64,000 bases of DNA, from positions 179,889-243,888 of the forward strand of contig JAHBYV010000003.1 in assembly GCA_019635795.1 (NCBI GenBank). The letters run 5' to 3'. This DNA is from Rhizobiaceae bacterium (GTDB lineage Bacteria > Pseudomonadota > Alphaproteobacteria > Rhizobiales > Rhizobiaceae). Below, piece after piece: positions 1 through 64,000 of the stretch. Every line of letters begins with the position of its first letter. Position 1 is the stretch's first letter. A model generated the notes under the pieces. That model was given only the letters and a program-made list of their open reading frames with translations. It was not told the DNA's origin and did no database searches. Position numbers and translations under genes: made by a program.

Positions 1-156
1 GCGGAAGTTGAGGAACGGTTCGCCGCCACAACGGCATTCGTAGTCACGGCTTCCGGCCTCACGCTTTTTGGCATCGGGTCGGCTTTCTGGGGTTTGGTTG
101 GTGGGCTTCTGGTGCTCGGGCTGGATGCGGGCAAGCAAGTGATCCGAAGCAAATAA
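1..156 (+). CDS. C-terminal part of a membrane protein (5' end outside window)
   Basis: An open frame runs from the first base to a TAA at 154-156 and encodes the last 51 residues of a protein. The tail has about 10 charged or polar residues, then a long hydrophobic Gly/Leu/Val-rich stretch that reads as one or two membrane segments, and ends in a short basic tail (KQVIRSK). The family cannot be recognised from this fragment. It lies in the same direction as the DUF2852 gene that follows about 100 bases later. Confidence 0.55.
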   Translation, partial: AEVEERFAATTAFVVTASGLTLFGIGSAFWGLVGGLLVLGLDAGKQVIRSK

Positions 157-263
157 ATTCCGGCTTTTGCGGACGAAGTTCTTGAATGGCCGCAATTGCT
201 TTCCCATGTCGAATGGAGGCAGCCGGTTGTGTGCTGCTGCTCCAACCGAAGGAACGGGAGAAG

Positions 264-695
264 ATGACAACGACTGCTTTGATCCGTCCGGCTTGGACGC
301 CGGCAACAATTGCGCTGATGGTGATCGGCTTTGTGGTTTTCTGGCCGCTTGGTCTGGCGATGCTCGCTTACATCATCTGGGGCGACAGGCTTGATGGCTT
401 CAAGCGCGATGTAAACCGCGCAACTGATGGCCTATTCGCGGGTTGCCGCAAGTCGAGCTGGACAGCGAATGCACGTACCGGAAATGTTGCATTTGACGAT
501 TGGCGGGAAAAGGAGCTTGAACGCCTCGATGAAGAGCGCCGCAAGCTCGACGAAATGCGCGATGAGTTCGATGCGTATGCCCGCGAACTGCGTCGTGCGA
601 AGGATCAGGAGGAGTTCGATCGCTTCATGGCGAATCGCAACAAGCCTTCGGCTCCGGCAAAGCGCGGCAAGTCGGGCGGCCTGCTCGACGACTAA
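264..695 (+). CDS. DUF2852 family membrane protein
   Basis: A 143-residue protein with one hydrophobic segment at about residues 15-38, followed by a charged C-terminal half rich in Glu/Arg/Lys (about residues 75-125) that is probably a coiled coil. This matches the DUF2852 family common in Hyphomicrobiales; no function is established. The ATG at 264 is preferred over an upstream in-frame ATG at 186 because it follows a clear ribosome site (ggaacgggag) and gives a conserved-looking TTTALIRPAW start. A strong hairpin follows the stop. Confidence 0.75.
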   Translation: MTTTALIRPAWTPATIALMVIGFVVFWPLGLAMLAYIIWGDRLDGFKRDVNRATDGLFAGCRKSSWTANARTGNVAFDDWREKELERLDEERRKLDEMRDEFDAYARELRRAKDQEEFDRFMANRNKPSAPAKRGKSGGLLDD

Positions 696-718
696 GCGTA
701 GTGGCGGCATGGGAATTC

Positions 719-743
719 CGGCGCCGCTGATGCGGCGCCGTTT
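719..743 (+). terminator. Hairpin terminator after the DUF2852 gene
   Basis: A nine-base perfect stem (719-727 with 732-740) closes on a TGAT loop and is followed by TTTGCG. The T-run is short, so termination may be partial. Confidence 0.55.
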
Positions 744-791
744 GCGTATTTGCATAAAGGTAAAAACGGCGCGGTGAATATACTCAAGGCG

Positions 792-823
792 CTTGCGTGG
801 ATAGTGACCTGTTCCTATATACG
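792..823 (+). promoter_or_regulatory. RpoH (sigma-32) heat-shock promoter of dnaK
   Basis: CTTG at 792-795 is followed after 18 bases by CCTATATACG at 814-823. This matches the alphaproteobacterial RpoH consensus CTTG-N17/18-CyTATnTnnG at every specified position. It lies about 120 bases before the dnaK start, leaving a leader of roughly 110 bases. Heat induction of dnaK(J) is expected from this; it has not been measured here. Confidence 0.8.
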
Positions 824-940
824 CCGCAGCCTTGCAAAAGTTCGTCGCACTGATGGACGGTCACAGGGAAATCCATTCGAAAGGGGCTTTCGCCGGAATG
901 CCTTCGGGGTCCTGAAAGCCTGCTAAACGGAGAGAAGAAC

Positions 941-2854
941 ATGGCAAAAGTTATCGGCATTGATTTGGGAACAACCAATTCCTGCGTTGCTGTCATGGAC
1001 GGCAAGGACGCGAAGGTAATCGAGAATGCTGAAGGCGCGCGCACGACGCCATCAATCGTCGCATTCACCGGCGATGGCGAGCGCCTCGTTGGGCAGCCGG
1101 CCAAGCGCCAGGCAGTTACCAATCCTGAAAATACAGTTTTTGCAGTCAAGCGCCTTATTGGTCGCCGCTATGACGATCCGGTCACCGAAAAGGACAAGAA
1201 GCTTGTTCCTTACAAGATCGCCAAAGGCGACAATGGTGACGCTTGGGTCGAGGCAGGTGGCAAAAACCAGTCGCCCAGCCAGATCTCGGCAATGATTCTT
1301 CAGAAGATGAAGGAAACGGCTGAAGCTTATCTCGGCGAGAAGGTCGATAAGGCTGTTATCACCGTTCCCGCCTACTTTAACGACGCTCAGCGCCAGGCGA
1401 CGAAAGATGCAGGCAGGATTGCCGGTCTTGAAGTTCTGCGCATTATCAACGAGCCGACGGCTGCGGCCCTTGCCTATGGCCTCGACAAGAAGGACGGCAA
1501 AACCATTGCCGTGTTCGACCTTGGCGGCGGCACGTTCGACATTTCCGTTCTTGAGATCGGCGATGGCGTGTTTGAAGTTAAGTCCACCAACGGTGACACC
1601 TTCCTTGGCGGTGAAGACTTCGACATGCGTCTGGTGGAATACCTCGCTGACGAGTTCAAGAAGGAACAGGGCATTGATCTGAAGAACGACAAGCTTGCCT
1701 TGCAGCGTCTGAAAGAAGCTGCCGAGAAGGCCAAGATCGAATTGTCGTCTTCTGCTCAGACCGAGATCAACCTGCCGTTCATCACGGCGGATCAGACCGG
1801 TCCGAAGCACCTGACATTGAAGCTGACCCGCGCCAAGCTTGAGAGCCTGGTTGACGATCTGGTTCAGCGCACCATTGCGCCATGTAAGGCAGCGCTCAAG
1901 GATGCCGGGCTCAAGCCGGGCGAAATCGACGAGGTTGTTCTGGTCGGCGGCATGACCCGCATGCCGAAGATTCAGGAAATCGTGAAGCAGTTCTTCGGCA
2001 AGGAACCGCACAAGGGCGTTAACCCGGACGAGGTCGTCGCACTTGGTGCAGCTATCCAGGCCGGCGTTCTGCAGGGCGATGTCAAGGACGTGCTTCTGCT
2101 CGATGTGACGCCGCTTTCATTGGGCATCGAAACGCTGGGCGGTGTTTTCACCCGTCTGATTGAGCGGAACACGACGATCCCGACCAAGAAGAGCCAGGTG
2201 TTCTCGACGGCAGAGGATGCGCAGTCGGCTGTGACGATCCGCGTATTCCAGGGCGAGCGCGAAATGGCGGCCGATAACAAGCTGCTTGGGCAGTTTGACC
2301 TTGTCGGCATTCCGCCTGCACCGCGTGGCGTACCGCAGATCGAGGTGACCTTCGACATTGACGCGAACGGTATTGTCAACGTCTCGGCTAAGGACAAGGG
2401 AACCGGTAAAGAGCACCAGATCCGAATTCAGGCTTCTGGCGGTCTTTCAGACGCTGACATCGACAAAATGGTGAAGGATGCCGAGGCTCACGCCGAAGCC
2501 GACAAGAAGCGCCGTGAACTCGTGGAAGCCCGCAATCAGGGTGAAGCGCTGATCCACTCCGCCGAAAAGTCTCTCAAGGACTTTGGTGAAAAGGTTTCTG
2601 AGGCTGATCGCAATTCAATCACGGAAGCCATTGCAGCGCTCAAGAGTGCTGTGGAAGGCGAAGACGTTGAGGCGATCAACTCCCGTGCCCAGACCTTGAC
2701 CGAAGTTTCGATGAAGCTTGGTCAGGCGATGTATGAAGCCTCTCAGGCAGAAGCGGCAGAAGCTGACGCCAGGGCTGATGCGGCCAAGGATGGTGATGTC
2801 GTGGATGCCGATTTCGAAGAAATCGACGAGGATGACAAGAAAAAGTCTGCGTAA
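941..2854 (+). CDS. dnaK: Chaperone protein DnaK (Hsp70)
   Basis: A 637-residue Hsp70, the normal DnaK length. The actin-like ATPase domain begins with GIDLGTTNS (residues 6-14) and contains the phosphate and adenosine motifs DLGGGTFD and VGGMTRMP. A substrate-binding domain and a helical lid follow, with an acidic tail rich in Asp/Glu. It works with DnaJ and GrpE in ATP-driven folding of cytosolic proteins. The ATG at 941 has a good ribosome site (ggagag). dnaJ follows about 100 bases later, but a terminator lies between them, so dnaJ may depend on read-through or on its own promoter. Confidence 0.98.
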
Positions 2855-2870
2855 CAGCAGCCACAATCGG

Positions 2871-2897
2871 AAAGCCCGGCGTCATGCCGGGCTTTTT
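2871..2897 (+). terminator. Rho-independent terminator after dnaK
   Basis: A ten-base perfect stem (2871-2880 with 2886-2895) with a five-base loop, followed by a run of T. It lies between dnaK and dnaJ and probably sets a higher dose of DnaK than DnaJ. Confidence 0.85.
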
Positions 2898-2957
2898 GCA
2901 ATCCTGTGAGGGACCTAATGGTTGTTTGGCATTGCCGGACATGTCGGGCGGGACGAT

Positions 2958-4088
2958 ATGAAAGCTGATTTCTACGAGACGCTGGGCGTTTCGCGTGGAG
3001 CCGATGAAAAGGAGCTCAAGGCCGCTTATAGAAAGCTGGCCATGAAGTTCCATCCGGACAGGAATCCGGGAGACCACGAAGCCGAGGTAAAATTCAAGGA
3101 GATTGGAGAGGCATATGAATGCCTCAAAGATCCCCAGAAGCGTGCGGCATATGATCGTTTCGGCCATGCCGCGTTTGAGAATGGCGGCGGTGGCGGCGGG
3201 TTCTCCAATGGTTTTGGCGGCGGCGGCTTTTCCGACATATTCGAAGATATTTTCGGAGAGATGATGGGCGGCGGTCGCCGCAGATCAAGCGGCGGACGCG
3301 ATCGCGGCGCAGACTTGCGCTACAATATGGAAATAACGCTGGAAGAAGCCTATTCCGGCAAAACCGCGCAAATTCGCGTTCCCTCATCCATTTCGTGCAC
3401 CGAATGCTCCGGGACCGGTGCCAAGCCCGGCACGCAGCCGGTAATTTGCAACATGTGCGGCGGCCATGGTCGGGTTCGCGCCAGCCAGGGCTTCTTTTCT
3501 GTGGAGCGCGCCTGCCCACAGTGTCAGGGGCGCGGGCAGACGATCAAGGACCCTTGCCCGAAATGTTCGGGACAGGGGCGCACGGTTCAGGAACGTTCGC
3601 TGTCGGTCAATATTCCGGCTGGTATCGAAGATGGGACGCGTATTCGTCTGGCCAATGAAGGCGAGGCTGGCTTGCGTGGCGGTCCATCTGGCGACCTCTA
3701 CATATTTCTTGCAGTCAAACCGCATGAATTTTTTCAGCGCGATGGTGCGGACCTTTACTGTCGCGTCCCGATCTCCATGACTACCGCTGCTCTTGGCGGG
3801 CAGTTTGAGGTGACGACGCTGGATGGCACTCAAACACGCGTGAAAGTTCCCGAAGGCACCCAGAACGGCAAGCAATTTCGCATGAAAGGCAAAGGAATGC
3901 CTGTCCTGCGCCAGCCTCAAATGGGCGACCTCTATATACAGACTGTTGTTGAAACGCCGCAAAATCTCAGCAAACGACAAAGGGAATTGCTGGAAGAGTT
4001 CGACGCCTTGTCCTCGAAGGAAAATTCTCCGCAATCCGCAGGGTTCTTTTCGCGAATGAAAGAATTCTTTGAATCTTTTGGCGAGTAG
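2958..4088 (+). CDS. dnaJ: Chaperone protein DnaJ (Hsp40)
   Basis: A 376-residue type I DnaJ. The J domain (about 1-70) carries the HPD motif at residues 32-34 that stimulates DnaK. A Gly/Phe-rich linker follows, then a zinc-binding region with four CxxCxGxG repeats ([32 protein letters not shown]), then the C-terminal substrate-binding domain. An in-frame start at 2922 would add 12 residues; the ATG at 2958 is preferred because [10 protein letters not shown] is the usual DnaJ N terminus and a GGGA ribosome site precedes it. Confidence 0.97.
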
Positions 4089-4210
4089 ACCGGCCCACCG
4101 TTCTTTCGCCTTGCGTTTGTGCGTTATGGTGGTAGTCGGGTGCACCACAACGCCCTGCTCTGTGATTTGGGCGGACTGCAGTTGCGCAATGTAATTGAAG
4201 GGATTTGCCG

Positions 4211-4813
4211 ATGGCTGGTCTGAGACTTCGCAAGCTCGCTACAAAATTTGATGACGAGCTGAAGTTCTTCAAGGGCTGGATCGACAAGCCGAAGGCGGTT
4301 GGGGCAATCATGCCCACCAGTTCAGTGACCGCGCGCAAGATGGCTTCGGTGATTGACGTGCATTCGGGTTTGCCCGTGCTGGAATGCGGGCCAGGCACCG
4401 GCATCATTACCAAGTACATTCTCAAACACGGAGTGAAGCCCGCCGATCTCTATGCGCTCGAATATTCGCATGACTTTGTGCTCCACCTGCGTCGGCTTTA
4501 CCCGCAGGTTAATGTGATCGAAGGCGATGCCTTTGACATTGATAGCACTCTCGGGCCTGACGCTCCGAAATTATTCGACTCGGTCGTATCGGGTGTGCCG
4601 CTCTTGAACTTCCCCGTTCAGAAGCGCGTCCAGTATGTTGAGTCGTTGCTTGACCGGTTGCCCGCCGGACGCCCTGTCGTGCAAATCACCTATGGGCCCA
4701 AATCGCCCATCCCTCCGGGATTGGGAGATTATACGGTCGAGCATTGTGATTTTATCTTGCGCAACATCCCGCCAGCCCAGCTTTGGGTGTATCGCCGGAG
4801 GCTGAATCATTGA
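4211..4813 (+). CDS. pmtA: Phospholipid N-methyltransferase PmtA
   Basis: A 200-residue S-adenosylmethionine-dependent methyltransferase with the SAM-binding motif LECGPGTG at residues 57-64. Size and sequence fit the rhizobial-type PmtA family, which methylates phosphatidylethanolamine in three steps to phosphatidylcholine at the membrane face. The ATG at 4211 has a GAAGGG ribosome site; a TTG six bases upstream is less likely. Its TGA overlaps the start of the next gene by four bases, so the two are probably co-translated. The location just after dnaKJ is typical of Brucella-like genomes, from memory. Confidence 0.88.
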   Translation: MAGLRLRKLATKFDDELKFFKGWIDKPKAVGAIMPTSSVTARKMASVIDVHSGLPVLECGPGTGIITKYILKHGVKPADLYALEYSHDFVLHLRRLYPQVNVIEGDAFDIDSTLGPDAPKLFDSVVSGVPLLNFPVQKRVQYVESLLDRLPAGRPVVQITYGPKSPIPPGLGDYTVEHCDFILRNIPPAQLWVYRRRLNH

Positions 4814-5397
4814 CGAGACCACCGCGCATCCTCCTCTTTGCGGGGTCGATCCGCACTGGCGCTTATAGCGGCAAGGTTGCAGCCGCCGCGCAGAAAGAAC
4901 TGGCTTTGCAGGGCGCGGAGGTCACGCGCATTTCGCTTGGCGACTATCCGCTGCCAATAATGAATCAGGATCTTGAGACGGAAGAAGGCGTTCCGGAAAA
5001 CGCTATCAAGCTTGCCCGCCTGTTCGCCTCTCATGATGCCGTCATGATCTGCACCCCGGAGTATAATGGCTCGATCCCGCCCCTGTTGAAGAATGCAATC
5101 GACTGGATTAGCAGGGCGAAAGAAAACGGCAAGCCGATCCGCGCATTCAGCGGCAGGATTGGTTGCATATGCTGTTCTTCAAACGGGCATTTTGCAGGCA
5201 TCCGTAGCGCATCGCACTTGCGGCAGGTTCTTGCGCACATCCAGATGGATGTAATTGCATCGCAGGTCTCTGTTCCCAATGCGGGCGAGGCTTTTGACCA
5301 GAATGGCGATTTCAAGGAAGAGCGCTTGCGCAATGGCATGAACAGGACCTGCAAGGCCCTGATCGAGACAGCCTCACTCTGTATGCAAATGGATTAG
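4810..5397 (+). CDS. NAD(P)H-dependent FMN reductase family protein
   Basis: A 195-residue flavodoxin-fold protein. The N-terminal FAGSIRTGAYS loop is the FMN phosphate-binding site, and the TPEYNGSIPPLLKNAIDW block is the hallmark of NADPH-dependent FMN reductases of the ChrR/ArsH/SsuE-like group. The physiological acceptor (quinone, chromate, azo dye or flavin) cannot be told. The best start is a TTG at 4810 that overlaps the pmtA stop (TTGA) and follows a GGAGG ribosome site; an upstream TTG at 4783 would lie deep inside pmtA. It ends three bases before pyrF, so pmtA, this gene and pyrF look like one operon. Confidence 0.85.
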   Translation: MTRPPRILLFAGSIRTGAYSGKVAAAAQKELALQGAEVTRISLGDYPLPIMNQDLETEEGVPENAIKLARLFASHDAVMICTPEYNGSIPPLLKNAIDWISRAKENGKPIRAFSGRIGCICCSSNGHFAGIRSASHLRQVLAHIQMDVIASQVSVPNAGEAFDQNGDFKEERLRNGMNRTCKALIETASLCMQMD

Positions 5398-5400
5398 AAA

Positions 5401-6102
5401 ATGACTGGGGACCCGATGCGCGACCGGCTTATTGTTGGGCTCGATATTCCAACGATCAAGGAAGCCGAGAGCATCGTTCTTGAGCTCGGCGAAACGGTCA
5501 ATTTCTATAAGATCGGCTACCAGCTTGCTTACGCACCCGGCGGACTAGACTTTGCTCAACAGCTCGCAAAGAGCGGCGTGAAAGTCTTCCTCGACCTCAA
5601 GCTGCTGGACATTGACAACACCGTGGCCAAAGGCGTGGAAGCGGTGGTGCGCATGGGAATGACAATGCTGACGCTTCACGCTTACCCGAAAGCGATGAAG
5701 GCTGCTGTGGATGCGGCGAGAGGCTCGAACCTTTGCCTGCTCGGGGTCACTGTGCTGACTTCGATGGACGCGCAGGATCTGGCAGACGCTGGCTACCAAT
5801 CCGATCCGCGCACATTGGTTTTGCGGCGCGCGGAGCAGGCGCGGAGCGCCGGAATGGGCGGAATTGTTTGTTCCGCCGACGAAGCTGCTGCGGTGCGAAA
5901 CGTTGTCGGCCCTGACATGGCTGTCGTCACGCCGGGCATACGCCCCGCGGGCTCTGATCACGGCGACCAGAAGCGGGTGGTTACACCGGCTGATGCGATC
6001 AGACGTGGCGCAAGCCACCTCGTTGTCGCTCGACCGATTGTCGGGGCTGTTGACAGAAAGGCCGCGGCAAGCGCTATCATTGCCGAAATGCAAGCCGCCT
6101 GA
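5401..6102 (+). CDS. pyrF: Orotidine 5'-phosphate decarboxylase
   Basis: A 233-residue TIM-barrel enzyme that converts orotidine 5'-phosphate to UMP, the last step of pyrimidine synthesis. The barrel begins RLIVGLD, and the catalytic Lys/Asp block [12 protein letters not shown] is intact, as are the late phosphate-binding motifs TPGIRPAG and [13 protein letters not shown] codons at 5401 and 5416 are both possible; the second has a better-spaced GGGGA site, but homologues I recall carry a short extension, so the first is given. The next gene begins 11 bases later. Confidence 0.95.
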
Positions 6103-6112
6103 GAGGGACTAC

Positions 6113-6400
6113 ATGCCAAAAGCCTACTGGATTGCTCGTGTCGACGTCCGTGATCCTGAAGGATACAAGGGATATGTGGCGGCCGCCAAACCGGCATTTG
6201 AACGCTTTGGCGCAAGGTTTCTGGCGCGCGGCGGCAAGGCCGAAGCTGTCGAAGGCCAGGGCCGAGGTCGCAACGTCATAATCGAGTTTGCCTCCTTCGA
6301 GGATGCACACGCTTGCTATAACTCACCGGAATACCAACACGCAAAGTCTATCCGGCAGCAATTTGCCGATGGCGAGATTGTCATTGTCGAGGCAGCGTAA
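6113..6400 (+). CDS. DUF1330 domain protein
   Basis: A 95-residue protein of the DUF1330 family, a small ferredoxin-like alpha/beta fold related to dimeric alpha-beta barrel proteins. The block KAYWIARVDVRDPE near the N terminus and the C-terminal GEIVIVEA are typical. Function is unknown; members are often cytosolic dimers. The ATG at 6113 has a GAGAGGGA ribosome site and sits 11 bases after pyrF, so it is probably the last gene of the pmtA-pyrF operon. Confidence 0.85.
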   Translation: MPKAYWIARVDVRDPEGYKGYVAAAKPAFERFGARFLARGGKAEAVEGQGRGRNVIIEFASFEDAHACYNSPEYQHAKSIRQQFADGEIVIVEAA

Positions 6401-6442
6401 GCGGGCCGCTTTTCTCGGGTTGGACCAATAGCAGGGAAATTT

Positions 6443-6480
6443 TGTTGCGGTGCACCCTATTGCATCGCAACATTTCTTTG
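6443..6480 (+). promoter_or_regulatory. TGC-rich inverted repeat upstream of the PHA depolymerase
   Basis: Bases 6443-6454 and 6461-6472 form a 12-position inverted repeat with one mismatch (a G-U pair in RNA) around a six-base spacer, followed by TTTCTTTG. Two readings are possible: a weak terminator for the pyrF/DUF1330 transcript, or a DNA operator. The TGC/GCA-rich arms resemble the sites bound by PhaR/AniA, the regulator of PHA granule genes, and the gene 70 bases downstream is a PHA depolymerase. Confidence 0.45.
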
Positions 6481-6544
6481 CTAACTTGCTTTGTTGAAAC
6501 TGCGTTCGCTGGCGGGCGTTGAACTTCAGGCAAGGCGAACACCA

Positions 6545-7831
6545 ATGTTCTACCAATTGTACGAATTGAATTATGCTGCGCTGCAACCTTTCCGGGCTAT
6601 GAGCGATGCAACGCGCATATTCTATACGAACCCTCTAAATCCGTTGTCGCACACGCCCTTTGGCAGGATGATTGCAGCCTCGGCAGAGCTATTTGAGCGA
6701 ACGACGCGGCGCTACGGCAAGCCTGAATTCGGGTTGAATTCGACCAAAGTTGATTTCCAGACCGTTTCAGTCGTCGAGGAAGTCGTGTGGTCACGGCCAT
6801 TCTGCAATCTGATCCATTTCGAGCGCGACTTGCCGACAGATCGCCGGCCAGATCCCAAAGTTCTGATCGTCGCTCCAATGTCCGGCCACTATGCGACCCT
6901 GTTGCGCGGCACTGTGGAAGCCATGCTCCCTCACGCTGAGGTTTACATTACCGACTGGATCGATGCGCGTATGGTACCCGTCGCGGACGGGCGTTTCGAT
7001 CTGGACGACTATATCGACTACCTGATCGAAATGCTTCACGAACTGGGTGAGGACACGCACATCATCGGCGTGTGCCAGCCATCAGTTCCGGTGTTGGCTG
7101 CTGCCGCGGTTATGGAAGCCCGCGGAGACGGTTTCTCCCCGGCAACCATGACGTTGATGGGTGGGCCGATCGATACACGCCGCAACCCGACTGCGGTCAA
7201 TCTGCTTGCTGAGCAGAAGGGCATCAATTGGTTCCGCGATAACGTCATCATGCAGGTTCCCTGGCCGCTGCCGGGCGTCGGGCGCGAAGTCTATCCCGGC
7301 TTTCTGCAACTTTCAGGCTTCATGAGCATGAACCTTGACCGGCACATCATGGCCCACAAGGATTTCTATATGAATCTCGTCAAGAACGACGGGGATAGCG
7401 CCGAAAAGCACCGCGATTTCTATGATGAATATATGGCGGTGATGGACCTGACTGCCGAGTTCTATCTGCAAACGGTTGATACTGTTTTTGTGCGCCACGC
7501 CTTGCCGAAGGGCGAGATGATGCATCGTGGCAATCTGGTCGACTGCGCGGCAATCCGGAACGTGGCGTTGTTCACGGTGGAAGGCGAGAACGACGACATC
7601 TCCGGTCTTGGACAAACCGAGGCGGCGCATGATTTGTGCGTGAACATCCCGCAATCGCGTAAGGCCCACTATGTTCAGCCAAAGGTGGGACACTACGGGG
7701 TGTTCAATGGTTCGCGTTTTCGCTCGGAGATTGTGCCGCGCATCGTTGATTTCATGCAAAGCCACGGCAAGTTGAAACAGGCAGCCCCGAAGCCAAGGCT
7801 TGTTCGCTCCTCCACAAGCCGAAGCAAATAG
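6545..7831 (+). CDS. phaZ: Intracellular polyhydroxyalkanoate depolymerase
   Basis: A 428-residue alpha/beta-hydrolase of the intracellular, granule-associated PHB depolymerase family (DepA/PhaZ1 type). It has no signal peptide. The nucleophile elbow is GVCQPSVP with Cys at residue 177, the Cys-type lipase box that distinguishes intracellular depolymerases from the serine-type secreted ones. It mobilises stored poly-3-hydroxybutyrate to oligomers or monomers. The start ATG at 6545 gives the conserved MFYQLYELN N terminus. It stands alone between a dyad upstream and a terminator downstream, so it is likely a single-gene unit. Confidence 0.92.
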   Translation: MFYQLYELNYAALQPFRAMSDATRIFYTNPLNPLSHTPFGRMIAASAELFERTTRRYGKPEFGLNSTKVDFQTVSVVEEVVWSRPFCNLIHFERDLPTDRRPDPKVLIVAPMSGHYATLLRGTVEAMLPHAEVYITDWIDARMVPVADGRFDLDDYIDYLIEMLHELGEDTHIIGVCQPSVPVLAAAAVMEARGDGFSPATMTLMGGPIDTRRNPTAVNLLAEQKGINWFRDNVIMQVPWPLPGVGREVYPGFLQLSGFMSMNLDRHIMAHKDFYMNLVKNDGDSAEKHRDFYDEYMAVMDLTAEFYLQTVDTVFVRHALPKGEMMHRGNLVDCAAIRNVALFTVEGENDDISGLGQTEAAHDLCVNIPQSRKAHYVQPKVGHYGVFNGSRFRSEIVPRIVDFMQSHGKLKQAAPKPRLVRSSTSRSK

Positions 7832-7859
7832 CGCTCGCGATAAAATCTGGCGTTGAACC

Positions 7860-7890
7860 AAGGGCGAGATGGCATGTCTCGCCCTTTTCT
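7860..7890 (+). terminator. Rho-independent terminator after phaZ
   Basis: A ten-base stem (7860-7869 with 7877-7886) around a seven-base loop, followed by TTTTCT. Confidence 0.8.
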
Positions 7891-8008
7891 GTTGCAGTTC
7901 CGTCGCATCGCCGCCGCGCGGTAACCATATTTACAGTTTGGTAACTACACCGAATTGACTCAAAGCCCTGCTCCCCATTAACTTTTCATTAACGATGAAG
8001 AGGGGCAT

Positions 8009-8638
8009 ATGGGACGGGCCGCCAATTCCATCTCTGGTTTTAGATTTGCTGCGCGCGTTGCGGCCACCGTCGCTTTGCTCGGCGCTGCGAGCGGATTGGC
8101 ACATGCCGGCTCGACAATGGTCGTTGGCGGGCTGACCTCGCAGCCTATTGGCCACTACGAGTTTTGCCAAATTAACCCGCAAGAATGCGCGGTGCGTTCT
8201 CGCGATACGCGCCCCGAGGTGATGAGTGCGGCGCTGTGGGATATCATCGTCACGGTAAATGACAGCGTGAACAAGCGCATCAAGCCGATGAGTGACAACG
8301 AGGTTTATGGCAAGGACGAAGTCTGGACGCTGCCCGTAAATGGCGTTGGCGACTGCGAAGACTATGTTCTGGAAAAGCAGAGAGAGTTGCGCCAGGCAGG
8401 CCTGTCGCTGACAAACCTGCTGATTACGGTTGTCCGCAAGCCTGATGGTGAAGGCCACGCTGTACTTACCGTGCGTACAGATGAGGGTGATTTCATTCTC
8501 GACAATCTGAGCGACGAAGTGCGGGAATGGCGCGAAACAGGGTATCTCTATCTGAAGCGGCAGTCGGAAGAGAATACCGGCCGCTGGGTTGCAATTCGCA
8601 AGGGCCAAACCTCTACCGTGGCTTCGGTCAAGGAATAG
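8009..8638 (+). CDS. Transglutaminase-like cysteine peptidase (BTLCP family), exported
   Basis: A 209-residue protein with a signal peptide (hydrophobic stretch about 15-30, likely cleavage after AHA at 33). The mature part is a bacterial transglutaminase-like cysteine proteinase (BTLCP, DUF920). A Cys-His-Asp triad is visible: Cys116 in GVGDCEDY, His150 in GEGHAV and Asp165 in FILDNL. In other bacteria related enzymes (LapG) cut adhesins at the cell surface under c-di-GMP control, but no lapD-like gene is nearby, so the substrate is unknown. The ATG at 8009 follows a strong AGAGGGG site. Confidence 0.88.
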   Translation: MGRAANSISGFRFAARVAATVALLGAASGLAHAGSTMVVGGLTSQPIGHYEFCQINPQECAVRSRDTRPEVMSAALWDIIVTVNDSVNKRIKPMSDNEVYGKDEVWTLPVNGVGDCEDYVLEKQRELRQAGLSLTNLLITVVRKPDGEGHAVLTVRTDEGDFILDNLSDEVREWRETGYLYLKRQSEENTGRWVAIRKGQTSTVASVKE

Positions 8639-8802
8639 CCCGCTCCGTTTGGGCCATTCGCGCGTGACAGGATGAGCCAGGCCGGCATTTCGACCGCTCC
8701 ACTGCACTTTGACGGCTAAACAATATTGACGCGCGCCCGCCAGACGGGAATGAAGCTTGGGCGGATATTCTTCCGCTTTTGCTCAACGTTCGGCCTCACA
8801 TA

Positions 8803-9648
8803 ATGTCCAGCTTCGCCCTAACGCTCGTCCTGACCGCTGCGGTTCTGCACGCAAGCTGGAATGCAGTGGTCAAGGCTGCGTCGGACAGGTCGTTGACCAT
8901 CGCGGCAATAGCCACCGTCAATGCGGTCGCGGGCCTGACCCTCATTTTGTTCTCGGATACACCGGCTCCAGCAAGCTGGCCCTTTATCGCGGCGTCGGCC
9001 GTTCTTCACTATGTTTACTACGCGCTGATGTTTCACGCATATCGCTTGGGCGATCTGAGTCAGGTTTATCCAATCTCGCGTGGCGTTGCCCCGGCGCTTG
9101 TCGCGATGGGAGCGTATTTGCTGATTGGAGAAACCTTGTCTCCGCTCGCAATTGCCGGGTTGCTGACGGTCTCGGCGGGCATCGGCTTCCTTGCTTTCCA
9201 GCGTGGCGCCGCTCATGCTGACCGGCGGGCGCTTGTTGCAGCGATTATGCTTGGGCTTACAATCGCCGCCTATTCAGTGGCAGACGGCATCGGCGTTCGC
9301 TGGGCGGGAGATCCGTTCGGCTATATTGGCTGGCTGTCGCTTCTGGAATCGCCCGTCGTCATTGCGGTTCTGGCGATGCGTCGACGAAACAATATCGAGT
9401 TCGACCGACGGACATTCATGCTTGGGTTGATCGGCGGCGTCGTTTCAATAGCCGCCTACGGGATCGTTCTTTATGCAAAAACCATCGCGCCCATTGGTGC
9501 GGTCTCGGCGGTGCGCGAATCTGGTGTGATAATCGCCGCCCTGATCGGCGTGTTGATGTTCGGAGAGCGACCCTGGCAAGGGCGGATCATTTCCGCAATC
9601 ATTGTCGCTGGAGGCGTTATCATGCTGGCCTTCTCGGGCGGCCACTAA
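8803..9648 (+). CDS. EamA/DMT-superfamily transporter
   Basis: A 281-residue membrane protein with about ten hydrophobic segments arranged as two repeated EamA halves, the drug/metabolite transporter fold. The PISRGVAP block in the first half and the SAVRESGVIIAA block in the second are typical EamA features. It is predicted to move a small metabolite across the inner membrane; the substrate is unknown. The ATG at 8803 has only a weak ribosome site; a TTG eight codons upstream is an alternative. Confidence 0.85.
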   Translation: MSSFALTLVLTAAVLHASWNAVVKAASDRSLTIAAIATVNAVAGLTLILFSDTPAPASWPFIAASAVLHYVYYALMFHAYRLGDLSQVYPISRGVAPALVAMGAYLLIGETLSPLAIAGLLTVSAGIGFLAFQRGAAHADRRALVAAIMLGLTIAAYSVADGIGVRWAGDPFGYIGWLSLLESPVVIAVLAMRRRNNIEFDRRTFMLGLIGGVVSIAAYGIVLYAKTIAPIGAVSAVRESGVIIAALIGVLMFGERPWQGRIISAIIVAGGVIMLAFSGGH

Positions 9649-9654
9649 GAGAAA

Positions 9655-9679
9655 AGCCAGCCCGGAGGCTGGCTTTTTG
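9655..9679. terminator. Bidirectional terminator between the EamA gene and fba
   Basis: An eight-base perfect stem (9655-9662 with 9667-9674) with a CGGA loop, A-run before and T-run after. It sits between convergent genes and can serve both. Confidence 0.8.
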
Positions 9680-9683
9680 TTGA

Positions 9684-10748
9684 TCAGCCGATCTTGGGAT
9701 CAAGGCTGCCGTTCTTGTAGCGCTTCGCCATCTCATGAAGCGGAAGCGGCTTGATCTTGCTGGCTTGGCCCGCAGTTCCAAACTCTTCAAGGCGCTGCTT
9801 GCAAAGCTTGGTCATGGCTTCCATTGCCGGCTTGAGATATTTGCGCGGGTCGAATTCGCTTGGCTCCTCGGCCATGACTTTCCGGATTGCGCCAGTCAGC
9901 GCCATACGGTTGTCGGTGTCGATATTGATTTTGCGAACGCCGTTCTTGATACCGCGCTGAATCTCTTCGACCGGAACGCCCCATGTAGGCTTCATCTTGC
10001 CGCCGTACTTGTTGATGATCTCCTGCAACTCCTCCGGCACAGAAGACGAGCCATGCATCACAAGGTGCGTGTTCGGAAGCTTGCGGTGAATTTCTTCGAT
10101 AACGTTCATCGCCAGAACAGACCCGTCCGGCTTGCGGCTGAACTTGTATGCGCCGTGCGAGGTGCCCATGGCAATCGCGAGCGCGTCCACTTTCGTTTCC
10201 TTGACGAATTTGACCGCCTCATCAGGGTTGGTGAGAAGCTGGTCGTGGCTGAGTTTGCCCTCGGCACCGTGACCATCTTCCTTGTCGCCCATACCGGTCT
10301 CAAGGCTTCCAAGAACGCCGAGCTCACCTTCAACGGAAATGCCGCCGAGATGGGCCATTTCACTGACCTTCTTCGTCACGCCAACGTTGTAATCCCAATC
10401 GCCGGGGGTCTTGCCATCTTCCTTCAGGGAGCCGTCCATCATGACCGACGTGAAGCCAGCCTGAATCGCGGTCATGCAGGTGCCAGGCTCATTGCCGTGG
10501 TCGAGATGAACGCAAACCGGTATGTGTGGGTAGATTTCCGTTACAGCGTCCATCATGTGCTTGAGCATGATGTCGTTGGCATAGGCGCGCGCGCCGCGTG
10601 ACGCCTGAATGATGACCGGAGCCTCAACAGACGCGGCAGCTTCCATGATGGCTAGCGCCTGCTCCATATTGTTGATGTTGAAGGCTGGAACGCCATAGCC
10701 ATGCTCGGCGGCATGGTCGAGCAACTGCCTGAGGGTAATGCGGGCCAC
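9684..10748 (-). CDS. fba: Fructose-bisphosphate aldolase, class II
   Basis: A 354-residue class II (metal-dependent) aldolase that cleaves fructose 1,6-bisphosphate to glyceraldehyde 3-phosphate and dihydroxyacetone phosphate. The N terminus ([19 protein letters not shown]), the zinc-ligand block CVHLDHGNE and the late [11 protein letters not shown] phosphate site fit the long CbbA-type subgroup. A GTG at 10748 is chosen because GGAGG precedes it and homologues begin at this point. The EamA gene is convergent, and a LacI-type palindrome lies about 90 bases upstream. Confidence 0.95.
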
Positions 10749-10836
10749 TTCAAATCCTCCGGGAAAAAACAATTCTGAGAGGCGGCATAGGTAAAAAAAC
10801 CGCGTTCGGCAACCGGGATTCGAAATTGGTCAATTA

Positions 10837-10850
10837 CTAAAACGGTTTAG
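10837..10850. promoter_or_regulatory. LacI-type palindrome upstream of fba
   Basis: The 14-base near-palindrome CTAAAACGGTTTAG has the central CG and AAAC/GTTT arms typical of LacI-family operators. It lies in the 185-base gap between the divergently placed ends of fba and the ABC operon, about 90 bases from the fba start, where a promoter would be expected. No LacI regulator is in the window. Confidence 0.35.
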
Positions 10851-10933
10851 CTGACCTATTGAGGTGTGGTTCCTCATCGCTTCCACCTATTGGCGCACAA
10901 GACCTATACGAAAGACAAGTCGCGGTGCTCCCG

Positions 10934-11641
10934 CTAACTGACACCAACATATTTTTTGGCAAGCTCGGGATCGGCGCGAAGGGCCTCAACTGGTACCGTT
11001 TCAACATTGCGACCGTTCTCAATGAAGGTCACGCGATTGGCGACGGGCAGAACCGCATCCACACGCTGTTCGACGAGCAATGTCGAGACGCCTCTTTCTC
11101 CCAAGGATGATACGGTTTCCCTGATCCGGGCGATCATGGAAGGCATCAGGCCTTCGGTCGGTTCGTCCAGCAAGAGGACTTTGGGTTCAAGGCAAAGTGC
11201 ACGGGCCATAGCGAGCATCTGTTGCTCACCGCCCGACAGGGTGGATGAGCGTTGCTTCAGCCTTTCACGCAGCAATGGAAAAAGATCGAGCACCGCTTCG
11301 CGGGTCTCTTTTCCCTTACCGCGCGCCATAAGCCCGATCTCGATATTCTCGGCAACGGTCAGTTCGCCAAACAGACGGCGCCCTTGCGGCACATACGCCA
11401 CGCCGGACCGGGCAATCTCCTCCGCGGACAGCTTTGTGAGGTCCAGTTCGCCAAGCCGGATCGATCCGACGCGAGCAGGCAGCAATCCCATTATCGCCTT
11501 GAGCGCGGTCGTCTTGCCTGCGCCATTGCGGCCAAACAGGCAATGCACCTCGCCCTTTTCAAGTTGAATCTCGAACCCGAACAGAACTTGCGTTTCGTCG
11601 TAGAAACAATCCAGTCCGGAAATGGCGAGCGCCTCAGGCAT
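10934..11641 (-). CDS. Branched-chain-type ABC transporter ATPase (LivF-like)
   Basis: A 235-residue ABC ATPase with Walker A GRNGAGKTT, signature LSGGEQQ and Walker B VLLLDEP followed by TEGLMP, the LivF subgroup pattern. It energises uptake together with the LivG-like protein, whose gene overlaps it by eight bases. The last gene of the leftward importer operon. The substrate of the system is not known; this family carries branched-chain amino acids, amides, urea and aromatic acids. Confidence 0.9.
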   Translation of the reverse strand: MPEALAISGLDCFYDETQVLFGFEIQLEKGEVHCLFGRNGAGKTTALKAIMGLLPARVGSIRLGELDLTKLSAEEIARSGVAYVPQGRRLFGELTVAENIEIGLMARGKGKETREAVLDLFPLLRERLKQRSSTLSGGEQQMLAMARALCLEPKVLLLDEPTEGLMPSMIARIRETVSSLGERGVSTLLVEQRVDAVLPVANRVTFIENGRNVETVPVEALRADPELAKKYVGVS

Positions 11642-12362
11642 CGGCGGTCCCCAGATAGGCTTGCTGTACCTTCGCATTGGCGCGAATGGACCGGGGTGAG
11701 CCTTCGGCCAGAATGCGCCCGCTGTCCATGACGGTAATGCGGTCTGCCAGCTTCATCACCACGTCCATATTGTGTTCGATCAACAGGATCGTCGCTTCCT
11801 TGCGGATGGTGCGCACAAGCTTGATGAAGTCCTTGACCTCTCCGTCGGACAGGCCCTGCGTCGGCTCGTCAAGTATAAGCAGGCGCGGATGGAGCGCCAA
11901 ACCCATGGCAATTTCGAGAAGGCGCTGGTGGCCATATGAAAGCGCGGCTGCGGGCGTTGATGCGCGTTCCGTTAACCCGACATGGAGCATTGCATCACGA
12001 ACGCTGGCGTCCAGCGCTTTTCGCGAGCGGCCATCAGCAAGCGTGCGCTGCACCGCGAGTGCAATATTGTCGTATACGGGCAAATTCGGGAAAATGCTCG
12101 TGATCTGAAACGTATAGGCTATGCCCGCGCGAACGCGTAAATGCGCCGGCATTCGCGTTATATCCTGGCCGTTGAACCCTATCACGCCGGAGGAAGGCTG
12201 AATTCTTCCGCACAACAGGCTTACCAGCGTCGTTTTGCCAGCACCATTGGGACCAATGACCGCTCGAACTTCTCCGGCGTCTACGGAAAAATCTACCATA
12301 TCCACGGCTTTCAGCCCGCCGAAATGGCGCGAAAGATTGCGCGCGATCAATAGTGGCTTCAT
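11634..12362 (-). CDS. Branched-chain-type ABC transporter ATPase (LivG-like)
   Basis: A 242-residue ABC ATPase with Walker A GPNGAGKTT, a LivG-type LSYGHQR signature instead of LSGGQ, and Walker B LLILDEPTQGLS. The ATG at 12362 overlaps the TGA of the LivM-like gene (ATGA), which implies translational coupling; a GTG three codons upstream is the alternative. It pairs with the LivF-like ATPase as the motor of the importer. Confidence 0.9.
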   Translation of the reverse strand: MKPLLIARNLSRHFGGLKAVDMVDFSVDAGEVRAVIGPNGAGKTTLVSLLCGRIQPSSGVIGFNGQDITRMPAHLRVRAGIAYTFQITSIFPNLPVYDNIALAVQRTLADGRSRKALDASVRDAMLHVGLTERASTPAAALSYGHQRLLEIAMGLALHPRLLILDEPTQGLSDGEVKDFIKLVRTIRKEATILLIEHNMDVVMKLADRITVMDSGRILAEGSPRSIRANAKVQQAYLGTADA

Positions 12363-13336
12363 GGCAGCCACCTCGCCCAGCGAGCGCGTATTGTGCCCAG
12401 AATACCTTTCGGAAAGAAAAGCACGAGGAGGATGAGGGCGACGCCCACAACGCCGAGATAGGAGAAATTCCAGTCAGGCACGGCACGGGCAAGCACGTCG
12501 CTCGAAAAATCAACGAGATAGTACATCAGCACGGTGCCGATCAGCGGCCCGAGCGTTGTGGAGGCGCCGCCCAGCAACACCCATAGTAATGGCAGTATGG
12601 AATATTGCACCGAAGCAAATGTTGAGCCCACATAGCCGAACAGGAGAGCATATGCGGCACCGGCGGCACCCGATATCCCAGCCGAGATTACCAGCGCCCA
12701 CAATTTGTTGGCAAACACGTTGTAGCCGAGCATTCGCGTACGTTCCTCATTCTCGCGAATGGCAACCAGAACGCGCCCGAAACGCGATCTTACAATGCCC
12801 AGCGTGATGAAAAGCACGACGGCAAACAGTACCAGCGCCGCGTAATAGCGTGTGACGGGGTTTGAAAAATCGAAGTGCAACCCTGAAAACTCGATCAATC
12901 TAGTCGCCTGAGGCAGCACGATACCTTCGTCGCCCCGCGTCCATTCTCCGAAATAGAGCGTGGCAAGAAAGAAGACTTGCGCAAACATCATGGTTACGAT
13001 CATGAAGGCCACGCCGGTCGTGCGCAGAGCCAACAGGCCAATCAAAAGCGAAAGCGCGGCGGCGCAAAAGATCCCCGTCAGAAACGCCAGCGGCAGTCCC
13101 CAATCGAGGTGGTAAACGGTCATTCCCGCGCCATAGAGGCCAGCGGAGAAAAACATTGCATGGCCGAGGCTGAGCAAGCCTGTGTATCCAAACAGGATAT
13201 TGTAACCCATAGCGAATACAGCCAGCACCATAACGCGCGCGAAAACGCCCTGATGGTAGACGGGCAACAAATATTCGAGGCCGGCCAAGAGCGCGATCAC
13301 AAGAAGATGCAGGAAGATTTGCTTGCCCAGATTCAT
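12359..13336 (-). CDS. Branched-chain-type ABC transporter permease (LivM-like)
   Basis: A 325-residue inner-membrane permease with about nine hydrophobic segments and the LivM hallmark block YNILFGYTGLLSLGHAMFF. The conserved cytoplasmic loop AIRENEERTRMLGY that contacts the ATPases is present. It overlaps the LivH-like gene by four bases and the LivG-like gene by four bases. Confidence 0.9.
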   Translation of the reverse strand: MNLGKQIFLHLLVIALLAGLEYLLPVYHQGVFARVMVLAVFAMGYNILFGYTGLLSLGHAMFFSAGLYGAGMTVYHLDWGLPLAFLTGIFCAAALSLLIGLLALRTTGVAFMIVTMMFAQVFFLATLYFGEWTRGDEGIVLPQATRLIEFSGLHFDFSNPVTRYYAALVLFAVVLFITLGIVRSRFGRVLVAIRENEERTRMLGYNVFANKLWALVISAGISGAAGAAYALLFGYVGSTFASVQYSILPLLWVLLGGASTTLGPLIGTVLMYYLVDFSSDVLARAVPDWNFSYLGVVGVALILLVLFFPKGILGTIRARWARWLP

Positions 13337-14214
13337 CTTGTCGCTGTTCCGAACAATCCCTGTGGGCGGAACACCAGCACCAGAGCGACGGCGGCGGTGG
13401 CGATCATCTTGGCCAGCGTTGGGGAGAAGAACATGGCAATTATGCCGTCCGAAACCCCGATAATGAGCGCGGCCACCAATGTTCCTCGCAGCGAACCAAG
13501 GCCGCCAATAATGACGACGATGAAAGAAAGCAGGAGTGGATCGAGGCCCATCAGATAGTGGGCTTGCTGTATCGGGACGATCAACACTGCGGCGATGGCG
13601 GCCAGCATAGCTCCCAACGCGAAAACGCCCGCATAAACACGATCAACCGGAATGGCGAACGCACGGGCCATTTCCCTGTCGATTTGCGTGGCGCGCATGA
13701 CAAGGCCGATGCGTGTTCGGGTGAGAATAAGCCAGACCAACAGCAATAGTACAATCGCTGCAGCGATGACGAAAAGCTTGTAGCCGGAATAACCGAACCA
13801 CGGCAGTTGAATGCGCAGGTTAAAAGGCGCTTCCACGGGACGCGCTTCAGGCCCGTAAAAAGTCAGCGCTGCTTGCTGGAGGATATAAAGCAACCCGATT
13901 GTAGCAACGATGGTTGCTTCAGGATTGTATTCGACGCGCCGCAGAACAAGCCTTTCAGAGATGAATGCAACTGCCCCGACAACTAGAGGGCTGATGATCA
14001 GCGCTGCCACAAAGCCGAGCGCTGCGTTGCCGGTAAACAATGATGCAGCACCCCAGGCAATCACCGCGCCAAGCATGAAGAACTCGCCATGCGCAACGTT
14101 TACGACGCGCATGACACCAAAGACCAAGGAAAGGCCCAGCGCTGTAAGAGACAGAACGGCAGCCGTTACCAGACCTTCAAGAGTTGCCAGCAGCAGGTGC
14201 GGACCAAACGCCAT
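13333..14214 (-). CDS. Branched-chain-type ABC transporter permease (LivH-like)
   Basis: A 293-residue permease with about eight hydrophobic segments. The N-terminal block LGLSLVFGVMRVVNVAHGEFFMLG and the later IGGLGSLRGTLVAALIIG are LivH signatures. It forms the membrane channel with the LivM-like subunit. It starts 87 bases after the binding-protein gene, the usual spacing in such operons. Confidence 0.9.
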   Translation of the reverse strand: MAFGPHLLLATLEGLVTAAVLSLTALGLSLVFGVMRVVNVAHGEFFMLGAVIAWGAASLFTGNAALGFVAALIISPLVVGAVAFISERLVLRRVEYNPEATIVATIGLLYILQQAALTFYGPEARPVEAPFNLRIQLPWFGYSGYKLFVIAAAIVLLLLVWLILTRTRIGLVMRATQIDREMARAFAIPVDRVYAGVFALGAMLAAIAAVLIVPIQQAHYLMGLDPLLLSFIVVIIGGLGSLRGTLVAALIIGVSDGIIAMFFSPTLAKMIATAAVALVLVFRPQGLFGTATR

Positions 14215-14301
14215 GCGATCAACAACCCGCGAGATGCGTTTTGAAGCCTGTGTTTATTGCGGATGCCGAGTCGAGGCTAATATCCGGCAGACCAATCACC
14301 G

Positions 14302-15603
14302 TTACAGAGCCTGCTGGGTATAATCGCCTTCGGCTTCGTACATGCCATCCTTTATCTCGGTACGGTGCACGACATTCAGCTTGCCGCCCTCGAGCTTGGA
14401 AATGTTCTGATGGCCATAAACCTGATGCAGCTTGCCATCGAAAACCTTGTCACCTTGTGGGTGCTCTGGCCCTTCGTCAAAACCCTGAATGGCCTCGGTG
14501 GCTTCTACAAGCTTTGCGCGATCCGCAGGACCCTGATAACCCGCAGCTTCCATTGCCTGCTTGATGACGTAAAGAGTTTCCCAGCAGCCGAACATGTGGG
14601 CGGCGGTGGAAACATCCTTTGGATCGCCATCGGCTGCGCCATTCTCGTCAATGCCGACTGCAGCGCGATACGCCTTCATGGCCTCGCTATCGTTCGCCTG
14701 AGCATAGCGCGGGCTTCCCTCCCAGAAATGGGAACCATCAAGGAATTCGAGACCCGGACTGTTGATGTCCACCGCTTCCAGCGAATCGATGAAGCCGAAT
14801 AGCTGGGGTTTGTTCGATCCGTAGAATTCTCCCAGTTCCTTGACGAAGGTCAGAACGGCGGGGCCGACCATGACGTGATAAAGCACTTCGGTTTCTGCCG
14901 GTATTTGCGGGAAATATTTGGTGAAGCTGCTTTCGGTTGGGGGAATCGGAATCTGGGCGATTACCTCGCCGCCAGCCGCCTTGATGGCTGGAGCGAAATA
15001 ATCACGATGGTCGTGACCGAATGCATAATCCGGATAGATCATGGTGACTTTTTTGCCGAGGTTTCCTGAAACCCATGGGGCCATCGCGGTAACTTGCGAG
15101 CGCACATCGGTAATGCCCGGCTGGAAGCAGTAGCGGTTCATCTTGCCGGATGCGACGTGATAGCCTTCTGAAACGACGAAATACGGGACTTTTAGCTCAC
15201 CGGCTACGGGAGCGGAAGCGACAACCACGTGGCTGAACAGCGTCCCATACACGATATCGCACTGATGCTGGTTGGTAAGTTTTGCCACCACTTCCGCGCC
15301 ACGCTTCGGGTCTGTGCCATCATCTTCGGTGATAATCTCAACCGGACGGCCATTGATGCCACCAGCGGCGTTGATAGCCTTAACAGCAGCAGCGGTTGTA
15401 CGCTCATACCAGCGTCCGTAAGCTGCGCCGATCCCGGTCTTATGCGCCTGGAAACCGATCTTGATAGGGGCTGAGCTTTGCGCTTGTGCATAACGCACAA
15501 ATCCCGGCGCAACAGACAATGCACCAGCAGCAGCGATTCCCTTCAGTGCATCGCGACGAGAAATCGACCTGGATGGCAAAATCAGAGCAGACTTCTTGGT
15601 CAT
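14302..15603 (-). CDS. ABC transporter substrate-binding protein, LIV family, Tat-type signal
   Basis: A 433-residue type I periplasmic binding protein of the branched-chain amino acid group. The N terminus has a twin-arginine motif SRRDALKG, a hydrophobic stretch and likely cleavage near AQA, so export folded through Tat is probable. The mature domain begins with PIKIGFQAHKTG and contains the FGHDHRDYF-type ligand loop. Substrate unknown. It is the first gene of the importer set; the 12-TM protein gene and pncB lie just upstream on the same strand. Confidence 0.88.
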   Translation of the reverse strand: MTKKSALILPSRSISRRDALKGIAAAGALSVAPGFVRYAQAQSSAPIKIGFQAHKTGIGAAYGRWYERTTAAAVKAINAAGGINGRPVEIITEDDGTDPKRGAEVVAKLTNQHQCDIVYGTLFSHVVVASAPVAGELKVPYFVVSEGYHVASGKMNRYCFQPGITDVRSQVTAMAPWVSGNLGKKVTMIYPDYAFGHDHRDYFAPAIKAAGGEVIAQIPIPPTESSFTKYFPQIPAETEVLYHVMVGPAVLTFVKELGEFYGSNKPQLFGFIDSLEAVDINSPGLEFLDGSHFWEGSPRYAQANDSEAMKAYRAAVGIDENGAADGDPKDVSTAAHMFGCWETLYVIKQAMEAAGYQGPADRAKLVEATEAIQGFDEGPEHPQGDKVFDGKLHQVYGHQNISKLEGGKLNVVHRTEIKDGMYEAEGDYTQQAL

Positions 15604-15685
15604 GCCGTTCCCCCTCTTATCTTCGCTGGTAAAGCATCAGTTTGGCTGCGAAATAGATCATCATTGCGAGAGTATCGCAAGCCAT

Positions 15686-17104
15686 TCAGCCCGCAGAAGG
15701 CGTTGAAAGAAGCCAAAGTCCAAGCAGTGTATAGCCGACCATAAGCATGGCGAGAGGAAGTTGGCTGATCGTGGCGGTTCGAGCATCGCCATATAGACGC
15801 AGCGCGAGCATATGGGCAATCAGAACGGCAAGCACATGTCCTGCAATAATAGCGGCAGCTATCGTGTTCCAAAGCACCCACGCCGCTTCATGCCCCATGA
15901 CAATACCGGCTTCAAGCGGGCGGTGGCTCAGGCCAATCAGATCCCAGCCACGCGCAAACGGGTCCGACAGGGCGATCAGGGCCGCCTGTGCGTCGACAAG
16001 AAAAGCAGTGAGATAATGTGCGAAGTGGTATGCCAGTGCGATAGGCACCACCGACCATGCCAGCAACCCGACCGAGCGAGGAGCGCTCGTTCGCGCAAAT
16101 GATTCACCGAGACGCACGAGTATGGCAAAAACAATCGGAAACGCGATCATTGCGCCGCCCAGCCCAATTGTGTTGGGAACTATGACAACTGAGCGCCCTG
16201 GAAACTCCAACGGGTTGATCCCTATGCTGCCCAGCCAGACAAAGGTCCTGGAAAATCCGTCGAAAGAAACAGCAGCAAGGTTGGCCAGCAGGAATGCAAT
16301 GCCACTGGCTGGCAATGGTTCAGCATCTGCGACCGCCGCTCCCGGCAAGCGAAGCTCTATCGTTCCTGATCCGTCGGTCGATGGTTGCAGAACGCCAAAG
16401 CGGCCAATCATGGTGAAGAAAACAGTGAGGAACTCACCTTGGCGGGTCCAGCGCTCGTGGCCGAATATCAGCGCAAGCACGAAAGTAATCAGCCAGTAAG
16501 CAAGCACGACGAATGCGAGCCGCGGTGGGTCCTCGGGTGCGATATAAATCAGCTCGAACCAGACGAAGCCAGCAAACAGAATGAGCGCTGGCAGATAGCT
16601 GGCCGCTTCCTTGTTGAATTTGGGTTCTGAACGCGAGAAAAGCGCGTTTACGGTGGTGCAAGGCGCATACCAGGGGTCGATCCAGTGCCAGATGTTTCCA
16701 ATTAAACCTTGAGCCAACAGTAGCCCGACCCACAAAAGCGTCCAGATCGTCAGCGGCAGAGGGTTGTGTGTGGGATCGGGGCTGCCGAAAAATCCCGCGC
16801 AAACAAGCAACACAAAAAAACAAAACGACAGGGCGCTCGTCGCAAATCTGAGCCTCTCCGGCGAACGGGCAATGGGGACCCGGAATGCGCGATAAGCTTC
16901 CAGTGCGGCGGGGCGTATGAAGAAAAGTATGGCGAAACTCGCAATGACCGCACATGCCCCGCCCAACAGGTAATATCCTGTAGGCAAAAGCAGAACGTGA
17001 CCGCGCTCCGAGGCGTGGGCGAAGGCGTCGCGCGGGATGATGGTTGCACCGGCAGCAATCGATGCGAGGAAAAAACTGCGACCCGAGAATGTAGTTGCCG
17101 TCAC
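15686..17104 (-). CDS. Unrecognised multi-pass membrane protein (about 12 segments)
   Basis: A 472-residue protein with a signal-peptide-like N terminus (likely cut near AFA before HASERGH) and roughly eleven or twelve hydrophobic helices. Conserved-looking polar features are [17 protein letters not shown] near the start, [13 protein letters not shown], and a late [16 protein letters not shown] helix with His and Asp inside the membrane. I recall similar proteins in other Hyphomicrobiales labelled fenitrothion hydrolase or hypothetical; that label is from memory and does not prove activity. The GTG start overlaps the pncB stop by four bases (GTGA), so translation is coupled to nicotinate salvage. 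Confidence 0.6.
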
Positions 17105-18405
17105 ACCCAGACCTTCTGCCGAACCCGTCCGCTTTCGCCGAAAAGTTTAATATAGCGTTTGATTTCCGTGGGGTCGCCCGTGGCTTTTTCAGGATTATCT
17201 GACAACTTCACAACTGGCTTGCCGTTGGCCTCGGTCACTTTGCAAACCAGAGAAATTGGATCCAGCCGTGTGGTCGGACGGGGCGCACATCCCTCGAAAT
17301 CATTGGTGAGATTGGTCCCCCAGCCGAAGCTCATACGGACCTTCCCGTCGAAATGCTTGTAAGTTTTTACGATGGTATCGACGTCAAGCCCATCGGAGAA
17401 AATGAGCAGCTTCTTTTTGGGGTCAACGCCTTTTTCCTGCCACCAGCGAATGATGCGCTCACCACCCTCGATAGGCGGTGCGCTATCGGGGCGGAAGCCG
17501 GTCCAGTCAGCTACCCAGTCGGGCGCGTCCCTGAGAAATGCGTCTGTTCCAAATGCGTCGGGCAGGACGATCAGCAGATTGCCGCCATAGTAGCGCTGCC
17601 AGTCCTGCAGGACGCGATATGGCGACTTTTTCAGTTCTTCGTCGCTGTTCGTAAGGGCCGCGAAAACCATTGGCAGCTCGTGCGCATTCGTACCGAGTGC
17701 TTCAAGGTCATTGTCCATCGCCAGCAGAACGTTGCTCGTGCCCGTGAACGCATCGCCAATGCCTTCTTTCAGCGCCTCAACGCACCACCTTTGCCAGAGG
17801 AAGCTGTGTCGGCGGCGGGTTCCGAAATCCGAAATCCTTATACCGGAAAGCTTCTTGAGCCTCTCGGTTTTCCCCCACATCTTCGCCTTGGCGCGTGCAT
17901 AAAGGACATCCAGCTCGAATGGGCCGAATTTCTTCATTGCGGCGCGTGAACGCAACTCATTGATGATTGCCAGTGCCGGAATTTCCCACATGGACGTGTA
18001 CATCCATGGACCGGGGAATTCGAGCTCGAACTGATCCCCAACACGCTCCAGCCTGTACTCGGGGAGCCGGAACTCCTCCAGCCATGCAAGGAACTCTGGT
18101 TCAAATATCTGTTTGCGACCGTAAAATGTATTACCGGCGAGCCAGATCATTTCCTTTTTGCTGATGCGCACGGTACGTGCGTGATCAAGCTGGTCTCGCA
18201 GCTCCTGCTCGTCAATCTCTTGCGCAAGCTTCACCTTGGTGGTGCGGTTGATGAGAGAGAAAGTCGCGTCGACCTTGGGATACATGCCCCAGATCATTTG
18301 CAGCATCAGCAGCTTGTAGAAATCCGTATCGAGCAGGCTGCGTATGATAGGGTCAAGCTTCCAGGTGTGATCGTAGACCCTGCGGGCTATATCGGTTGTG
18401 GCCAT
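17101..18405 (-). CDS. pncB: Nicotinate phosphoribosyltransferase
   Basis: A 434-residue enzyme that joins nicotinate to phosphoribosyl pyrophosphate to give nicotinate mononucleotide in NAD salvage (Preiss-Handler pathway). The N-terminal [13 protein letters not shown] block is the family hallmark; FGTRRRHSF contains the regulatory/catalytic His region and [11 protein letters not shown] the phosphate site. Length fits PncB of the proteobacterial type. It overlaps the membrane-protein gene downstream and lies 57 bases after the MATE gene on the same strand. Confidence 0.95.
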
Positions 18406-18462
18406 CTTTCGTCCCCCGCGATCACGCTCGACACATTAAGCAGCATTGAAAAATTTTGCATC

Positions 18463-19857
18463 TCACACAATGGGTTTTTGCATGAGCTGCAATGCGTCCC
18501 GGCGCAGCCAGCGATAAAGCAACAGCACTGCCACGACCGCAAGTCCGATGCACAGGCCGAGCCAGATTCCGACGCCGCCATAGTCGAAGTGGAATGCCAG
18601 AAGCACGCCGAGCGGCAGCCCAATTCCCCAATATCCGATTGCGGCATATAGCATCGGAACGTTTGTGTCTTGCAATCCGCGCAACATCCCCGCGCCGACC
18701 GCCTGCGCTCCGTCGGCAACCTGAAAGAGGGCGGCCATTGTCAGAAACGTAACGGCATAGGCGATGACGGCCGCATTTTTCGGATCAGAAAGGTCGATAA
18801 ATGCTGAGATCAGGAGTTCTGGCAGTGCGACCATTGCAAGGGCCATCAAGGCCATGAAGGAAACGCCGATCGTATACGCGGTCCAGCCAGAACGTCTGAC
18901 ACCTTCATGGTCGCCTGCACCAAAGGCGAGACCAACCCGCACAGTCACTGCCTGTCCAATGCCGAGGGGAACCATGAAAGTGACTGAAGCAATTTGCAAA
19001 GCAATAGCATGGGCCGCCAGCTGAACGGGGTCAATCAGACCCATCAGGAAGGCCGCTGCGTTAAAGATCGTTACCTCAAAAGCCAGAATGCCGGAGATGG
19101 GTGCGCCGAGTTTTAACAGGGCTATAAGGCGTGGCCAGTCCGCACGCCAGAATCTGCCGAATAGCCGGTACCGACGGAAGCGACGCTCATAAATCGTAAC
19201 CAGCGCAAGCCCGACAAACATGAACAGTGATGCGAAACTGGTAGCAATACCGGACCCTGCAATGCCCATTCTCGGAAAACCAAGATTTCCAAAAACCAGA
19301 AGCCAGTTTGCTACTGCATTTAGAACAACGGCAACGATCATGACGGCAAGCGCCCAGCCGGGGCGTTCGAGCGCCGATATGAAGGAACGTAGCACTATGT
19401 AGCCGTAGAATGGCAGGATCGCCCATTGCAGACAGCGGAGATAGATGCCTGCCTGTTCGGCCAGCTCCGGCTTTTGCCCCATTGCCAGCAGGATTGCTTC
19501 CCCGTTCCACAAAATAACCCATAGAGGAATGGACACCAGGACGGACAACCAAAGACCCTGACGAACCGTGCGCCTGACATCACGCACAGAATGCTTTTTG
19601 CGACCCAGTTCGGCAGCCATCATTGGCGAGGTTGCGTAGGCGAGTCCAAGACCAAAAATCAGCGCGGCGAAATAGAGGTTAGAGCCCAGCGCACCAGCCG
19701 CCAGCGGGCCAGGGCCGAGGCGTCCGATGATCGCAACGTCCGTGACCGTCATGGCCACTTGCGCGAGGTTTGTCAGGATCATTGGCCAGGCGAGCGCCAT
19801 CGTTGCGCGAATTTCTTCGCGCCAGGGACTGGCAAAAACCTGATTACCTGAACTCAT
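18463..19857 (-). CDS. MATE family multidrug/metabolite efflux transporter
   Basis: A 464-residue membrane protein with 12 predicted helices in two related halves, matching the NorM branch of MATE exporters (Na+ or H+ antiport). The N-terminal WPMILTNLAQVAMTVTDVAIIGRLG is the classic MATE helix 1 signature. Substrate unknown. It is divergent from the ferredoxin reductase gene and heads the leftward series MATE-pncB-membrane protein-ABC importer. Confidence 0.9.
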   Translation of the reverse strand: MSSGNQVFASPWREEIRATMALAWPMILTNLAQVAMTVTDVAIIGRLGPGPLAAGALGSNLYFAALIFGLGLAYATSPMMAAELGRKKHSVRDVRRTVRQGLWLSVLVSIPLWVILWNGEAILLAMGQKPELAEQAGIYLRCLQWAILPFYGYIVLRSFISALERPGWALAVMIVAVVLNAVANWLLVFGNLGFPRMGIAGSGIATSFASLFMFVGLALVTIYERRFRRYRLFGRFWRADWPRLIALLKLGAPISGILAFEVTIFNAAAFLMGLIDPVQLAAHAIALQIASVTFMVPLGIGQAVTVRVGLAFGAGDHEGVRRSGWTAYTIGVSFMALMALAMVALPELLISAFIDLSDPKNAAVIAYAVTFLTMAALFQVADGAQAVGAGMLRGLQDTNVPMLYAAIGYWGIGLPLGVLLAFHFDYGGVGIWLGLCIGLAVVAVLLLYRWLRRDALQLMQKPIV

Positions 19858-20032
19858 GGAAGTCCTGCTTCAATACTCCTTCGCCGGACTGCGAGCCGGG
19901 CGATGCTTCTGAACGAAGCGGGTGCTGTAAGCAAGGGGCTGAATCCTGCCATTGTTGAGCCAGTCGTGAAACGGGCACTTGACAGCGCGCTATCGCTGGT
20001 GCGACCCCCCTCCGCACAAAGGGGAGTGAGCG

Positions 20033-21265
20033 ATGGCCAATGGCGTGGTGATCGTCGGTACAGGACATGGCGGCGTGCAGGTGGCGGCGAGCTTGCGCGA
20101 TGAAGGCTATGACGGGCCGCTGGTTCTGCTTGGAGATGACGCCGAGCTGCCTTATCACAAGCCGCCTCTGTCCAAGACCTTTATCAAGGATGACAAGGCC
20201 GAACCGCAAATATTGCGCGCCGAAAGTTTCTACACTTCCCACAACATCGACCTGCGTTTGGGAGAGCGCGCATTGCGCATTGAAGGCAAGCGCATTGCGC
20301 TTGAGAACGGCAACTCGCTGGAATTCGACACACTTGTTCTGGCAACGGGCGCGCGCCCGCGTGCGCTTTCTGTGCCGGGTGCCGAGTTCAATAACGTTAT
20401 GCCTTTACGCAACATTGTGGATGCGAGGCGCATACGCGAAGCGGCGCGAAGTGCAGAAGACGTTGTGGTCATTGGCGGCGGCTTCATTGGTCTTGAGATT
20501 GCTGCGACGCTCAAAGCGGGCGGGCGAAAGGTGACTGTGGTGGAAGTCCAGTCCCGCGTCTTGGCGCGCGGTGTCAGCCAGGCAATTGCCTCGCATGTGC
20601 AGCGTAGGCTGGCTGATACGGGAGTCGATGTTCGGGCGGACGTGGGAATTGCACGGATTGCTGGCAGCAACGGGGTCGCATCTGGCGTCGAGTTGGTTGA
20701 TGGGCATCTCATTCCGGCAAGTCTGGTCATTGTTGGTGTCGGCGTGGTGCCCAATATTGAACTGGCGCAGTCTGCGGGAATTGCGATCAGCAATGGCATA
20801 AAGATTGACGACGCCATGCGCACGTCACGCAGCGACATTCTGGCCATAGGGGACGTGGCGAATTTTCGTCACTGGATGACGGGGGGGGATGTACGCCTGG
20901 AGTCGGTTCAGAACGCCACCGATCAGGCGCGTTGCGCGGCAAAAACAATTGTCGGGAAGCCGGTTGGTTATGATGCGGTTCCGTGGTTCTGGTCCGACAT
21001 TGGCGACATGAAGCTGCAAATGGTTGGGCTTGTGGGTCGCGAGGATCGCCAGATTGTTGCAGGCTCGCCTGACGAGAACAGGTTCTCGGTTTTTCATTTC
21101 GCGGCGAAAAGATTGATCGCAATCGAATCGGTAAACAGGCCGGCAGACCATATGATCGGGCGGCGTGTCCTTGCGACGGATTATCAGCCTGATTTCGATA
21201 GCCTCAGCCAGAACCCGGACGGGTTGAAAGCGGCGTTTGCTGAATGGCAATCAACTTCTCGTTAG
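20033..21265 (+). CDS. FAD-dependent ferredoxin reductase (rhodocoxin/putidaredoxin reductase type)
   Basis: A 410-residue two-dinucleotide-fold oxidoreductase. The FAD site is VIVGTGHGG near residue 5, the NADH site is VVIGGGFIGLE near residue 145, and ILAIGDVAN is the second FAD motif. A C-terminal reductase domain follows. Such enzymes pass electrons from NAD(P)H to a [2Fe-2S] ferredoxin that serves a cytochrome P450 or dioxygenase; no partner gene is adjacent. The ATG at 20033 has a strong AAAGGGGAG site. Confidence 0.9.
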   Translation: MANGVVIVGTGHGGVQVAASLRDEGYDGPLVLLGDDAELPYHKPPLSKTFIKDDKAEPQILRAESFYTSHNIDLRLGERALRIEGKRIALENGNSLEFDTLVLATGARPRALSVPGAEFNNVMPLRNIVDARRIREAARSAEDVVVIGGGFIGLEIAATLKAGGRKVTVVEVQSRVLARGVSQAIASHVQRRLADTGVDVRADVGIARIAGSNGVASGVELVDGHLIPASLVIVGVGVVPNIELAQSAGIAISNGIKIDDAMRTSRSDILAIGDVANFRHWMTGGDVRLESVQNATDQARCAAKTIVGKPVGYDAVPWFWSDIGDMKLQMVGLVGREDRQIVAGSPDENRFSVFHFAAKRLIAIESVNRPADHMIGRRVLATDYQPDFDSLSQNPDGLKAAFAEWQSTSR

Positions 21266-21343
21266 AACCGATGTGATTCGATTTTTCTTGAACGGGATGT
21301 GTTTCGCGGGAATAAAGGCCCCCCGACTTCATCTGGATTAGAA

Positions 21344-22762
21344 ATGCACTACTTCAAAATGATCCCGGCGATGCTTGTCGCCCTATTTTTCCAAACGACA
21401 TTCGCTTTTGCAGCCGAAGCGCTGCCGGGACAAACAATGTCTTTATGGTGGGCGCTGCCTTTCGTCGGCATTCTGCTCTCCATCGCGACCGGGCCGCTGC
21501 TTTATCCGCATTTTTGGGAGCATCATTACGGCAAGATAACACTCGGCTGGACCCTGCTTGTGCTGGGTGGATTGCTGGCAAGTTTCGGTATTCCGGCGAC
21601 GATGGAGTCGGTCCTTCATGCGCTGCTGCTGGAGTACATGCCTTTCATAATCCTTTTGTTTGCGCTGTTCACAATCGCCGGCGGCATCGTAATCACCGGC
21701 AATATTCATGGCACGCCGCTTGTGAATGTGTTGCTTCTGGTCATTGGCGCGGCAATGGCTTCTGTCGTGGGCACGACTGGCGCTTCAATGATTATGATTC
21801 ATGCTATCATTCGCGCCAATGACAACAGGCCATTCAACGCTCATGTCATCGTGTTCTTTATATTCCTTGTCTCCAACATTGGCGGTTCGCTGACACCGCT
21901 GGGTGACCCGCCACTGTTTGTCGGTTTCCTGCGCGGCGTGGATTTCTTCTGGACGACACAACACATGTTTGTTGAGACATTGTTTGTCGGGTCGATCGTG
22001 CTCGGAATCTTCTTTGTGCTCGATACAATTCTGCACCGGCGCGAAAATGGCCTTCCCAAGATCAAGGACCCGACACCGGATAGCAAAGTCGGCATTCGTG
22101 GTCTGGTGAATGTGCCGTTGCTGGCATGTGTTATCGGCGCGATCCTCATGTCGGCAAGCTGGAAACCGGGGATCAGCTTTTCCATATCGGGAGTGCATCT
22201 TGAGCTTCAGAACATCTTGCGCGACCTGATAATCCTGTGCTGCGCTCTCATTTCTTTGAAGGTGACGCCGCGCCTGTTGCGCAAGGCAAACGAATTCTCG
22301 TGGGGTCCGATTCTGGAGGTCGCGAAGCTCTTTGCGGGCATTTTCATTGCAATCGTGCCCGTTGTGGCAATTCTAAAGGCGGGCAATGATGGAGCACTTG
22401 CAAGTCTTGTGGCTCTCGTTACCGGCCCTGATGGGAAGCCCCACGATCTGGCCTATTTCTGGCTCACCGGCATTCTGTCCTCATTCCTCGACAATGCACC
22501 GACCTATCTGGTTTTCTTCGAGTTGGCAGGTGGCGATCCTCAGCATCTCATGACCGCGGGTGCGAGTACCTTGGCCGCAATCTCTTCCGGTGCCGTGTTC
22601 ATGGGAGCGAATACCTATATCGGCAATGCGCCGAATTTCATGGTTTACGCTATTGCCCGTGGCCGCGGTATCTCCATGCCGAGCTTCTTCGGCTACATGC
22701 TTTGGTCGGGCCTCGTGCTGATGCCCGTCTTCCTGCTTGCGGGGTTCCTGTTCTTCAATTGA
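21344..22762 (+). CDS. Sodium:proton antiporter, NhaD-like (ion transporter superfamily)
   Basis: A 472-residue membrane protein with a signal-like first segment (cut likely near FAFA-AEA) and about 12 helices. The blocks VVGTTGASMIMIHAIIRAN, SNIGGSLTPLGDPPLFVGF and FLDNAPTYLVFFELAGG match the NhaD/arsenite-citrate transporter group; such blocks carry the membrane-embedded polar residues for Na+/H+ exchange. The ATG at 21344 is preferred; a GTG at 21299 and an ATG at 21359 are alternatives, none with a strong ribosome site. Confidence 0.85.
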   Translation: MHYFKMIPAMLVALFFQTTFAFAAEALPGQTMSLWWALPFVGILLSIATGPLLYPHFWEHHYGKITLGWTLLVLGGLLASFGIPATMESVLHALLLEYMPFIILLFALFTIAGGIVITGNIHGTPLVNVLLLVIGAAMASVVGTTGASMIMIHAIIRANDNRPFNAHVIVFFIFLVSNIGGSLTPLGDPPLFVGFLRGVDFFWTTQHMFVETLFVGSIVLGIFFVLDTILHRRENGLPKIKDPTPDSKVGIRGLVNVPLLACVIGAILMSASWKPGISFSISGVHLELQNILRDLIILCCALISLKVTPRLLRKANEFSWGPILEVAKLFAGIFIAIVPVVAILKAGNDGALASLVALVTGPDGKPHDLAYFWLTGILSSFLDNAPTYLVFFELAGGDPQHLMTAGASTLAAISSGAVFMGANTYIGNAPNFMVYAIARGRGISMPSFFGYMLWSGLVLMPVFLLAGFLFFN

Positions 22763-22814
22763 TGTTGTATTGCGTGCTCGCGGAGTTTTTCAGTCAACAG
22801 ATACGGGTTTTGCG

Positions 22815-23708
22815 TTGAGTCTCTGGACAACAGGCAGCACGGCGGTTCGCTTCTTCGTGGCATTGTTTGCATTTGCAACACTGGCCGCCTGCTCGACGAG
22901 CGAAGCGATACGCAGTATCGAACCGGCAGCGCTGGCGGCGACGTCCACCGTTAACGATTCACCGCGACATGCTGTTGCCGTTGTTGATGCGACCTCAGGG
23001 CGGATGCTCCACGCGGTCAATGCAAACGAGCCTCGCCATCCGGCTTCGCTGACAAAGATGATGACCCTCTATCTTCTGTTTGAGGCCCTGGAGAGCAATC
23101 GGGTGAACCTCTTCACCATGATACCCGTCTCGCAACATGCTGCCAGCCAACCGCCATCAAAACTGCGCCTCAGGGCTGGCGATCAGATTGATGTGTTGAC
23201 GGCCATTCGAGCGCTCACAATCAAATCGGCCAATGACGTTGCCGTTGCTGTTGGCGAATTTCTCGGCGGCACGGAAGAACGTTTTGCGGATATGATGAAC
23301 GCAAGGGCGCGTGCCATAGGGATGCGTAGCACGACATTCCGTAACGCTTCGGGCCTGCACGATCCGCAACAGGTTACCACCGCGCGCGACATGGCATTGC
23401 TGGGAATTTCATTGCGCCGACGCTTTCCCGACAAGTTCCACTATTTCTCTGCGACCAGCTTTGATTTCCGCGGAAAACTCATTCGCGGGCACAACGATCT
23501 GCTGAGTTCAGTGGAAGGCGTTGATGGCATAAAGACCGGCTATGTGCGCGCATCCGGCTTCAACATCGTCACGTCAGTCAAGGCAGATGGGAAGAGCCTT
23601 GTCGTCGTTGTGATGGGTGGGAAAACGGCTCGTACGCGCAATGCGGAGGTCGAAAGCCTCATAGCAACTTATCTCGGTCGTCCAGCGACCGTGGCGCTCC
23701 AACCGTAA
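22815..23708 (+). CDS. D-alanyl-D-alanine carboxypeptidase (PBP5/6 type), possible lipoprotein
   Basis: About 297 residues. The three serine-DD-peptidase motifs are present: SLTK (SxxK nucleophile), SAN (SxN) and KTG. It trims the terminal D-Ala from peptidoglycan stem peptides. A hydrophobic N-terminal stretch ends in ATLAAC, a plausible lipobox, so it may be lipid-anchored rather than held by the usual C-terminal amphipathic helix, which is absent. The start is uncertain: the TTG at 22815 gives a normal-length signal; the frame is open further upstream to 22737, overlapping the antiporter gene. Confidence 0.82.
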   Translation: MSLWTTGSTAVRFFVALFAFATLAACSTSEAIRSIEPAALAATSTVNDSPRHAVAVVDATSGRMLHAVNANEPRHPASLTKMMTLYLLFEALESNRVNLFTMIPVSQHAASQPPSKLRLRAGDQIDVLTAIRALTIKSANDVAVAVGEFLGGTEERFADMMNARARAIGMRSTTFRNASGLHDPQQVTTARDMALLGISLRRRFPDKFHYFSATSFDFRGKLIRGHNDLLSSVEGVDGIKTGYVRASGFNIVTSVKADGKSLVVVVMGGKTARTRNAEVESLIATYLGRPATVALQP

Positions 23709-23800
23709 AAACGTTCTTGTAATGTTCTTTTTAATATGACAAACGGCTCATAGTTGAAACGGGTCCGTGGCGGCGCACCTGCAGCAAGGTGTTCTGACAT

Positions 23801-25333
23801 ATGGTCTCACGCGTTCACACAGTTGCATTTCAGGGCATAGAGGCCGTTCCTGTCGATGTTCAGGTGATGGTCGCGCCTGGAAAAGTGGGGATGCAGATTG
23901 TGGGTCTTCCCGACAAGGCTGTCGCAGAAAGCCGGGAGAGGGTTCAGGCCGCCCTGCACGCGACGGGGCTATCCATGCCTGCAAAACGGGTCACGGTGAA
24001 CCTCGCGCCTGCTGACCTGCCAAAGGAAGGAAGTCACTACGACCTTCCTATCGCGCTGGGACTCATGGCGGCAATAGGCGCGATTCCTTCCGATGCTTTA
24101 GCGGGTTTCGTGGTTCTGGGGGAGCTGGCGCTGGACGGCACGATTGCGGATGTTGCGGGCGTCTTGCCTGCGGCAATCGGGGCAAATGTGCAAGGCAGGG
24201 GGCTTATCTGCCCGGAAGGTTGTGGTTCGGAAGCGGCCTGGGCTGGCGCAGATATCGACATTATCGCTCCGCGCAGCCTGATCGCTGCCGCCAACCACTT
24301 TCGTGGCACTCAGGTTCTGTCGAGACCGATCCCGGGGATATACCGCAAGGAAGCCACCGGTGCCCCCGATCTCGCAGACATCAAAGGTCAGGAAACGGCG
24401 CGCCGCGCGCTGGAAGTCGCGGCTGCCGGTGGTCACAATCTTCTTATGTCGGGACCGCCCGGATCGGGCAAATCGATGCTCGCGGCGCGTCTGCCATCGA
24501 TCTTGCCTGCGCTTGAGCCATGCGAACTCCTTGAAGTTTCCATGATCGCGTCGATCGCGGGCCAGCTTGCAGAAGGCAAGCTCAGTGATAGCAGGCCATT
24601 CCGCGCACCGCACCATTCGGCCTCCATGGCTGCGATGGTGGGCGGAGGGGCGAGGGCGCGACCGGGAGAGGTATCACTGGCACACAACGGCGTGTTGTTT
24701 CTGGACGAGTTTCCGGAATTCGCGCCCGCAGTGCTGGATTCCCTTCGCCAACCGCTCGAAACAGGGGAGTGCCTGATTGCAAGGGCAAATCATCGAACGG
24801 TCTATCCGGCACGCATACAGCTTGTTGCGGCCATGAATCCATGTCGTTGCGGAATGGCAGGCGAGCCGGGGCACACATGTGCGCGCGGCCCGCGCTGCCA
24901 GACAGATTATCAGGCGCGCATTTCTGGTCCATTGCTGGACAGAATAGATATCCGGATCGATGTGCCTGCTGTTTCGGCGGCAGATCTGGTGCGTTCAGGG
25001 CGGAGTGAAGCCAGCGCATCGGTGGCCGAACGGGTCGGACGCGCGCGTCGATTGCAGCGTGAACGATTTGAGAAACTGGGTTCGCCGAACGCTACCAATG
25101 CCCATTGCTCCACTTCACTTATCGAGGCCGTAGCGACGCCGGATTCTGATGGCGCCGCATTGCTCTCGGAAGCAAGTGAGAAGTTGGGTTTCTCGGCGCG
25201 TGCCTATCACCGCGTCTTGCGCGTCGCGCGCACACTCGCCGACCTTGATGACAGCAGTCACGTCCGGCGAGTCCATCTGGCTGAAGCGATATCTTATCGC
25301 TTGCCAAGTGAGCGCTTGTCGCGCGCGGCGTAG
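23801..25333 (+). CDS. comM: YifB/ComM family Mg-chelatase-like AAA+ ATPase
   Basis: A 510-residue AAA+ protein. The N-terminal half is the ChlI/Lon-like domain (GLPDKAVAESRERV, KRVTVNLAPADLPKEG); the P-loop GPPGSGKSM is near residue 215; the C-terminal part has the Mg_chelatase C domain. ComM is a hexameric helicase that drives branch migration during natural transformation and homologous recombination in other bacteria. A zinc-like cysteine cluster (NPCRCGMAGEPGHTCARGPRC) is seen, as in the family. No competence genes adjoin it. Confidence 0.93.
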   Translation: MVSRVHTVAFQGIEAVPVDVQVMVAPGKVGMQIVGLPDKAVAESRERVQAALHATGLSMPAKRVTVNLAPADLPKEGSHYDLPIALGLMAAIGAIPSDALAGFVVLGELALDGTIADVAGVLPAAIGANVQGRGLICPEGCGSEAAWAGADIDIIAPRSLIAAANHFRGTQVLSRPIPGIYRKEATGAPDLADIKGQETARRALEVAAAGGHNLLMSGPPGSGKSMLAARLPSILPALEPCELLEVSMIASIAGQLAEGKLSDSRPFRAPHHSASMAAMVGGGARARPGEVSLAHNGVLFLDEFPEFAPAVLDSLRQPLETGECLIARANHRTVYPARIQLVAAMNPCRCGMAGEPGHTCARGPRCQTDYQARISGPLLDRIDIRIDVPAVSAADLVRSGRSEASASVAERVGRARRLQRERFEKLGSPNATNAHCSTSLIEAVATPDSDGAALLSEASEKLGFSARAYHRVLRVARTLADLDDSSHVRRVHLAEAISYRLPSERLSRAA

Positions 25334-25406
25334 CGGAATTGGATTCATTTTGGGAACAAACCCCCTTGCTTTGCCTTAATTCCCAGGCATCGTTCAACAA
25401 GCACAA

Positions 25407-26498
25407 TTGCATGGGTTTTTGCCGGTGAGCAGCTTCGCCTTTTCCGCGAGTGGAATTTCCGTCGCCATAGATCTTTCAGTAGGGCATCTTGAAGATCTCA
25501 GCATTGAGATTGGTGAGCGCATATTGCGGCCCTTGCATCGGGCGCCCTGGATTGGGGAGCGCGATTTGCCCAAGGGCATTGCGCCCGGCCTTGAGAGACT
25601 TTCCGGCGATTTTCTCTGTGCTCCGTTCTCACGATGCGACATTGAAGAAGCCCCGGGTCACGGCTGGCCGGCCAACAGTACGTGGACCGTCGTCGCAAGC
25701 AATTCGATTGATCTCGGGTGGCAGGCTACGTTGCGTCTGGCGAAACCCGTGATGGGCGCGACGATCGAAAAGACGCTGACACTCCGTGACAACCACCCGT
25801 TTCTGTATCAGGAACATAGGATTATCGGCGGTGCGGGAGAATTGCCGGTCTCACACCATGTAATGAGCGTCATGGCGCGCGGTGGCCAGTTGGCGTTTTC
25901 ACCCAAGCGCTTTGCCGAAACGCCAGATGAATCGCTTGAGCCGGATCCTTCGCGCGGCCGCTATATGTTGAAGTATCCGGCACACACCCAAGACCTGCAT
26001 CGATTTCCGACGCGTGGCGATGGATGGACCGACCTCGCTGTTTATAACGCGCAAGATCGCCGGGAAGATTTTGTCACTCTTGTCGAACAGCCTCAGAACG
26101 CACTGGGGTGGACCGCGCTGCATCGCGAGGCCGAGGGTGATATAATACTGGTTCTCAAAAATCCGCGCGAATTGCCGGTGACTATGCTGTGGTATTCCAA
26201 TGGTGGACGCGACTACGCTCCCTGGAATGGCCGGCATCTCGGTGTTATCGGAATTGAGGACGGTCGCACGGCAATCGGACACCGGCAATCCGTTGGCGAC
26301 AACACGTTGAAGGCGGCCGGAGTCCCGACAAGCTTCACGCTCAAGGCTGATGGGGTGGTGCAATTCCGGCAAGTTATTGGAGCCTTGCCAATCCAGCGAC
26401 TACCCTCGGCGCTGGAGCAGCAGCAAGGCTTTCTGGTGGCGCAGTCTCAGGAAATGCAAACAAGAGTTCCTTTCGACAACGAATTTCTCAAGGGATAG
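25407..26498 (+). CDS. Aldose 1-epimerase-like / galactose-mutarotase-fold protein
   Basis: About 363 residues, mostly beta-strand in pattern, resembling aldose 1-epimerase-like (DUF4432-type) carbohydrate-binding proteins. Features include paired His residues in LPVSHHVMSVMARG and a late Trp/Asn-rich block MLWYSNGGRDYAPWNGRHLGVIGIEDG. Catalytic assignment is not certain. It sits 32 bases before a P-loop kinase-like gene and is probably co-transcribed with it, which suggests a sugar-handling pair. Start unclear: TTG 25407 is used, GTG 25425 is a good alternative. Confidence 0.6.
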   Translation: MHGFLPVSSFAFSASGISVAIDLSVGHLEDLSIEIGERILRPLHRAPWIGERDLPKGIAPGLERLSGDFLCAPFSRCDIEEAPGHGWPANSTWTVVASNSIDLGWQATLRLAKPVMGATIEKTLTLRDNHPFLYQEHRIIGGAGELPVSHHVMSVMARGGQLAFSPKRFAETPDESLEPDPSRGRYMLKYPAHTQDLHRFPTRGDGWTDLAVYNAQDRREDFVTLVEQPQNALGWTALHREAEGDIILVLKNPRELPVTMLWYSNGGRDYAPWNGRHLGVIGIEDGRTAIGHRQSVGDNTLKAAGVPTSFTLKADGVVQFRQVIGALPIQRLPSALEQQQGFLVAQSQEMQTRVPFDNEFLKG

Positions 26499-26530
26499 GG
26501 GCTACAGACATCCTGCGGAGGAGGTCGCAA

Positions 26531-27139
26531 ATGTCACAGATTGCTCATATCGCATCGGCCATCTTCAAAAAGGGCGCGCACGAAAGGCGCATCATTGTCG
26601 GAATTGCCGGACCGCCCGCCTCGGGCAAGTCTACAACCGCTGCGGCGCTGGTCGATCTGCTTCCGCAAGGGTCGGCGATTGTTGTCCCCATGGACGGCTT
26701 TCATTTCGATGATTCGGTTTTGACATCGCGCGGATTGCAGCAACGCAAGGGCGCGCCTGAGACTTTCGATTTTAGTGGATTCGCTCACTTGTTGAGGCGC
26801 ATCAGGTCGGGCGAACCCGACATTGCTATTCCGATCTTCGACCGTGGGATGGAGATTTCACGGGCAGGTGCAGCGATTGTCGATGCCGAAAAGCGATTCA
26901 TATTGGTCGAAGGAAATTATCTGCTTCTGTCAGAGGAACCGTGGTCTGCGCTGGCTGATTTTTTTGACCTAACCGTATTTCTCAACGTCGAGCGCGAGCA
27001 GCTCGAGCGCAGATTGATTGAGCGCTGGCGCGCGCACGGTCGTTCAGATGCGGATGGCCAGGCATGGGTCGATATGAACGACATGCCGAATGTCGACAGG
27101 GTGATTCGCAATCGACGTGCAGCCGACTTGACGATCTGA
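26531..27139 (+). CDS. Nucleoside/sugar kinase-like P-loop NTPase (FrcK/YggC-like)
   Basis: A 202-residue P-loop protein of the uridine kinase/phosphoribulokinase/pantothenate kinase fold. Walker A is GPPASGKST near residue 27; the MDGFHFDD block is the acceptor-binding loop of this fold, and LVEGNYLL is the Walker B-like strand. The closest family I recall is the rhizobial FrcK group, linked with fructose uptake, but the substrate is not proven. It has a very strong ribosome site (GGAGGAGG) and follows the mutarotase-like gene. Confidence 0.8.
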   Translation: MSQIAHIASAIFKKGAHERRIIVGIAGPPASGKSTTAAALVDLLPQGSAIVVPMDGFHFDDSVLTSRGLQQRKGAPETFDFSGFAHLLRRIRSGEPDIAIPIFDRGMEISRAGAAIVDAEKRFILVEGNYLLLSEEPWSALADFFDLTVFLNVEREQLERRLIERWRAHGRSDADGQAWVDMNDMPNVDRVIRNRRAADLTI

Positions 27140-27165
27140 TTCGCAAGATCGATTCTTTGCGAATC
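27138..27165 (+). terminator. Inverted repeat at the end of the kinase-like gene
   Basis: A nine-base perfect inverted repeat (27138-27146 with 27157-27165) around a ten-base spacer, overlapping the stop codon. There is no T-run, so it may be an mRNA 3' stabiliser rather than a full terminator. Confidence 0.4.
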
Positions 27166-27226
27166 ACCGCGAGAAAAAGTCGCAGGTGACGATCGAAGTG
27201 GAGCCATATCGACAAAGGAGAGTTCG

Positions 27227-27655
27227 ATGGCAAAGCAGGCGACGAAGGCTGCTGGCGGAAAAGACGCAGCCAAAGGGACGGCGAAGCCGGCCAACAAGAC
27301 CACCAAGGCGGCCCCCAAGGCAGCCGCTGCAGTAAAGTCCAAGAGTGCAACCAAACCAGCCGCAAAAGCAGCGAGTAAGCCTGCGGCGAAAGCAGCCGCA
27401 AAGCCCGCTGCAAAAGCAGCAAGTAAGTCCGCAGCAACCACTGCTGCAAAGGCTCCCGCGAAAAAGGCAGCAGCAGCAGCGAAACCTGCCGCAAAGAAGC
27501 CGGCTAAACCTGCGGCAAAGGCAAACGGCGCGGCGAGTGTCGTCGCGAAGACCGCAAAGCAAGCGGTAAAAACAGTGAAGTCGGCAGCAAAGAGCGCGGT
27601 TGCGGCCGTTGCTTCCGCTACCGGAGCCAAGAAAAGCGCGTCGAAAAAAGCTTGA
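27227..27655 (+). CDS. Histone H1-like Lys/Ala/Pro-rich DNA-binding protein
   Basis: A 142-residue protein built almost entirely from Ala, Lys and Pro, with imperfect repeats of the KPAAKAA type through about residues 35-110 and a less regular C-terminal tail. This composition is that of eukaryotic H1 tails and of bacterial HctB/AlgP-like proteins, which bind and compact DNA without a folded domain. A strong AAAGGAGAG ribosome site precedes the ATG. The opposite strand is also open across it, but that is a by-product of the repeat composition. Confidence 0.8.
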   Translation: MAKQATKAAGGKDAAKGTAKPANKTTKAAPKAAAAVKSKSATKPAAKAASKPAAKAAAKPAAKAASKSAATTAAKAPAKKAAAAAKPAAKKPAKPAAKANGAASVVAKTAKQAVKTVKSAAKSAVAAVASATGAKKSASKKA

Positions 27656-27707
27656 AGACCTCGTATGGCTGTGGGGATGACCTTCGGTCACATCTGGTAA
27701 TGTTCAA

Positions 27708-27735
27708 GCGGAGCGCGAATGCTCCGCAGTTTTCT
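27708..27735 (+). terminator. Terminator after the H1-like gene
   Basis: A seven-base perfect stem (27708-27714 with 27721-27727) with a six-base loop, followed by AGTTTTCT. It reaches the stop codon of the convergent KAS gene. Confidence 0.7.
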
Positions 27736-28945
27736 AAACAGATCTGAAAGCCGCGACTGCGTTGGTTCCTCCAAACGCAAACGCGTTGCTTATTGCCGCA
27801 CGAACTTTCCGTGGACGCGCAACATTAGGCGTAATGTCCAGATCGCAGTCTGGATCTCTTTCCCGGAAATTGGCGGTTGGCGGCACCAATCCCTCACGAA
27901 TTGCCATGATGCAGGCTATAGCCTCCAGCGCTCCTGATGCGCCCATGCAATGAGCATGCATCGACTTGGTGGAGGACACTGAAAGCGTGTCAGCATGGGC
28001 GCCAAAAACGGTGCGGATTGCAGTCGTTTCGATCTGGTCGTTTGCTTTCGTACCGGTACCATGCGCGTTTATATAATCAACGTCCTCGATTCTCATCCCT
28101 GCATCAGCAAGACAGGCCTCTATGGCAGCAGCCGGCCCCTCGACAGTTGGTGACACAATGTCGGAAGCGTCAGCGGAAAGACCCACGCCGGCAAATTCGG
28201 CGAGAATGTTTGCTCCACGCGCTTTAGCGTGCTCATAGGTTTCAAGTACAAGAATGGCCGAGCCTTCGCCCAGAACCAGGCCGTCCCGATCATTCGAGAA
28301 CGGTCTGCATGTCTCGCGTGCCAAAGCGCGCAAGGCTTCCCAGGCTTTCACGACGCCGAATACTAATGGCGCGTCGGTTCCACCTGCCAGCATCACATCG
28401 GCGCGGCCAAGGCGAAGCTGATCCGCCGCGGCGCTGAAGGCGTGGTTCGACGAAGCACATGCGGATGTAACCCCGAAAACCGGTCCGCGCAGTCCGTGGA
28501 TCATGCTTACCTGTCCCGCAGGCGCACTCGGCATTATGCGCGGAACGGTAAAAACGTTGGCGCGAGATTTGCCTTCTCGCAGCAAAGCGAAGTAATTTTC
28601 GTCTGCGGCCTCGGTGCCAAATATGCCTGTGCCGACCACCGCTCCGATCCGGCGGCTGTCCATTTCAGCGGGTTTCAGACCGGCATTTCGCAGGGCTTCA
28701 TCGGCGGCCATTGCAGCCAATAGAGCAAAGCGGTCGATCGCGACGAGCTTTCTCTTATCTATATCCCATTCGGGAAGGTGCCTGATTTGGGCACCGGTGC
28801 GGGTTTTTGCATCGCGCAAAAGAGGCACATCCAGCTCGCCTATTCCGCAACGCCCATTTCGCATCGCGTCCCAGATGTCGGCTGCATTCGTTCCGAGCGC
28901 GCACAAACCGCCAAGACCAGTTACTACGATTTGCTGGCGCGACAC
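27734..28945 (-). CDS. Beta-ketoacyl-ACP synthase (KAS II/NodE-like)
   Basis: A 403-residue thiolase-fold condensing enzyme. The Cys-His-His triad is present: Cys163 in [11 protein letters not shown], His in [11 protein letters not shown], and His in [12 protein letters not shown]. The last motif normally reads KSxxGHxxGAxG, so Ala replaces the first Gly here. It elongates acyl chains on an ACP. It starts (GTG at 28945) one base after the stop of a dedicated ACP gene, which suggests a specialised acyl product rather than general fatty acid synthesis. A TTG start 14 codons upstream is possible but lacks a good ribosome site. Confidence 0.88.
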
Positions 28946-28946
28946 T

Positions 28947-29204
28947 TCAGGCGGTCTTTTTTTCAATGAGGCTGCGTACGGCTTCAATCATGTCGCCTAC
29001 GTTCTTCAGCTTGTTCCAGGCATCGACCGTATTCATCTCAATCTCGATGTCGTAAGCCTCTTCCACGTCGAATATGATCTCCGTGAGTTCCAATGAGTGA
29101 ATACCCAGCGCGCTCAACTCAGTCTGCGGTGTTATTTCGCCGATGTCCGGATCGGCGTGAGCCTCAATCTTCGCAATGATTTCACGGGTCAATTCGTCAG
29201 CCAT
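28947..29204 (-). CDS. Acyl carrier protein, specialised (NodF/AcpXL-like size)
   Basis: An 85-residue acidic ACP. The phosphopantetheine attachment Ser is Ser37 in the motif GIHSLEL; the usual Asp before this Ser is His36 here. Helix 2 ([19 protein letters not shown]) is typical of ACPs. The start ATG at 29204 has a GAGGGAG site. It is co-transcribed with the KAS gene, so the pair probably makes a special acyl chain, for example for lipid A or a secondary lipid; the product is not known. Confidence 0.85.
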
Positions 29205-29564
29205 CCGCACTCCCTCGCAGTCGGCCTGGCAAGCCAGGCTGGCATGCGGCCGCCTCGCCAGCGGCCCTCTCTCAACCCTGTATAGAAACCAGCACCCAAA
29301 GGCGCAACACGCAATTGAGAATGACCGGGCATCCAGGAGGGCCCCGCGCTTGGCGGAGGCCCTCGACCGTCATCTGCCTGAGACGGTCATGATCCCGGAA
29401 TTGTAGGCTGTCACAGCCTTTCCATGTATAAAACGCGATATTACGAGTTATGTTCCATGTGATTTGTACGTACCTGCGGCGTGGAAGCGCGGCAAACGCA
29501 CTTTGCGACTGGCGAGAAACCGATTATGAACGGCCAACTCGGCCACTGGCATACGGAGCCTAAA
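29205..29564. other. 360-base divergent intergenic region with several dyads
   Basis: No protein gene is supported. It must hold the promoters of the leftward ACP-KAS pair and the rightward NDUFA9-like gene. It contains a short palindrome (29224-29239) and a run of hairpins at 29337-29421, listed separately. Confidence 0.6.
29337..29421. ncRNA. Cluster of three adjacent hairpins, possible small RNA
   Basis: Three inverted repeats follow one another. The first pairs 29337-29343 with 29358-29364 and extends inward by four further pairs. The second pairs 29365-29371 with 29382-29388. The third pairs 29405-29410 with 29414-29419 and is followed by TTTCC. No open frame explains them. They may form a small structured RNA or a nested terminator/attenuator; direction is not certain. 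Confidence 0.3.
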
Positions 29565-30539
29565 ATGACAGAAATCCTGCAAACCCCAAAGCTCGTCACA
29601 GTTTTCGGGGGATCTGGATTCCTTGGCAGACACGTGGTGCGCGCGCTTGCGCGCCGCGGCTATCTCGTGCGTGCGGCCTGCCGCCGGCCCGATCTGGCAG
29701 GCTTCCTCCAGCCACTCGGCAATGTCGGCCAGATTCAGGCGGTGCAGGCAAACCTGCGTGTTCGCTGGTCCGTCGATCGCGCCGTGCAAGGCGCTCATCA
29801 CGTCGTGAATCTTGCTGCGATTCTGCATGAAAGTGGTCGCCAGACTTTCGACGCTGTGCACGATTTTGGCGCGCGCGCCGTCGCGGAAGCGGCGCGTTCG
29901 GTAGACGCTGGCCTGACCCACGTCTCTGCTATCGGTGCTGACAAGGATTCGGCTTCCGACTACGCGCGCACCAAAGCGCTCGGCGAGAATGCTGTAAGGG
30001 AAACCATTCCGGATGCAGTCATCATCCGGCCATCAGTCATGTTCGGTCCGGAAGACACATTCTTCAACCGTTTTGCAAATATGGCTCGATTCTCTCCCGT
30101 ATTGCCACTGATAGGTGGCGGGGAGACCAAATTTCAGCCCGTGTTTGTCGGCGATGTTGCGGAAGCTATCGCGCGTTCGGTTGACGCAAAGCTGTCGGCA
30201 GGCACGACTTACGAACTCGGTGGCCCGCAGCAGTTGACGTTCCGTGAATGCATGGAAACCATGCTCGAAACGATCGACCGCAAGCGTTGGCTCGTCACCG
30301 TCCCTTGGTGGCTGGCGGAACTGCAAGGCAGCGTACTCGGAATGCTTCCAAATCCGCTCCTGACAAAGGACCAGGTGATCCTGCTCCGCTCCCATAACGT
30401 TGTTTCGGGTAAAGCCGAACAAGAAGGCCGGACATTTGCTGGTATTGGCATGATGCCGACATCAGTTGCTGCCGTGCTGCCAAGCTATCTTTGGCGCTAC
30501 CGCCCTGCCGGACAGTTCACGAGAAAGACCGAAGCATAG
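29565..30539 (+). CDS. NDUFA9-type NAD(P)-binding protein (complex I 39-kDa subunit-like)
   Basis: A 324-residue atypical short-chain dehydrogenase. The N-terminal FGGSGFLGRHVVRALARRGY is the dinucleotide-binding motif. The rest matches the family of the mitochondrial complex I accessory subunit NDUFA9, which is widespread in Alphaproteobacteria. It may take part in quinone biosynthesis or complex I assembly; its exact role in bacteria is not settled. The ATG at 29565 has a GGAG site. The TSUP gene overlaps its end. Confidence 0.85.
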   Translation: MTEILQTPKLVTVFGGSGFLGRHVVRALARRGYLVRAACRRPDLAGFLQPLGNVGQIQAVQANLRVRWSVDRAVQGAHHVVNLAAILHESGRQTFDAVHDFGARAVAEAARSVDAGLTHVSAIGADKDSASDYARTKALGENAVRETIPDAVIIRPSVMFGPEDTFFNRFANMARFSPVLPLIGGGETKFQPVFVGDVAEAIARSVDAKLSAGTTYELGGPQQLTFRECMETMLETIDRKRWLVTVPWWLAELQGSVLGMLPNPLLTKDQVILLRSHNVVSGKAEQEGRTFAGIGMMPTSVAAVLPSYLWRYRPAGQFTRKTEA

Positions 30540-31303
30540 GCGCTCTCGAACTATTCCTGCCGGATGGGGTAAGTCTCGCCGCGGCTTGCATCCTCATCCT
30601 CGCCAGCTTCTTCACCTCCGCGCTCACGGCATCGTTTGGGGTCGGCGGTGGAGTGGCAATGCTGGCGTTGCTCGGCGTTTTCGTTCCGGTCAGTGTTCTG
30701 ATTCCGGTTCACGGGGCGGTTCAACTCGGCTCGAATACCGGCCGGGCATGGATACAAAGGCAGTTTATTCGCATGGATCTGGCGCGGCCTTTTCTGGTCG
30801 GCACGGTGATAGGCGCGATCGTTGGTGCTTTTGTCGTCGTGCAGCTGCCAGACGCGCTGATGAAAATCGTTCTCGGCCTGTTCGTGGTCCTTGTGACATG
30901 GACACGCATTCCGGGTATCGATCGAATTGGCAGATCAGGATTGGGGATTGCCAGTTCAATTCTGGCGCTCGTTACAATGATGGTTGGAGCGACCGGCCCT
31001 TTGGTTTCGCCGATACTTGCACAGTTCATTCCCGACAATCGCAAGGCGTTGGTGGCGACCCACGCGGCATGCATGTTTATCCAGCAGGGATTGAAGATCG
31101 TTGTGTTTGGCCTTGCGGGATTTGCATTCGGCGATTGGCTGCCAATGGTAGCCGCTATGGTGTTTACCGGCTATCTCGGCACACAGTACGGAAGCAAATT
31201 GCTGGATCGTCTGCCGGAAGAGCAATTTCGCAAATGGTTCAGAATCGGCCTGACGCTGCTCGCCTTTGACCTCGTGCGACGTGGTTTGATGGCAGTCGTC
31301 TGA
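30491..31303 (+). CDS. TSUP family permease (sulfite exporter TauE/SafE-like)
   Basis: About 270 residues with eight hydrophobic segments in two repeats, each marked by a Gly-rich loop (FGVGGGVAML in the first, MMVGATGPLVSPIL in the second). This is the TauE/SafE fold, linked to export of sulfite, sulfoacetate or other small organosulfur anions. The substrate is unknown. The start is uncertain: the only conventional upstream start found is a TTG at 30491, which would overlap the NDUFA9-like gene by 49 bases. Confidence 0.8.
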   Translation: MALPPCRTVHEKDRSIGALELFLPDGVSLAAACILILASFFTSALTASFGVGGGVAMLALLGVFVPVSVLIPVHGAVQLGSNTGRAWIQRQFIRMDLARPFLVGTVIGAIVGAFVVVQLPDALMKIVLGLFVVLVTWTRIPGIDRIGRSGLGIASSILALVTMMVGATGPLVSPILAQFIPDNRKALVATHAACMFIQQGLKIVVFGLAGFAFGDWLPMVAAMVFTGYLGTQYGSKLLDRLPEEQFRKWFRIGLTLLAFDLVRRGLMAVV

Positions 31304-31305
31304 GG

Positions 31306-32112
31306 TTAGCCGAAGATTATTAGCGCGATCATCCCTACGCTACCGACGATCAGACGCCACCATCCGAATACTGAGTAGCCGTGCCTGGACACATATCCGA
31401 GCAGCGAGCGCACAACGATGACCGCCATGATGAACGCTGCAATGAAGCCCGTTACAATGATTGGCAGATCAGCAGCCGATAAAATATTTCTATTCTTGAA
31501 AAGGTCGTAGGCGAAGGCACCGGCCATGGTGGGCATTGCGAGAAAGAAGGAAAATTCTGCCGCAGAGCGCTTGTCTGCACCCATCAGAAGCGACCCCACT
31601 ATAGTTGCACCTGAACGTGAAGTTCCCGGAATCATGGCGAGGCATTGCACAAGCCCGATTTTGAAGCACAGCGCCAAGGGAAAATCCATCACGTCAAAAT
31701 AGCGAGGCTTGAGCGGCGCGCGATCAATCGCAAGCAGAATAACGCCCCCGATTATGAGCATGATGCAAATCAGCATAGGGGTTTCAAAGAGCACCGACTT
31801 GATGAAGCCATGTGCGAGCACGCCAATGACCGCAGCCGGCAGGAATGCCAGCAATATGCCTGCAACGAACCGCTGCGTTTTGGGATCGGAAGGCAAATCC
31901 TTCAGCAACTGAATGAGCTTGCCGGCATAAACCGACAGGATAGCCAGTATCGCTCCGAGCTGAATGAGAACCTCGAATGCCTTCCCCGTAGATTGAAAAC
32001 CCAGGAAATGGCCGGCCAGCAAAATATGTCCGGTGGAGGAGACTGGCAAAAACTCAGTCAGGCCTTCCAGCAAACCGAGCAACAGCGCCTCGGCGATTGT
32101 CTGATGTTCCAT
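31306..32112 (-). CDS. uppP: Undecaprenyl-diphosphatase UppP (BacA)
   Basis: A 268-residue membrane phosphatase with eight or so helices. Both family signatures are intact: the Glu-rich motif [15 protein letters not shown] near residue 15 and the Arg-containing PGTSRSGAT near residue 164. It recycles undecaprenyl diphosphate to the monophosphate carrier lipid for peptidoglycan and O-antigen synthesis and gives bacitracin resistance. It is convergent with the TSUP gene, with only two bases between the stops. Confidence 0.96.
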
Positions 32113-32243
32113 GATGTTCCCGGACGGGTTTCGGCGATTGCTTGTGTTCGTTTCGAACAGACCCTATAGGTTCAACGATTCTGCCCGATAAGTAGGGATT
32201 ATCGAGCCGACACTCAATTTACCAGACCATTCGTTACAAAATC

Positions 32244-32936
32244 ATGCTCACGCTGTTTCACCATCCATTGCTCGCATCCTGCCGTTTCATCCGGCTTGCC
32301 TTTGGGGAAAATGGGGAAGAACTGGAACTGATCGAGGAAAAGCCCTGGGCGCGCCGCAAGGAGTTTCTGGCGATCAATCGTGCGGGCTCGCTCCCGGTAC
32401 TTCTGGCGGAGGGGGACGTTCCCATCGTCGGTGCAACGGTAATCGCCGAATATCTGGACGAGACGCGCGGCATATTGAAGCGTGACCGGCGTTTGCTCGC
32501 GGAAAACCCGATGGACCGCGCTGAAATTCGGCGGCTGGTTGACTGGTACCTCACCAAGATGGACAGCGAAGTTACGCGCCATCTTGTGCGCGAGCGCGTG
32601 TTCAAGCCGATGATACCGGCGGATCAGGGCGGTGGTTCACCAGATTCCACAGCGATTCGCACTGCGCGTGCCAATATCAAGCAACACATGAAATATACCA
32701 ATTGGCTCGCAGCCTCCCGCAATTGGCTTGCGGGACCTCGCTTGACCTATGCGGATCTTGCTGCGGCGTCAGCGCTGTCGGTGCTGGATTATCTGGGTGA
32801 GGTCGATTGGCGTGAAAACAACGCAGCGCGTGATTGGTATGCCCGGGTGAAATCACGACCATCCTTCCGCCCATTGCTCAATGACCGTATTCGCGGGCTA
32901 TCCCCGGCCGCTCACTATGCGGACCTTGATTTCTAG
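32244..32936 (+). CDS. fzlA: FtsZ-binding glutathione S-transferase-like protein FzlA
   Basis: A 230-residue GST-fold protein. The N-terminal thioredoxin-like half starts LTLFHHPLLASCRFIRLAF; the C-terminal half ends in LSPAAHYADLDF. That conserved tail is the mark of FzlA, which in Caulobacter binds FtsZ filaments, shapes the division site and couples to cell wall synthesis. The tail is where FtsZ contact occurs. queG starts inside its last codons. Confidence 0.88.
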   Translation: MLTLFHHPLLASCRFIRLAFGENGEELELIEEKPWARRKEFLAINRAGSLPVLLAEGDVPIVGATVIAEYLDETRGILKRDRRLLAENPMDRAEIRRLVDWYLTKMDSEVTRHLVRERVFKPMIPADQGGGSPDSTAIRTARANIKQHMKYTNWLAASRNWLAGPRLTYADLAAASALSVLDYLGEVDWRENNAARDWYARVKSRPSFRPLLNDRIRGLSPAAHYADLDF

Positions 32937-34053
32937 CGGTAAATTGCGAGCGCTGATTGAGCGCGAGGCTCGCAAGGCGGGTTTCGGTGCTGTTGCGGTG
33001 ACGCGACCGGACGCGACGCCACTGGCGGGCGAAAGGCTCGCACAATTCGTTTCGGATGGCTTCCATGGCTCTATGAGTTGGATGGAAGAGACCCTGACGC
33101 GGCGTGGCAGCCCGCTTTCACTCTGGCCGGAGGTTCGCTCTATCATTGTGCTGGCGATGAATTACGGACCCGCACACAATCCGCTCGAAAATCTTGAAAA
33201 GCGTGATCGCGGAACGATCTCGGTTTACGCACGCAATCGCGATTACCATGATGTTATCAAAGGACGCCTGAAGGAACTCGCCGGGAAGATCGTCGCGCTG
33301 ACTGGCGCGGAGGTGAAAGTGTTTGTGGACACCGCCCCGGTGATGGAAAAGCCACTTGCCGAGGCGGCAGGAATTGGCTGGCAGGGCAAACACACCAATC
33401 TGGTAAGTCGCGAATTCGGGTCGTGGCTGTTTCTGGGTTCCATCTTCACAACGGCAGAGATCGAACCCGACGTGCCGGAGAAAGATCATTGCGGCACTTG
33501 CCGGTCTTGCCTCGACATCTGCCCGACAAACGCCTTTCCCGCGCCCTACAGGCTCGATGCGCGCCGCTGTATCTCCTACCTGACGATTGAGAACAATGGG
33601 CCGATTCCTCGCGAGTTTCGCGCTGCAGTCGGCAACAGAATATATGGCTGCGACGATTGTCTGGCCGTTTGTCCCTGGAACAAGTTTGCCATCGGGGCCT
33701 CTGAGGCAAAGCTTGTAGGGAGAGACGACTTGCGCGCACCACCTCTTGCCGAATTGCTGGGACTTGACGACGCAGCTTTCCGGCAGCGCTTTTCAGGTTC
33801 GCCGGTCAAGCGAATTGGCCGCGATCGTTTCATACGCAATGTGCTCATTGCAGCCGGCAATTCGGCTGACGGTAAATTGGTGGAGCCATGTGTTCACCTC
33901 CTGCGCGATGCCTCGCCTTTGGTGCGTGGGGCGGCTGTGTGGGCACTTTCAAGGTTGCTTGAGCCTGCCGTACTTGCTGAACTTATGGTCGAGGACGCTG
34001 ATTCAGAGGTGGCGGGTGAATGGCAGATGGCGCTGGCGGAGTCGCGACAATGA
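32917..34053 (+). CDS. queG: Epoxyqueuosine reductase QueG
   Basis: A 378-residue cobalamin-dependent iron-sulfur enzyme that reduces epoxyqueuosine to queuosine at position 34 of certain tRNAs. Two [4Fe-4S] Cys groups are seen: CGTCRSCLDICPTNAF and CDDCLAVCPWN. The catalytic Asp lies in the VDTAPVMEK block. A C-terminal HEAT-like region follows. ATGs at 32881 and 32917 are both possible; the second, with a shorter overlap with fzlA, is used. The epimerase gene overlaps its stop by four bases. Confidence 0.94.
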   Translation: MRTLISSGKLRALIEREARKAGFGAVAVTRPDATPLAGERLAQFVSDGFHGSMSWMEETLTRRGSPLSLWPEVRSIIVLAMNYGPAHNPLENLEKRDRGTISVYARNRDYHDVIKGRLKELAGKIVALTGAEVKVFVDTAPVMEKPLAEAAGIGWQGKHTNLVSREFGSWLFLGSIFTTAEIEPDVPEKDHCGTCRSCLDICPTNAFPAPYRLDARRCISYLTIENNGPIPREFRAAVGNRIYGCDDCLAVCPWNKFAIGASEAKLVGRDDLRAPPLAELLGLDDAAFRQRFSGSPVKRIGRDRFIRNVLIAAGNSADGKLVEPCVHLLRDASPLVRGAAVWALSRLLEPAVLAELMVEDADSEVAGEWQMALAESRQ

Positions 34054-34907
34054 AGGTTCTGGTATTTGGTGCGGGATTTTCAGGCAGGCGCTTCGCCCGA
34101 ATGCGGCCTGAAACTGCGCGCGTTCTGGGTACGACGCGATCCGCAGACAAGTTTGGGTCTCTGCGGGAGGTCGGTCTGGAGCCGTTTCTGTTTGCGAGCC
34201 GAACGATTGCACCAGATCTGCAGCGCGAATTAACAGGCGTCACGCATCTGGTGGTTTCCATCGCGCCGGACGATCAAGGCGATCCTGTGCTTGATGCTTT
34301 GAAAGCGCCGATGCCTGCCTTGCAATGGGTCGGATATCTTTCAACCGTTGGCGTTTATGGCGACTATTCCGGCGCGTGGGTTGACGAGGAAAGCCCGTGC
34401 AAGCCGGTTTCCAATCGCTCGCGTGAGCGTGTGGAGGCTGAGCGGCAATGGTTGGATTATGGAGCTCGATTCGGCGTTCCTGTTTCAGTGTTGCGACTGT
34501 CCGGCATCTATGGGCCGGGACGCAACGCATTTGTGAATTTGCAAAACGGCACAGCCAAGAGGCTAATAAAGCCGGGGCAGGTGTTTAATCGTATCCATGC
34601 CGACGACATCGCAGGGGTGCTATGGCACCTGATCGACCGTAATTTGGGTGGCGTGTATAACGTTACGGATGATGAGCCTTCGCCGCCTCAGGACGTAGTT
34701 GCTTATGCGGCGAAGCTGATGGGAATAGAGCCGCCGCCGGAAGTTCCGTTTGAGACTGCCCAGCTTTCGCCAATGGCTCGCTCTTTCTATGCGGAATGCA
34801 AACGTGTTTCCAACGCGAAGATCAAGAAGACTGGCTTTGGCTTTGCTTATCCAGATTATCGCAGGGCGCTCGAAACCATGTGGAAGGAACAAAGCTGGGG
34901 GGCATAA
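34050..34907 (+). CDS. NAD-dependent epimerase/dehydratase-like SDR protein (YeeZ-like)
   Basis: A 285-residue extended short-chain dehydrogenase-like protein. The dinucleotide motif is the reduced form VFGAGFSGRRFAR; the middle block SIAPDDQGDPV and YLSTVGVYGDYSGAWVDEESP match the YeeZ-like subgroup. The usual YxxxK dyad is not clearly present (NRSRERVEAERQW lies at that place), so catalysis may be altered. Substrate unknown. Its ATG overlaps the queG stop (ATGA) and it has a GGAG site. Confidence 0.8.
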   Translation: MKVLVFGAGFSGRRFARMRPETARVLGTTRSADKFGSLREVGLEPFLFASRTIAPDLQRELTGVTHLVVSIAPDDQGDPVLDALKAPMPALQWVGYLSTVGVYGDYSGAWVDEESPCKPVSNRSRERVEAERQWLDYGARFGVPVSVLRLSGIYGPGRNAFVNLQNGTAKRLIKPGQVFNRIHADDIAGVLWHLIDRNLGGVYNVTDDEPSPPQDVVAYAAKLMGIEPPPEVPFETAQLSPMARSFYAECKRVSNAKIKKTGFGFAYPDYRRALETMWKEQSWGA

Positions 34908-34997
34908 CGAGAACCGTTCAGCCTCAGTTTTTGGTACGTTTACGAATGCGTAACCACGCGGCCCCATGGTGGCGTTGTTACATTGGAGAATGCTGAT

Positions 34998-36083
34998 ATG
35001 TCCGGCCAGTTTCGAAAAGCTTTGATCCGGAAAGGGGCTGCCCTGTTGGCTCTCACGATAGGAATTGGTGCCATCTGTCCAATGACAACACCGTCGCACG
35101 CTGAAGAACTGGCCAAGAACCTTTTCGGCGCGACAAAGCTGCCCGCTGCAACCGAGCCACGCTCTTACGGCTTCTACAGCAAAGGTTGCTTCTCTGGAGG
35201 TGTCGCTATCGCCGCTGACGGTCCTACCTGGCAGGCAATGCGTCTGTCGCGCAACAGGCGCTGGGGACACCCGACCATGATCCGGTTGCTGGAAAAGTTC
35301 TCGCGCGATGCCGTGAAAGACGGCTGGCCGGGCTTGCTGATCGGCGACATATCGCAACCGCGTGGCGGGCCCATGCTTACGGGTCACGCATCCCACCAGA
35401 TCGGACTGGATGCCGACGTATGGTTCACTCCTATGCCGAAAGAGCGCATGAGTGCGTCCAGACGGGAAACCCTAAGCGCTGTTTCCATGATAAAAGGCAG
35501 CGGATTGACGGTTGACGAGCGTCGATGGTCCGAATCCAGAATGCGCCTGCTCAAGCGGGCCGCCAGCTATCCGGAAGTTGAGCGCATTCTGGTGCATCCA
35601 GGGATCAAGAAGAAGCTTTGCGATACAGTGACGGGCGACCGGTCATGGCTTCGGAAGGTTCGGCCATTCTGGGGGCATGATGCTCATTTCCACGTGCGGA
35701 TTGGCTGCCAGCCGGGGTCGAGCGGATGCAAGGGACAGTCATTGCCGCCCGCCGGTGATGGATGCGATCAATCGCTTGCCTGGTGGTTCACGGAAGAACC
35801 CTGGCGTCCGAACAAAAATCCGGATGCACCAAAGGCGCGCGATGTGATGAAGATTTCCGCGCTTCCTAAAGCCTGTCTGGCTGTCCTGAATGCACCATCG
35901 CCAGAGTCTGAAGCAGTCGTCACGCTTGGCGGGCGCGGCGACACACAAACTGCTGCGGCAGTACCGTCCGAGCCTGCGGTTGAGGCGGTTCCGCCGCTGG
36001 CAGCGAATGCCTACAGTGCAACACCACAAAGCGCCATTCCGGTTCCCCGCCCGCGCGCGAAAGTTGGAGGTGCTGATCGCTGA
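34998..36083 (+). CDS. mepA: Penicillin-insensitive murein endopeptidase MepA
   Basis: A 361-residue exported zinc peptidase with a signal peptide (hydrophobic 16-35, likely cut after SHA). It cleaves D-alanyl-meso-diaminopimelyl cross-links in peptidoglycan. The LAS-type zinc motifs are GHASHQIGLDADVWF and HDAHFHVRIGC. Cys residues in the mature domain (GCFSGG, RIGC, KLCD) may form disulfides. A proline-rich tail ends the protein. The ATG at 34998 follows a GGAG site; an upstream TTG at 34983 is less likely. Confidence 0.93.
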   Translation: MSGQFRKALIRKGAALLALTIGIGAICPMTTPSHAEELAKNLFGATKLPAATEPRSYGFYSKGCFSGGVAIAADGPTWQAMRLSRNRRWGHPTMIRLLEKFSRDAVKDGWPGLLIGDISQPRGGPMLTGHASHQIGLDADVWFTPMPKERMSASRRETLSAVSMIKGSGLTVDERRWSESRMRLLKRAASYPEVERILVHPGIKKKLCDTVTGDRSWLRKVRPFWGHDAHFHVRIGCQPGSSGCKGQSLPPAGDGCDQSLAWWFTEEPWRPNKNPDAPKARDVMKISALPKACLAVLNAPSPESEAVVTLGGRGDTQTAAAVPSEPAVEAVPPLAANAYSATPQSAIPVPRPRAKVGGADR

Positions 36084-36158
36084 CCTGCTGGAGTGCATCT
36101 TCCGGTTGAATGAAAGTTTGGCTATCAATCTGTGTGGATTTCGCGGAAGGTCGCTCTC

Positions 36159-36533
36159 ATGCCTCTCACGATTGCGTTGATAGCTCACGACCAGAAGAAG
36201 GACGACCTCGTTGCTTTTGCGCAAGAGCACCGGCGCGTTCTGGCTAAATGCAATCTTGTTGCGACTGGAACGACGGGAAATCGTGTTGCTGAAGCGTGTG
36301 CCGAGCTTGACGTGCGCAAGATGAAGAGCGGACCGCTAGGCGGCGATCAGCAGATCGGCGCTTTGATTTGTGAAGGCGGGGTCGACATTCTGATTTTCTT
36401 CGTCGATCCGCTTACCCCAATGCCGCATGACGTGGACGTCAAGGCGCTCACACGGCTCGCGACGGTTTACGATATTCCAATGGCGCTCAACCGGTCCACG
36501 GCTGAAGCGATTCTTGCCGCAACAAGATTTTGA
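36159..36533 (+). CDS. mgsA: Methylglyoxal synthase
   Basis: A 124-residue enzyme that turns dihydroxyacetone phosphate into methylglyoxal and phosphate, a bypass of lower glycolysis. The family motifs are present: [29 protein letters not shown] with the catalytic Asp region, and [15 protein letters not shown]. It is shorter than the E. coli enzyme at the C terminus, as is usual in this order. glk begins 17 bases later, so the two are probably co-transcribed. Confidence 0.93.
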
Positions 36534-36549
36534 TGAACAGGCCGGGAAC

Positions 36550-37575
36550 ATGAGTTCGCACCACAGAGAAATTGATGCGCCGGTCCTGATTGGCGACATA
36601 GGCGGCACAAATGCTCGCTTCGCAATCGTCCCTGATGCAACCGGTCCAGTGCTTGAATTTCCTATAGTGCAGACGAAGGATTTCGAGACAATCGACGCGG
36701 CGATTGCAGGAACCGTTCTGAGAACCTCTCCGGTCAAGCCTCGCTCGGCGATTCTAGCGCTCGCTGGCCCGGTCGATGGCGATGAAGTGAAGCTGACGAA
36801 TTGCCCATGGGTGGTTCGACCCCGGACAATGATCGCAGGGCTGGGATTTCGTGATGTTGTTCTGCTGAACGATTTTGAAGCCCAAGCATTGGCGGTTATT
36901 GCGCTTGGCTCGCAGCATCTGGAAAAGATCGGCGGCGGTGAAGTCGAGAAGGACGCGCCACGTGTTGTCCTCGGCCCGGGAACGGGTCTGGGTGTTGCTG
37001 GGCTCATTCATTCGGCAGGCAAATGGATTCCGGTTCCCGGCGAAGGCGGCCACATGGACCTTGGCCCACGATCAGCCCGCGATTTTGAGGTTTTCCCTCA
37101 TATCGAGAAGCTTGATGGCCGCATCTCCGGCGAGCAGATTCTATGTGGTCGCGGTCTGGTAAATTTGTACCGTGCAGTTGCAGCAGCTGACGGAATTGAA
37201 GCGCGCTACTCACTCCCGTCTGAAATTACAAATGCCGGCCTTGCTAAATCAGACCCTGCCGCGCAGGAAGCTCTTTCCCTCTTTGTCACCTATCTCGGAC
37301 GTACTGCCGGTGACGTTGCTCTTGTTTTCAAAAGTCAGGGCGGCGTTTATCTGAGCGGCGGTATTGCCCAGAAAATAATACCGGCACTAAAGGATGGAGC
37401 CTTCCGGGAGGCGTTCGATGACAAGGCTCCACACCGCAGTTGGATGAGCGAAATTCCAATTTATGTCATGACGCATCCACTGGCTGCGCTTGAAGGGTTG
37501 GCGGCTTATGCGCGCAATCAGGCGGCATTCGGCGTAGAAACAAGGGGAAGGCGCTGGATGGCGCAGCCTTCGTAA
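36550..37575 (+). CDS. glk: Glucokinase
   Basis: A 341-residue glucokinase of the bacterial Glk (non-ROK) family. It phosphorylates glucose at position 6 with ATP. The phosphate-1 motif is [14 protein letters not shown] near the N terminus, [10 protein letters not shown] is the phosphate-2 loop, and LSGGIAQK is the adenosine motif. The ATG at 36550 has a weak ribosome site; coupling to mgsA just upstream may help. Confidence 0.94.
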
Positions 37576-37648
37576 AATCGATCGATCACGATAGGCAAAC
37601 GACAAACTTGCCGCTATAGGGTGCGCGGAAAGAAACCCTCGCGGATTC

Positions 37649-39487
37649 ATGCAAAGCGTGGCCAAGTCAAAGAAAGACCGGAACACAGGCGAGATAGTCA
37701 GCCTGATCGGGCGCATTCTGCGTGAAAACGGGCGCGACTATCGCGCGCAATATGCGCTGGCCACCTTCTGTCTTTTGATAATAGCCGGAACGGCTGCCTT
37801 TTATGCCTGGATCATGCGCTACGTTATCGACGATATATTTTATCGTCAGCGCGCGGATCTCATCGCGGTCATTTCCGGGCTTATTCTGGCTGCTTTCGCC
37901 GTGCGAGGCGCTGCGACATACATACAGTCTGTCACCATGGCGCGGATCGGCAACAATCTGATCGCCCGCTATCAGGCGCGCATATTCGATCATTTGATGA
38001 AGCTCGGCATCGACTATTTCGCAGATCGCAGGTCAGGCGCGCTTGCCGCACAGATCAACGAAAACGTCACCGGCATACGTGATCTTTTGGGCTTGACCCT
38101 GACCTCTATTGCCCGCGATGCAGTTACCCTGATCGGGTTGCTGATCGTAATGGTGGTGCAGGACCCGCTGCTATCTGGAATTGCCTTTCTGATCGGGCCG
38201 CCACTGGTCATGGGCGTTGGCTATCTCGGCCGACGTTTGCGCTCGGTAACGCGACAATCTGTCGAGATAAATGCGAGGCTCATCGGCGCGATGCAAGAGG
38301 CCACGCAGGGCATTGCAGTCGTGAAGGCGTTCACGATGGAGCAGCAGCTTGCCGCGCGCCTTCGCACATTGATTGCCAATGCTGAGGCTCGCTCCAATAA
38401 GATTGCGAGCGTGACCGAGCGGCTTGGGCCAATAACCGAGACGCTTGCCGGGTTCGCTATTGCGGGCGTGATTGCTTACGCAGGTTATCGCGCAATTTCC
38501 CAGCAGCAGCCGCCGGGTACGGTTTTCGCCTTTATAACGGCATTCCTGCTCGCCTATGATCCCGTGCGACGCCTTGCGCGCGTGCAAGTGGGTCTGGAGC
38601 GCGCTCTGGTGAATGCGCGAATGATCTACGAAATACTCGATATGGAGCCGCGCCAGCGCGACGCAGCCAACGCTGGCGAGCTGAATGTAAGAAATGGCGA
38701 GGTCCGGTTTGAAAATGTGACCTTCGCTTACGGCGACAATCATCCCGTGCTCAACAATGTCAGCTTTGTTGCTGAGGCTGGAAAAACAACCGCTATTGTC
38801 GGTGCTTCCGGTGCCGGAAAATCTACATTGCTCGCCTTGCTTGAGCGCTTCTATGATGTGGAGAACGGATCAATTCTCATAGACGGGCAGAACATTGCAG
38901 CCGTGAAAAAATCATCGCTTCGCGAGTCGATGGCGTTCGTTTCGCAGCAGCCCTATCTTTTTGAAGGCACCATCCGCGACAACATCCGGTATGGCCGACC
39001 AGACGCGACGGATGACGAAATTGAGAATGCCGCGCGTAAAGCGGAAGCCGATGAATTCGTGCGTCAGCAGCCCGAAGGATATGAAACTTCGGTCGGCGAA
39101 AATGGTGCCACCCTTTCTGGCGGGCAGCGTCAGCGGCTTTCTATTGCGCGCGCCATCGTACGCAATGCACCTATTCTTTTACTCGACGAAGCCACGTCGG
39201 CACTGGACAATGAATCTGAGGCCAAGGTGCAGCAGGCGCTGACTGAGGTCATGCGTGGCCGGACAACCATTGTGATCGCGCACCGACTTTCCACGGTAAT
39301 CAACGCAGATAAGATCGTTGTTATGGAACAGGGCCAGGTGGCCGAGCAAGGAACCCACAAAGAGCTGATCGCGGCTAGCGATGGGATTTACGCCCGGTTC
39401 TACAGGCTTCAGACGGAGAAGCCTGAGCCACAGAAGGCAGAAGACATGCTTCTGGAAAATACAGCCACGACGCGGAGAGAAACATGA
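37649..39487 (+). CDS. ABC exporter, fused membrane and ATPase domains (MsbA-like)
   Basis: A 612-residue half-transporter. Six membrane helices occupy about residues 35-310; the ATPase has Walker [10 protein letters not shown], signature [14 protein letters not shown] and Walker [13 protein letters not shown]. Family members flip lipids or export drugs or peptides; this one is closest in pattern to MsbA-like lipid exporters, but the cargo is not proven. It overlaps dapB by four bases, an unusual partner, so transcription is probably shared. Confidence 0.88.
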
Positions 39488-40296
39488 GCGAGATGGGCCT
39501 TGTAGTGGTCGGCGCGGCAGGGCGCATGGGGCAAACGTTGATAAGGGCAATTCTGGCGACAGAGGGTGTTCGTCTTGCAGGCGCAGTTGAGCGCCGCGGT
39601 GCACCGCAGCTTGGGGCGGATGCCGGAGAGCTTGCCGGAGTTGGCAAGCTGGGCGTTACGATTTCCGATGATCCGCTAGCCGCCTTTGCAAATGCCGATG
39701 GCGTGGTGGATTTCACTTCGCCGGCTGCGAGCGTTGAATTCGCGGGCTATGCTGCACAGGCGCGCATCGCGCACATTATCGGAACCACGGGCTGCTCCGT
39801 GCAGGATGAAGAAAAGATTGCAGCAGCGGCCCGCCATGCAACGATTGTGAAATCGGGCAATATGAGCCTCGGTGTGAATTTGCTTGCGGTGCTTGTCGAG
39901 CAGGCGGCGCGGGCGTTGAATGCTGGCGATTTCGATATTGAAGTGCTCGAAATGCACCACAGGAACAAGGTGGATGCACCGTCGGGCACGGCCCTGATGC
40001 TGGGCGAGGCCGCAGCGACAGGGCGGGAGATTTCACTTTCGGAAAATAGTGTGCGTGTGCGCGACGGTCATACCGGCCCACGTGAGACGGGAAGCATCGG
40101 CTTTGCCACATTGCGGGGCGGTTCGGTGGTTGGGGACCATTCGGTGATTCTTGCTGGAAGCGGTGAGCGTATAGTGCTTTCGCACCACGCAGACGATCGG
40201 GCGCTCTTTGCCAAAGGTGCTGTGACGGCTGCGCTTTGGGCGCATGACAAGAAGCCGGGCCTCTATTCCATGCGTGATGTGCTTGGACTCGGCTAA
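39484..40296 (+). CDS. dapB: 4-hydroxy-tetrahydrodipicolinate reductase
   Basis: A 270-residue NAD(P)H reductase of the lysine and diaminopimelate pathway. The dinucleotide motif is [10 protein letters not shown] near residue 8; the catalytic His-Lys block [15 protein letters not shown] is intact. Full length and standard. Its ATG overlaps the ABC exporter stop by four bases, and gpmA follows 24 bases later. Confidence 0.97.
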
Positions 40297-40320
40297 ACAG
40301 ATTTAATTACGGGAGATACC

Positions 40321-40938
40321 ATGTCCAGAACTCTAGTGCTGGTCCGTCATGGGCAAAGCGAATGGAACCTCAAGAACCTCTTCACGGGATGGCGCGACGT
40401 CGAACTGACCGAGCAAGGCCATGCAGAAGCGAAAGCGGCGGGACAGAAGCTGAAAGCGCTTGGATTGAAGTTTGACATCGCGTTCACGTCGGACCTCAAG
40501 CGTGCTCAGGTGACGTGCCAGCACATTCTGGATGCAGTCGGACAAAGTGATTTGCAGACGATCCGCAACGTGGCTCTGAACGAGCGCGACTACGGTGATC
40601 TTTCCGGGCTCAACAAGGACGATGCCCGCGCAAAGTGGGGTGAGGAGCAGGTGCACATCTGGCGCCGTTCATATGACGTGCCCCCGCCGGGCGGTGAAAG
40701 CCTGAAGGACACCGGTGCACGGGTGTGGCCATACTATATGCATACGATGCAGCCTCATGTCCTGCGCGGCGAAACCGTTCTGGTTGCGGCGCACGGCAAT
40801 TCGCTGCGAGCCATGATCATGGCGCTTGAGGGCATGACGGGTGAGGAAATTGTGAATCTGGAACTCGGCACGGGCGTTCCGATTGTTTACAAGCTCAATG
40901 CGGATTCCACAGTTGCTTCGAAAGAAGTGCTTTCCTGA
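40321..40938 (+). CDS. gpmA: 2,3-bisphosphoglycerate-dependent phosphoglycerate mutase
   Basis: A 205-residue histidine-phosphatase-fold enzyme that interconverts 3- and 2-phosphoglycerate. The catalytic motif [10 protein letters not shown] is at the N terminus, the Glu in [11 protein letters not shown] and the second His in [10 protein letters not shown] are intact. It is shorter than the E. coli enzyme, typical of Alphaproteobacteria. A clear GGGAGA ribosome site precedes it. Confidence 0.96.
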
Positions 40939-40968
40939 CCTTTATTTCACGAAGTCGGAAAATGCGCG

Positions 40969-40997
40969 TTGACACGAGCGGTAAGCCCGCTTACATC
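40969..40997 (+). promoter_or_regulatory. Sigma-70-type promoter of tRNA-Leu
   Basis: TTGACA at 40969-40974 is followed after 16-17 bases by TTACATC at 40991-40997. The expected start lies just a few bases before the tRNA 5' end at 41009, a common arrangement for single tRNA genes. Confidence 0.55.
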
Positions 40998-41008
40998 ACC
41001 GCGCACCA

Positions 41009-41093
41009 GCCCAGATGGCGGAATTGGTAGACGCGCACGGTTCAGGTCCGTGTGCCGCGAGGCGTGGAGGTTCGAGTCCTCTTCTGGGCACCA
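41009..41093 (+). tRNA. tRNA-Leu (anticodon CAG)
   Basis: An 85-base cloverleaf including an encoded CCA. The acceptor stem pairs GCCCAGA (41009-41015) with TCTGGGC (41083-41089). The anticodon loop TTCAGGT gives CAG at 41043-41045, reading CUG. A long variable arm, as expected for leucine tRNAs, follows, then the T arm with GGTTCGAGTCC. Confidence 0.95.
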
Positions 41094-41194
41094 TTTCCCT
41101 TTAATATCCTAAAGCCAAGCGACCGTCGGATAGACCGCAGGGCGGATTTTTTGGTTCAGCGCGCCAAGTTGGTAGCGGCTGCGCTGACCTGTGT

Positions 41195-42823
41195 TCAGAC
41201 CTCGCGGAAGTCGCGGGCGGATTGCTGGAAACTCTGAAAGGCTTTGTAGCGGCGGTTGTGAAGTTCCGCCACTTTGCCGGTTGCCGGTTGGTAGGTTTGC
41301 GCCGTTCGGTTTAACTCGCTCATAGCCTGTCGCACATCTGCAAACTCGGCGGCGGCGACCGCACCCAGAATGGCTGACCCCAGCAACACAGGTTCTTCCG
41401 CTTCAGGTGATGCTACCGGGATGCCCGTAGCATCGGCGAGAAGCTGACGGATCAGATCATGCTGGCCTGCACCGCCACTTATGACTATGCGCTCAATCCG
41501 CGCGCCGAATGATGCCTGCGTGTCGATGATTTGCCGCAAGCCGTAGCCGATCCCGCATAGTCCGGCGATGTACAGCGCAAGGAGGCTTTCCATGCCGCGT
41601 TCCATATCCAAACCGGAAATGACGGCGCGCGCGTGCGGGTCGGCAAAGGGCGCGCGGTTGCCCAAAAACTCCGGTACCACATGCAGGCCTTTTGCTAGCG
41701 TAACCACATCGGATTTCGAGCTCGCTTTCTCAAGCGCGTGGTTTGCAAGGAAAACGGGTAGCGGAACGCCTTCTTCTGAGGCCAACCGTGCTGCTTCTGC
41801 GGCGAATGGATGAAAGGATAGAAGTTGGTCTATGGCCGCACCGGCCGCGCTCTGCCCGCCCTCGTTCAGCCACATGCCGGGAACCATCGCCGAGAAATAT
41901 GGCCCCCAGACACCGGGAACGAATACCGGCTCATGAGTGGATGTGAGCGTGCATGAGGACGTGCCAAACACATAGCCGAGATTTTTTTCAGGCTGCCCGC
42001 CTATGCCGACAGTGCCTATTCCACCTGCATGTGCGTCAATCATTCCCGCGCCAACTGCGGTTCCTGGCAAAAGGCCCATGTCCTTTGCGGCTTCGTTTGT
42101 CAGTCCCTGACCAAGGGGGGTGCCGGGGTCCACAACGCGCGTGCCGATGCGCTGGAACTGCTCCTGTGCCAACTCACCCAGACCGACTTGCTCAAAATAG
42201 CTCGGGTCCCAGCGGTTCTCATGTGTCAGATACGTCCATTTGCAACTGAGGGTACAGGTCGATCTCGCCAGGTCGCCCGTCGCGCGCCAGGTCAGGAAAT
42301 CTGCCAGATCGAAAAATTGCCAGGCGGCATTGAACACATGTGGCCGGTTCTCTTTCAGCCATAAGAGCTTCGGCGTTTCCATCTCCGGCGAGATACGCCC
42401 GCCTACATAGCGAAGGACATCATGGCCTTGGGCGTTGATACGCTCGGCTTGAGAAACCGCGCGATGGTCCATCCAGACGATAATGTTGCGGTTGGCGTCT
42501 TCTGAGGGGCCTACTGCCAGAGAGGAACCGCCTTCACCCAGAACGACAAGAGAGCAGGTGGCATCGAAACCAAGCCCGACAACCGATGCAGGGTCCACTT
42601 TTGCCTTCGCCACAGCATTGCGAATGGAATTGCAGACTGCGGACCAGATATTCTCGCTGGATTGCTCCACCATGGAACCAGCCTCGCGGAAAATCGCGAT
42701 ATCCTGTTTCGCCGTTGAGAGCATTCGACCTGAGAGGTCAAACAGGCCAGCGCGCGCGCTTCCTGTCCCGACATCGACGCCAATGATGAAATTCTGATCT
42801 GTGGTACTGGATATGGTGTTCAT
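41195..42823 (-). CDS. FGGY family carbohydrate kinase, D-ribulokinase-like
   Basis: A 542-residue FGGY kinase. The N-terminal ATPase motif is IGVDVGTGSARAGLFD; the conserved substrate block is VGAGMIDAHAGG, and SGGAGQHDLIRQLLAD is the second phosphate motif. Its length and the GxIDAHAGG block fit the D-ribulokinase/YpCarbK group. With a ribitol-dehydrogenase-like gene next to it, the likely reaction is D-ribulose plus ATP to D-ribulose 5-phosphate; other ketoses are possible. It is the last gene of the polyol operon. Confidence 0.85.
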   Translation of the reverse strand: MNTISSTTDQNFIIGVDVGTGSARAGLFDLSGRMLSTAKQDIAIFREAGSMVEQSSENIWSAVCNSIRNAVAKAKVDPASVVGLGFDATCSLVVLGEGGSSLAVGPSEDANRNIIVWMDHRAVSQAERINAQGHDVLRYVGGRISPEMETPKLLWLKENRPHVFNAAWQFFDLADFLTWRATGDLARSTCTLSCKWTYLTHENRWDPSYFEQVGLGELAQEQFQRIGTRVVDPGTPLGQGLTNEAAKDMGLLPGTAVGAGMIDAHAGGIGTVGIGGQPEKNLGYVFGTSSCTLTSTHEPVFVPGVWGPYFSAMVPGMWLNEGGQSAAGAAIDQLLSFHPFAAEAARLASEEGVPLPVFLANHALEKASSKSDVVTLAKGLHVVPEFLGNRAPFADPHARAVISGLDMERGMESLLALYIAGLCGIGYGLRQIIDTQASFGARIERIVISGGAGQHDLIRQLLADATGIPVASPEAEEPVLLGSAILGAVAAAEFADVRQAMSELNRTAQTYQPATGKVAELHNRRYKAFQSFQQSARDFREV

Positions 42824-42868
42824 TCGCTCCCCGGATCGCTCTCAAACGATCCGGAAGGCGACCAGCGA

Positions 42869-43606
42869 CTACAAATCGACGCTGTTGGGCAGGATCACCA
42901 AATCGCGGATCGTAACATTGCGAGGTCTGGATAGCATAAAAAGTACCGCGTCCGCGACTTCCTTTGGTTGCATCAGGCTGCCATTTGCGAGCGCCTCTTC
43001 CATCTTTTCCTTGGGCCAGTCATCGAGCAGGGCTGTCACGACCGGGCCGGGGAGAACTGCTCCCACACGAACGCCGTGCTTTGCAACCTGCCTGCGCGTG
43101 GAATGCACGAAGGCCTGTACCGCAAATTTCGAGGCTGTATATATCGGCTCCCACACCACGGGCACGACACCCGCTATAGAGCTTGTGAACAGTATGTCGC
43201 CGGTTCCCTGAGCGATCATATGGGGCAGAACTGCATGAACGGAGCGGAACGCAGCGTTTATGTTGAGATTCAACATGCGGTCCCACGCGTCCGGATCGCC
43301 TTCAACAACTGGCCCGCCAATATAGGCTCCGGCATTGGCATGGAAAATATCAAGTCTTCCAGCCTTTTCCAGAATTGCAGGCAGCATTCCGCGCACATCC
43401 TGCGGGTTGAGAAGATCAATTACCAGCGGCGCCGCATTGGGGCCGATAGAGGCACACGCAGTTTCAAGCCTGTCGCGCGCGCGATCAACAAGAACGACCG
43501 TTGCGCCTTCTGATGCAAGTATTCTGGCGCACTCCAGACCAATGCCCGATGCGGCTCCGGTTATGGCAGCGACTTTACCTCTCATGAGATCGCCCATTCT
43601 GCTCAT
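42869..43606 (-). CDS. Ribitol 2-dehydrogenase-like short-chain dehydrogenase
   Basis: A 245-residue classical SDR. The NAD site is [10 protein letters not shown], the catalytic Ser is in TSSIAGVV and the YTASK tetrad Tyr/Lys is present. The stretch from [20 protein letters not shown] to the end (VILPNSVDL) closely follows the Klebsiella ribitol dehydrogenase sequence as I recall it, including [20 protein letters not shown], so ribitol to D-ribulose is the best assignment. The ATG at 43606 overlaps the stop of the upstream alcohol dehydrogenase gene (ATGA). Confidence 0.85.
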
Positions 43607-44640
43607 GCTCCCAGTCGAATTTGCAGTTTCACGTCCTGAGGCAAACCCTTCGCGGCCCGGTCGAAGGCCGCGATGCTGTCTTTGAAGTCGAAGGTCTCGG
43701 TTATGAGAGGCTTGAGATCGACTTTTCCGGACGCAATTAGATTAACGGCCCGGTCAAAATTGTTGGCGTAACGGAAAACAGTCTCGATGCGCGCTTCCTT
43801 GACAATTGCTCCGGGAATATCGAACGCGACCTGCTCAACTGGCAGACCAACCAGCACAAGCGCGCCCCCCGGACGAAGCAGGTTGAAAATGCCATCATAC
43901 GCGCGCGGGCTTCCGCTCGCTTCAAAGACAACATCGGCTCCCCAGCCCTCTGTGGCAGAGGAAACCGTATCGTTTAGCGATTGTTTCGTTATATTGACCG
44001 GGACAAGGCCGCTGTACTGCGCGGCAATTTGCAGTTTCGGCTCACTCAGGTCAGAGATGAAAACGCGGGAACAGCCACCGGCCAACGCGGCAAGCCCTGT
44101 CATGATGCCGATAGGCCCGCAACCAATGACCACGGCAACGTCCCCGGGGGTGATCCGCGCCCGCGTTGCTGCCTGAAGCCCCACCGCAAATGGCTCGACC
44201 ATAGCCCCTTCGGCAAAGCTCACATTGTCCGGCAGTTTATAGGTGAACGCTGCGGGATGCACGACCTCTGGCGTCAGAACCCCGTGCACAGGTGGCGTTG
44301 CCCAAAAGCGAACATCTGGATCAACATTGTAGATGCCGAGCTTGGTGGCGCGCGATGACATGTTGGGAACGCCCGGTTCCATGCAAACGCGGTCGCCAAC
44401 CTTGAGATTTTTTACATTGCTGCCGACATCGGTAATTGTTCCGGCCGCCTCATGGCCCAGCACCATCGGCTCACGGACAACAAACGGTCCAATTGCGCCG
44501 TGGGTGTAATAGTGAACATCGCTGCCGCAAACGCCGACCGTGTGGATCGCGACCTTTACGTCGTCAGGTCCCACCGTAGCGGGCAGATCGATTTCACGCA
44601 GTGAGAGTTCGCCTTTGCGTTCAAGTACAAGTGCGAGCAT
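43603..44640 (-). CDS. Zinc-type polyol dehydrogenase (xylitol/sorbitol dehydrogenase family)
   Basis: A 345-residue medium-chain dehydrogenase. Catalytic zinc ligands are Cys in GVCGSD and His in LGHEAAG; the Rossmann motif is [12 protein letters not shown]. The structural-zinc lobe has lost its cysteines (the place reads [15 protein letters not shown]), a state I recall from rhizobial XdhA-type enzymes. It would oxidise xylitol, sorbitol or D-arabitol-like polyols to ketoses. Starts five bases after the ABC ATPase gene. Confidence 0.88.
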
Positions 44641-44645
44641 GGCGA

Positions 44646-45734
44646 TTATCCTTTGATCGCGAGACCTGATTCATCGAAAAGATAGATGTTGTTAGGCTCA
44701 ATTCCGGCAGTAATCGCATCGCCAGAAGAAAGGTCGGGCCTTCCGGGCACCACCATGGTGATAGGTTCGCCTGCGGCGCGGGCGTGAATCTGTGTCGAGC
44801 CGCCAAGATTTTCCTGCAAGTCGAGACTAAGCGAAAGCAAGGGCTTTGCCGGGTCGAGCGACAAATGTTCCGGCCGCATCCCGACGGACACTTTCTCACC
44901 AACTCTGACCTCAGAGGCGGCTGGCCTGCGAAGTTGCAATGTACCGCCAGCAAATGCAGGGTGCGACAACTGCAAGGAATTTCCGTCCGTCGCTGTTACT
45001 GTTGCAAGCAGGAAGTTCATTTTCGGCGAGCCGATAAAGCCTGCAACAAACGTGTTTGCGGGCCTGTCATAGAGTTCGGTCGGAGTACCAAGCTGCTCGA
45101 CCAATCCCGCACGCAGAACCACGATGCGGTCCGCGAGGGTCATGGCTTCCACCTGATCGTGGGTGACGTAAACCATTGTCGCGCCGAGATTGCTGTGCAG
45201 CTTCGCGATTTCGACACGCATCTGGGTGCGAAGTTCAGCGTCCAGATTGGACAGAGGCTCGTCAAACAGGAAAATCTTCGGATGACGCACGATAGAGCGG
45301 CCAATTGCGACGCGCTGACGCTGGCCGCCTGAAAGCGCCCGGGGTTTGCGATCGAGCAATGGTTCAATTTGCAGTATCCGCGCAGCTTCCAGAACGCGCG
45401 CTTTAATCTGGTCCTCTGGTTGCTTGTTCATCCGCAAACCGAACGCCATATTCTCAAAAACGCTCATATGCGGGTAAAGGGCATAGGACTGAAAAACCAT
45501 TGAGACTTCACGTTTAGCCGGCTCTTCGAAGGTCACATTCTTTCCGTCTATGTAGAGCGTTCCCTGGCTTACATCCTCCAACCCGGCAATCATGCGCAGC
45601 AGTGTCGATTTTCCGCAGCCGGAAGGGCCGACAAAAACGACGAACTCACCCTTTTCGGCGGCAAAGCTCACGCCTTTGATGACTTCGGCATCGCCGAAGG
45701 CTTTCTTTATGCCGTCAAGTTTCAAAAAGCTCAT
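44646..45734 (-). CDS. Sugar/polyol ABC transporter ATPase (MalK/SmoK/UgpC type)
   Basis: A 362-residue ABC ATPase with Walker [10 protein letters not shown], signature LSGGQRQR and Walker [13 protein letters not shown], plus the C-terminal regulatory TOBE domain. This is the CUT1-type ATPase that pairs with MalF/MalG-like permeases. The ATG at 45734 gives the usual [14 protein letters not shown] start; an upstream start at 45788 would overlap the regulator gene. It energises the importer encoded farther upstream in the same operon. Confidence 0.92.
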
Positions 45735-45754
45735 TGGTCGGCGCTCCTGTTTGT

Positions 45755-46732
45755 TCAGGCGGAGGTGTCGAGAATTGCGGTCGCACAATTCTCGTCCGTA
45801 GCCAGCCGCTTGACATATCCTTGTGAGAGAATGGCCCGCACAATCGGTACCTTGTACATTCCGCCCGAGGCGAGAATCGAATGGGGGACAGATTTCAATT
45901 CCGTGGGTGTCAGCGAAAGCACCCGTTCGTTCAATGGATGATCGACCGGCATCCCATCTGGCCCAAGGAAAACGCCGAGCAAATCCCCTATAGCGCCCGC
46001 TGCTTTCAGGCTCTCCAGATTCTGCGAGATGGTCGGGGTACGTACGAGCAATGAACGTGTCGTCATGTCACCAGACGACAGAAGCGCGACATCGACAGAA
46101 CGGGCGCGACGCATGGTTTCCTTTATCCCGTGATGCGAAAGCAAGGCTTCGCGGCTGTCAGCGGACGGAAAGTAAAGCGGAGCCGTGAGGTAGTGACATT
46201 CGGCGGATATTGCGCGCGCGTAACTTGTTGCAACTTCGAATGTGCTTGACCCGTCGCCGCGTGTCAGGCCGCCCATTACCGAAGTTACCCAGCTTTCAGA
46301 AAATGAGCGGGGCGTCAGGCTGCGCAGCCCGGAAGAGAGTGTCTTTCCCCAGCCCACACCAAGGCCCATGCCATTGGTAAAAAGGCTATCGAGCATACGG
46401 CACGCGGCATCGCCGATAACCCTCTGCTGTTCTGCCTCATCCTCAAGGCTGGGTACGACACTTACTTCTTCCAGCCCGAAGCGTTCCTTCAGGCGCTGTT
46501 CCAGCTCGGCGCAGCTTGCCAGCGGAAGGCGTATATCGACAACCACGGAGCCATCGGAACGAACTTGCCCCAACGTCTTGTTCACCCGCAACCGAGTGAG
46601 GCCAAGCCGGTCAGCGATTTCCTGCTGCGTCAGCCCGCCGACAAAATAAAGCCATGCCACGCGAGCGCGTATTTGCTGCGCTTCAAGCTCGGCAGGGTCT
46701 GTGCGGGAAGATGTGTAAATGCTGGTGTCCAT
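45755..46732 (-). CDS. SorC/DeoR-type sugar-binding transcriptional regulator
   Basis: A 325-residue regulator. The helix-turn-helix is at about residues 33-55 (GGLTQQEIADRLGLTRLRVNK); the rest is the SorC-family sugar-phosphate-binding domain with the GVGWGKTLSSG block. Such proteins sense a phosphorylated sugar and usually repress or activate their own operon. Its gene is embedded in the operon it probably controls; the dyad at 51551-51576 upstream of the first gene is a candidate operator. Confidence 0.9.
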   Translation of the reverse strand: MDTSIYTSSRTDPAELEAQQIRARVAWLYFVGGLTQQEIADRLGLTRLRVNKTLGQVRSDGSVVVDIRLPLASCAELEQRLKERFGLEEVSVVPSLEDEAEQQRVIGDAACRMLDSLFTNGMGLGVGWGKTLSSGLRSLTPRSFSESWVTSVMGGLTRGDGSSTFEVATSYARAISAECHYLTAPLYFPSADSREALLSHHGIKETMRRARSVDVALLSSGDMTTRSLLVRTPTISQNLESLKAAGAIGDLLGVFLGPDGMPVDHPLNERVLSLTPTELKSVPHSILASGGMYKVPIVRAILSQGYVKRLATDENCATAILDTSA

Positions 46733-46743
46733 AATTCGCTCGT

Positions 46744-47652
46744 TCAGGCATAACTCTTCTTGAGATGTGCTGTCGTTGCACGAAGTGCCGCCAAAACGGA
46801 ATGATCGTCGCGTTCGAACGGGTAGAACACCTCAAGAAATGTCGGGATATGCCCAAGCCCTGCGCTGCGTTGCAGTGCAGCCGCGGCTGCGGCGTCAACT
46901 TTGCCATCCTCCGTGAAATCCCAATGGCGATCGAACTGGAAATCAGTCTGCTGGATGTGGATTGCTGTAATGCAGTCGTTCAGCTGCTTGAGCCAAGGCC
47001 CCATGTCGATCGCTTCGGGGCCATAAAGCGGAACGAATGTGCCGTGGCCCCAATCGACGCAATAGCTCCAGCGAACTGCACTTTGCTTGACATCGTCCAT
47101 CATGCGGCGCGCCTGATCTATGGTCCATGGCCATTCCCGGCGCATTGGTGTCGGCTCGACATATAGCTCTTCCAGCCCTTCGGCTTTCGCGCGTTCTGCC
47201 AGCCGCATCATACGGCCGACGAGATCTTTGTAGTCCGCGTCTGGAATACTGTTCGGCTCAACGCCATCAGTACGCGAGGCAACTGCTCCGAGCGGCCCGC
47301 CGACGCGCCTGATTCCAGTTCGGGCCGCAAATGCATAAGCACGCCCAAGCCAATGCTCGGCATAGTCGCGCACATCGCGGTCAGGATGCAGAAGCTGGTT
47401 ATAGGTGTAGTGGGCCAGTCCTATAAACGCACTGTGTATGGTGATCCCATGTGCCTTCGCCTGTCGGGCGGTCTCATCCGCAACGCGGTCCAGCAAGGCA
47501 TTTGGCCACATCGGATCGACGAGATCGTATGAAAGCTGCACCAGATCTGTGTCCAACTGTTCGCGCACAATTGGCGCCCACAAATCGGGTGTCACCCAGC
47601 GCTTCACGCAAAATGACAGGTTGAGACCAAATTGGATCGGTGCGTTGCTCAT
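46744..47652 (-). CDS. Xylose isomerase-like TIM-barrel protein
   Basis: A 302-residue protein of the AP endonuclease 2/xylose isomerase-like TIM-barrel superfamily, which includes ketose 3-epimerases and hydroxypyruvate isomerases. Candidate metal-site residues are Glu in LYVEPTPM, Asp/His in CVDWGHGT and His in AIHIQQTD. It probably isomerises or epimerises a ketose or ketose phosphate in the polyol pathway; the exact step is not known. Its ATG overlaps the permease stop (ATGA). Confidence 0.75.
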   Translation of the reverse strand: MSNAPIQFGLNLSFCVKRWVTPDLWAPIVREQLDTDLVQLSYDLVDPMWPNALLDRVADETARQAKAHGITIHSAFIGLAHYTYNQLLHPDRDVRDYAEHWLGRAYAFAARTGIRRVGGPLGAVASRTDGVEPNSIPDADYKDLVGRMMRLAERAKAEGLEELYVEPTPMRREWPWTIDQARRMMDDVKQSAVRWSYCVDWGHGTFVPLYGPEAIDMGPWLKQLNDCITAIHIQQTDFQFDRHWDFTEDGKVDAAAAAALQRSAGLGHIPTFLEVFYPFERDDHSVLAALRATTAHLKKSYA

Positions 47653-48467
47653 TTCGTTGCCCCCATGGTGAGACCGCGAACCATGTGGCGGGAAACGATC
47701 AGCGCAAAAATGGTAACCGGCAAAACGATCACAGTGCCCGTGGCCATGATCTTGCCCCAAGGCAGCTCATAGCCGGACATAAAGCTAGTTGCGACAACCG
47801 GAGCGGTCTGCACGTTCTTGCGCGTCAGAACCAAAGCATAAAGCAACTCGTTCCATGAAAAGATGAAAGAGAAAATCGCGGAAACTGCGATGCCGGGTGC
47901 GCCCAGCGGCAGGTAAATCTTGCGGAATATTGTGAACTGATCCGCGCCATCCAAACGCGCAGCCTGCTCAAGTTCCGGCGGGATGGACTTGAACTGATCC
48001 GTGCATATCCACACCACGATTGGCAGGTTGAAGGTCAGGTAAATGAGGATCAGCACAAGGTGCGTGTCGAGCAGGCGCAACTGCATAGCCAGCATGTAGA
48101 CCGGCAGGGCGAGCACGATAGGGCTGATCATGCGGTTTGAAATGAACCAGAACCAAAGGTCGCCCTTGCCACGGAATTCAAACCGGGCAAGGGCGTAGGC
48201 CGCAGGGGCACCCAACAGCACGGCAAGCGCGGTGGTGCTGGTTGCAACGATAAGAGAATTTCCGACTGCGCCGATGACCTTGGAGTCTGCGAAAATATCC
48301 TGATAGTTCTGTAGCGTGGGCATGAAGAACCACAAGGGAGGCGAAGCCAGAATATCGGTTTGCGTCTTGAAGCTCGCCGCCACCATCCAGAAGAAAGGAA
48401 ACAGTGAAAATGCGATAACGACGCAAAGGCCGATCGCGTGGAGAACATTCCCGGAAGAAATGCGCAT
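47649..48467 (-). CDS. Sugar/polyol ABC transporter permease (MalG-like)
   Basis: A 272-residue CUT1 permease with six hydrophobic segments. The EAA loop that docks to the ATPase reads EQAARLDGADQFTIFRKIYLPLGAPG (residue region about 165-190). It overlaps the MalF-like gene by one base (TGATG). Confidence 0.92.
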   Translation of the reverse strand: MRISSGNVLHAIGLCVVIAFSLFPFFWMVAASFKTQTDILASPPLWFFMPTLQNYQDIFADSKVIGAVGNSLIVATSTTALAVLLGAPAAYALARFEFRGKGDLWFWFISNRMISPIVLALPVYMLAMQLRLLDTHLVLILIYLTFNLPIVVWICTDQFKSIPPELEQAARLDGADQFTIFRKIYLPLGAPGIAVSAIFSFIFSWNELLYALVLTRKNVQTAPVVATSFMSGYELPWGKIMATGTVIVLPVTIFALIVSRHMVRGLTMGATK

Positions 48468-49369
48468 CAGTTCACCTCCCTGTAGAGGACACGGATGTAA
48501 AGGCGGCTGATAATGATAGTCAGGATGAGCAGCAGAATGGCCTGTGCGGATGCCGTTCCAAGATCAAAAATGCGAAAACCGACGCGCTGAATATAAACCG
48601 ACACGAGGTCGGTGGCCGAACCCGGCCCGCCGCGCGTCATCACAAACACCATGTCAAAGAGCTTCAGGACATCCGCCGAGCGCAGAATCATGACAGCAGT
48701 CAGTCCCGGCAAGAGATAGGGCAGCTGGACATAGCGAAGCAGGGACAGTCTGGACGAAGTCTCCAGCCGGGCAGCCTCCTCGATCTCGCCCGGCACCATC
48801 GAAAGGCCGGCCAGGAAGATCAGCGCGCAAAACGGCGTCCACTGCCAGATGTCCATGATCGCAATCGCCGCGAACGCCCCAGAGGGCGAGCCAAGCCAAT
48901 CGAAGCCGGGAAAGCCGAACCAGTTGAGAAATTGATTGGCGACGCCAAAATCGCGATTGAATATAAGGCGTCCGATCAAGCCCACAACAGCATAGGTCGT
49001 TGCCAGCGGCACGACCAGAGTTACCCGTGCCAGCGACTTCAGTAAGCCCATCCCGGGCTTGTGCAGCAAAAGCGCAATGGCCAGACCCAGCGCAATCTGA
49101 ACGGGCAGAACCGTGACATAGAAGCGGGCAGTCAAAAGCAGAGACGACCAGAACGTACTGTCGGAAAGAACATTCAGGTAGTTTTCAAACCCGATGAAGG
49201 GAAAGCCGTCGCGCGGTCTGGTGATGTTATAGCGCCTGAAGGATGTCACGAGCGCAAATATGGTCGGGTAAATGCCGATCAGAAGCAGCGTCAAGACGGC
49301 GGGGGCGAGGAACCAGAACGGCGTCCAGCGTCCATAGCCCCGATTCGGCGTAGCGGTCTTCTCGGCCAT
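48467..49369 (-). CDS. Sugar/polyol ABC transporter permease (MalF-like)
   Basis: A 300-residue CUT1 permease with six hydrophobic segments; the EAA loop is EEAARLETSSRLSLLRYVQLPYLLPG. It forms a heterodimer with the MalG-like protein. Starts five bases after the SIS gene ends. Confidence 0.92.
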   Translation of the reverse strand: MAEKTATPNRGYGRWTPFWFLAPAVLTLLLIGIYPTIFALVTSFRRYNITRPRDGFPFIGFENYLNVLSDSTFWSSLLLTARFYVTVLPVQIALGLAIALLLHKPGMGLLKSLARVTLVVPLATTYAVVGLIGRLIFNRDFGVANQFLNWFGFPGFDWLGSPSGAFAAIAIMDIWQWTPFCALIFLAGLSMVPGEIEEAARLETSSRLSLLRYVQLPYLLPGLTAVMILRSADVLKLFDMVFVMTRGGPGSATDLVSVYIQRVGFRIFDLGTASAQAILLLILTIIISRLYIRVLYREVN

Positions 49370-49373
49370 CGCT

Positions 49374-49925
49374 CTATTCCAGATTGGTATGGTTGGCGCG
49401 CATTGCCTCGGGGGTCACGGCAAGTCTCTCGCGCAGTTCCAGAATGAGCGTCTCGAAAAGGATGTACTGCGCGCCTTCGTAAAGCGACCCCATCGGCAAT
49501 ACGGATGTTGAGGGCCCTCGATCGTTCGCCATTGTCTGGGCCGGAATGGTCAGGACTTCATCTGCCAGGCCAGCTGCCGCACCTTCTGGCGTTGCGGTAA
49601 CAAGCAGCGTTCTTGCGCCGGCCTTGCGCGAAACGCTCATCAGCGCTGAAACCGTCGAGAAATTGCCGGGTCCGGCAGAAGCAATAAGCAGGTCGCCCTT
49701 ACCTATAGGCGGAGTCGTCATGTCGCCCACCACAGAGGCTTTCAACCCGAGATGAAACAGCCTCATGGCGAAACCCTTCATCTGCAAGCCTTCACGGCCA
49801 ACGCCGTAAAGCGCGATGCGATTGGCTTTCTGAATCTCATTGAGGGCCGCGTCTATGTCCGGGCGGCTCACCTTCTCAAGGCAGTCGCCCAGTTCGCTCA
49901 GAGCGCGTGCGTATATGCCGGCCAT
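49374..49925 (-). CDS. SIS-domain sugar phosphate isomerase, 6-phospho-3-hexuloisomerase-like
   Basis: A 183-residue single SIS-domain protein. From GVGREGLQMKGFAMRLFHLG to the C-terminal ANHTNLE it follows the pattern of PHI enzymes such as Bacillus YckF (MGSLxE, HxNLE), which convert 3-hexulose 6-phosphate to fructose 6-phosphate in the ribulose monophosphate pathway. No hexulose-6-phosphate synthase is nearby, so it probably acts on a ketose phosphate made from an imported polyol. The ATG at 49925 gives the family length; the frame is open upstream to a GTG at 49988, inside a hairpin. Confidence 0.78.
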   Translation of the reverse strand: MAGIYARALSELGDCLEKVSRPDIDAALNEIQKANRIALYGVGREGLQMKGFAMRLFHLGLKASVVGDMTTPPIGKGDLLIASAGPGNFSTVSALMSVSRKAGARTLLVTATPEGAAAGLADEVLTIPAQTMANDRGPSTSVLPMGSLYEGAQYILFETLILELRERLAVTPEAMRANHTNLE

Positions 49926-49959
49926 TGGTGTCACCACAGTAATGCTTGCTTTGGATGAG

Positions 49960-49987
49960 TGGCGGGCCGTCAAGCGCGGGCCCGCCA
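49960..49987 (-). promoter_or_regulatory. Intercistronic hairpin after the polyol binding-protein gene
   Basis: A nine-base perfect GC-rich inverted repeat (49960-49968 with 49979-49987) with a ten-base loop and no T-run. It lies between the binding-protein gene and the SIS gene, where such hairpins commonly protect the 5' mRNA segment and raise binding-protein levels. Confidence 0.5.
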
Positions 49988-50032
49988 CCGGCCAGAGCCA
50001 TGCAGCTCCGGCTTCGGCAAAAGTGTTCCAGC

Positions 50033-51382
50033 TTACTGGAGCAGTTCTTTCTTGCCGTCGTAATAGCCTTCCTTGCCAAGAATTTCCTCGGTGCGGGTAC
50101 CGATCTCCTTGGACCCGGCCTCAACGGAAACTTCGCCAAGCATCATCTTGGTGCCCCATTCGGCAATGACCTCGGAAATGGCCGGCCATGCGGGGAAGCG
50201 TGGGCGGAATTCCGGCACACCGGCTTGCCATGATGCAACCATTGGCTCAACGAACTTATACTTCGCCTTGATGTCCGCATCTTCATAGACGGACATGCGT
50301 CCGGAAACACCACCGGCTTCTACGTAAGACTTGGCGATTTCTTCAGAGGTTGCCCACTGAATGAAAAGCCATGTCGCCTTCTTTTCTTCCTCGCTGGCTT
50401 GCGATGCAACAGCCAGAGAGAAGCCGCCAAGTGCAGGCAGGCGTCCTGCCGGTCCAGCAGGCTCCGGTGCCACTGCAAGGCAGTCGCCAAGTTTGGAGGT
50501 CGTCGGATCAACCAGAGTTCCATAGAACGCTGACCATTCCGTGATCATCGAGACCTGACCCTGCGCCAGTGCGTTCACAGCTTCTGCGTGATCATAGCTG
50601 ACGATTCCGGGGGGCATGTACTTCATCAGATCCTGACGGAAGTTCAGGCCGGTCTGGCTTTCAGGGCTCATAAGGTTGGATTTGAACTCCTTATTGAGCA
50701 GTGACCCGCCGAATGGCCAAAGGAAGCGCATGAAGCTGTCGGCAGACTGCGTTTCACCGCGCAACGACTGAAGCGCAAACGCGTACTTATTGTTTGCAGC
50801 ATCGGTCAGTTTAGGCCCGTAAACGTCCTTCAGCTCTTCCCAGGTCGCTGGTGGCTTGTCGAAGCCAGCGTCCTTCAGTTGACAGGAATTATAAAAAAGA
50901 AGGCCGGAATAATTGTCGAATGGCAGGCCATAGGTGGTTCCGCCCCAGGACCCGAACGCGTTGAGCAGAAGCGGGAAGAAGCCTTCGAGCTTAAGATTTG
51001 GGTCGGTGATTGATGCATCTTTGGCGAAGTTGTCGACAGGATCGATCCATCCGCTTTCTGCAAACTCGCCGATCCAGACAAGGTCGACCAGAGCCATTGT
51101 AAGGTCGCCCTGCGAGGTGAAGTTCAGCACCTGCTTTTCGCGGGTGTTTTCATAGGGAACGATCTCGTAATTGACCTTGATTCCGGTCTTCTTCTCGAAT
51201 TCCGGAAGCAGCTTGATGATCGCGCGGTAACCGGGGCGATCAAGGAAAATACCGCTGATTTCAGTGCCTTTGAGAGGCTCCGCAGCAGTTTCGAGCCAAT
51301 CAGCGAGTGCCGCCGATGGCATACTGGCCGTGGCCGCGGCAATTGCCGCAACGCTGGCGCAGACTTTCAACATACGCTTCAT
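50033..51382 (-). CDS. Sugar/polyol ABC transporter substrate-binding protein
   Basis: A 449-residue type II periplasmic binding protein of the CUT1 family. A signal peptide occupies about residues 1-29 (likely cut near ALA before DW). The aromatic-rich region ([26 protein letters not shown]) fits a polyol/sugar pocket. It is the first gene of the operon with a strong ribosome site (AAGGAGGAG) before the ATG at 51382. The ligand is probably ribitol or a related polyol, judged only from the neighbouring enzymes. Confidence 0.92.
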
Positions 51383-51749
51383 TTTCTCCTCCTTGTATGA
51401 CGATCCCGCCGATTCCGGTCGGGTACGAAACACTCCACCGGATGGGCTTGGGCCCAAGCTGTCTTTGGCAGGAACGACGTTTTGGCGCCAAACGCGCCTT
51501 CAAGTCCTCCGAAACGCTTCCTCCCAATTCCAATAGCGATACATTTGTAAATTGAAACTTGCAATAGCATTTCAATCGTGGTGCACGCAGAGGTGAGTGA
51601 AGACGCAGCGATTCCCGTCTCACACCGTCGGGTGGCGGTGCAGGAGATGGCATTCATGGTGGAAAGAGCAGCAGGGTGTTTAGCGTGCAGGCCCGTTTCG
51701 AGGCACTATCCGTGCCTCGATCGCGATTAGCTATAGTATGCGCAGTTAT
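51383..51749. other. 367-base promoter region of the polyol operon
   Basis: No protein gene is supported. It holds the long leader of the leftward polyol operon, a 26-base dyad at 51551-51576, and the region just past the stop of the VanZ-like gene. Confidence 0.6.
51551..51576. promoter_or_regulatory. Candidate operator for the SorC-type regulator
   Basis: ATTGAAA at 51551-51557 and TTTCAAT at 51570-51576 form a perfect inverted repeat with 12 bases between, about 170 bases upstream of the binding-protein gene. ATTGAA/TTCAAT arms are also what I recall for the Bacillus DeoR operator, a SorC-type protein. Confidence 0.5.
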
Positions 51750-52100
51750 CTATCGTAAGCGCGCTTGCAACAAGCGAGTCAGCGCAAGCGCGATGGCAAC
51801 GCCGAATGCGCCGCCAGCGGCTTTTTCAAGAGCATCAGAAAACTCGCCGTGGCGTCCGGGCGCTAGAAGTTGGCCAATCTCCAATCCCGCAGCGATTGCG
51901 ATGACGAACCAGAAAAGCCGCACGCCGTATTTTGAATAGGCAGTCCCCAGAAAAAAGCCGAGCAATGAAAAGGCCATGAAGCGCTCGAATAAAACAGCAC
52001 CTACGTGCGGTCTTTGTTCGATCGGGGATAAGGTCACATAACCGATATATGCCAGCAGCGCCCAGCCACAGCAGGCGGCCACAAACCGTACAAAATTCAT
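51750..52100 (-). CDS. VanZ-like family membrane protein
   Basis: A 116-residue protein with about four hydrophobic segments. The pattern YVTLSPIEQRP after helix 1, ERFMAFSLLGFFLG, and LEIGQLLAPGRHGEFSDALEKAAGGAFG fits VanZ-like proteins. Function is not known in bacteria without glycopeptide resistance; homologues are common as single genes. Confidence 0.75.
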   Translation of the reverse strand: MNFVRFVAACCGWALLAYIGYVTLSPIEQRPHVGAVLFERFMAFSLLGFFLGTAYSKYGVRLFWFVIAIAAGLEIGQLLAPGRHGEFSDALEKAAGGAFGVAIALALTRLLQARLR

Positions 52101-52165
52101 TCACACCTCAATCGTGCAGCACGCATGTGCGGACTGCACTGGTATCAGGAAGGGCGCTGGCGATG

Positions 52166-52456
52166 CTATTGGCAAGGTGCGCGGTATATGTTGCCGTATC
52201 TATCGCGATAGCGACACAAATCGCCGTTTCTTTGTCCCGCAGGGGTCGTCGCGGTGCCGATAGCAGCACCGGCTATGCCGCCTGCTGCCGCTCCAACGAC
52301 TGTGCTGGCTGTATTTCCGCCGATTGCCTGTCCGGCCAAGGCACCAACACCGGCACCAATCAACGCGCCCGTGCCTGCCCTGCGATCCTGCTCGGTTGAC
52401 GCACATCCAGCGAGCGCAATGGCGGCTGAAATCAATACTACCGTTCGGAGTTTCAT
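52166..52456 (-). CDS. Glycine-zipper outer-membrane lipoprotein-like protein
   Basis: A 96-residue small lipoprotein: signal with lipobox LAGC, then a Gly/Ala zipper (GALIGAGVGALAGQAIGG, GAAAGGIAGAAIG) able to enter a membrane, then a short C-terminal Cys-containing segment. Similar to SlyB/OmpA-type glycine-zipper proteins of the envelope. ATGs at 52480 and 52456 are both possible; the shorter form gives a standard signal peptide. Confidence 0.72.
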   Translation of the reverse strand: MKLRTVVLISAAIALAGCASTEQDRRAGTGALIGAGVGALAGQAIGGNTASTVVGAAAGGIAGAAIGTATTPAGQRNGDLCRYRDRYGNIYRAPCQ

Positions 52457-52526
52457 GGGTTTATCCAGTCGATTATTCATTACCTAACCTGCACCGAAAC
52501 GTGGAGAATCGCAACGACGCGATTTT

Positions 52527-52889
52527 TCAACGGTGGGCTAACAGCCAATCGCGCAGAACTATGACGTGATTGTGCTCGCGGTCTCGCGCTGCAGTGAGCA
52601 AGGTGACAGGCCCTTTGCGGCACCACGCCAGACAGCGTTCAACCGCTTCCGGATTCTGCTCAAGCTCCTGTTCATAGCGTGTACGAAAATCAGGCCAGCG
52701 GGATGGGTCAGCATGAAGCCATTTCCGCAGTTCATTACTCGGTGTCGCATCCTTTGGCCAATCGTCAATCGGCAAGTCGGCTTTTGAAATGCCGCGTGGC
52801 CACAGTCTGTCAACCAGCAGACAGGCGCCCATCCTCGTCTCGGATGGATCGTACACACGTGCGATGGAAATCGGAAAGTCTTGGGCCAT
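52527..52889 (-). CDS. DUF488 family protein (YeaO-like)
   Basis: A 120-residue protein of the DUF488 family. The blocks RVYDPSE, LLVDRLWPRGISK and TLLTAARDREHNH are family hallmarks; function is unknown. The ATG at 52889 follows an AGGA site and gives the usual length; a longer frame reaches 53009 but would run into the terminator of the MaoC operon. Confidence 0.82.
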   Translation of the reverse strand: MAQDFPISIARVYDPSETRMGACLLVDRLWPRGISKADLPIDDWPKDATPSNELRKWLHADPSRWPDFRTRYEQELEQNPEAVERCLAWCRKGPVTLLTAARDREHNHVIVLRDWLLAHR

Positions 52890-52970
52890 CTTATTCCTGC
52901 TTCCACGAACCATTAGACCTTTCTGGAATAAAGTCCAATCTTGGGTGAGAGGCAACGCGTCTGCTGGAAA

Positions 52971-53004
52971 CAAAAAGGCGCATCCGGCAGGCCGCCGAAT
53001 GCGC
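52971..53004 (-). terminator. Terminator of the MaoC-ALDH operon
   Basis: Read leftward, GCGCAT (53004-52999) pairs with ATGCGC (52983-52978), with further GC pairs inside, and is followed by a run of five T (52976-52972). It lies about 35 bases past the stop of the last gene. Confidence 0.7.
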
Positions 53005-53037
53005 TTCATGAATTTGCCGTTTGTCAGATGCCGCTGA

Positions 53038-53535
53038 CTACATGTACCGAATAATGAAGTTGGTTACGGAGACTGGACGCTCCTGCCCGACAACATTGAA
53101 GGTAGCGTCGATATGCACGGCGATTCCCTTCTCGCGTTCTTCGACTTCACGAATTTCGGCGGTCATGGTGAACTGCGAACCGCACTTGAGTGGGGAAAGC
53201 AGGCGGATTCTGTCTGAGCCCATTAGCAGCATGGTGTCGATGTTGCGCAGATCGACCAGATCGAACCAAAGCTTGGGGAAGTAGGCAGGGGTCAACATCC
53301 CCGGAGCAATGGTTGCGCCGAAAGGCGATGCCTTTGCGCGTTCGACATCCCAATGCGTCCATTCTTCATTCTGTACGGATGTGCAGAATTGCTCGATCAT
53401 GGCCTGCGTCACGGTGATCGGCGGCGTTGGGCCGAGCTTGGCACCCTTGAGAGCGCGAAAACCGTCGAGCCCATCGATCACAATCTTGGTTGGCTCGCTG
53501 GCATCTGCCTGCTTCTGGTTGTCACCAACACTCAT
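53038..53535 (-). CDS. MaoC-like hydratase-fold protein (first of two)
   Basis: A 165-residue hot-dog-fold protein of the MaoC group. The hydratase motif region reads VQNEEWTHWDVERAKASPFG; the catalytic His is present, but the Asp normally five positions before it is Asn here. It may therefore be a binding or altered hydratase. It is the third gene of the leftward operon with an aldehyde dehydrogenase and a second MaoC protein, opposite a phenylacetyl-CoA-epoxidase-like cluster. Strong GGAGGAC ribosome site. Confidence 0.78.
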   Translation of the reverse strand: MSVGDNQKQADASEPTKIVIDGLDGFRALKGAKLGPTPPITVTQAMIEQFCTSVQNEEWTHWDVERAKASPFGATIAPGMLTPAYFPKLWFDLVDLRNIDTMLLMGSDRIRLLSPLKCGSQFTMTAEIREVEEREKGIAVHIDATFNVVGQERPVSVTNFIIRYM

Positions 53536-53573
53536 TTCGTCCTCCGTCCATTGTATGTGGGAAATAATATGAA

Positions 53574-53597
53574 GCTCCCGACACTGTGGCCGGGAGC
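53574..53597 (-). promoter_or_regulatory. Intercistronic hairpin between the ALDH and MaoC genes
   Basis: A seven-base perfect stem (53574-53580 with 53591-53597) with a ten-base loop and no T-run. It probably marks an mRNA processing or stability point. Confidence 0.4.
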
Positions 53598-53619
53598 AAT
53601 CTTGAGAAGCTTTAGGTCG

Positions 53620-55134
53620 TTAGCTCACGCGAGGGACAACGACGTCGTACCAGAACTTCTTGTCTCGGGATTTCGAGTCGTCCTGATAGATTGTCTTGAC
53701 TTCCGTATAGGCGTTCAAACCTTCTTCGCCGAATTCACGGCCAACACCCGACTGCTTATAGCCGCCGAACGGAGCAGACACTGCCAATACATGCCATTCG
53801 TTGACCCAGACCCAGCCGGCACGCAGGCGCATCGCAACCTTGCGTGCCTTTTCGTCGTCAGCACTCCACACACCCGCTGCCAGTCCATAATCGCTGTCAT
53901 TTGCGATCCGGACCGCTTCGTCGACATTGTCGTACTTGAGGATAGACAGGACAGGGCCGAAGATTTCTTCCCGCGCAATCCGCATGTCATTGGTTACATC
54001 GGTGAAGATCGTCGGTTCCACGAAGAAACCGTTCGACAGACCGTTGCCGTCTGCGCGCCGACCACCCACAGCGACGCGGGCGCCTTCAGAACGGCCGATA
54101 TCAATATAGCCGAGGACGCGCTCCATTTGTTGCTTTGAAACGACCGGGCCAATCGTGGTTTCAGGATCCATCGGATCGCCGATCCTCATCCGGCGCACGC
54201 GCTCAACCATACGCTCGACGAATTCATCATGGCGGCTCTTGCCCAAAAGCAAGCGCGTGCCTGATTCGCAAACCTGCCCCGAATGGAAGAAGGTCGCATA
54301 CAAGGATCCGTCGATTGCAATTGATGGGTCGGCGTCGTCCAGCACGATGTTGGCTGACTTGCCGCCGCACTCAAGTGTCACTCGCTTCATATCACGGGAA
54401 GCGGCGTTCATAATCTTCCGCCCAACTTCGGTTGAACCGGTAAAGGCAACCTTCTGAACCTTTGGATTATTGATCAATGCTTCGCCAACTTCAGCATCGC
54501 CCGTGATGATGTTGATGACGCCTTTCGGGAAGCCTGCTTCCTTGCACAGGTGCGCAAGGTTCAGCGCACTGACGGGGGTTTCCGGCGCGCATTTCAGCAC
54601 AAGAGTGTTGCCGGTCGCCAACGCCGGGCCAAGCTTCCAGATCGCCATGGTTATCGGGAAGTTCCATGGAATAATCTGCGCGCAAACACCAATCGGCTCG
54701 CGCACTGTGTAGGTAAATGAGCGGCCTGGGCGCTGCATCCCCTCAACGGGACGCGGTTCCCCATCATACTTCAAAGCCATATCAGCAAAATATTTGAGCT
54801 GGCTCACGCCCAATGCCACATCCGAGCGGGCCTTGCCGATCAGCGCACCGGCGTCGCGGCATTCCATGACTGCAAAGTCTTCAAGCCGTTCCTTGAGCAG
54901 ATCTGCCAGACGCAGGATCAACCCTTTGCGCTCAGCGGCGCTCATTTGCGGCCACTCACCCGATTCCAGCGCTGCGGCCGCGGCGTTTACGGCCTTGTCT
55001 GCATCCCTTGGGCCTGCCCATGCGCACCGTGCGACCACCGTGCCGTTTGCCGGGTTATAGCTCTCGAACGTCTCGCCATTTTCAGCATCAACGAATTCAC
55101 CGTTGATGAATAATTTAAGTACAGGCTCGTTCAT
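53620..55134 (-). CDS. NAD(P)-dependent aldehyde dehydrogenase
   Basis: A 504-residue aldehyde dehydrogenase. The cofactor block IIPWNFPITMAIWKLGPAL, the catalytic Glu in TLECGGKSANI and the nucleophile Cys in SGQVCESGTR are intact. It oxidises an aldehyde to an acid. In the Paa pathway PaaZ carries an ALDH and a MaoC domain in one chain; here ALDH is a separate gene between two MaoC genes, so it may oxidise a ring-opened semialdehyde-CoA. The substrate is inferred from context only. Confidence 0.85.
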   Translation of the reverse strand: MNEPVLKLFINGEFVDAENGETFESYNPANGTVVARCAWAGPRDADKAVNAAAAALESGEWPQMSAAERKGLILRLADLLKERLEDFAVMECRDAGALIGKARSDVALGVSQLKYFADMALKYDGEPRPVEGMQRPGRSFTYTVREPIGVCAQIIPWNFPITMAIWKLGPALATGNTLVLKCAPETPVSALNLAHLCKEAGFPKGVINIITGDAEVGEALINNPKVQKVAFTGSTEVGRKIMNAASRDMKRVTLECGGKSANIVLDDADPSIAIDGSLYATFFHSGQVCESGTRLLLGKSRHDEFVERMVERVRRMRIGDPMDPETTIGPVVSKQQMERVLGYIDIGRSEGARVAVGGRRADGNGLSNGFFVEPTIFTDVTNDMRIAREEIFGPVLSILKYDNVDEAVRIANDSDYGLAAGVWSADDEKARKVAMRLRAGWVWVNEWHVLAVSAPFGGYKQSGVGREFGEEGLNAYTEVKTIYQDDSKSRDKKFWYDVVVPRVS

Positions 55135-55144
55135 ACTCTCTTCC

Positions 55145-55600
55145 TTAGATTTCGGATGGACGTCGCCGCAGCATCTGCAGCAGATTTAAAGTCATCACCA
55201 ACACGCCGTTCTGATTCGTCATCTCGTAACGAATCTTGAGAAAGCCGCGGTCGGGCTTGCTTGAGGAGGGGACGTTCTCAAGGACCTCCATGCGGCATTT
55301 CAATGCATCGCCGGGGTCCACAGGTGCCAGCCAGCGCAGCTCGTCAATGCCGATGCCTGCCAATGCACATTCGTCGAAGTATCCGGATGCCATGCCCAGT
55401 TTCCAGGCAAATGACGCGGTTTGAAAGCCGGGGGCTACCAGCCGGCCAAATATCGATTCCTTCGCCGCTTCATCATCAAGGTGGTAGTACTGCGCATCAT
55501 AAAACTCGGCGAATTCAATAATCCTGTCGCGGTCGAGCGTGAGTGCAGGCGTATGCCACACGGAACCGACCGTGAAATCCTCCAGATAAAGTGCGCTCAT
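55145..55600 (-). CDS. MaoC-like enoyl-CoA hydratase-fold protein (second of two)
   Basis: A 151-residue hot-dog hydratase. The motif FYDAQYYHLDDEAAKESIFG keeps the catalytic Asp and His with normal spacing, unlike the other MaoC protein in the operon. It probably hydrates or opens a CoA-bound ring intermediate. First gene of the leftward operon; an operator-like site lies about 30 bases upstream of its start. Confidence 0.8.
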   Translation of the reverse strand: MSALYLEDFTVGSVWHTPALTLDRDRIIEFAEFYDAQYYHLDDEAAKESIFGRLVAPGFQTASFAWKLGMASGYFDECALAGIGIDELRWLAPVDPGDALKCRMEVLENVPSSSKPDRGFLKIRYEMTNQNGVLVMTLNLLQMLRRRPSEI

Positions 55601-55627
55601 GTACTACATTCCCTGCCGGCGTAAAAA

Positions 55628-55647
55628 GATACTATATGATTGGTATG
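55628..55647. promoter_or_regulatory. Operator copy 1 (MaoC/ALDH operon side)
   Basis: Fits GATACTA, 8 bases, GTATG exactly; the ATAC and GTAT arms form an inverted repeat with ten bases between. It is 28 bases from the start of the leftward operon. Confidence 0.6.
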
Positions 55648-55793
55648 CAAATACGCAACCACAAACTCCAGTACTGCAAGCCATGTTTTTTGCGGGCGCG
55701 ACCGTTTGTCGGGTTTAAGTACGAGCTTCCGAATATGCAGGAAAATTGCCATTCAGAGGCGTAAGTTTTCGCTCACCTTTTTCACTCACACTA

Positions 55794-55822
55794 TTGATAC
55801 TATACGGACGGTATGTTAATTA
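55794..55822 (+). promoter_or_regulatory. Promoter with operator copy 2 (paaA-like operon)
   Basis: TTGATA at 55794-55799 and TAATTA at 55817-55822, 17 bases apart, are a plausible sigma-70 promoter. Operator copy 2 (55796-55815, GATACTA-N8-GTATG) covers the spacer, so a bound repressor would block polymerase. Confidence 0.6.
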
Positions 55823-55911
55823 TGCTGTCGAGATACGCAACCAGGCGTAGTGCCATTCGTCTCAAAGGCGTCTTGAGCGCCACATAGCTGAATATTGTGA
55901 GGAGGTACCTT

Positions 55912-56880
55912 ATGGCGGTAATGGAAGCGACCCAATCCAGCACAGCCAATGCTCAGCGGCAGCGTCAGGCTTCAATCGAGAAGCTTGAGCGCGGCGAGTT
56001 GCTGGAAGAAGTTTCGGAGCTTTTCCCGGAATACCGTGCAGTTCTCGAGCAAACGCTCACCATCGCTGCGCAGTCTGAAGTTACAGTGCTGACCTGGGCT
56101 TACACGGTCTACAATACCTGCCCGGATATTGGCGCCAAGATCGCGGTTTCCGCCAGCATTCAGGACGAGATCGGCCATGCCTACCAGCAAGGTATGCTGC
56201 TCGATCGCCTCGGCCTGTCAATGGAAGAGCTTACGTTCGACATTCCGCCAGAATCGATCAAGACCTTGATGGTCATGCAGTTCCCGCTCAAGAACTACAT
56301 TGAGTTCTGCATGGGGCAGGCAATCTATGACCGCGCCGGCCGCCTGACGACGAAGGACATTGAGTTGCATTGCAGCTTTGCACCCTATCGTCGCGCTTTG
56401 CGTAAGGTGAACTTCGAAGAAAACTTCCACGTGCGCCATGGTGAGCGCTGGATCAAGTTCTACTGGAATCATTCGCCTGAAACCCGCAAGGCAGTTCAGG
56501 AGGCCGCTGACTGGTGCTTCCCGCACGGTCTGACATGGTTCGGCCTGCCGGATCATTTGAAGACCCGGAAGGACCAGCTCAATTTCGGAATTCGCAAATG
56601 GTCGAACGACGAAATGCGCGAAAAGTGGTTCCAGTCGGCTTGCATCTTCGCCAATCAGGTCGGTTTCGACGTTCCCGCTCATTTTGACGAAGAGCAGGGC
56701 AAGTACGTCCTTGATTGCCCATATCCGATGCTCTGCGACAAGGAAACGATGACCTGGAAGTATGAGCAGGCAACATGGGAAGAAACCATTGCCCAGCTCA
56801 AATCCGGTGGCCCGCTCAACCCGTCTGGCCATGCGCGCCTGCAGAGTGAAGAGTGGGGAGACTCGCTGTGGGCAATGTAA
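55912..56880 (+). CDS. PaaA-like diiron oxygenase catalytic subunit
   Basis: A 322-residue ferritin-like protein similar to PaaA, the active subunit of phenylacetyl-CoA epoxidase. Diiron ligand motifs are visible: Glu56, the pair Glu86/His89 in QDEIGH and Glu170/His173 in EENFH, matching QDEAGH and EESFH of E. coli PaaA. It is about 13 residues longer than E. coli PaaA and clearly divergent, so a different acyl-CoA substrate is likely. The ATG at 55912 has a GGAGG ribosome site. First gene of the rightward operon. Confidence 0.85.
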   Translation: MAVMEATQSSTANAQRQRQASIEKLERGELLEEVSELFPEYRAVLEQTLTIAAQSEVTVLTWAYTVYNTCPDIGAKIAVSASIQDEIGHAYQQGMLLDRLGLSMEELTFDIPPESIKTLMVMQFPLKNYIEFCMGQAIYDRAGRLTTKDIELHCSFAPYRRALRKVNFEENFHVRHGERWIKFYWNHSPETRKAVQEAADWCFPHGLTWFGLPDHLKTRKDQLNFGIRKWSNDEMREKWFQSACIFANQVGFDVPAHFDEEQGKYVLDCPYPMLCDKETMTWKYEQATWEETIAQLKSGGPLNPSGHARLQSEEWGDSLWAM

Positions 56881-57188
56881 CTGCGGCTGCTGTCCGCAAT
56901 TCATTGAAATCGGTGATGGACCCCCACATGAGCGTAAGCCTCGTGGACATGGGGATGATCCGCAACATCGACGTCAGCGATACTGGTGAGGTCACTGTTT
57001 CGATGGTGTTTCCCTGCATCGGCTGCCCTGCGTGGAGCATGATTCAGGAAGAAATGCGCGAAACAATCTCTGCTCTGGAAGGCGTGCGCTCCGTGCGTGT
57101 GCGCGTCGACTGGACGGAGAAATGGACCAAAGACGATCTGTCAGAATCCGCGCGGGATCGCGCGCATTCATTTGGCTATGTCATTTGA
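56868..57188 (+). CDS. PaaD N-terminal-like MIP18-domain protein
   Basis: A 106-residue protein of the MIP18/DUF59 iron-sulfur assembly family; the FPCIGCPAWSMI block holds the cysteine of the PaaD GCPA motif. In canonical PaaD this domain is fused to a C-terminal zinc ribbon; here the ribbon is a separate gene downstream. PaaD-type proteins help mature the metal centre of the epoxidase. A GTG start at 56868, overlapping the paaA-like stop and preceded by GGGGAG, is used. Confidence 0.82.
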   Translation: MGNVTAAAVRNSLKSVMDPHMSVSLVDMGMIRNIDVSDTGEVTVSMVFPCIGCPAWSMIQEEMRETISALEGVRSVRVRVDWTEKWTKDDLSESARDRAHSFGYVI

Positions 57189-57206
57189 TTTTGAACAGGT
57201 GCAACT

Positions 57207-57452
57207 TTGAGTAAGAAACACAATCGAGGAAATCCCGGCCGCAAGAATATCTACGAGGTATTTGGCCGCTGGAAACACAATGACGCGCTGGCTCATCTTG
57301 GTTCGCTCGAGGCGGCCAATATCGATCTCGCGCGGGCAAGAGCCATCATGCTGTACTCAGAACGTAGTTGGGTCGAACTTTGCATCGCTCCTGCGGGTTC
57401 TTTCATCAAACTCTTTGCTCATGAGGACGAGGTAACTCTCGGCTTTGCATGA
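57207..57452 (+). CDS. PaaB-like epoxidase bridging subunit
   Basis: An 81-residue protein. IYEVFGRWKHNDALAHLGSLEAANIDLARARA fits the PaaB pattern (YEVFVRG, HVGSLHAAD, ALENAR in E. coli), the subunit that bridges the PaaAC dimers. It is about 14 residues shorter than E. coli PaaB, missing part of the C terminus. Start is a TTG at 57207 with an AGGT site. Confidence 0.8.
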   Translation: MSKKHNRGNPGRKNIYEVFGRWKHNDALAHLGSLEAANIDLARARAIMLYSERSWVELCIAPAGSFIKLFAHEDEVTLGFA

Positions 57453-57676
57453 CATCGCCCAAGGTAAATTCAAAGCGGGGCGCATCAATAGCTGCGTTCT
57501 CCAGCGAACTCGACGGTAAGATCGAATGCCCCTGGTGCGGTTCGATGGATACGGTCGTGCGCAGTCCCTTCGGAGGCACCGTCTCCGAAGTGATGATGCA
57601 GTGCAAAGCCTGCAATAGCGGGTTTGGCTGGATGAAATGGCAGGGGATCAAGCCATCCTCGCCCTCTCGAAATTGA
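57449..57676 (+). CDS. PaaD C-terminal-like zinc-ribbon protein
   Basis: A 75-residue protein with two Cys pairs (CPWCGS and CKAC) spaced as a zinc ribbon, and the SPFGGTVSE stretch between them. This matches the C-terminal half of PaaD (CPRCxS, SEFGSTxCK, CDSC) as I recall it. With the MIP18 gene it makes a PaaD in two pieces. Its ATG overlaps the paaB-like stop (ATGA), so the two are coupled. Confidence 0.8.
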   Translation: MTSPKVNSKRGASIAAFSSELDGKIECPWCGSMDTVVRSPFGGTVSEVMMQCKACNSGFGWMKWQGIKPSSPSRN

Positions 57677-57689
57677 AGGAATTGAACAC

Positions 57690-58532
57690 ATGAGCAACTC
57701 GCTGCCCGACCTGTCGACTGCGATAAATGAACTGCTGTGCGTTGCTGACAGCAAATGGGTACTTGGCCACTGGTATATTAAAGTTATACCCAACGGGCGC
57801 TGTCTGCCTGATTTCAACGCGCTTTCCGGTATGGCTCAGGATGAACTTGGCCATACCCGCGCAATGTTCTCCTTCCTTGAGGAAGAAGAGCTTGTTCCTG
57901 TAAACCGTCTCGAATTTGATCGGCCAAGCACTGAAATCCACAACATGCAGTTGCTGGACGAGGCGCCGAAGAATTGGGCGGACTTCGTGGTGACCGCATA
58001 TCTGGCAGAGACCGCATTGTGGCGCCTTTTCTCGACCTTTGAAAATTCTGCCCATCCTGCAATCGCGAACATGGTGGATCAGTTTGGCCAGGAGTCGCGC
58101 TTCCATCATTTGTACTGCAAGGGATGGGTTCAGGCGTTCGACGAGAAGGATTTCGCCGAAGCCGCAGAGTCGATCAAGCAGCGCCTGCCACTGGCATTGG
58201 ATTGGTTCGGTTCGGACAGTTCCGACGATTCGCTCGTTGCGTCAGGCGTTCGCACAAGCTCAAGCGCAGATGCACGCACTGATTTCATCAATGCTGATGT
58301 GGCCGAGTTGCTGGAACTGCTCAACTTGCCCGCAGACACCAAGGTAGCGGCTGTAAACGGTGCGCGCGATGCCGCGCGTCGTCGCCCTGCAGGCTCTGCA
58401 ATGCCAGCGGAGCTCTGGGAATTTGTCCTGCCAACGAATGAGGACGCAATGATCGCACGCCGGCCTCTGCTGGTAAGCAGCACCGACAACGTTCTTTGGT
58501 CGGCTGACAATGTCCCTGAGCCGGTTCTCTAA
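57690..58532 (+). CDS. PaaC-like epoxidase structural subunit
   Basis: A 280-residue ferritin-like protein similar to PaaC, which pairs with PaaA. E. coli PaaC has lost its metal site (LLGQ where PaaA has DExGH). Here the place reads AQDELGH (Glu52, His55), with an acidic residue at 107 (AYLAET) and ESRFHH at 135-140, so more ligands remain. Whether it binds metal is open. Last gene of the operon, followed by a hairpin. Confidence 0.8.
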   Translation: MSNSLPDLSTAINELLCVADSKWVLGHWYIKVIPNGRCLPDFNALSGMAQDELGHTRAMFSFLEEEELVPVNRLEFDRPSTEIHNMQLLDEAPKNWADFVVTAYLAETALWRLFSTFENSAHPAIANMVDQFGQESRFHHLYCKGWVQAFDEKDFAEAAESIKQRLPLALDWFGSDSSDDSLVASGVRTSSSADARTDFINADVAELLELLNLPADTKVAAVNGARDAARRRPAGSAMPAELWEFVLPTNEDAMIARRPLLVSSTDNVLWSADNVPEPVL

Positions 58533-58563
58533 TCGGGATTTGCCTTCTGAGGCTTGAAATTGG

Positions 58564-58600
58564 AATGCGGGTTCGACCGATGGTCTGACCCGCATTTCTA
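58564..58600 (+). terminator. Hairpin after the paaC-like gene
   Basis: A nine-base perfect stem (58564-58572 with 58588-58596) with four more pairs inside (GACC/GGTC), followed by TTCTA. T-run is short; termination may be partial. Confidence 0.5.
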
Positions 58601-58681
58601 TGTCCCACGTTAGCAAAGCGCTGACGTTCTACTTTACTACCCGTATTGTGAACAGACGTTCATTTTTTCCGGCAACCCGGA

Positions 58682-58710
58682 TTGATACTAATCATACAGT
58701 ATGTTAATCG
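58682..58710 (+). promoter_or_regulatory. Promoter with operator copy 3 (transporter operon)
   Basis: TTGATA at 58682-58687 and TAATCG at 58705-58710, 17 bases apart. Operator copy 3 (58684-58703, GATACTA-N8-GTATG) overlaps the spacer. The flanks ATTGATACTA and GTATGTTAAT are identical to those of copy 2. Confidence 0.6.
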
Positions 58711-58904
58711 CGATTCCGTTGTAAGACAGTCTCTCTGCGAGAGAAACTATCTGCAACAAAGGGCAGGTAATGGAGTGCGGTTCGCCGCATCCACGGGCAG
58801 CCAGAAAATTTCATGGGAAGGAGCGTTGCCGCGATGTCGGTCTGCGGCGCGTAGTGAAGAAAATCGACCTGTCGGTCTCGGTTAATCCAGGGAGGAATTA
58901 CATA

Positions 58905-60107
58905 GTGAACCATCTGTTAAAGCGTCTTGCTGTTATGGGAACGTTGCTCGCCAGCACCGCACTGGCAAGTGCAGCTGACGGCCCGGTGAAATTGGGCGTT
59001 CTGAACGATCAGAGCGGAATTTACGCGGATTTGGCTGGTCCAGGTTCGGTGGAAGCTGCGCGCATGGCAGTTGAGGATTTTGGTGGCTCTGCGTTGGGCA
59101 AGCCGGTTGAGATCGTCGTGGGCGATCACCAGAACAAACCTGACATTGGATCAAGCATCGCTCGCCGTTGGTATGACACCGAAAACGTTGACGTTATTCT
59201 TGACGTTCCGACCTCAGGCGTTGCGCTCGCAATTCAGGAAATCACCCGTGATTCCAAGAAGCTGGCGCTCTTCTCCGGCTCAACCTCATCTGATCTGACA
59301 GGCAAGGCTTGCTCCCCCTATGGAGCGCAGTGGACCATCGACACCTATTCCGTGTCACGTAGTGTCGGCGGCGCGACCATTAAAGCAGGTGGTGACAGCT
59401 GGTTCTTCCTGACGGCCGACTTCGCTTTCGGCCACGCCATGGAGCGTGACACGATCAAGGTGATTGAAGACAATGGCGGAAAGGTCGTTGGCACGCTGAA
59501 GCACCCGAACGGGACGAATGATTTCTCGTCCTATCTGTTGCAGGCGCAGGGATCCGGCGCAAAGATCATCGGCCTGGCGAATGCAGGTGGCGACACCATC
59601 AACTCGATCAAGCAGGCACGCGAGTTCGGCATCACCGGACAGCAGCAGATGGCCGCGCTTCTTCTTTTCATGTCAGACGTTCACAGTCTTGGACTCGATG
59701 CTGCTCAGGGCACCTATCTCGCTTCGGCGTTCTACTGGGATCTGAACGATGAAACGCGTGAGTGGAGCAAGCGCTTCCATGAACGTACGGGCCGTATGCC
59801 GACGCAGATGCAGGCAGGTGTGTACAGCTCCACTCTGCATTACCTCAAAGCCGTTGAAAAGCTCGGAACCAAAGACTCCGAAAAGGTCATGGCTGAGATG
59901 AAGGCGACGCCTATCAACGACTTCATGACCAAAGACGGCGTGCTGCGCGAAGATGGTCGCGTTATTCGCGACATCTACCTGTTCCAGGTGAAGTCTCCGA
60001 GTGAATCCTCCGGTGAGTGGGACTATTTCAAGCTGATCTCGACCATCCCCGGTGAAGAAGCATTCCGCCCACTCGATCAGGGCGGCTGCGAGTTCGTCAA
60101 GAAATAG
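58905..60107 (+). CDS. ABC transporter substrate-binding protein, LIV family (Paa-like cluster)
   Basis: A 400-residue type I periplasmic binding protein. A signal peptide spans about residues 1-23 (likely cut after ASA). The mature protein starts GPVKLGVLNDQSG, typical of the aromatic/branched-chain group. A GTG start at 58905 with GGGAGG upstream. Its own promoter carries the same operator as the oxygenase operon, so it probably captures the substrate of that pathway. Confidence 0.9.
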   Translation: MNHLLKRLAVMGTLLASTALASAADGPVKLGVLNDQSGIYADLAGPGSVEAARMAVEDFGGSALGKPVEIVVGDHQNKPDIGSSIARRWYDTENVDVILDVPTSGVALAIQEITRDSKKLALFSGSTSSDLTGKACSPYGAQWTIDTYSVSRSVGGATIKAGGDSWFFLTADFAFGHAMERDTIKVIEDNGGKVVGTLKHPNGTNDFSSYLLQAQGSGAKIIGLANAGGDTINSIKQAREFGITGQQQMAALLLFMSDVHSLGLDAAQGTYLASAFYWDLNDETREWSKRFHERTGRMPTQMQAGVYSSTLHYLKAVEKLGTKDSEKVMAEMKATPINDFMTKDGVLREDGRVIRDIYLFQVKSPSESSGEWDYFKLISTIPGEEAFRPLDQGGCEFVKK

Positions 60108-60124
60108 GCTGAGGATAGGCGTTC

Positions 60125-60242
60125 GCGCTTTGCTTGCGGAAAGTTGTCCTGGGTAGCAAAGCGCGACTGCCATCAAATCCTCGCCAGCGCGATCCGGCAG
60201 ATCCTGCATCCTGACTGTTGCAGATACAGATGCGCCGGATCG
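60125..60242 (+). promoter_or_regulatory. Two intercistronic stem-loops after the binding-protein gene
   Basis: A ten-base perfect stem (60125-60134 with 60155-60164, 20-base loop) and a second of nine bases (60190-60198 with 60234-60242) with an inner GCATC/GATGC pair (60206-60210 with 60229-60233). Neither has a T-run. They lie between the binding protein and the ATPase genes and may protect the upstream mRNA. Confidence 0.5.
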
Positions 60243-60275
60243 GCAAACCTCCATTCCTATCGGAGAGACACAATC

Positions 60276-60347
60276 ATGGTGACGGACATGATTTTCCTGT
60301 CGAATGATGCACCGATGGCCTTCAGGCGAGACTCCCGCCATGGATAA
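60276..60347 (+). CDS. Possible 23-residue leader peptide before the LivG-like gene
   Basis: A short frame with a good ribosome site (CGGAGAGA) starts at ATG 60276 and ends at TAA 60347, eight bases into the LivG-like gene, whose own ribosome site is weak. The peptide has no recognised motif. It may serve to couple translation of the ATPase gene. No conservation evidence is available here. Confidence 0.35.
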   Translation: MVTDMIFLSNDAPMAFRRDSRHG

Positions 60348-61095
60348 CGGTGTTATTCTCTCGGCTGAGAAGCTGACCAAGGAGTTCAAGGGCTTTTACG
60401 CCGTTGAAGAAGTCGATCTTACGGTTAGGCGCGGGCAGATTCATTCCCTGATCGGGCCAAATGGCGCGGGAAAGACAACCTGCTTCAATCTGCTGACAAA
60501 GGTTCTTTCGCCGACGAGTGGCCGCATCACCTACAAGGGCAACGATATCACTGCTATGTCGCCGGCTGACATTGCACGACAGGGCCTTGTGCGCTCTTTC
60601 CAGATTTCAGCCGTGTTTCCTCAGATGACAGCGCTGCAGAATGTCCGTATTGCGCTGCAGCGGCGGCGTGGAGATTCGTTCGATTTCTGGCGCTCGGACG
60701 ATGTGCTTTCCAACTACAACGACGAGGCCCGCCATCTTCTGGCAGATGTAGGGCTGGAAGAGTTTGAAAATACAAACGCGGCCGATCTTTCTTATGGGCG
60801 CAAACGGGCTCTGGAAATTGCCACAACGCTAGCCCTCAATCCTGAGATGCTGCTGCTGGATGAGCCAATGGCAGGCATGGCTCACGAAGACATCGACCGC
60901 ATCGCTACGCTGATAAAGCGTATCTCCGCAAATCGCACCATTCTCATGGTCGAGCACAATCTATCGGTCGTGGCGTCACTCTCAGACACGATAACCGTTC
61001 TCGCGCGCGGCAAGGTGCTTGCCGAAGGCGATTACGAGACAGTTTCAAAAGATCCGCGCGTGATCGAAGCCTATATAGGTACGGGCCATGGCTGA
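60340..61095 (+). CDS. Branched-chain-type ABC transporter ATPase (LivG-like), Paa-like cluster
   Basis: A 251-residue ABC ATPase with Walker A GPNGAGKTT, the LivG-type signature LSYGRKR and Walker B MLLLDEPMAGM. The ATG at 60340 gives the usual N terminus. Pairs with the next gene, which it overlaps by eight bases. Confidence 0.92.
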   Translation: MDNGVILSAEKLTKEFKGFYAVEEVDLTVRRGQIHSLIGPNGAGKTTCFNLLTKVLSPTSGRITYKGNDITAMSPADIARQGLVRSFQISAVFPQMTALQNVRIALQRRRGDSFDFWRSDDVLSNYNDEARHLLADVGLEEFENTNAADLSYGRKRALEIATTLALNPEMLLLDEPMAGMAHEDIDRIATLIKRISANRTILMVEHNLSVVASLSDTITVLARGKVLAEGDYETVSKDPRVIEAYIGTGHG

Positions 61096-61831
61096 AGCAT
61101 CATTGCATGAAAAGACCGCAGCCTCCAAAGACGGGCCTTTGTTAAACGTCCGTGGACTGGAAGCCTGGTACGGCGACAGTCAGGTTCTTCACGGCATAGA
61201 TTTTGATGTGAAGCCCGGTGAAGTCGTGACGCTGCTCGGGCGCAACGGCGCTGGCAAGACAACTACGCTCAAAGCGATCATGGGCATCATGGCCAAGCGC
61301 AAGGGATCGGTTCAGTTTCAGGGTAAGGAGCTGATCAATCTTGCCGCACGCCATGTCGCGCGGCACGGTATTGCTTTCTGTCCCGAGGAACGCGGCATAT
61401 TCTCATCCTTGTCCGTCAAGGAAAATCTGCTTTTACCGCCCCAGATCATGCCGGGGGGAATGAGCGTCGAGCAAATATTCGAGCTGTTTCCGAACCTCAA
61501 GGAAAGGCTTGGAAGTCAGGGCACAAGGCTTTCTGGCGGCGAGCAGCAAATGCTGGCGCTTGGCCGGATCATGCGCACTGGCGCGAAATTCCTGCTTCTG
61601 GATGAACCAAGCGAGGGGTTGGCTCCTGTCATCATTCAGCAAATCGGCCGCACAATCTCTCGCCTCAAGCAGGACGGGTTCACCATAGTTCTGGTCGAGC
61701 AGAACTTCCATTTTGCTTCGAAGGTCGCCGATCGCCATTTCGTGGTCGAGCACGGCAAGGTGATCGACATGATACCGAACGATCAGCTCGACTCGAGCAT
61801 CGATAAGCTGCACGCATATCTGGGGGTGTGA
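61088..61831 (+). CDS. Branched-chain-type ABC transporter ATPase (LivF-like), Paa-like cluster
   Basis: A 247-residue ABC ATPase with Walker A GRNGAGKTT, signature LSGGEQQ and Walker B LLLDEPSEGLAP. It has a 15-residue N-terminal extension compared with many LivF proteins. Starts within the end of the LivG-like gene. Confidence 0.92.
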   Translation: MAEASLHEKTAASKDGPLLNVRGLEAWYGDSQVLHGIDFDVKPGEVVTLLGRNGAGKTTTLKAIMGIMAKRKGSVQFQGKELINLAARHVARHGIAFCPEERGIFSSLSVKENLLLPPQIMPGGMSVEQIFELFPNLKERLGSQGTRLSGGEQQMLALGRIMRTGAKFLLLDEPSEGLAPVIIQQIGRTISRLKQDGFTIVLVEQNFHFASKVADRHFVVEHGKVIDMIPNDQLDSSIDKLHAYLGV

Positions 61832-61835
61832 GGGC

Positions 61836-62723
61836 ATGTTTGAAATTTTCGGAATCCCCTCTCAGGCCCTGTTCGGGCAATTGCTGCTGGGTCTGATTAA
61901 CGGGTCGTTTTACGCAATTCTGTCGCTTGGCCTCGCGGTCATTTTCGGATTACTGAACATCATTAACTTCACGCACGGCGCACAATACATGCTTGGCGCT
62001 TTTGTCGCGTGGATGTTGCTGACCTATTTCGGGATTGGCTACTGGTGGGCGCTGATTCTGGCTCCGGTTCTTGTTGCTGTTACCGGCGTGATCCTGGAAC
62101 GATTGCTGATCTCACGGCTTTATCAGCTCGACCATCTCTATGGATTACTCCTCACTTTTGGCGTCGCTCTGATAGTTCAGGGTGTGCTGCGCAATCACTA
62201 TGGCATTTCGGGTATGCCATATTCGATTCCGGAAGAACTCTCGGGAGCCATGAATCTCGGGTTTATGTTCTTGCCGGTCTACCGCGGTTGGGTGGTGGTG
62301 GCTTCGCTCGTTGTATGCTTGGGCACCTGGTTTGTGATCGAAAAAACGCGACTCGGAGCCTACCTGCGTGCAGCAACCGAAAATCCGGCGCTGGTCGGCG
62401 CTTTCGGCATAAACGTCCCCCGGATGATAACCTTGACCTATGGCTTCGGCGTTGCTCTTGCGGCGTTCGCCGGGGTGCTCGCTGCGCCTATCTATTCGGT
62501 CAATCCGAATATGGGTGCTGACCTGATTATCGTCGTCTTCGCCGTGGTCGTCATTGGCGGAATGGGGTCGATTCTGGGTGCTATCGCCACAGGCTTCGGG
62601 CTTGGTTTGGTCGAAGGATTGACCAAGGTTTTCTACCCGGAAGCCTCCTCGGTGGTCATCTTCGTTATCATGGCCATCGTGCTTCTGGTCAAACCTGCCG
62701 GCCTATTCGGGAGAGCTTCATGA
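61836..62723 (+). CDS. Branched-chain-type ABC transporter permease (LivH-like), Paa-like cluster
   Basis: A 295-residue permease of about eight hydrophobic segments with LivH marks LGLAVIFGLLNIINFTHGA and VVIGGMGSILGAI. It starts five bases after the LivF-like stop and overlaps the LivM-like gene by four bases. Confidence 0.92.
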   Translation: MFEIFGIPSQALFGQLLLGLINGSFYAILSLGLAVIFGLLNIINFTHGAQYMLGAFVAWMLLTYFGIGYWWALILAPVLVAVTGVILERLLISRLYQLDHLYGLLLTFGVALIVQGVLRNHYGISGMPYSIPEELSGAMNLGFMFLPVYRGWVVVASLVVCLGTWFVIEKTRLGAYLRAATENPALVGAFGINVPRMITLTYGFGVALAAFAGVLAAPIYSVNPNMGADLIIVVFAVVVIGGMGSILGAIATGFGLGLVEGLTKVFYPEASSVVIFVIMAIVLLVKPAGLFGRAS

Positions 62724-63724
62724 TGAGCGCTGTTGTTGAAGGCAAAGCCGCATCTTCCCATGCGGAAACCGGTAGGACGGCAAAGTCCCGTAGCCATATG
62801 GCGCTGTTTCTGGCCCTGCTGGCTGCCGGGTTGGTTGCTCCATTCTTCCTCTATCCCGTTTTCATAATGAAGGTGCTTTGCTTTGCGTTGTTTGCGTGCG
62901 CCTTCAATCTCCTGCTGGGCTATGGAGGTTTGCTGTCGTTTGGCCATGCTGCCTATTTCGGTGGCGCCAGCTACATCACGGCCCATGCCGCGAAGGTTTG
63001 GGGTTTGACCCCTGAACTCGCAATACTGGTCGGCACGCTAGCAGCCGCCGTACTTGGGCTGGCGATTGGCGCACTCTCGATCCGCAGGCAGGGCATTTAC
63101 TTTGCAATGGTCACGCTTGCATTCGCCCAAATGGTCTACTTCATCTCCTTGCAGGTTCCGTTTACGGGCGGAGAGGACGGAATTCAGGCTGTTCCGCGCG
63201 GCGAACTGTTTGGCCTAATAAGTCTGAAGTCAGACTTCTCGCTCTATTATGTGGTCCTGGCGATCACTTTTGGGGGCTTGCTGGCGATGCATCGCATCAT
63301 CCACTCACCCTTCGGCCAGGTGCTGACTGCGATCCGTGAAAATGAGGCTAGAGCCATCTCGCTGGGTTACAGGGTCAATCGTTACAAACTCATGGTGTTT
63401 GTTCTGTCCGCAACTCTGGCTGGTCTGGCCGGTTCAACGAAGGCCATTGTCTTTCAGGTTGCCTCTCTCACAGACGTTCACTGGTCAATGTCGGGTGAGG
63501 TTGTTCTCATGACGCTGATTGGCGGCATGGGTACATTCTTTGGACCGGTCGTTGGAGCCGCAGTCATTGTTACGATGCAGAACTATCTGGCATCGTTCGG
63601 GGCGTGGGTCACGGTCATACAGGGCGCAATCTTCGTGGTGTGCGTATTGCTGTTCCGGGAAGGAATTGTTGGCAAGGCCGCCAGCATTTTCAAGAAGTTC
63701 GGCGCGGCGGTCCGCAAGTCGTGA
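62720..63724 (+). CDS. Branched-chain-type ABC transporter permease (LivM-like), Paa-like cluster
   Basis: A 334-residue permease with about nine hydrophobic segments, FNLLLGYGGLLSFGHAAYFGG and the ATPase-contact loop AIRENEARAISLGY. The N-terminal 25 residues are polar and cytoplasmic. Two adjacent ATGs (62720, 62723) could serve as start. Confidence 0.92.
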   Translation: MMSAVVEGKAASSHAETGRTAKSRSHMALFLALLAAGLVAPFFLYPVFIMKVLCFALFACAFNLLLGYGGLLSFGHAAYFGGASYITAHAAKVWGLTPELAILVGTLAAAVLGLAIGALSIRRQGIYFAMVTLAFAQMVYFISLQVPFTGGEDGIQAVPRGELFGLISLKSDFSLYYVVLAITFGGLLAMHRIIHSPFGQVLTAIRENEARAISLGYRVNRYKLMVFVLSATLAGLAGSTKAIVFQVASLTDVHWSMSGEVVLMTLIGGMGTFFGPVVGAAVIVTMQNYLASFGAWVTVIQGAIFVVCVLLFREGIVGKAASIFKKFGAAVRKS

Positions 63725-63748
63725 ACCTCGCTTTGCGCAGAAGGTGTG

Positions 63749-64000
63749 ATGTCCATGAGTGAAAATCCTGATGTCATTGTCCTGAAGGAAGGGCGCGTGG
63801 CTCGCTTGCGCCTGAATCGGCCGGATAGACGCAACGCCATTGCATGGACGATGGTCTCCAACTTGATAGAAATCGTTCAGGACTTCGAACGGGATAAGTC
63901 GATCGAAGCGGTTGTCCTTGAGGGCACAGGCGAGCATTTCTGTGCCGGTGGGGATATTCGAAAGTACATCGAACTGGTTGAAACGCCGGAAGCGTTCATC
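63749..64000 (+). CDS. Enoyl-CoA hydratase/isomerase (crotonase), N-terminal part
   Basis: The first 84 residues of a crotonase-superfamily enzyme; the rest is outside the window. LRLNRPDRRNAIAWTMV is the family start and GEHFCAGGDI the first oxyanion-hole block. It lies 24 bases after the LivM-like gene in the same direction, so it probably belongs to the same operon and acts on a CoA thioester of the imported compound. ATGs at 63749 and 63755 are both possible. Confidence 0.88.
   Translation, partial: MSMSENPDVIVLKEGRVARLRLNRPDRRNAIAWTMVSNLIEIVQDFERDKSIEAVVLEGTGEHFCAGGDIRKYIELVETPEAFI

Follow-up and report, generated by a model that had tools for sequence, protein, structure and literature searches.

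Comparison with described systems

The closest described systems are the phenylacetyl-CoA epoxidase PaaABCDE of E. coli with its paa pathway, the benzoyl-CoA epoxidase BoxB, the mbd cluster of Azoarcus sp. CIB for the anaerobic degradation of 3-methylbenzoate, and the haloarchaeal proteins of the NCBIfam entries NF041868 (PaaD) and NF041869 (a zinc ribbon named 'PaaE'). In the mbd cluster the genes of an ABC importer and of a CoA ligase lie in one operon, and the regulator MbdR has ATACN10GTAT as its footprinted operator and 3-methylbenzoyl-CoA as its inducer (PMC4424350).

We compared with these systems a locus at the end of a window of 64,000 nucleotides, the window being the whole stretch of contig C23 that was analysed. 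With E. coli paa it has in common the fold, the six iron ligands of PaaA, the A, B, C and D components, the PaaZ-type activities and a crotonase, but identity is only 25–30%, the gene order is A-D-B-Zn-C, PaaD and PaaZ are split, PaaE is absent, regulator and operator are others and the CoA ligase is not PaaK-like. BoxB is a diiron epoxidase of aryl-CoA, as is predicted for the window enzyme, but it consists of one protein of some 475 residues, whereas the window encodes a PF05138 A/C pair. An MbdR-type TetR, its operator and, probably, the joint arrangement of importer and ligase genes are shared with the mbd cluster, whose central pathway is an anaerobic ring reduction whereas the window set is a predicted O2-dependent diiron oxygenase. 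As in haloarchaea, DUF59 protein and zinc ribbon are encoded by separate genes, but the window proteins score well below the haloarchaeal cut-offs (79 vs. 180 for NF041868 and 30 vs. 100 for NF041869).

Gene content of the locus

Open reading frame calls and profile scans over the window confirmed the gene set of the original prediction, namely PaaA-, PaaD-, PaaB- and PaaC-like genes adjoining separate aldehyde dehydrogenase (ALDH) and MaoC genes, a LIV-type importer and a crotonase (Table 1). Two of these calls were refined: the PaaD-like gene covers the DUF59 part and a zinc-ribbon gene had been overlooked, and the crotonase is present as a gene but not as a whole one, being cut by the contig end. 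Since the zinc ribbon is encoded apart from the DUF59 protein, PaaD is split over two genes. The start of the PaaA-like gene was put at the ATG at 55912 and not at 55897, because AGGAGG directly precedes the former; that of the binding protein probably lies near 58905, judging from a signal-peptide-like stretch. The weak PaaB-like call is backed by the position of the gene and by the occurrence of its sequence cluster (c1) at other loci.

Table 1. Features of the locus, with the profile matches on which the calls are based
Feature	Position	Strand	Evidence or remark
Reductase_C-type ferredoxin reductase	20033–21265	+	sole one found in the genome
MaoC1, MaoC-like hydratase	53038–53535	-	PF01575, 46 bits
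Aldehyde dehydrogenase (ALDH)	53620–55134	-	PF00171, 593 bits
MaoC2, candidate ring-ether (oxepin-type) CoA hydrolase	55145–55600	-	NCBIfam and PaaZ comparison
Putative operator copy 1 (GATACTA-N8-GTATG)	55628–55647		before MaoC2-ALDH-MaoC1
Putative operator copy 2 (GATACTA-N8-GTATG)	55796–55815		before oxygenase genes
PaaA-like diiron oxygenase subunit	55912–56880	+	PF05138, 121 bits
PaaD-like DUF59 protein (maturation)	56853–57188	+	PF01883, 75.5 bits; NF041868, 78.7 bits, under its cut-off of 180
PaaB-like bridging subunit	57207–57452	+	PF06243, 20.9 bits, weak, below cut-off 27
Free-standing PaaD-type zinc ribbon	57449–57676	+	PF23451, 52.3 bits, above cut-off 27
PaaC-like structural subunit	57690–58532	+	PF05138, 75.5 bits
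Putative operator copy 3 (GATACTA-N8-GTATG)	58684–58703		before importer genes
LIV-type periplasmic binding protein	58770–60107	+	PF13458, 359 bits
LIV-type ABC ATPase	60304–61095	+	PF00005 and BCA_ABC_TP_C
LIV-type ABC ATPase	61088–61831	+	PF00005
LIV-type permease	61836–62723	+	PF02653, 136 bits
LIV-type permease	62720–63724	+	PF02653, 119 bits
Crotonase, N-terminal part	from about 63749, to 64000	+	cut by contig end

The window holds no fusion of ALDH and oxepin-CoA hydrolase of the PaaZ kind, the two functions being encoded by separate genes. The NCBIfam top match of the ALDH is BADH (571 bits, below the cut-off of 669), and it matches E. coli PaaZ at 23%. That of MaoC2 is the hydratase end of PaaZ, with 62 bits vs. 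a whole-protein cut-off of 563, and it matches residues 530–675 of E. coli PaaZ at 30%. The importer has the binding protein, two permeases and two ATPases of the LIV/HAAT type. The best PDB relatives of the binding protein (3i09 and 3n0w) come without ligand information, and a ligand reading from this protein was dropped.

The PaaA-like subunit

The PaaA-like protein reaches 98.7 bits with the PaaA equivalog model TIGR02156, for which the cut-off is 280, and in the tree, a check named with the original prediction, it lies outside canonical PaaA at a 100/100 split (33 vs. 65 rows). It has the PaaA fold (TM 0.80/0.86), matching PaaA chains with an E-value of 3e-13 vs. about 1e-4 for BoxB; it is thus neither a single large diiron protein of the BoxB kind nor closest to BoxB in fold. 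All six diiron ligands of PaaA are kept (E56, E86, H89, D140, E170 and H173). On the other hand, the "lysine bridge" of E. coli PaaA, K68 with E49, is replaced by S82 and A63. Indeed, K68 is found in none of the 86 aligned divergent sequences vs. 33/33 canonical ones, and E49 likewise in none of the 86 vs. 32/33. Phe108 of PaaA corresponds to Met at position 122, and all 15 sequences of clade Ia have Met there. In the PaaC-like subunit the first ligand position is occupied by K, and in 79/79 divergent sequences it is K, N or R, for which reason we rejected catalysis by the C subunit.

Putative operators, regulator and the probably adjoining contig

Contig C23 ends at 243888, which is window base 64000, inside the crotonase gene, and the end of contig C17 (L140) carries a CoA ligase and a TetR regulator besides what is probably the rest of this crotonase. 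C17 very probably continues C23, a well-supported inference. Among 15 crotonase matches in the genome, those of C23 and C17 are short pieces that complement each other, each at the end of its contig; moreover, the C17 TetR is the only strong match in the genome to the TetR of the related cluster L045 (226 vs. 33.8 bits), and the four perfect operators of the genome all lie on these two contigs. These points speak against C17 belonging elsewhere, with ligase and TetR as part of another unit, a reading which draws on the lack of sequence overlap between the contig ends and on about 30 crotonase codons absent between them, and which we regard as most improbable. Reading past base 64000, as had been proposed, thus led across the contig gap to a CoA ligase. 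Every family match shown for this ligase is below its cut-off, and a substrate reading from it was dropped.

The window operators contain the published operator of MbdR and differ from the PaaR site. Perfect matches occur exactly four times genome-wide, three in the window and one on C17, where a second operator-marked operon includes an acyl-CoA dehydrogenase. C17 also encodes a second binding protein. Once one mismatch is allowed, the pattern does not exceed its reversed control genome-wide (9 matches, counting the four perfect ones, vs. 10), for which reason perfect matches alone were used. The C17 TetR matches MbdR (4uds) with 148.5 bits over residues 23–220, ligand domain included, the next match having 56. 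The system resembles the MbdR type in its kinship over the ligand domain and in the predicted ATACN10GTAT operators at the target promoters. Of 19 related loci with this TetR, 9 have the operator in front of A or of the TetR gene, and 10 lack it at these places. The view that the importer is the pathway's own is strengthened, because oxygenase, MaoC/ALDH and importer genes share the same operator.

Phenylacetate genes and the divergent clade

Canonical PaaA was not found in the organism's own genome, where the only PF05138 matches are the A- and C-like proteins of the window; the suggested search for a second, canonical paa cluster thus yielded no other PF05138 locus. No PaaK scores above its cut-off. 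The reported lack of a paaE reductase in the window held, and none exceeds the threshold genome-wide; the location of PaaE elsewhere in the genome was rejected, none of five Fer2 matches being PaaE-like by inspection. We conjecture that the ferredoxin reductase of Table 1 serves as electron donor. Of the "complete" pathway originally claimed, the CoA ligase is present, on C17, but a reductase is missing from the cluster.

A contig scan with the window PaaA-like protein alone as query yielded no relatives; a contig search with a three-sequence alignment confirmed 114, of which 80 were kept. A blastn search against E. coli genomes gave no match. The divergent clade was found in Proteobacteria, Bacilli, Actinobacteria, Chloroflexota, Thermus and haloarchaea. 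In the open literature searched, as far as its text was accessible, we found neither a characterised member nor the clade itself.

Canonical PaaA coexists with the divergent copy in 29 of the 48 genomes searched (18 of the 29 not titled MAG), which favours another acid and argues against a non-orthologous phenylacetyl-CoA epoxidase, with which a lineage whose canonical genes have disappeared or were never present would degrade phenylacetate. Such an enzyme would be consistent with the lack of canonical PaaA in the own genome, with MaoC2 and ALDH mirroring the two halves of PaaZ, and with PaaX-like regulators, scoring just below the PaaX cut-off, in two Bacilli relatives. We nevertheless consider it unlikely in view also of the lost lysine bridge and the Met at Phe108, the lack of a PaaK above cut-off, the MbdR-like regulator and an operator unlike the PaaR site.

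At the 14 other clade-Ia loci, MaoC proteins of cluster c21, to which MaoC1 belongs, occur near A in 11 and acyl-CoA dehydrogenases of cluster c20 in nine. The latter, together with the acyl-CoA dehydrogenase on C17 and the remodelled pocket, would suit a non-aromatic or alicyclic CoA thioester (e.g. of an unsaturated or cyclohexane-type acid), the aryl-CoA logic being merely borrowed. This is decidedly unlikely, as kinship with MbdR suggests an aromatic CoA inducer and the MaoC2/ALDH pair suits the opening of a ring ether.

Proposed pathway

The computational tests named with the original prediction support a CoA-thioester oxygenation pathway for another acid. From the sequence evidence, the locus probably encodes an aerobic, CoA-dependent route for the degradation of an aromatic acid, self-contained and under MbdR-type regulation. 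The acid is most likely not phenylacetate; as a first guess, it is perhaps benzoate-like. By homology, the importer would take up the acid, and the C17 ligase would convert it to its CoA thioester. The PaaA-like subunit would epoxidise the ring with O2, with its PaaC- and PaaB-like partners holding it in place and the split PaaD serving for its maturation; because PaaE is missing, electrons would be delivered by a separate [2Fe-2S] ferredoxin, for which the adrenodoxin-type ferredoxin of contig C12 is a candidate, together with a ferredoxin reductase. The crotonase may then isomerise the epoxide, a MaoC hydratase hydrolyse the ring ether and the ALDH oxidise the aldehyde, before beta-oxidation finishes the degradation. 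The MbdR-like TetR, released by aryl-CoA, would control the unit via the ATACN10GTAT operators.

Against this pathway, the own genome and 19/48 of the genomes searched have the divergent protein alone, which could replace PaaA there because no canonical PaaA is present. The related TetR loci lacking the operator, the one-mismatch count close to its control, the C17 join without overlap and the PaaX-like regulators of the two Bacilli also count against it.

Implications

The predicted PaaA-type epoxidase of the window most likely represents a deep, uncharacterised branch of the phenylacetyl-CoA epoxidase family, as judged from sequence comparison. More tentatively, the divergent clade could constitute a second, BoxB-independent route of aerobic benzoyl-CoA-type ring epoxidation, by a PaaA-derived (substituted) benzoyl-CoA epoxidase without lysine bridge or PaaE, with MbdR-type control acquired in part of its range; we hold this possible rather than likely. 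Under family names such as 'phenylacetic acid catabolic protein', PaaA and PaaC are grouped together with this paralogous clade, which is both deep and widespread. A recent paper puts forward PaaA and PaaC as robust markers by which phenylacetate degradation can be recognised in genomes (PMC13186573); the divergent clade could yield false positives in such surveys, and K68 and E49 are two positions which, in the sequences aligned here, separate the canonical from the divergent set. The MbdR-type operator and regulator offer direct access to the inducer and hence to the substrate. If the clade acts on another aryl-CoA, marine and soil bacteria as well as haloarchaea would be credited with a further aerobic route for aromatic compounds.

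Gene content of the cluster and its probable continuation

Profile scans bore out each gene on which the original prediction had built a divergent PaaA-type pathway for another acid with its own importer, and added a free-standing PaaD zinc ribbon; the cluster is a real and coherent unit. In the following, A, B, C and D denote the PaaA-, PaaB-, PaaC- and PaaD-like (DUF59) genes and Zn the zinc ribbon.

Features of the window and of contig C17
Feature	Position	Strand	Remarks
Second LIV-type importer	10934-15603		Judged from ORF sizes and order
Its binding protein	14302-15603		PF13458, 187 bits; sole gene of this importer scanned
472-aa ORF	15686-17104		Between nicotinate phosphoribosyltransferase and binding protein genes; no Pfam match at E 1e-5
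Reductase_C protein	20033-21265
DUF488 protein	52527-53009		'Inactive N3i' subclade, 132 bits; directly adjoins MaoC1, no known link
MaoC1, ALDH, MaoC2		minus	In this order
Operator copies 1-3	55628, 55796, 58684
A, D, B		plus	In this order
Zn	57449-57676	plus	After B; PF23451, 52.3 bits
C		plus	After Zn
Binding protein, two ATPases, two permeases, crotonase		plus	In this order after C
Enamidase homologue	L140:5057-7571 (C17)		PDB 2vun, 373 bits
Operator copy 4	C17:29380-29399

The source genome is a 3.26 Mb draft of 30 contigs, and base 64000 of the window is the final base of its contig C23, which cuts the crotonase gene after 84 codons. Among the 15 crotonase matches that a family search gave in this genome, two short ones lie at contig ends, that of the window (profile positions 4–64) and one on C17, a contig of 41171 bases (positions 101–248); the remaining 13 span at least 173 of the 251 profile positions. 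Compared with complete homologues, the two fragments are consistent with a single gene of which about 30 codons are missing, and comparison of the two contig ends found no common sequence. We infer that C23 continues into C17. Behind its crotonase piece, C17 encodes a 523-residue CoA ligase of the AMP type (PRK06155-like, 459 bits, the cut-off of 722 not being reached) and a TetR regulator. Of the CoA ligase and the reductase sought past base 64000, the ligase lies on C17, across the proposed join, and inspection of the five Fer2 matches in the genome revealed no PaaE-like reductase.

Enamidase is an enzyme of anaerobic nicotinate fermentation. The homologue on C17 adjoins a protein that looks MarR-like on inspection and a hydrolase resembling RutB, whose 117 bits do not reach the cut-off; the group sits just upstream of operator copy 4.

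A divergent clade of PaaA-like proteins

The window PaaA-like protein is 25–30% identical to the matches found in 30 of 100 related genomes, 51–58% to homologues in marine gammaproteobacterial MAGs and a Hellea MAG, 53% to those of Sulfobacillus and Mycobacterium sp. SM1, 37–42% to plasmid relatives (Agrobacterium, a Natrialbaceae archaeon, Thermus) and 36–47% to the other loci kept, including Bradyrhizobium, Burkholderiales, Amycolatopsis, Bacilli, Chloroflexota and haloarchaea. An IQ-TREE analysis of 98 sequences (33 canonical-type and 65 of 86 divergent, the outer group sampled as 27 of 48 rows) separates canonical from divergent proteins with support of 100/100, and places the window protein with 14 others in group Ia (100/99), outside canonical PaaA as had been predicted; the program flagged long branches, warning that such joins may be false. 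The canonical rows include L147, which lies below the PaaA cut-off (238 vs 280), and 19 from related genomes (L005–L023) that were taken as canonical with no separate profile test.

At E 1e-40 few nearby genomes have the divergent protein: with the source genome included in each count, 1 of 394 in the family, 2 of 385 in the class and 2 of 398 in the phylum. This rarity suggests that the lineage acquired the set horizontally. Two Agrobacterium plasmids typed as conjugative (L024, L025) carry a divergent A-D-B-C set near trb transfer genes and are a possible route of spread.

Several further features accompany divergent loci. Halogeometricum pallidum has two divergent PaaA genes, almost identical to each other, on different contigs (L151, G148:C33, and L097). 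An amidohydrolase (cluster c17, 15 loci) lies near divergent PaaA at 14 Bacilli loci and at L058; the copy at L100:15488-17275 matches adenine deaminase with 275 bits, short of the cut-off of 472. A BisC/TorA-like molybdopterin enzyme (cluster c34, 7 loci) lies near A in 7 of the 14 other Ia loci, the copy at L029:13069-15402 scoring 884 bits with TIGR00509, below cut-off.

As a test of a substrate other than PHENYLACETATE, the PaaA equivalog model was run on 48 genomes drawn from 50 of the 85 loci; canonical PaaA occurs above cut-off beside the divergent protein in 29 and is absent in 19. Mis-binning does not account for this co-occurrence, since 18 of the 29 genomes are, by their record titles, not MAGs. 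Both types occur in 8 of the 11 clade-Ia genomes searched, all 8 being MAGs. The second, canonical paa locus sought in the source genome did not appear: the divergent set was found there, with no canonical PaaA and no PaaK above cut-off (best 110.9 vs 646.3 bits).

Active-site residues and fold

Residue counts come from an alignment that combines 33 canonical-type with 86 divergent sequences, 119 in all. Six iron ligands, E155 among them, are named for E. coli PaaA in PMC4498308; five are retained in all 86 divergent sequences and E155 in 85. The lysine-bridge residue K68 is present in 33/33 canonical-type and 0/86 divergent sequences, and E49 in 32/33 and 0/86. The F108 position holds F in all 33 canonical-type sequences, M in 15/15 of clade Ia, and L, T, I or V in 23/23 of group Ib; as F is retained in the remaining 48/48 divergent sequences, the position is no marker of the whole clade.

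An AlphaFold2 model of the window protein (pLDDT 91, 33 sequences) resembles PaaA chains most closely (E 3e-13; TM about 0.80 on query length and 0.86 on target length). PaaC and a Sulfolobus homologue rank next, ahead of BoxB. In all 79 divergent C-subunit sequences (79/79), K, N or R occupies the first ligand position, and this subunit is therefore probably non-catalytic, like PaaC.

Gene order, split PaaD and a possible electron supply

Gene order was counted in 85 distinct divergent loci, two near-duplicates having been dropped. A is followed by D-B-C-Zn in 52 and by D-B-Zn-C in 12. In 11 loci D-B-C follows and a ribbon was not found, in 6 B-C-Zn follows and D was not found, and in 4 the order is incomplete. 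The ribbon has its own ORF in 72 loci, was not found in 13 and is fused to D in none. In E. coli PaaD the DUF59 and ribbon models both match one protein (E. coli is in the models' seed). The 25 canonical-type loci, all short stretches, show B-C-D in 17, B-C in 7 and C-D in 1; no zinc ribbon was found in them, and stretches of this length do not reveal the fusion state.

An adrenodoxin-type [2Fe-2S] ferredoxin adjoins the oxygenase genes in 10 of the 14 other Ia loci. Five Fer2 matches occur in the source genome: four are, by inspection, NuoG-like or of the molybdenum-hydroxylase type, and one, on contig C12, is an adrenodoxin-type ferredoxin 38–50% identical to those of the ten loci. Together with the window's Reductase_C protein, the only one found, it could conceivably feed electrons to the oxygenase.

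Operators and an MbdR-like regulator

A 20-base element, GATACTA-N8-GTATG, was read off the intergenic stretches of the window, where it stands three times. A pattern search recovered just these three copies there and none in 100 shuffles, a result not independent by itself as the pattern derives from the window copies; the whole genome has exactly four perfect matches, of which the fourth, on C17, is the independent one. Copy 4 precedes an operon whose products include a CoA ligase, a crotonase, a binding protein and, besides an acyl-CoA dehydrogenase, ABC ATPases and permeases (these last two by ORF inspection).

Independently of the element, the C17 TetR scores 148.5 bits with MbdR of Azoarcus sp. 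CIB (PDB 4uds; next best 56), and the TetR of the related cluster L045 144.5 bits (next 62.7); the former matches the latter with 226 bits, far above any other protein of the genome (next 33.8). According to PMC4424350, MbdR is a TetR repressor released by 3-methylbenzoyl-CoA, with a footprinted operator ATACN10GTAT, and the mbd cluster likewise encodes an ABC importer and a CoA ligase in one operon. The MbdR operator is contained within the window element, whereas the Thermus PaaR site, given as CNAACGNNCGTTNG in PMC9493321, differs from it.

The C17-type TetR (sequence cluster c15) is present at 19 of the 85 loci (L024–L108). Among these, the operator precedes A in four (L040, L041 and L061, which are near-identical, and L045) and the TetR gene in five (L043, L047, L048, L054, L055), and is absent before both in ten. 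Loci lacking this TetR gave 12 operator matches in 1.30 Mb, none of them in the stretch that runs from 500 bases upstream of the A frame's start to 100 bases downstream.

Proposed pathway and substrate

Homology suggests that the acid would be imported and activated with CoA, and its ring epoxidised by the divergent oxygenase. The crotonase would then isomerise the product, MaoC2 (30% identical to the PaaZ hydrolase domain) would hydrolyse the ring, and ALDH would oxidise the aldehyde, with beta-oxidation thereafter. The inducer is most likely the aryl-CoA. A benzoate-like acid is our first guess for the substrate, because of the kinship with MbdR and because ligases in two Bacilli loci score above the benzoate-CoA ligase family cut-off (617 and 585 vs 375 bits). 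Against this guess, the same two loci have a PaaX-like regulator just under the PaaX cut-off (250 and 264 vs 264.6), so that their substrates could be of the arylacetyl type, and the branches of the clade may not share one substrate.

No characterised member of the clade turned up in a collection of open-access papers, covered mostly at listing level. To judge from homology, the divergent set would work like PaaABCDE; by score, lysine bridge and PaaE, its sequences place it outside the definition of phenylacetyl-CoA epoxidase. The unit in the window is a PaaABCDE-like system in variant form.
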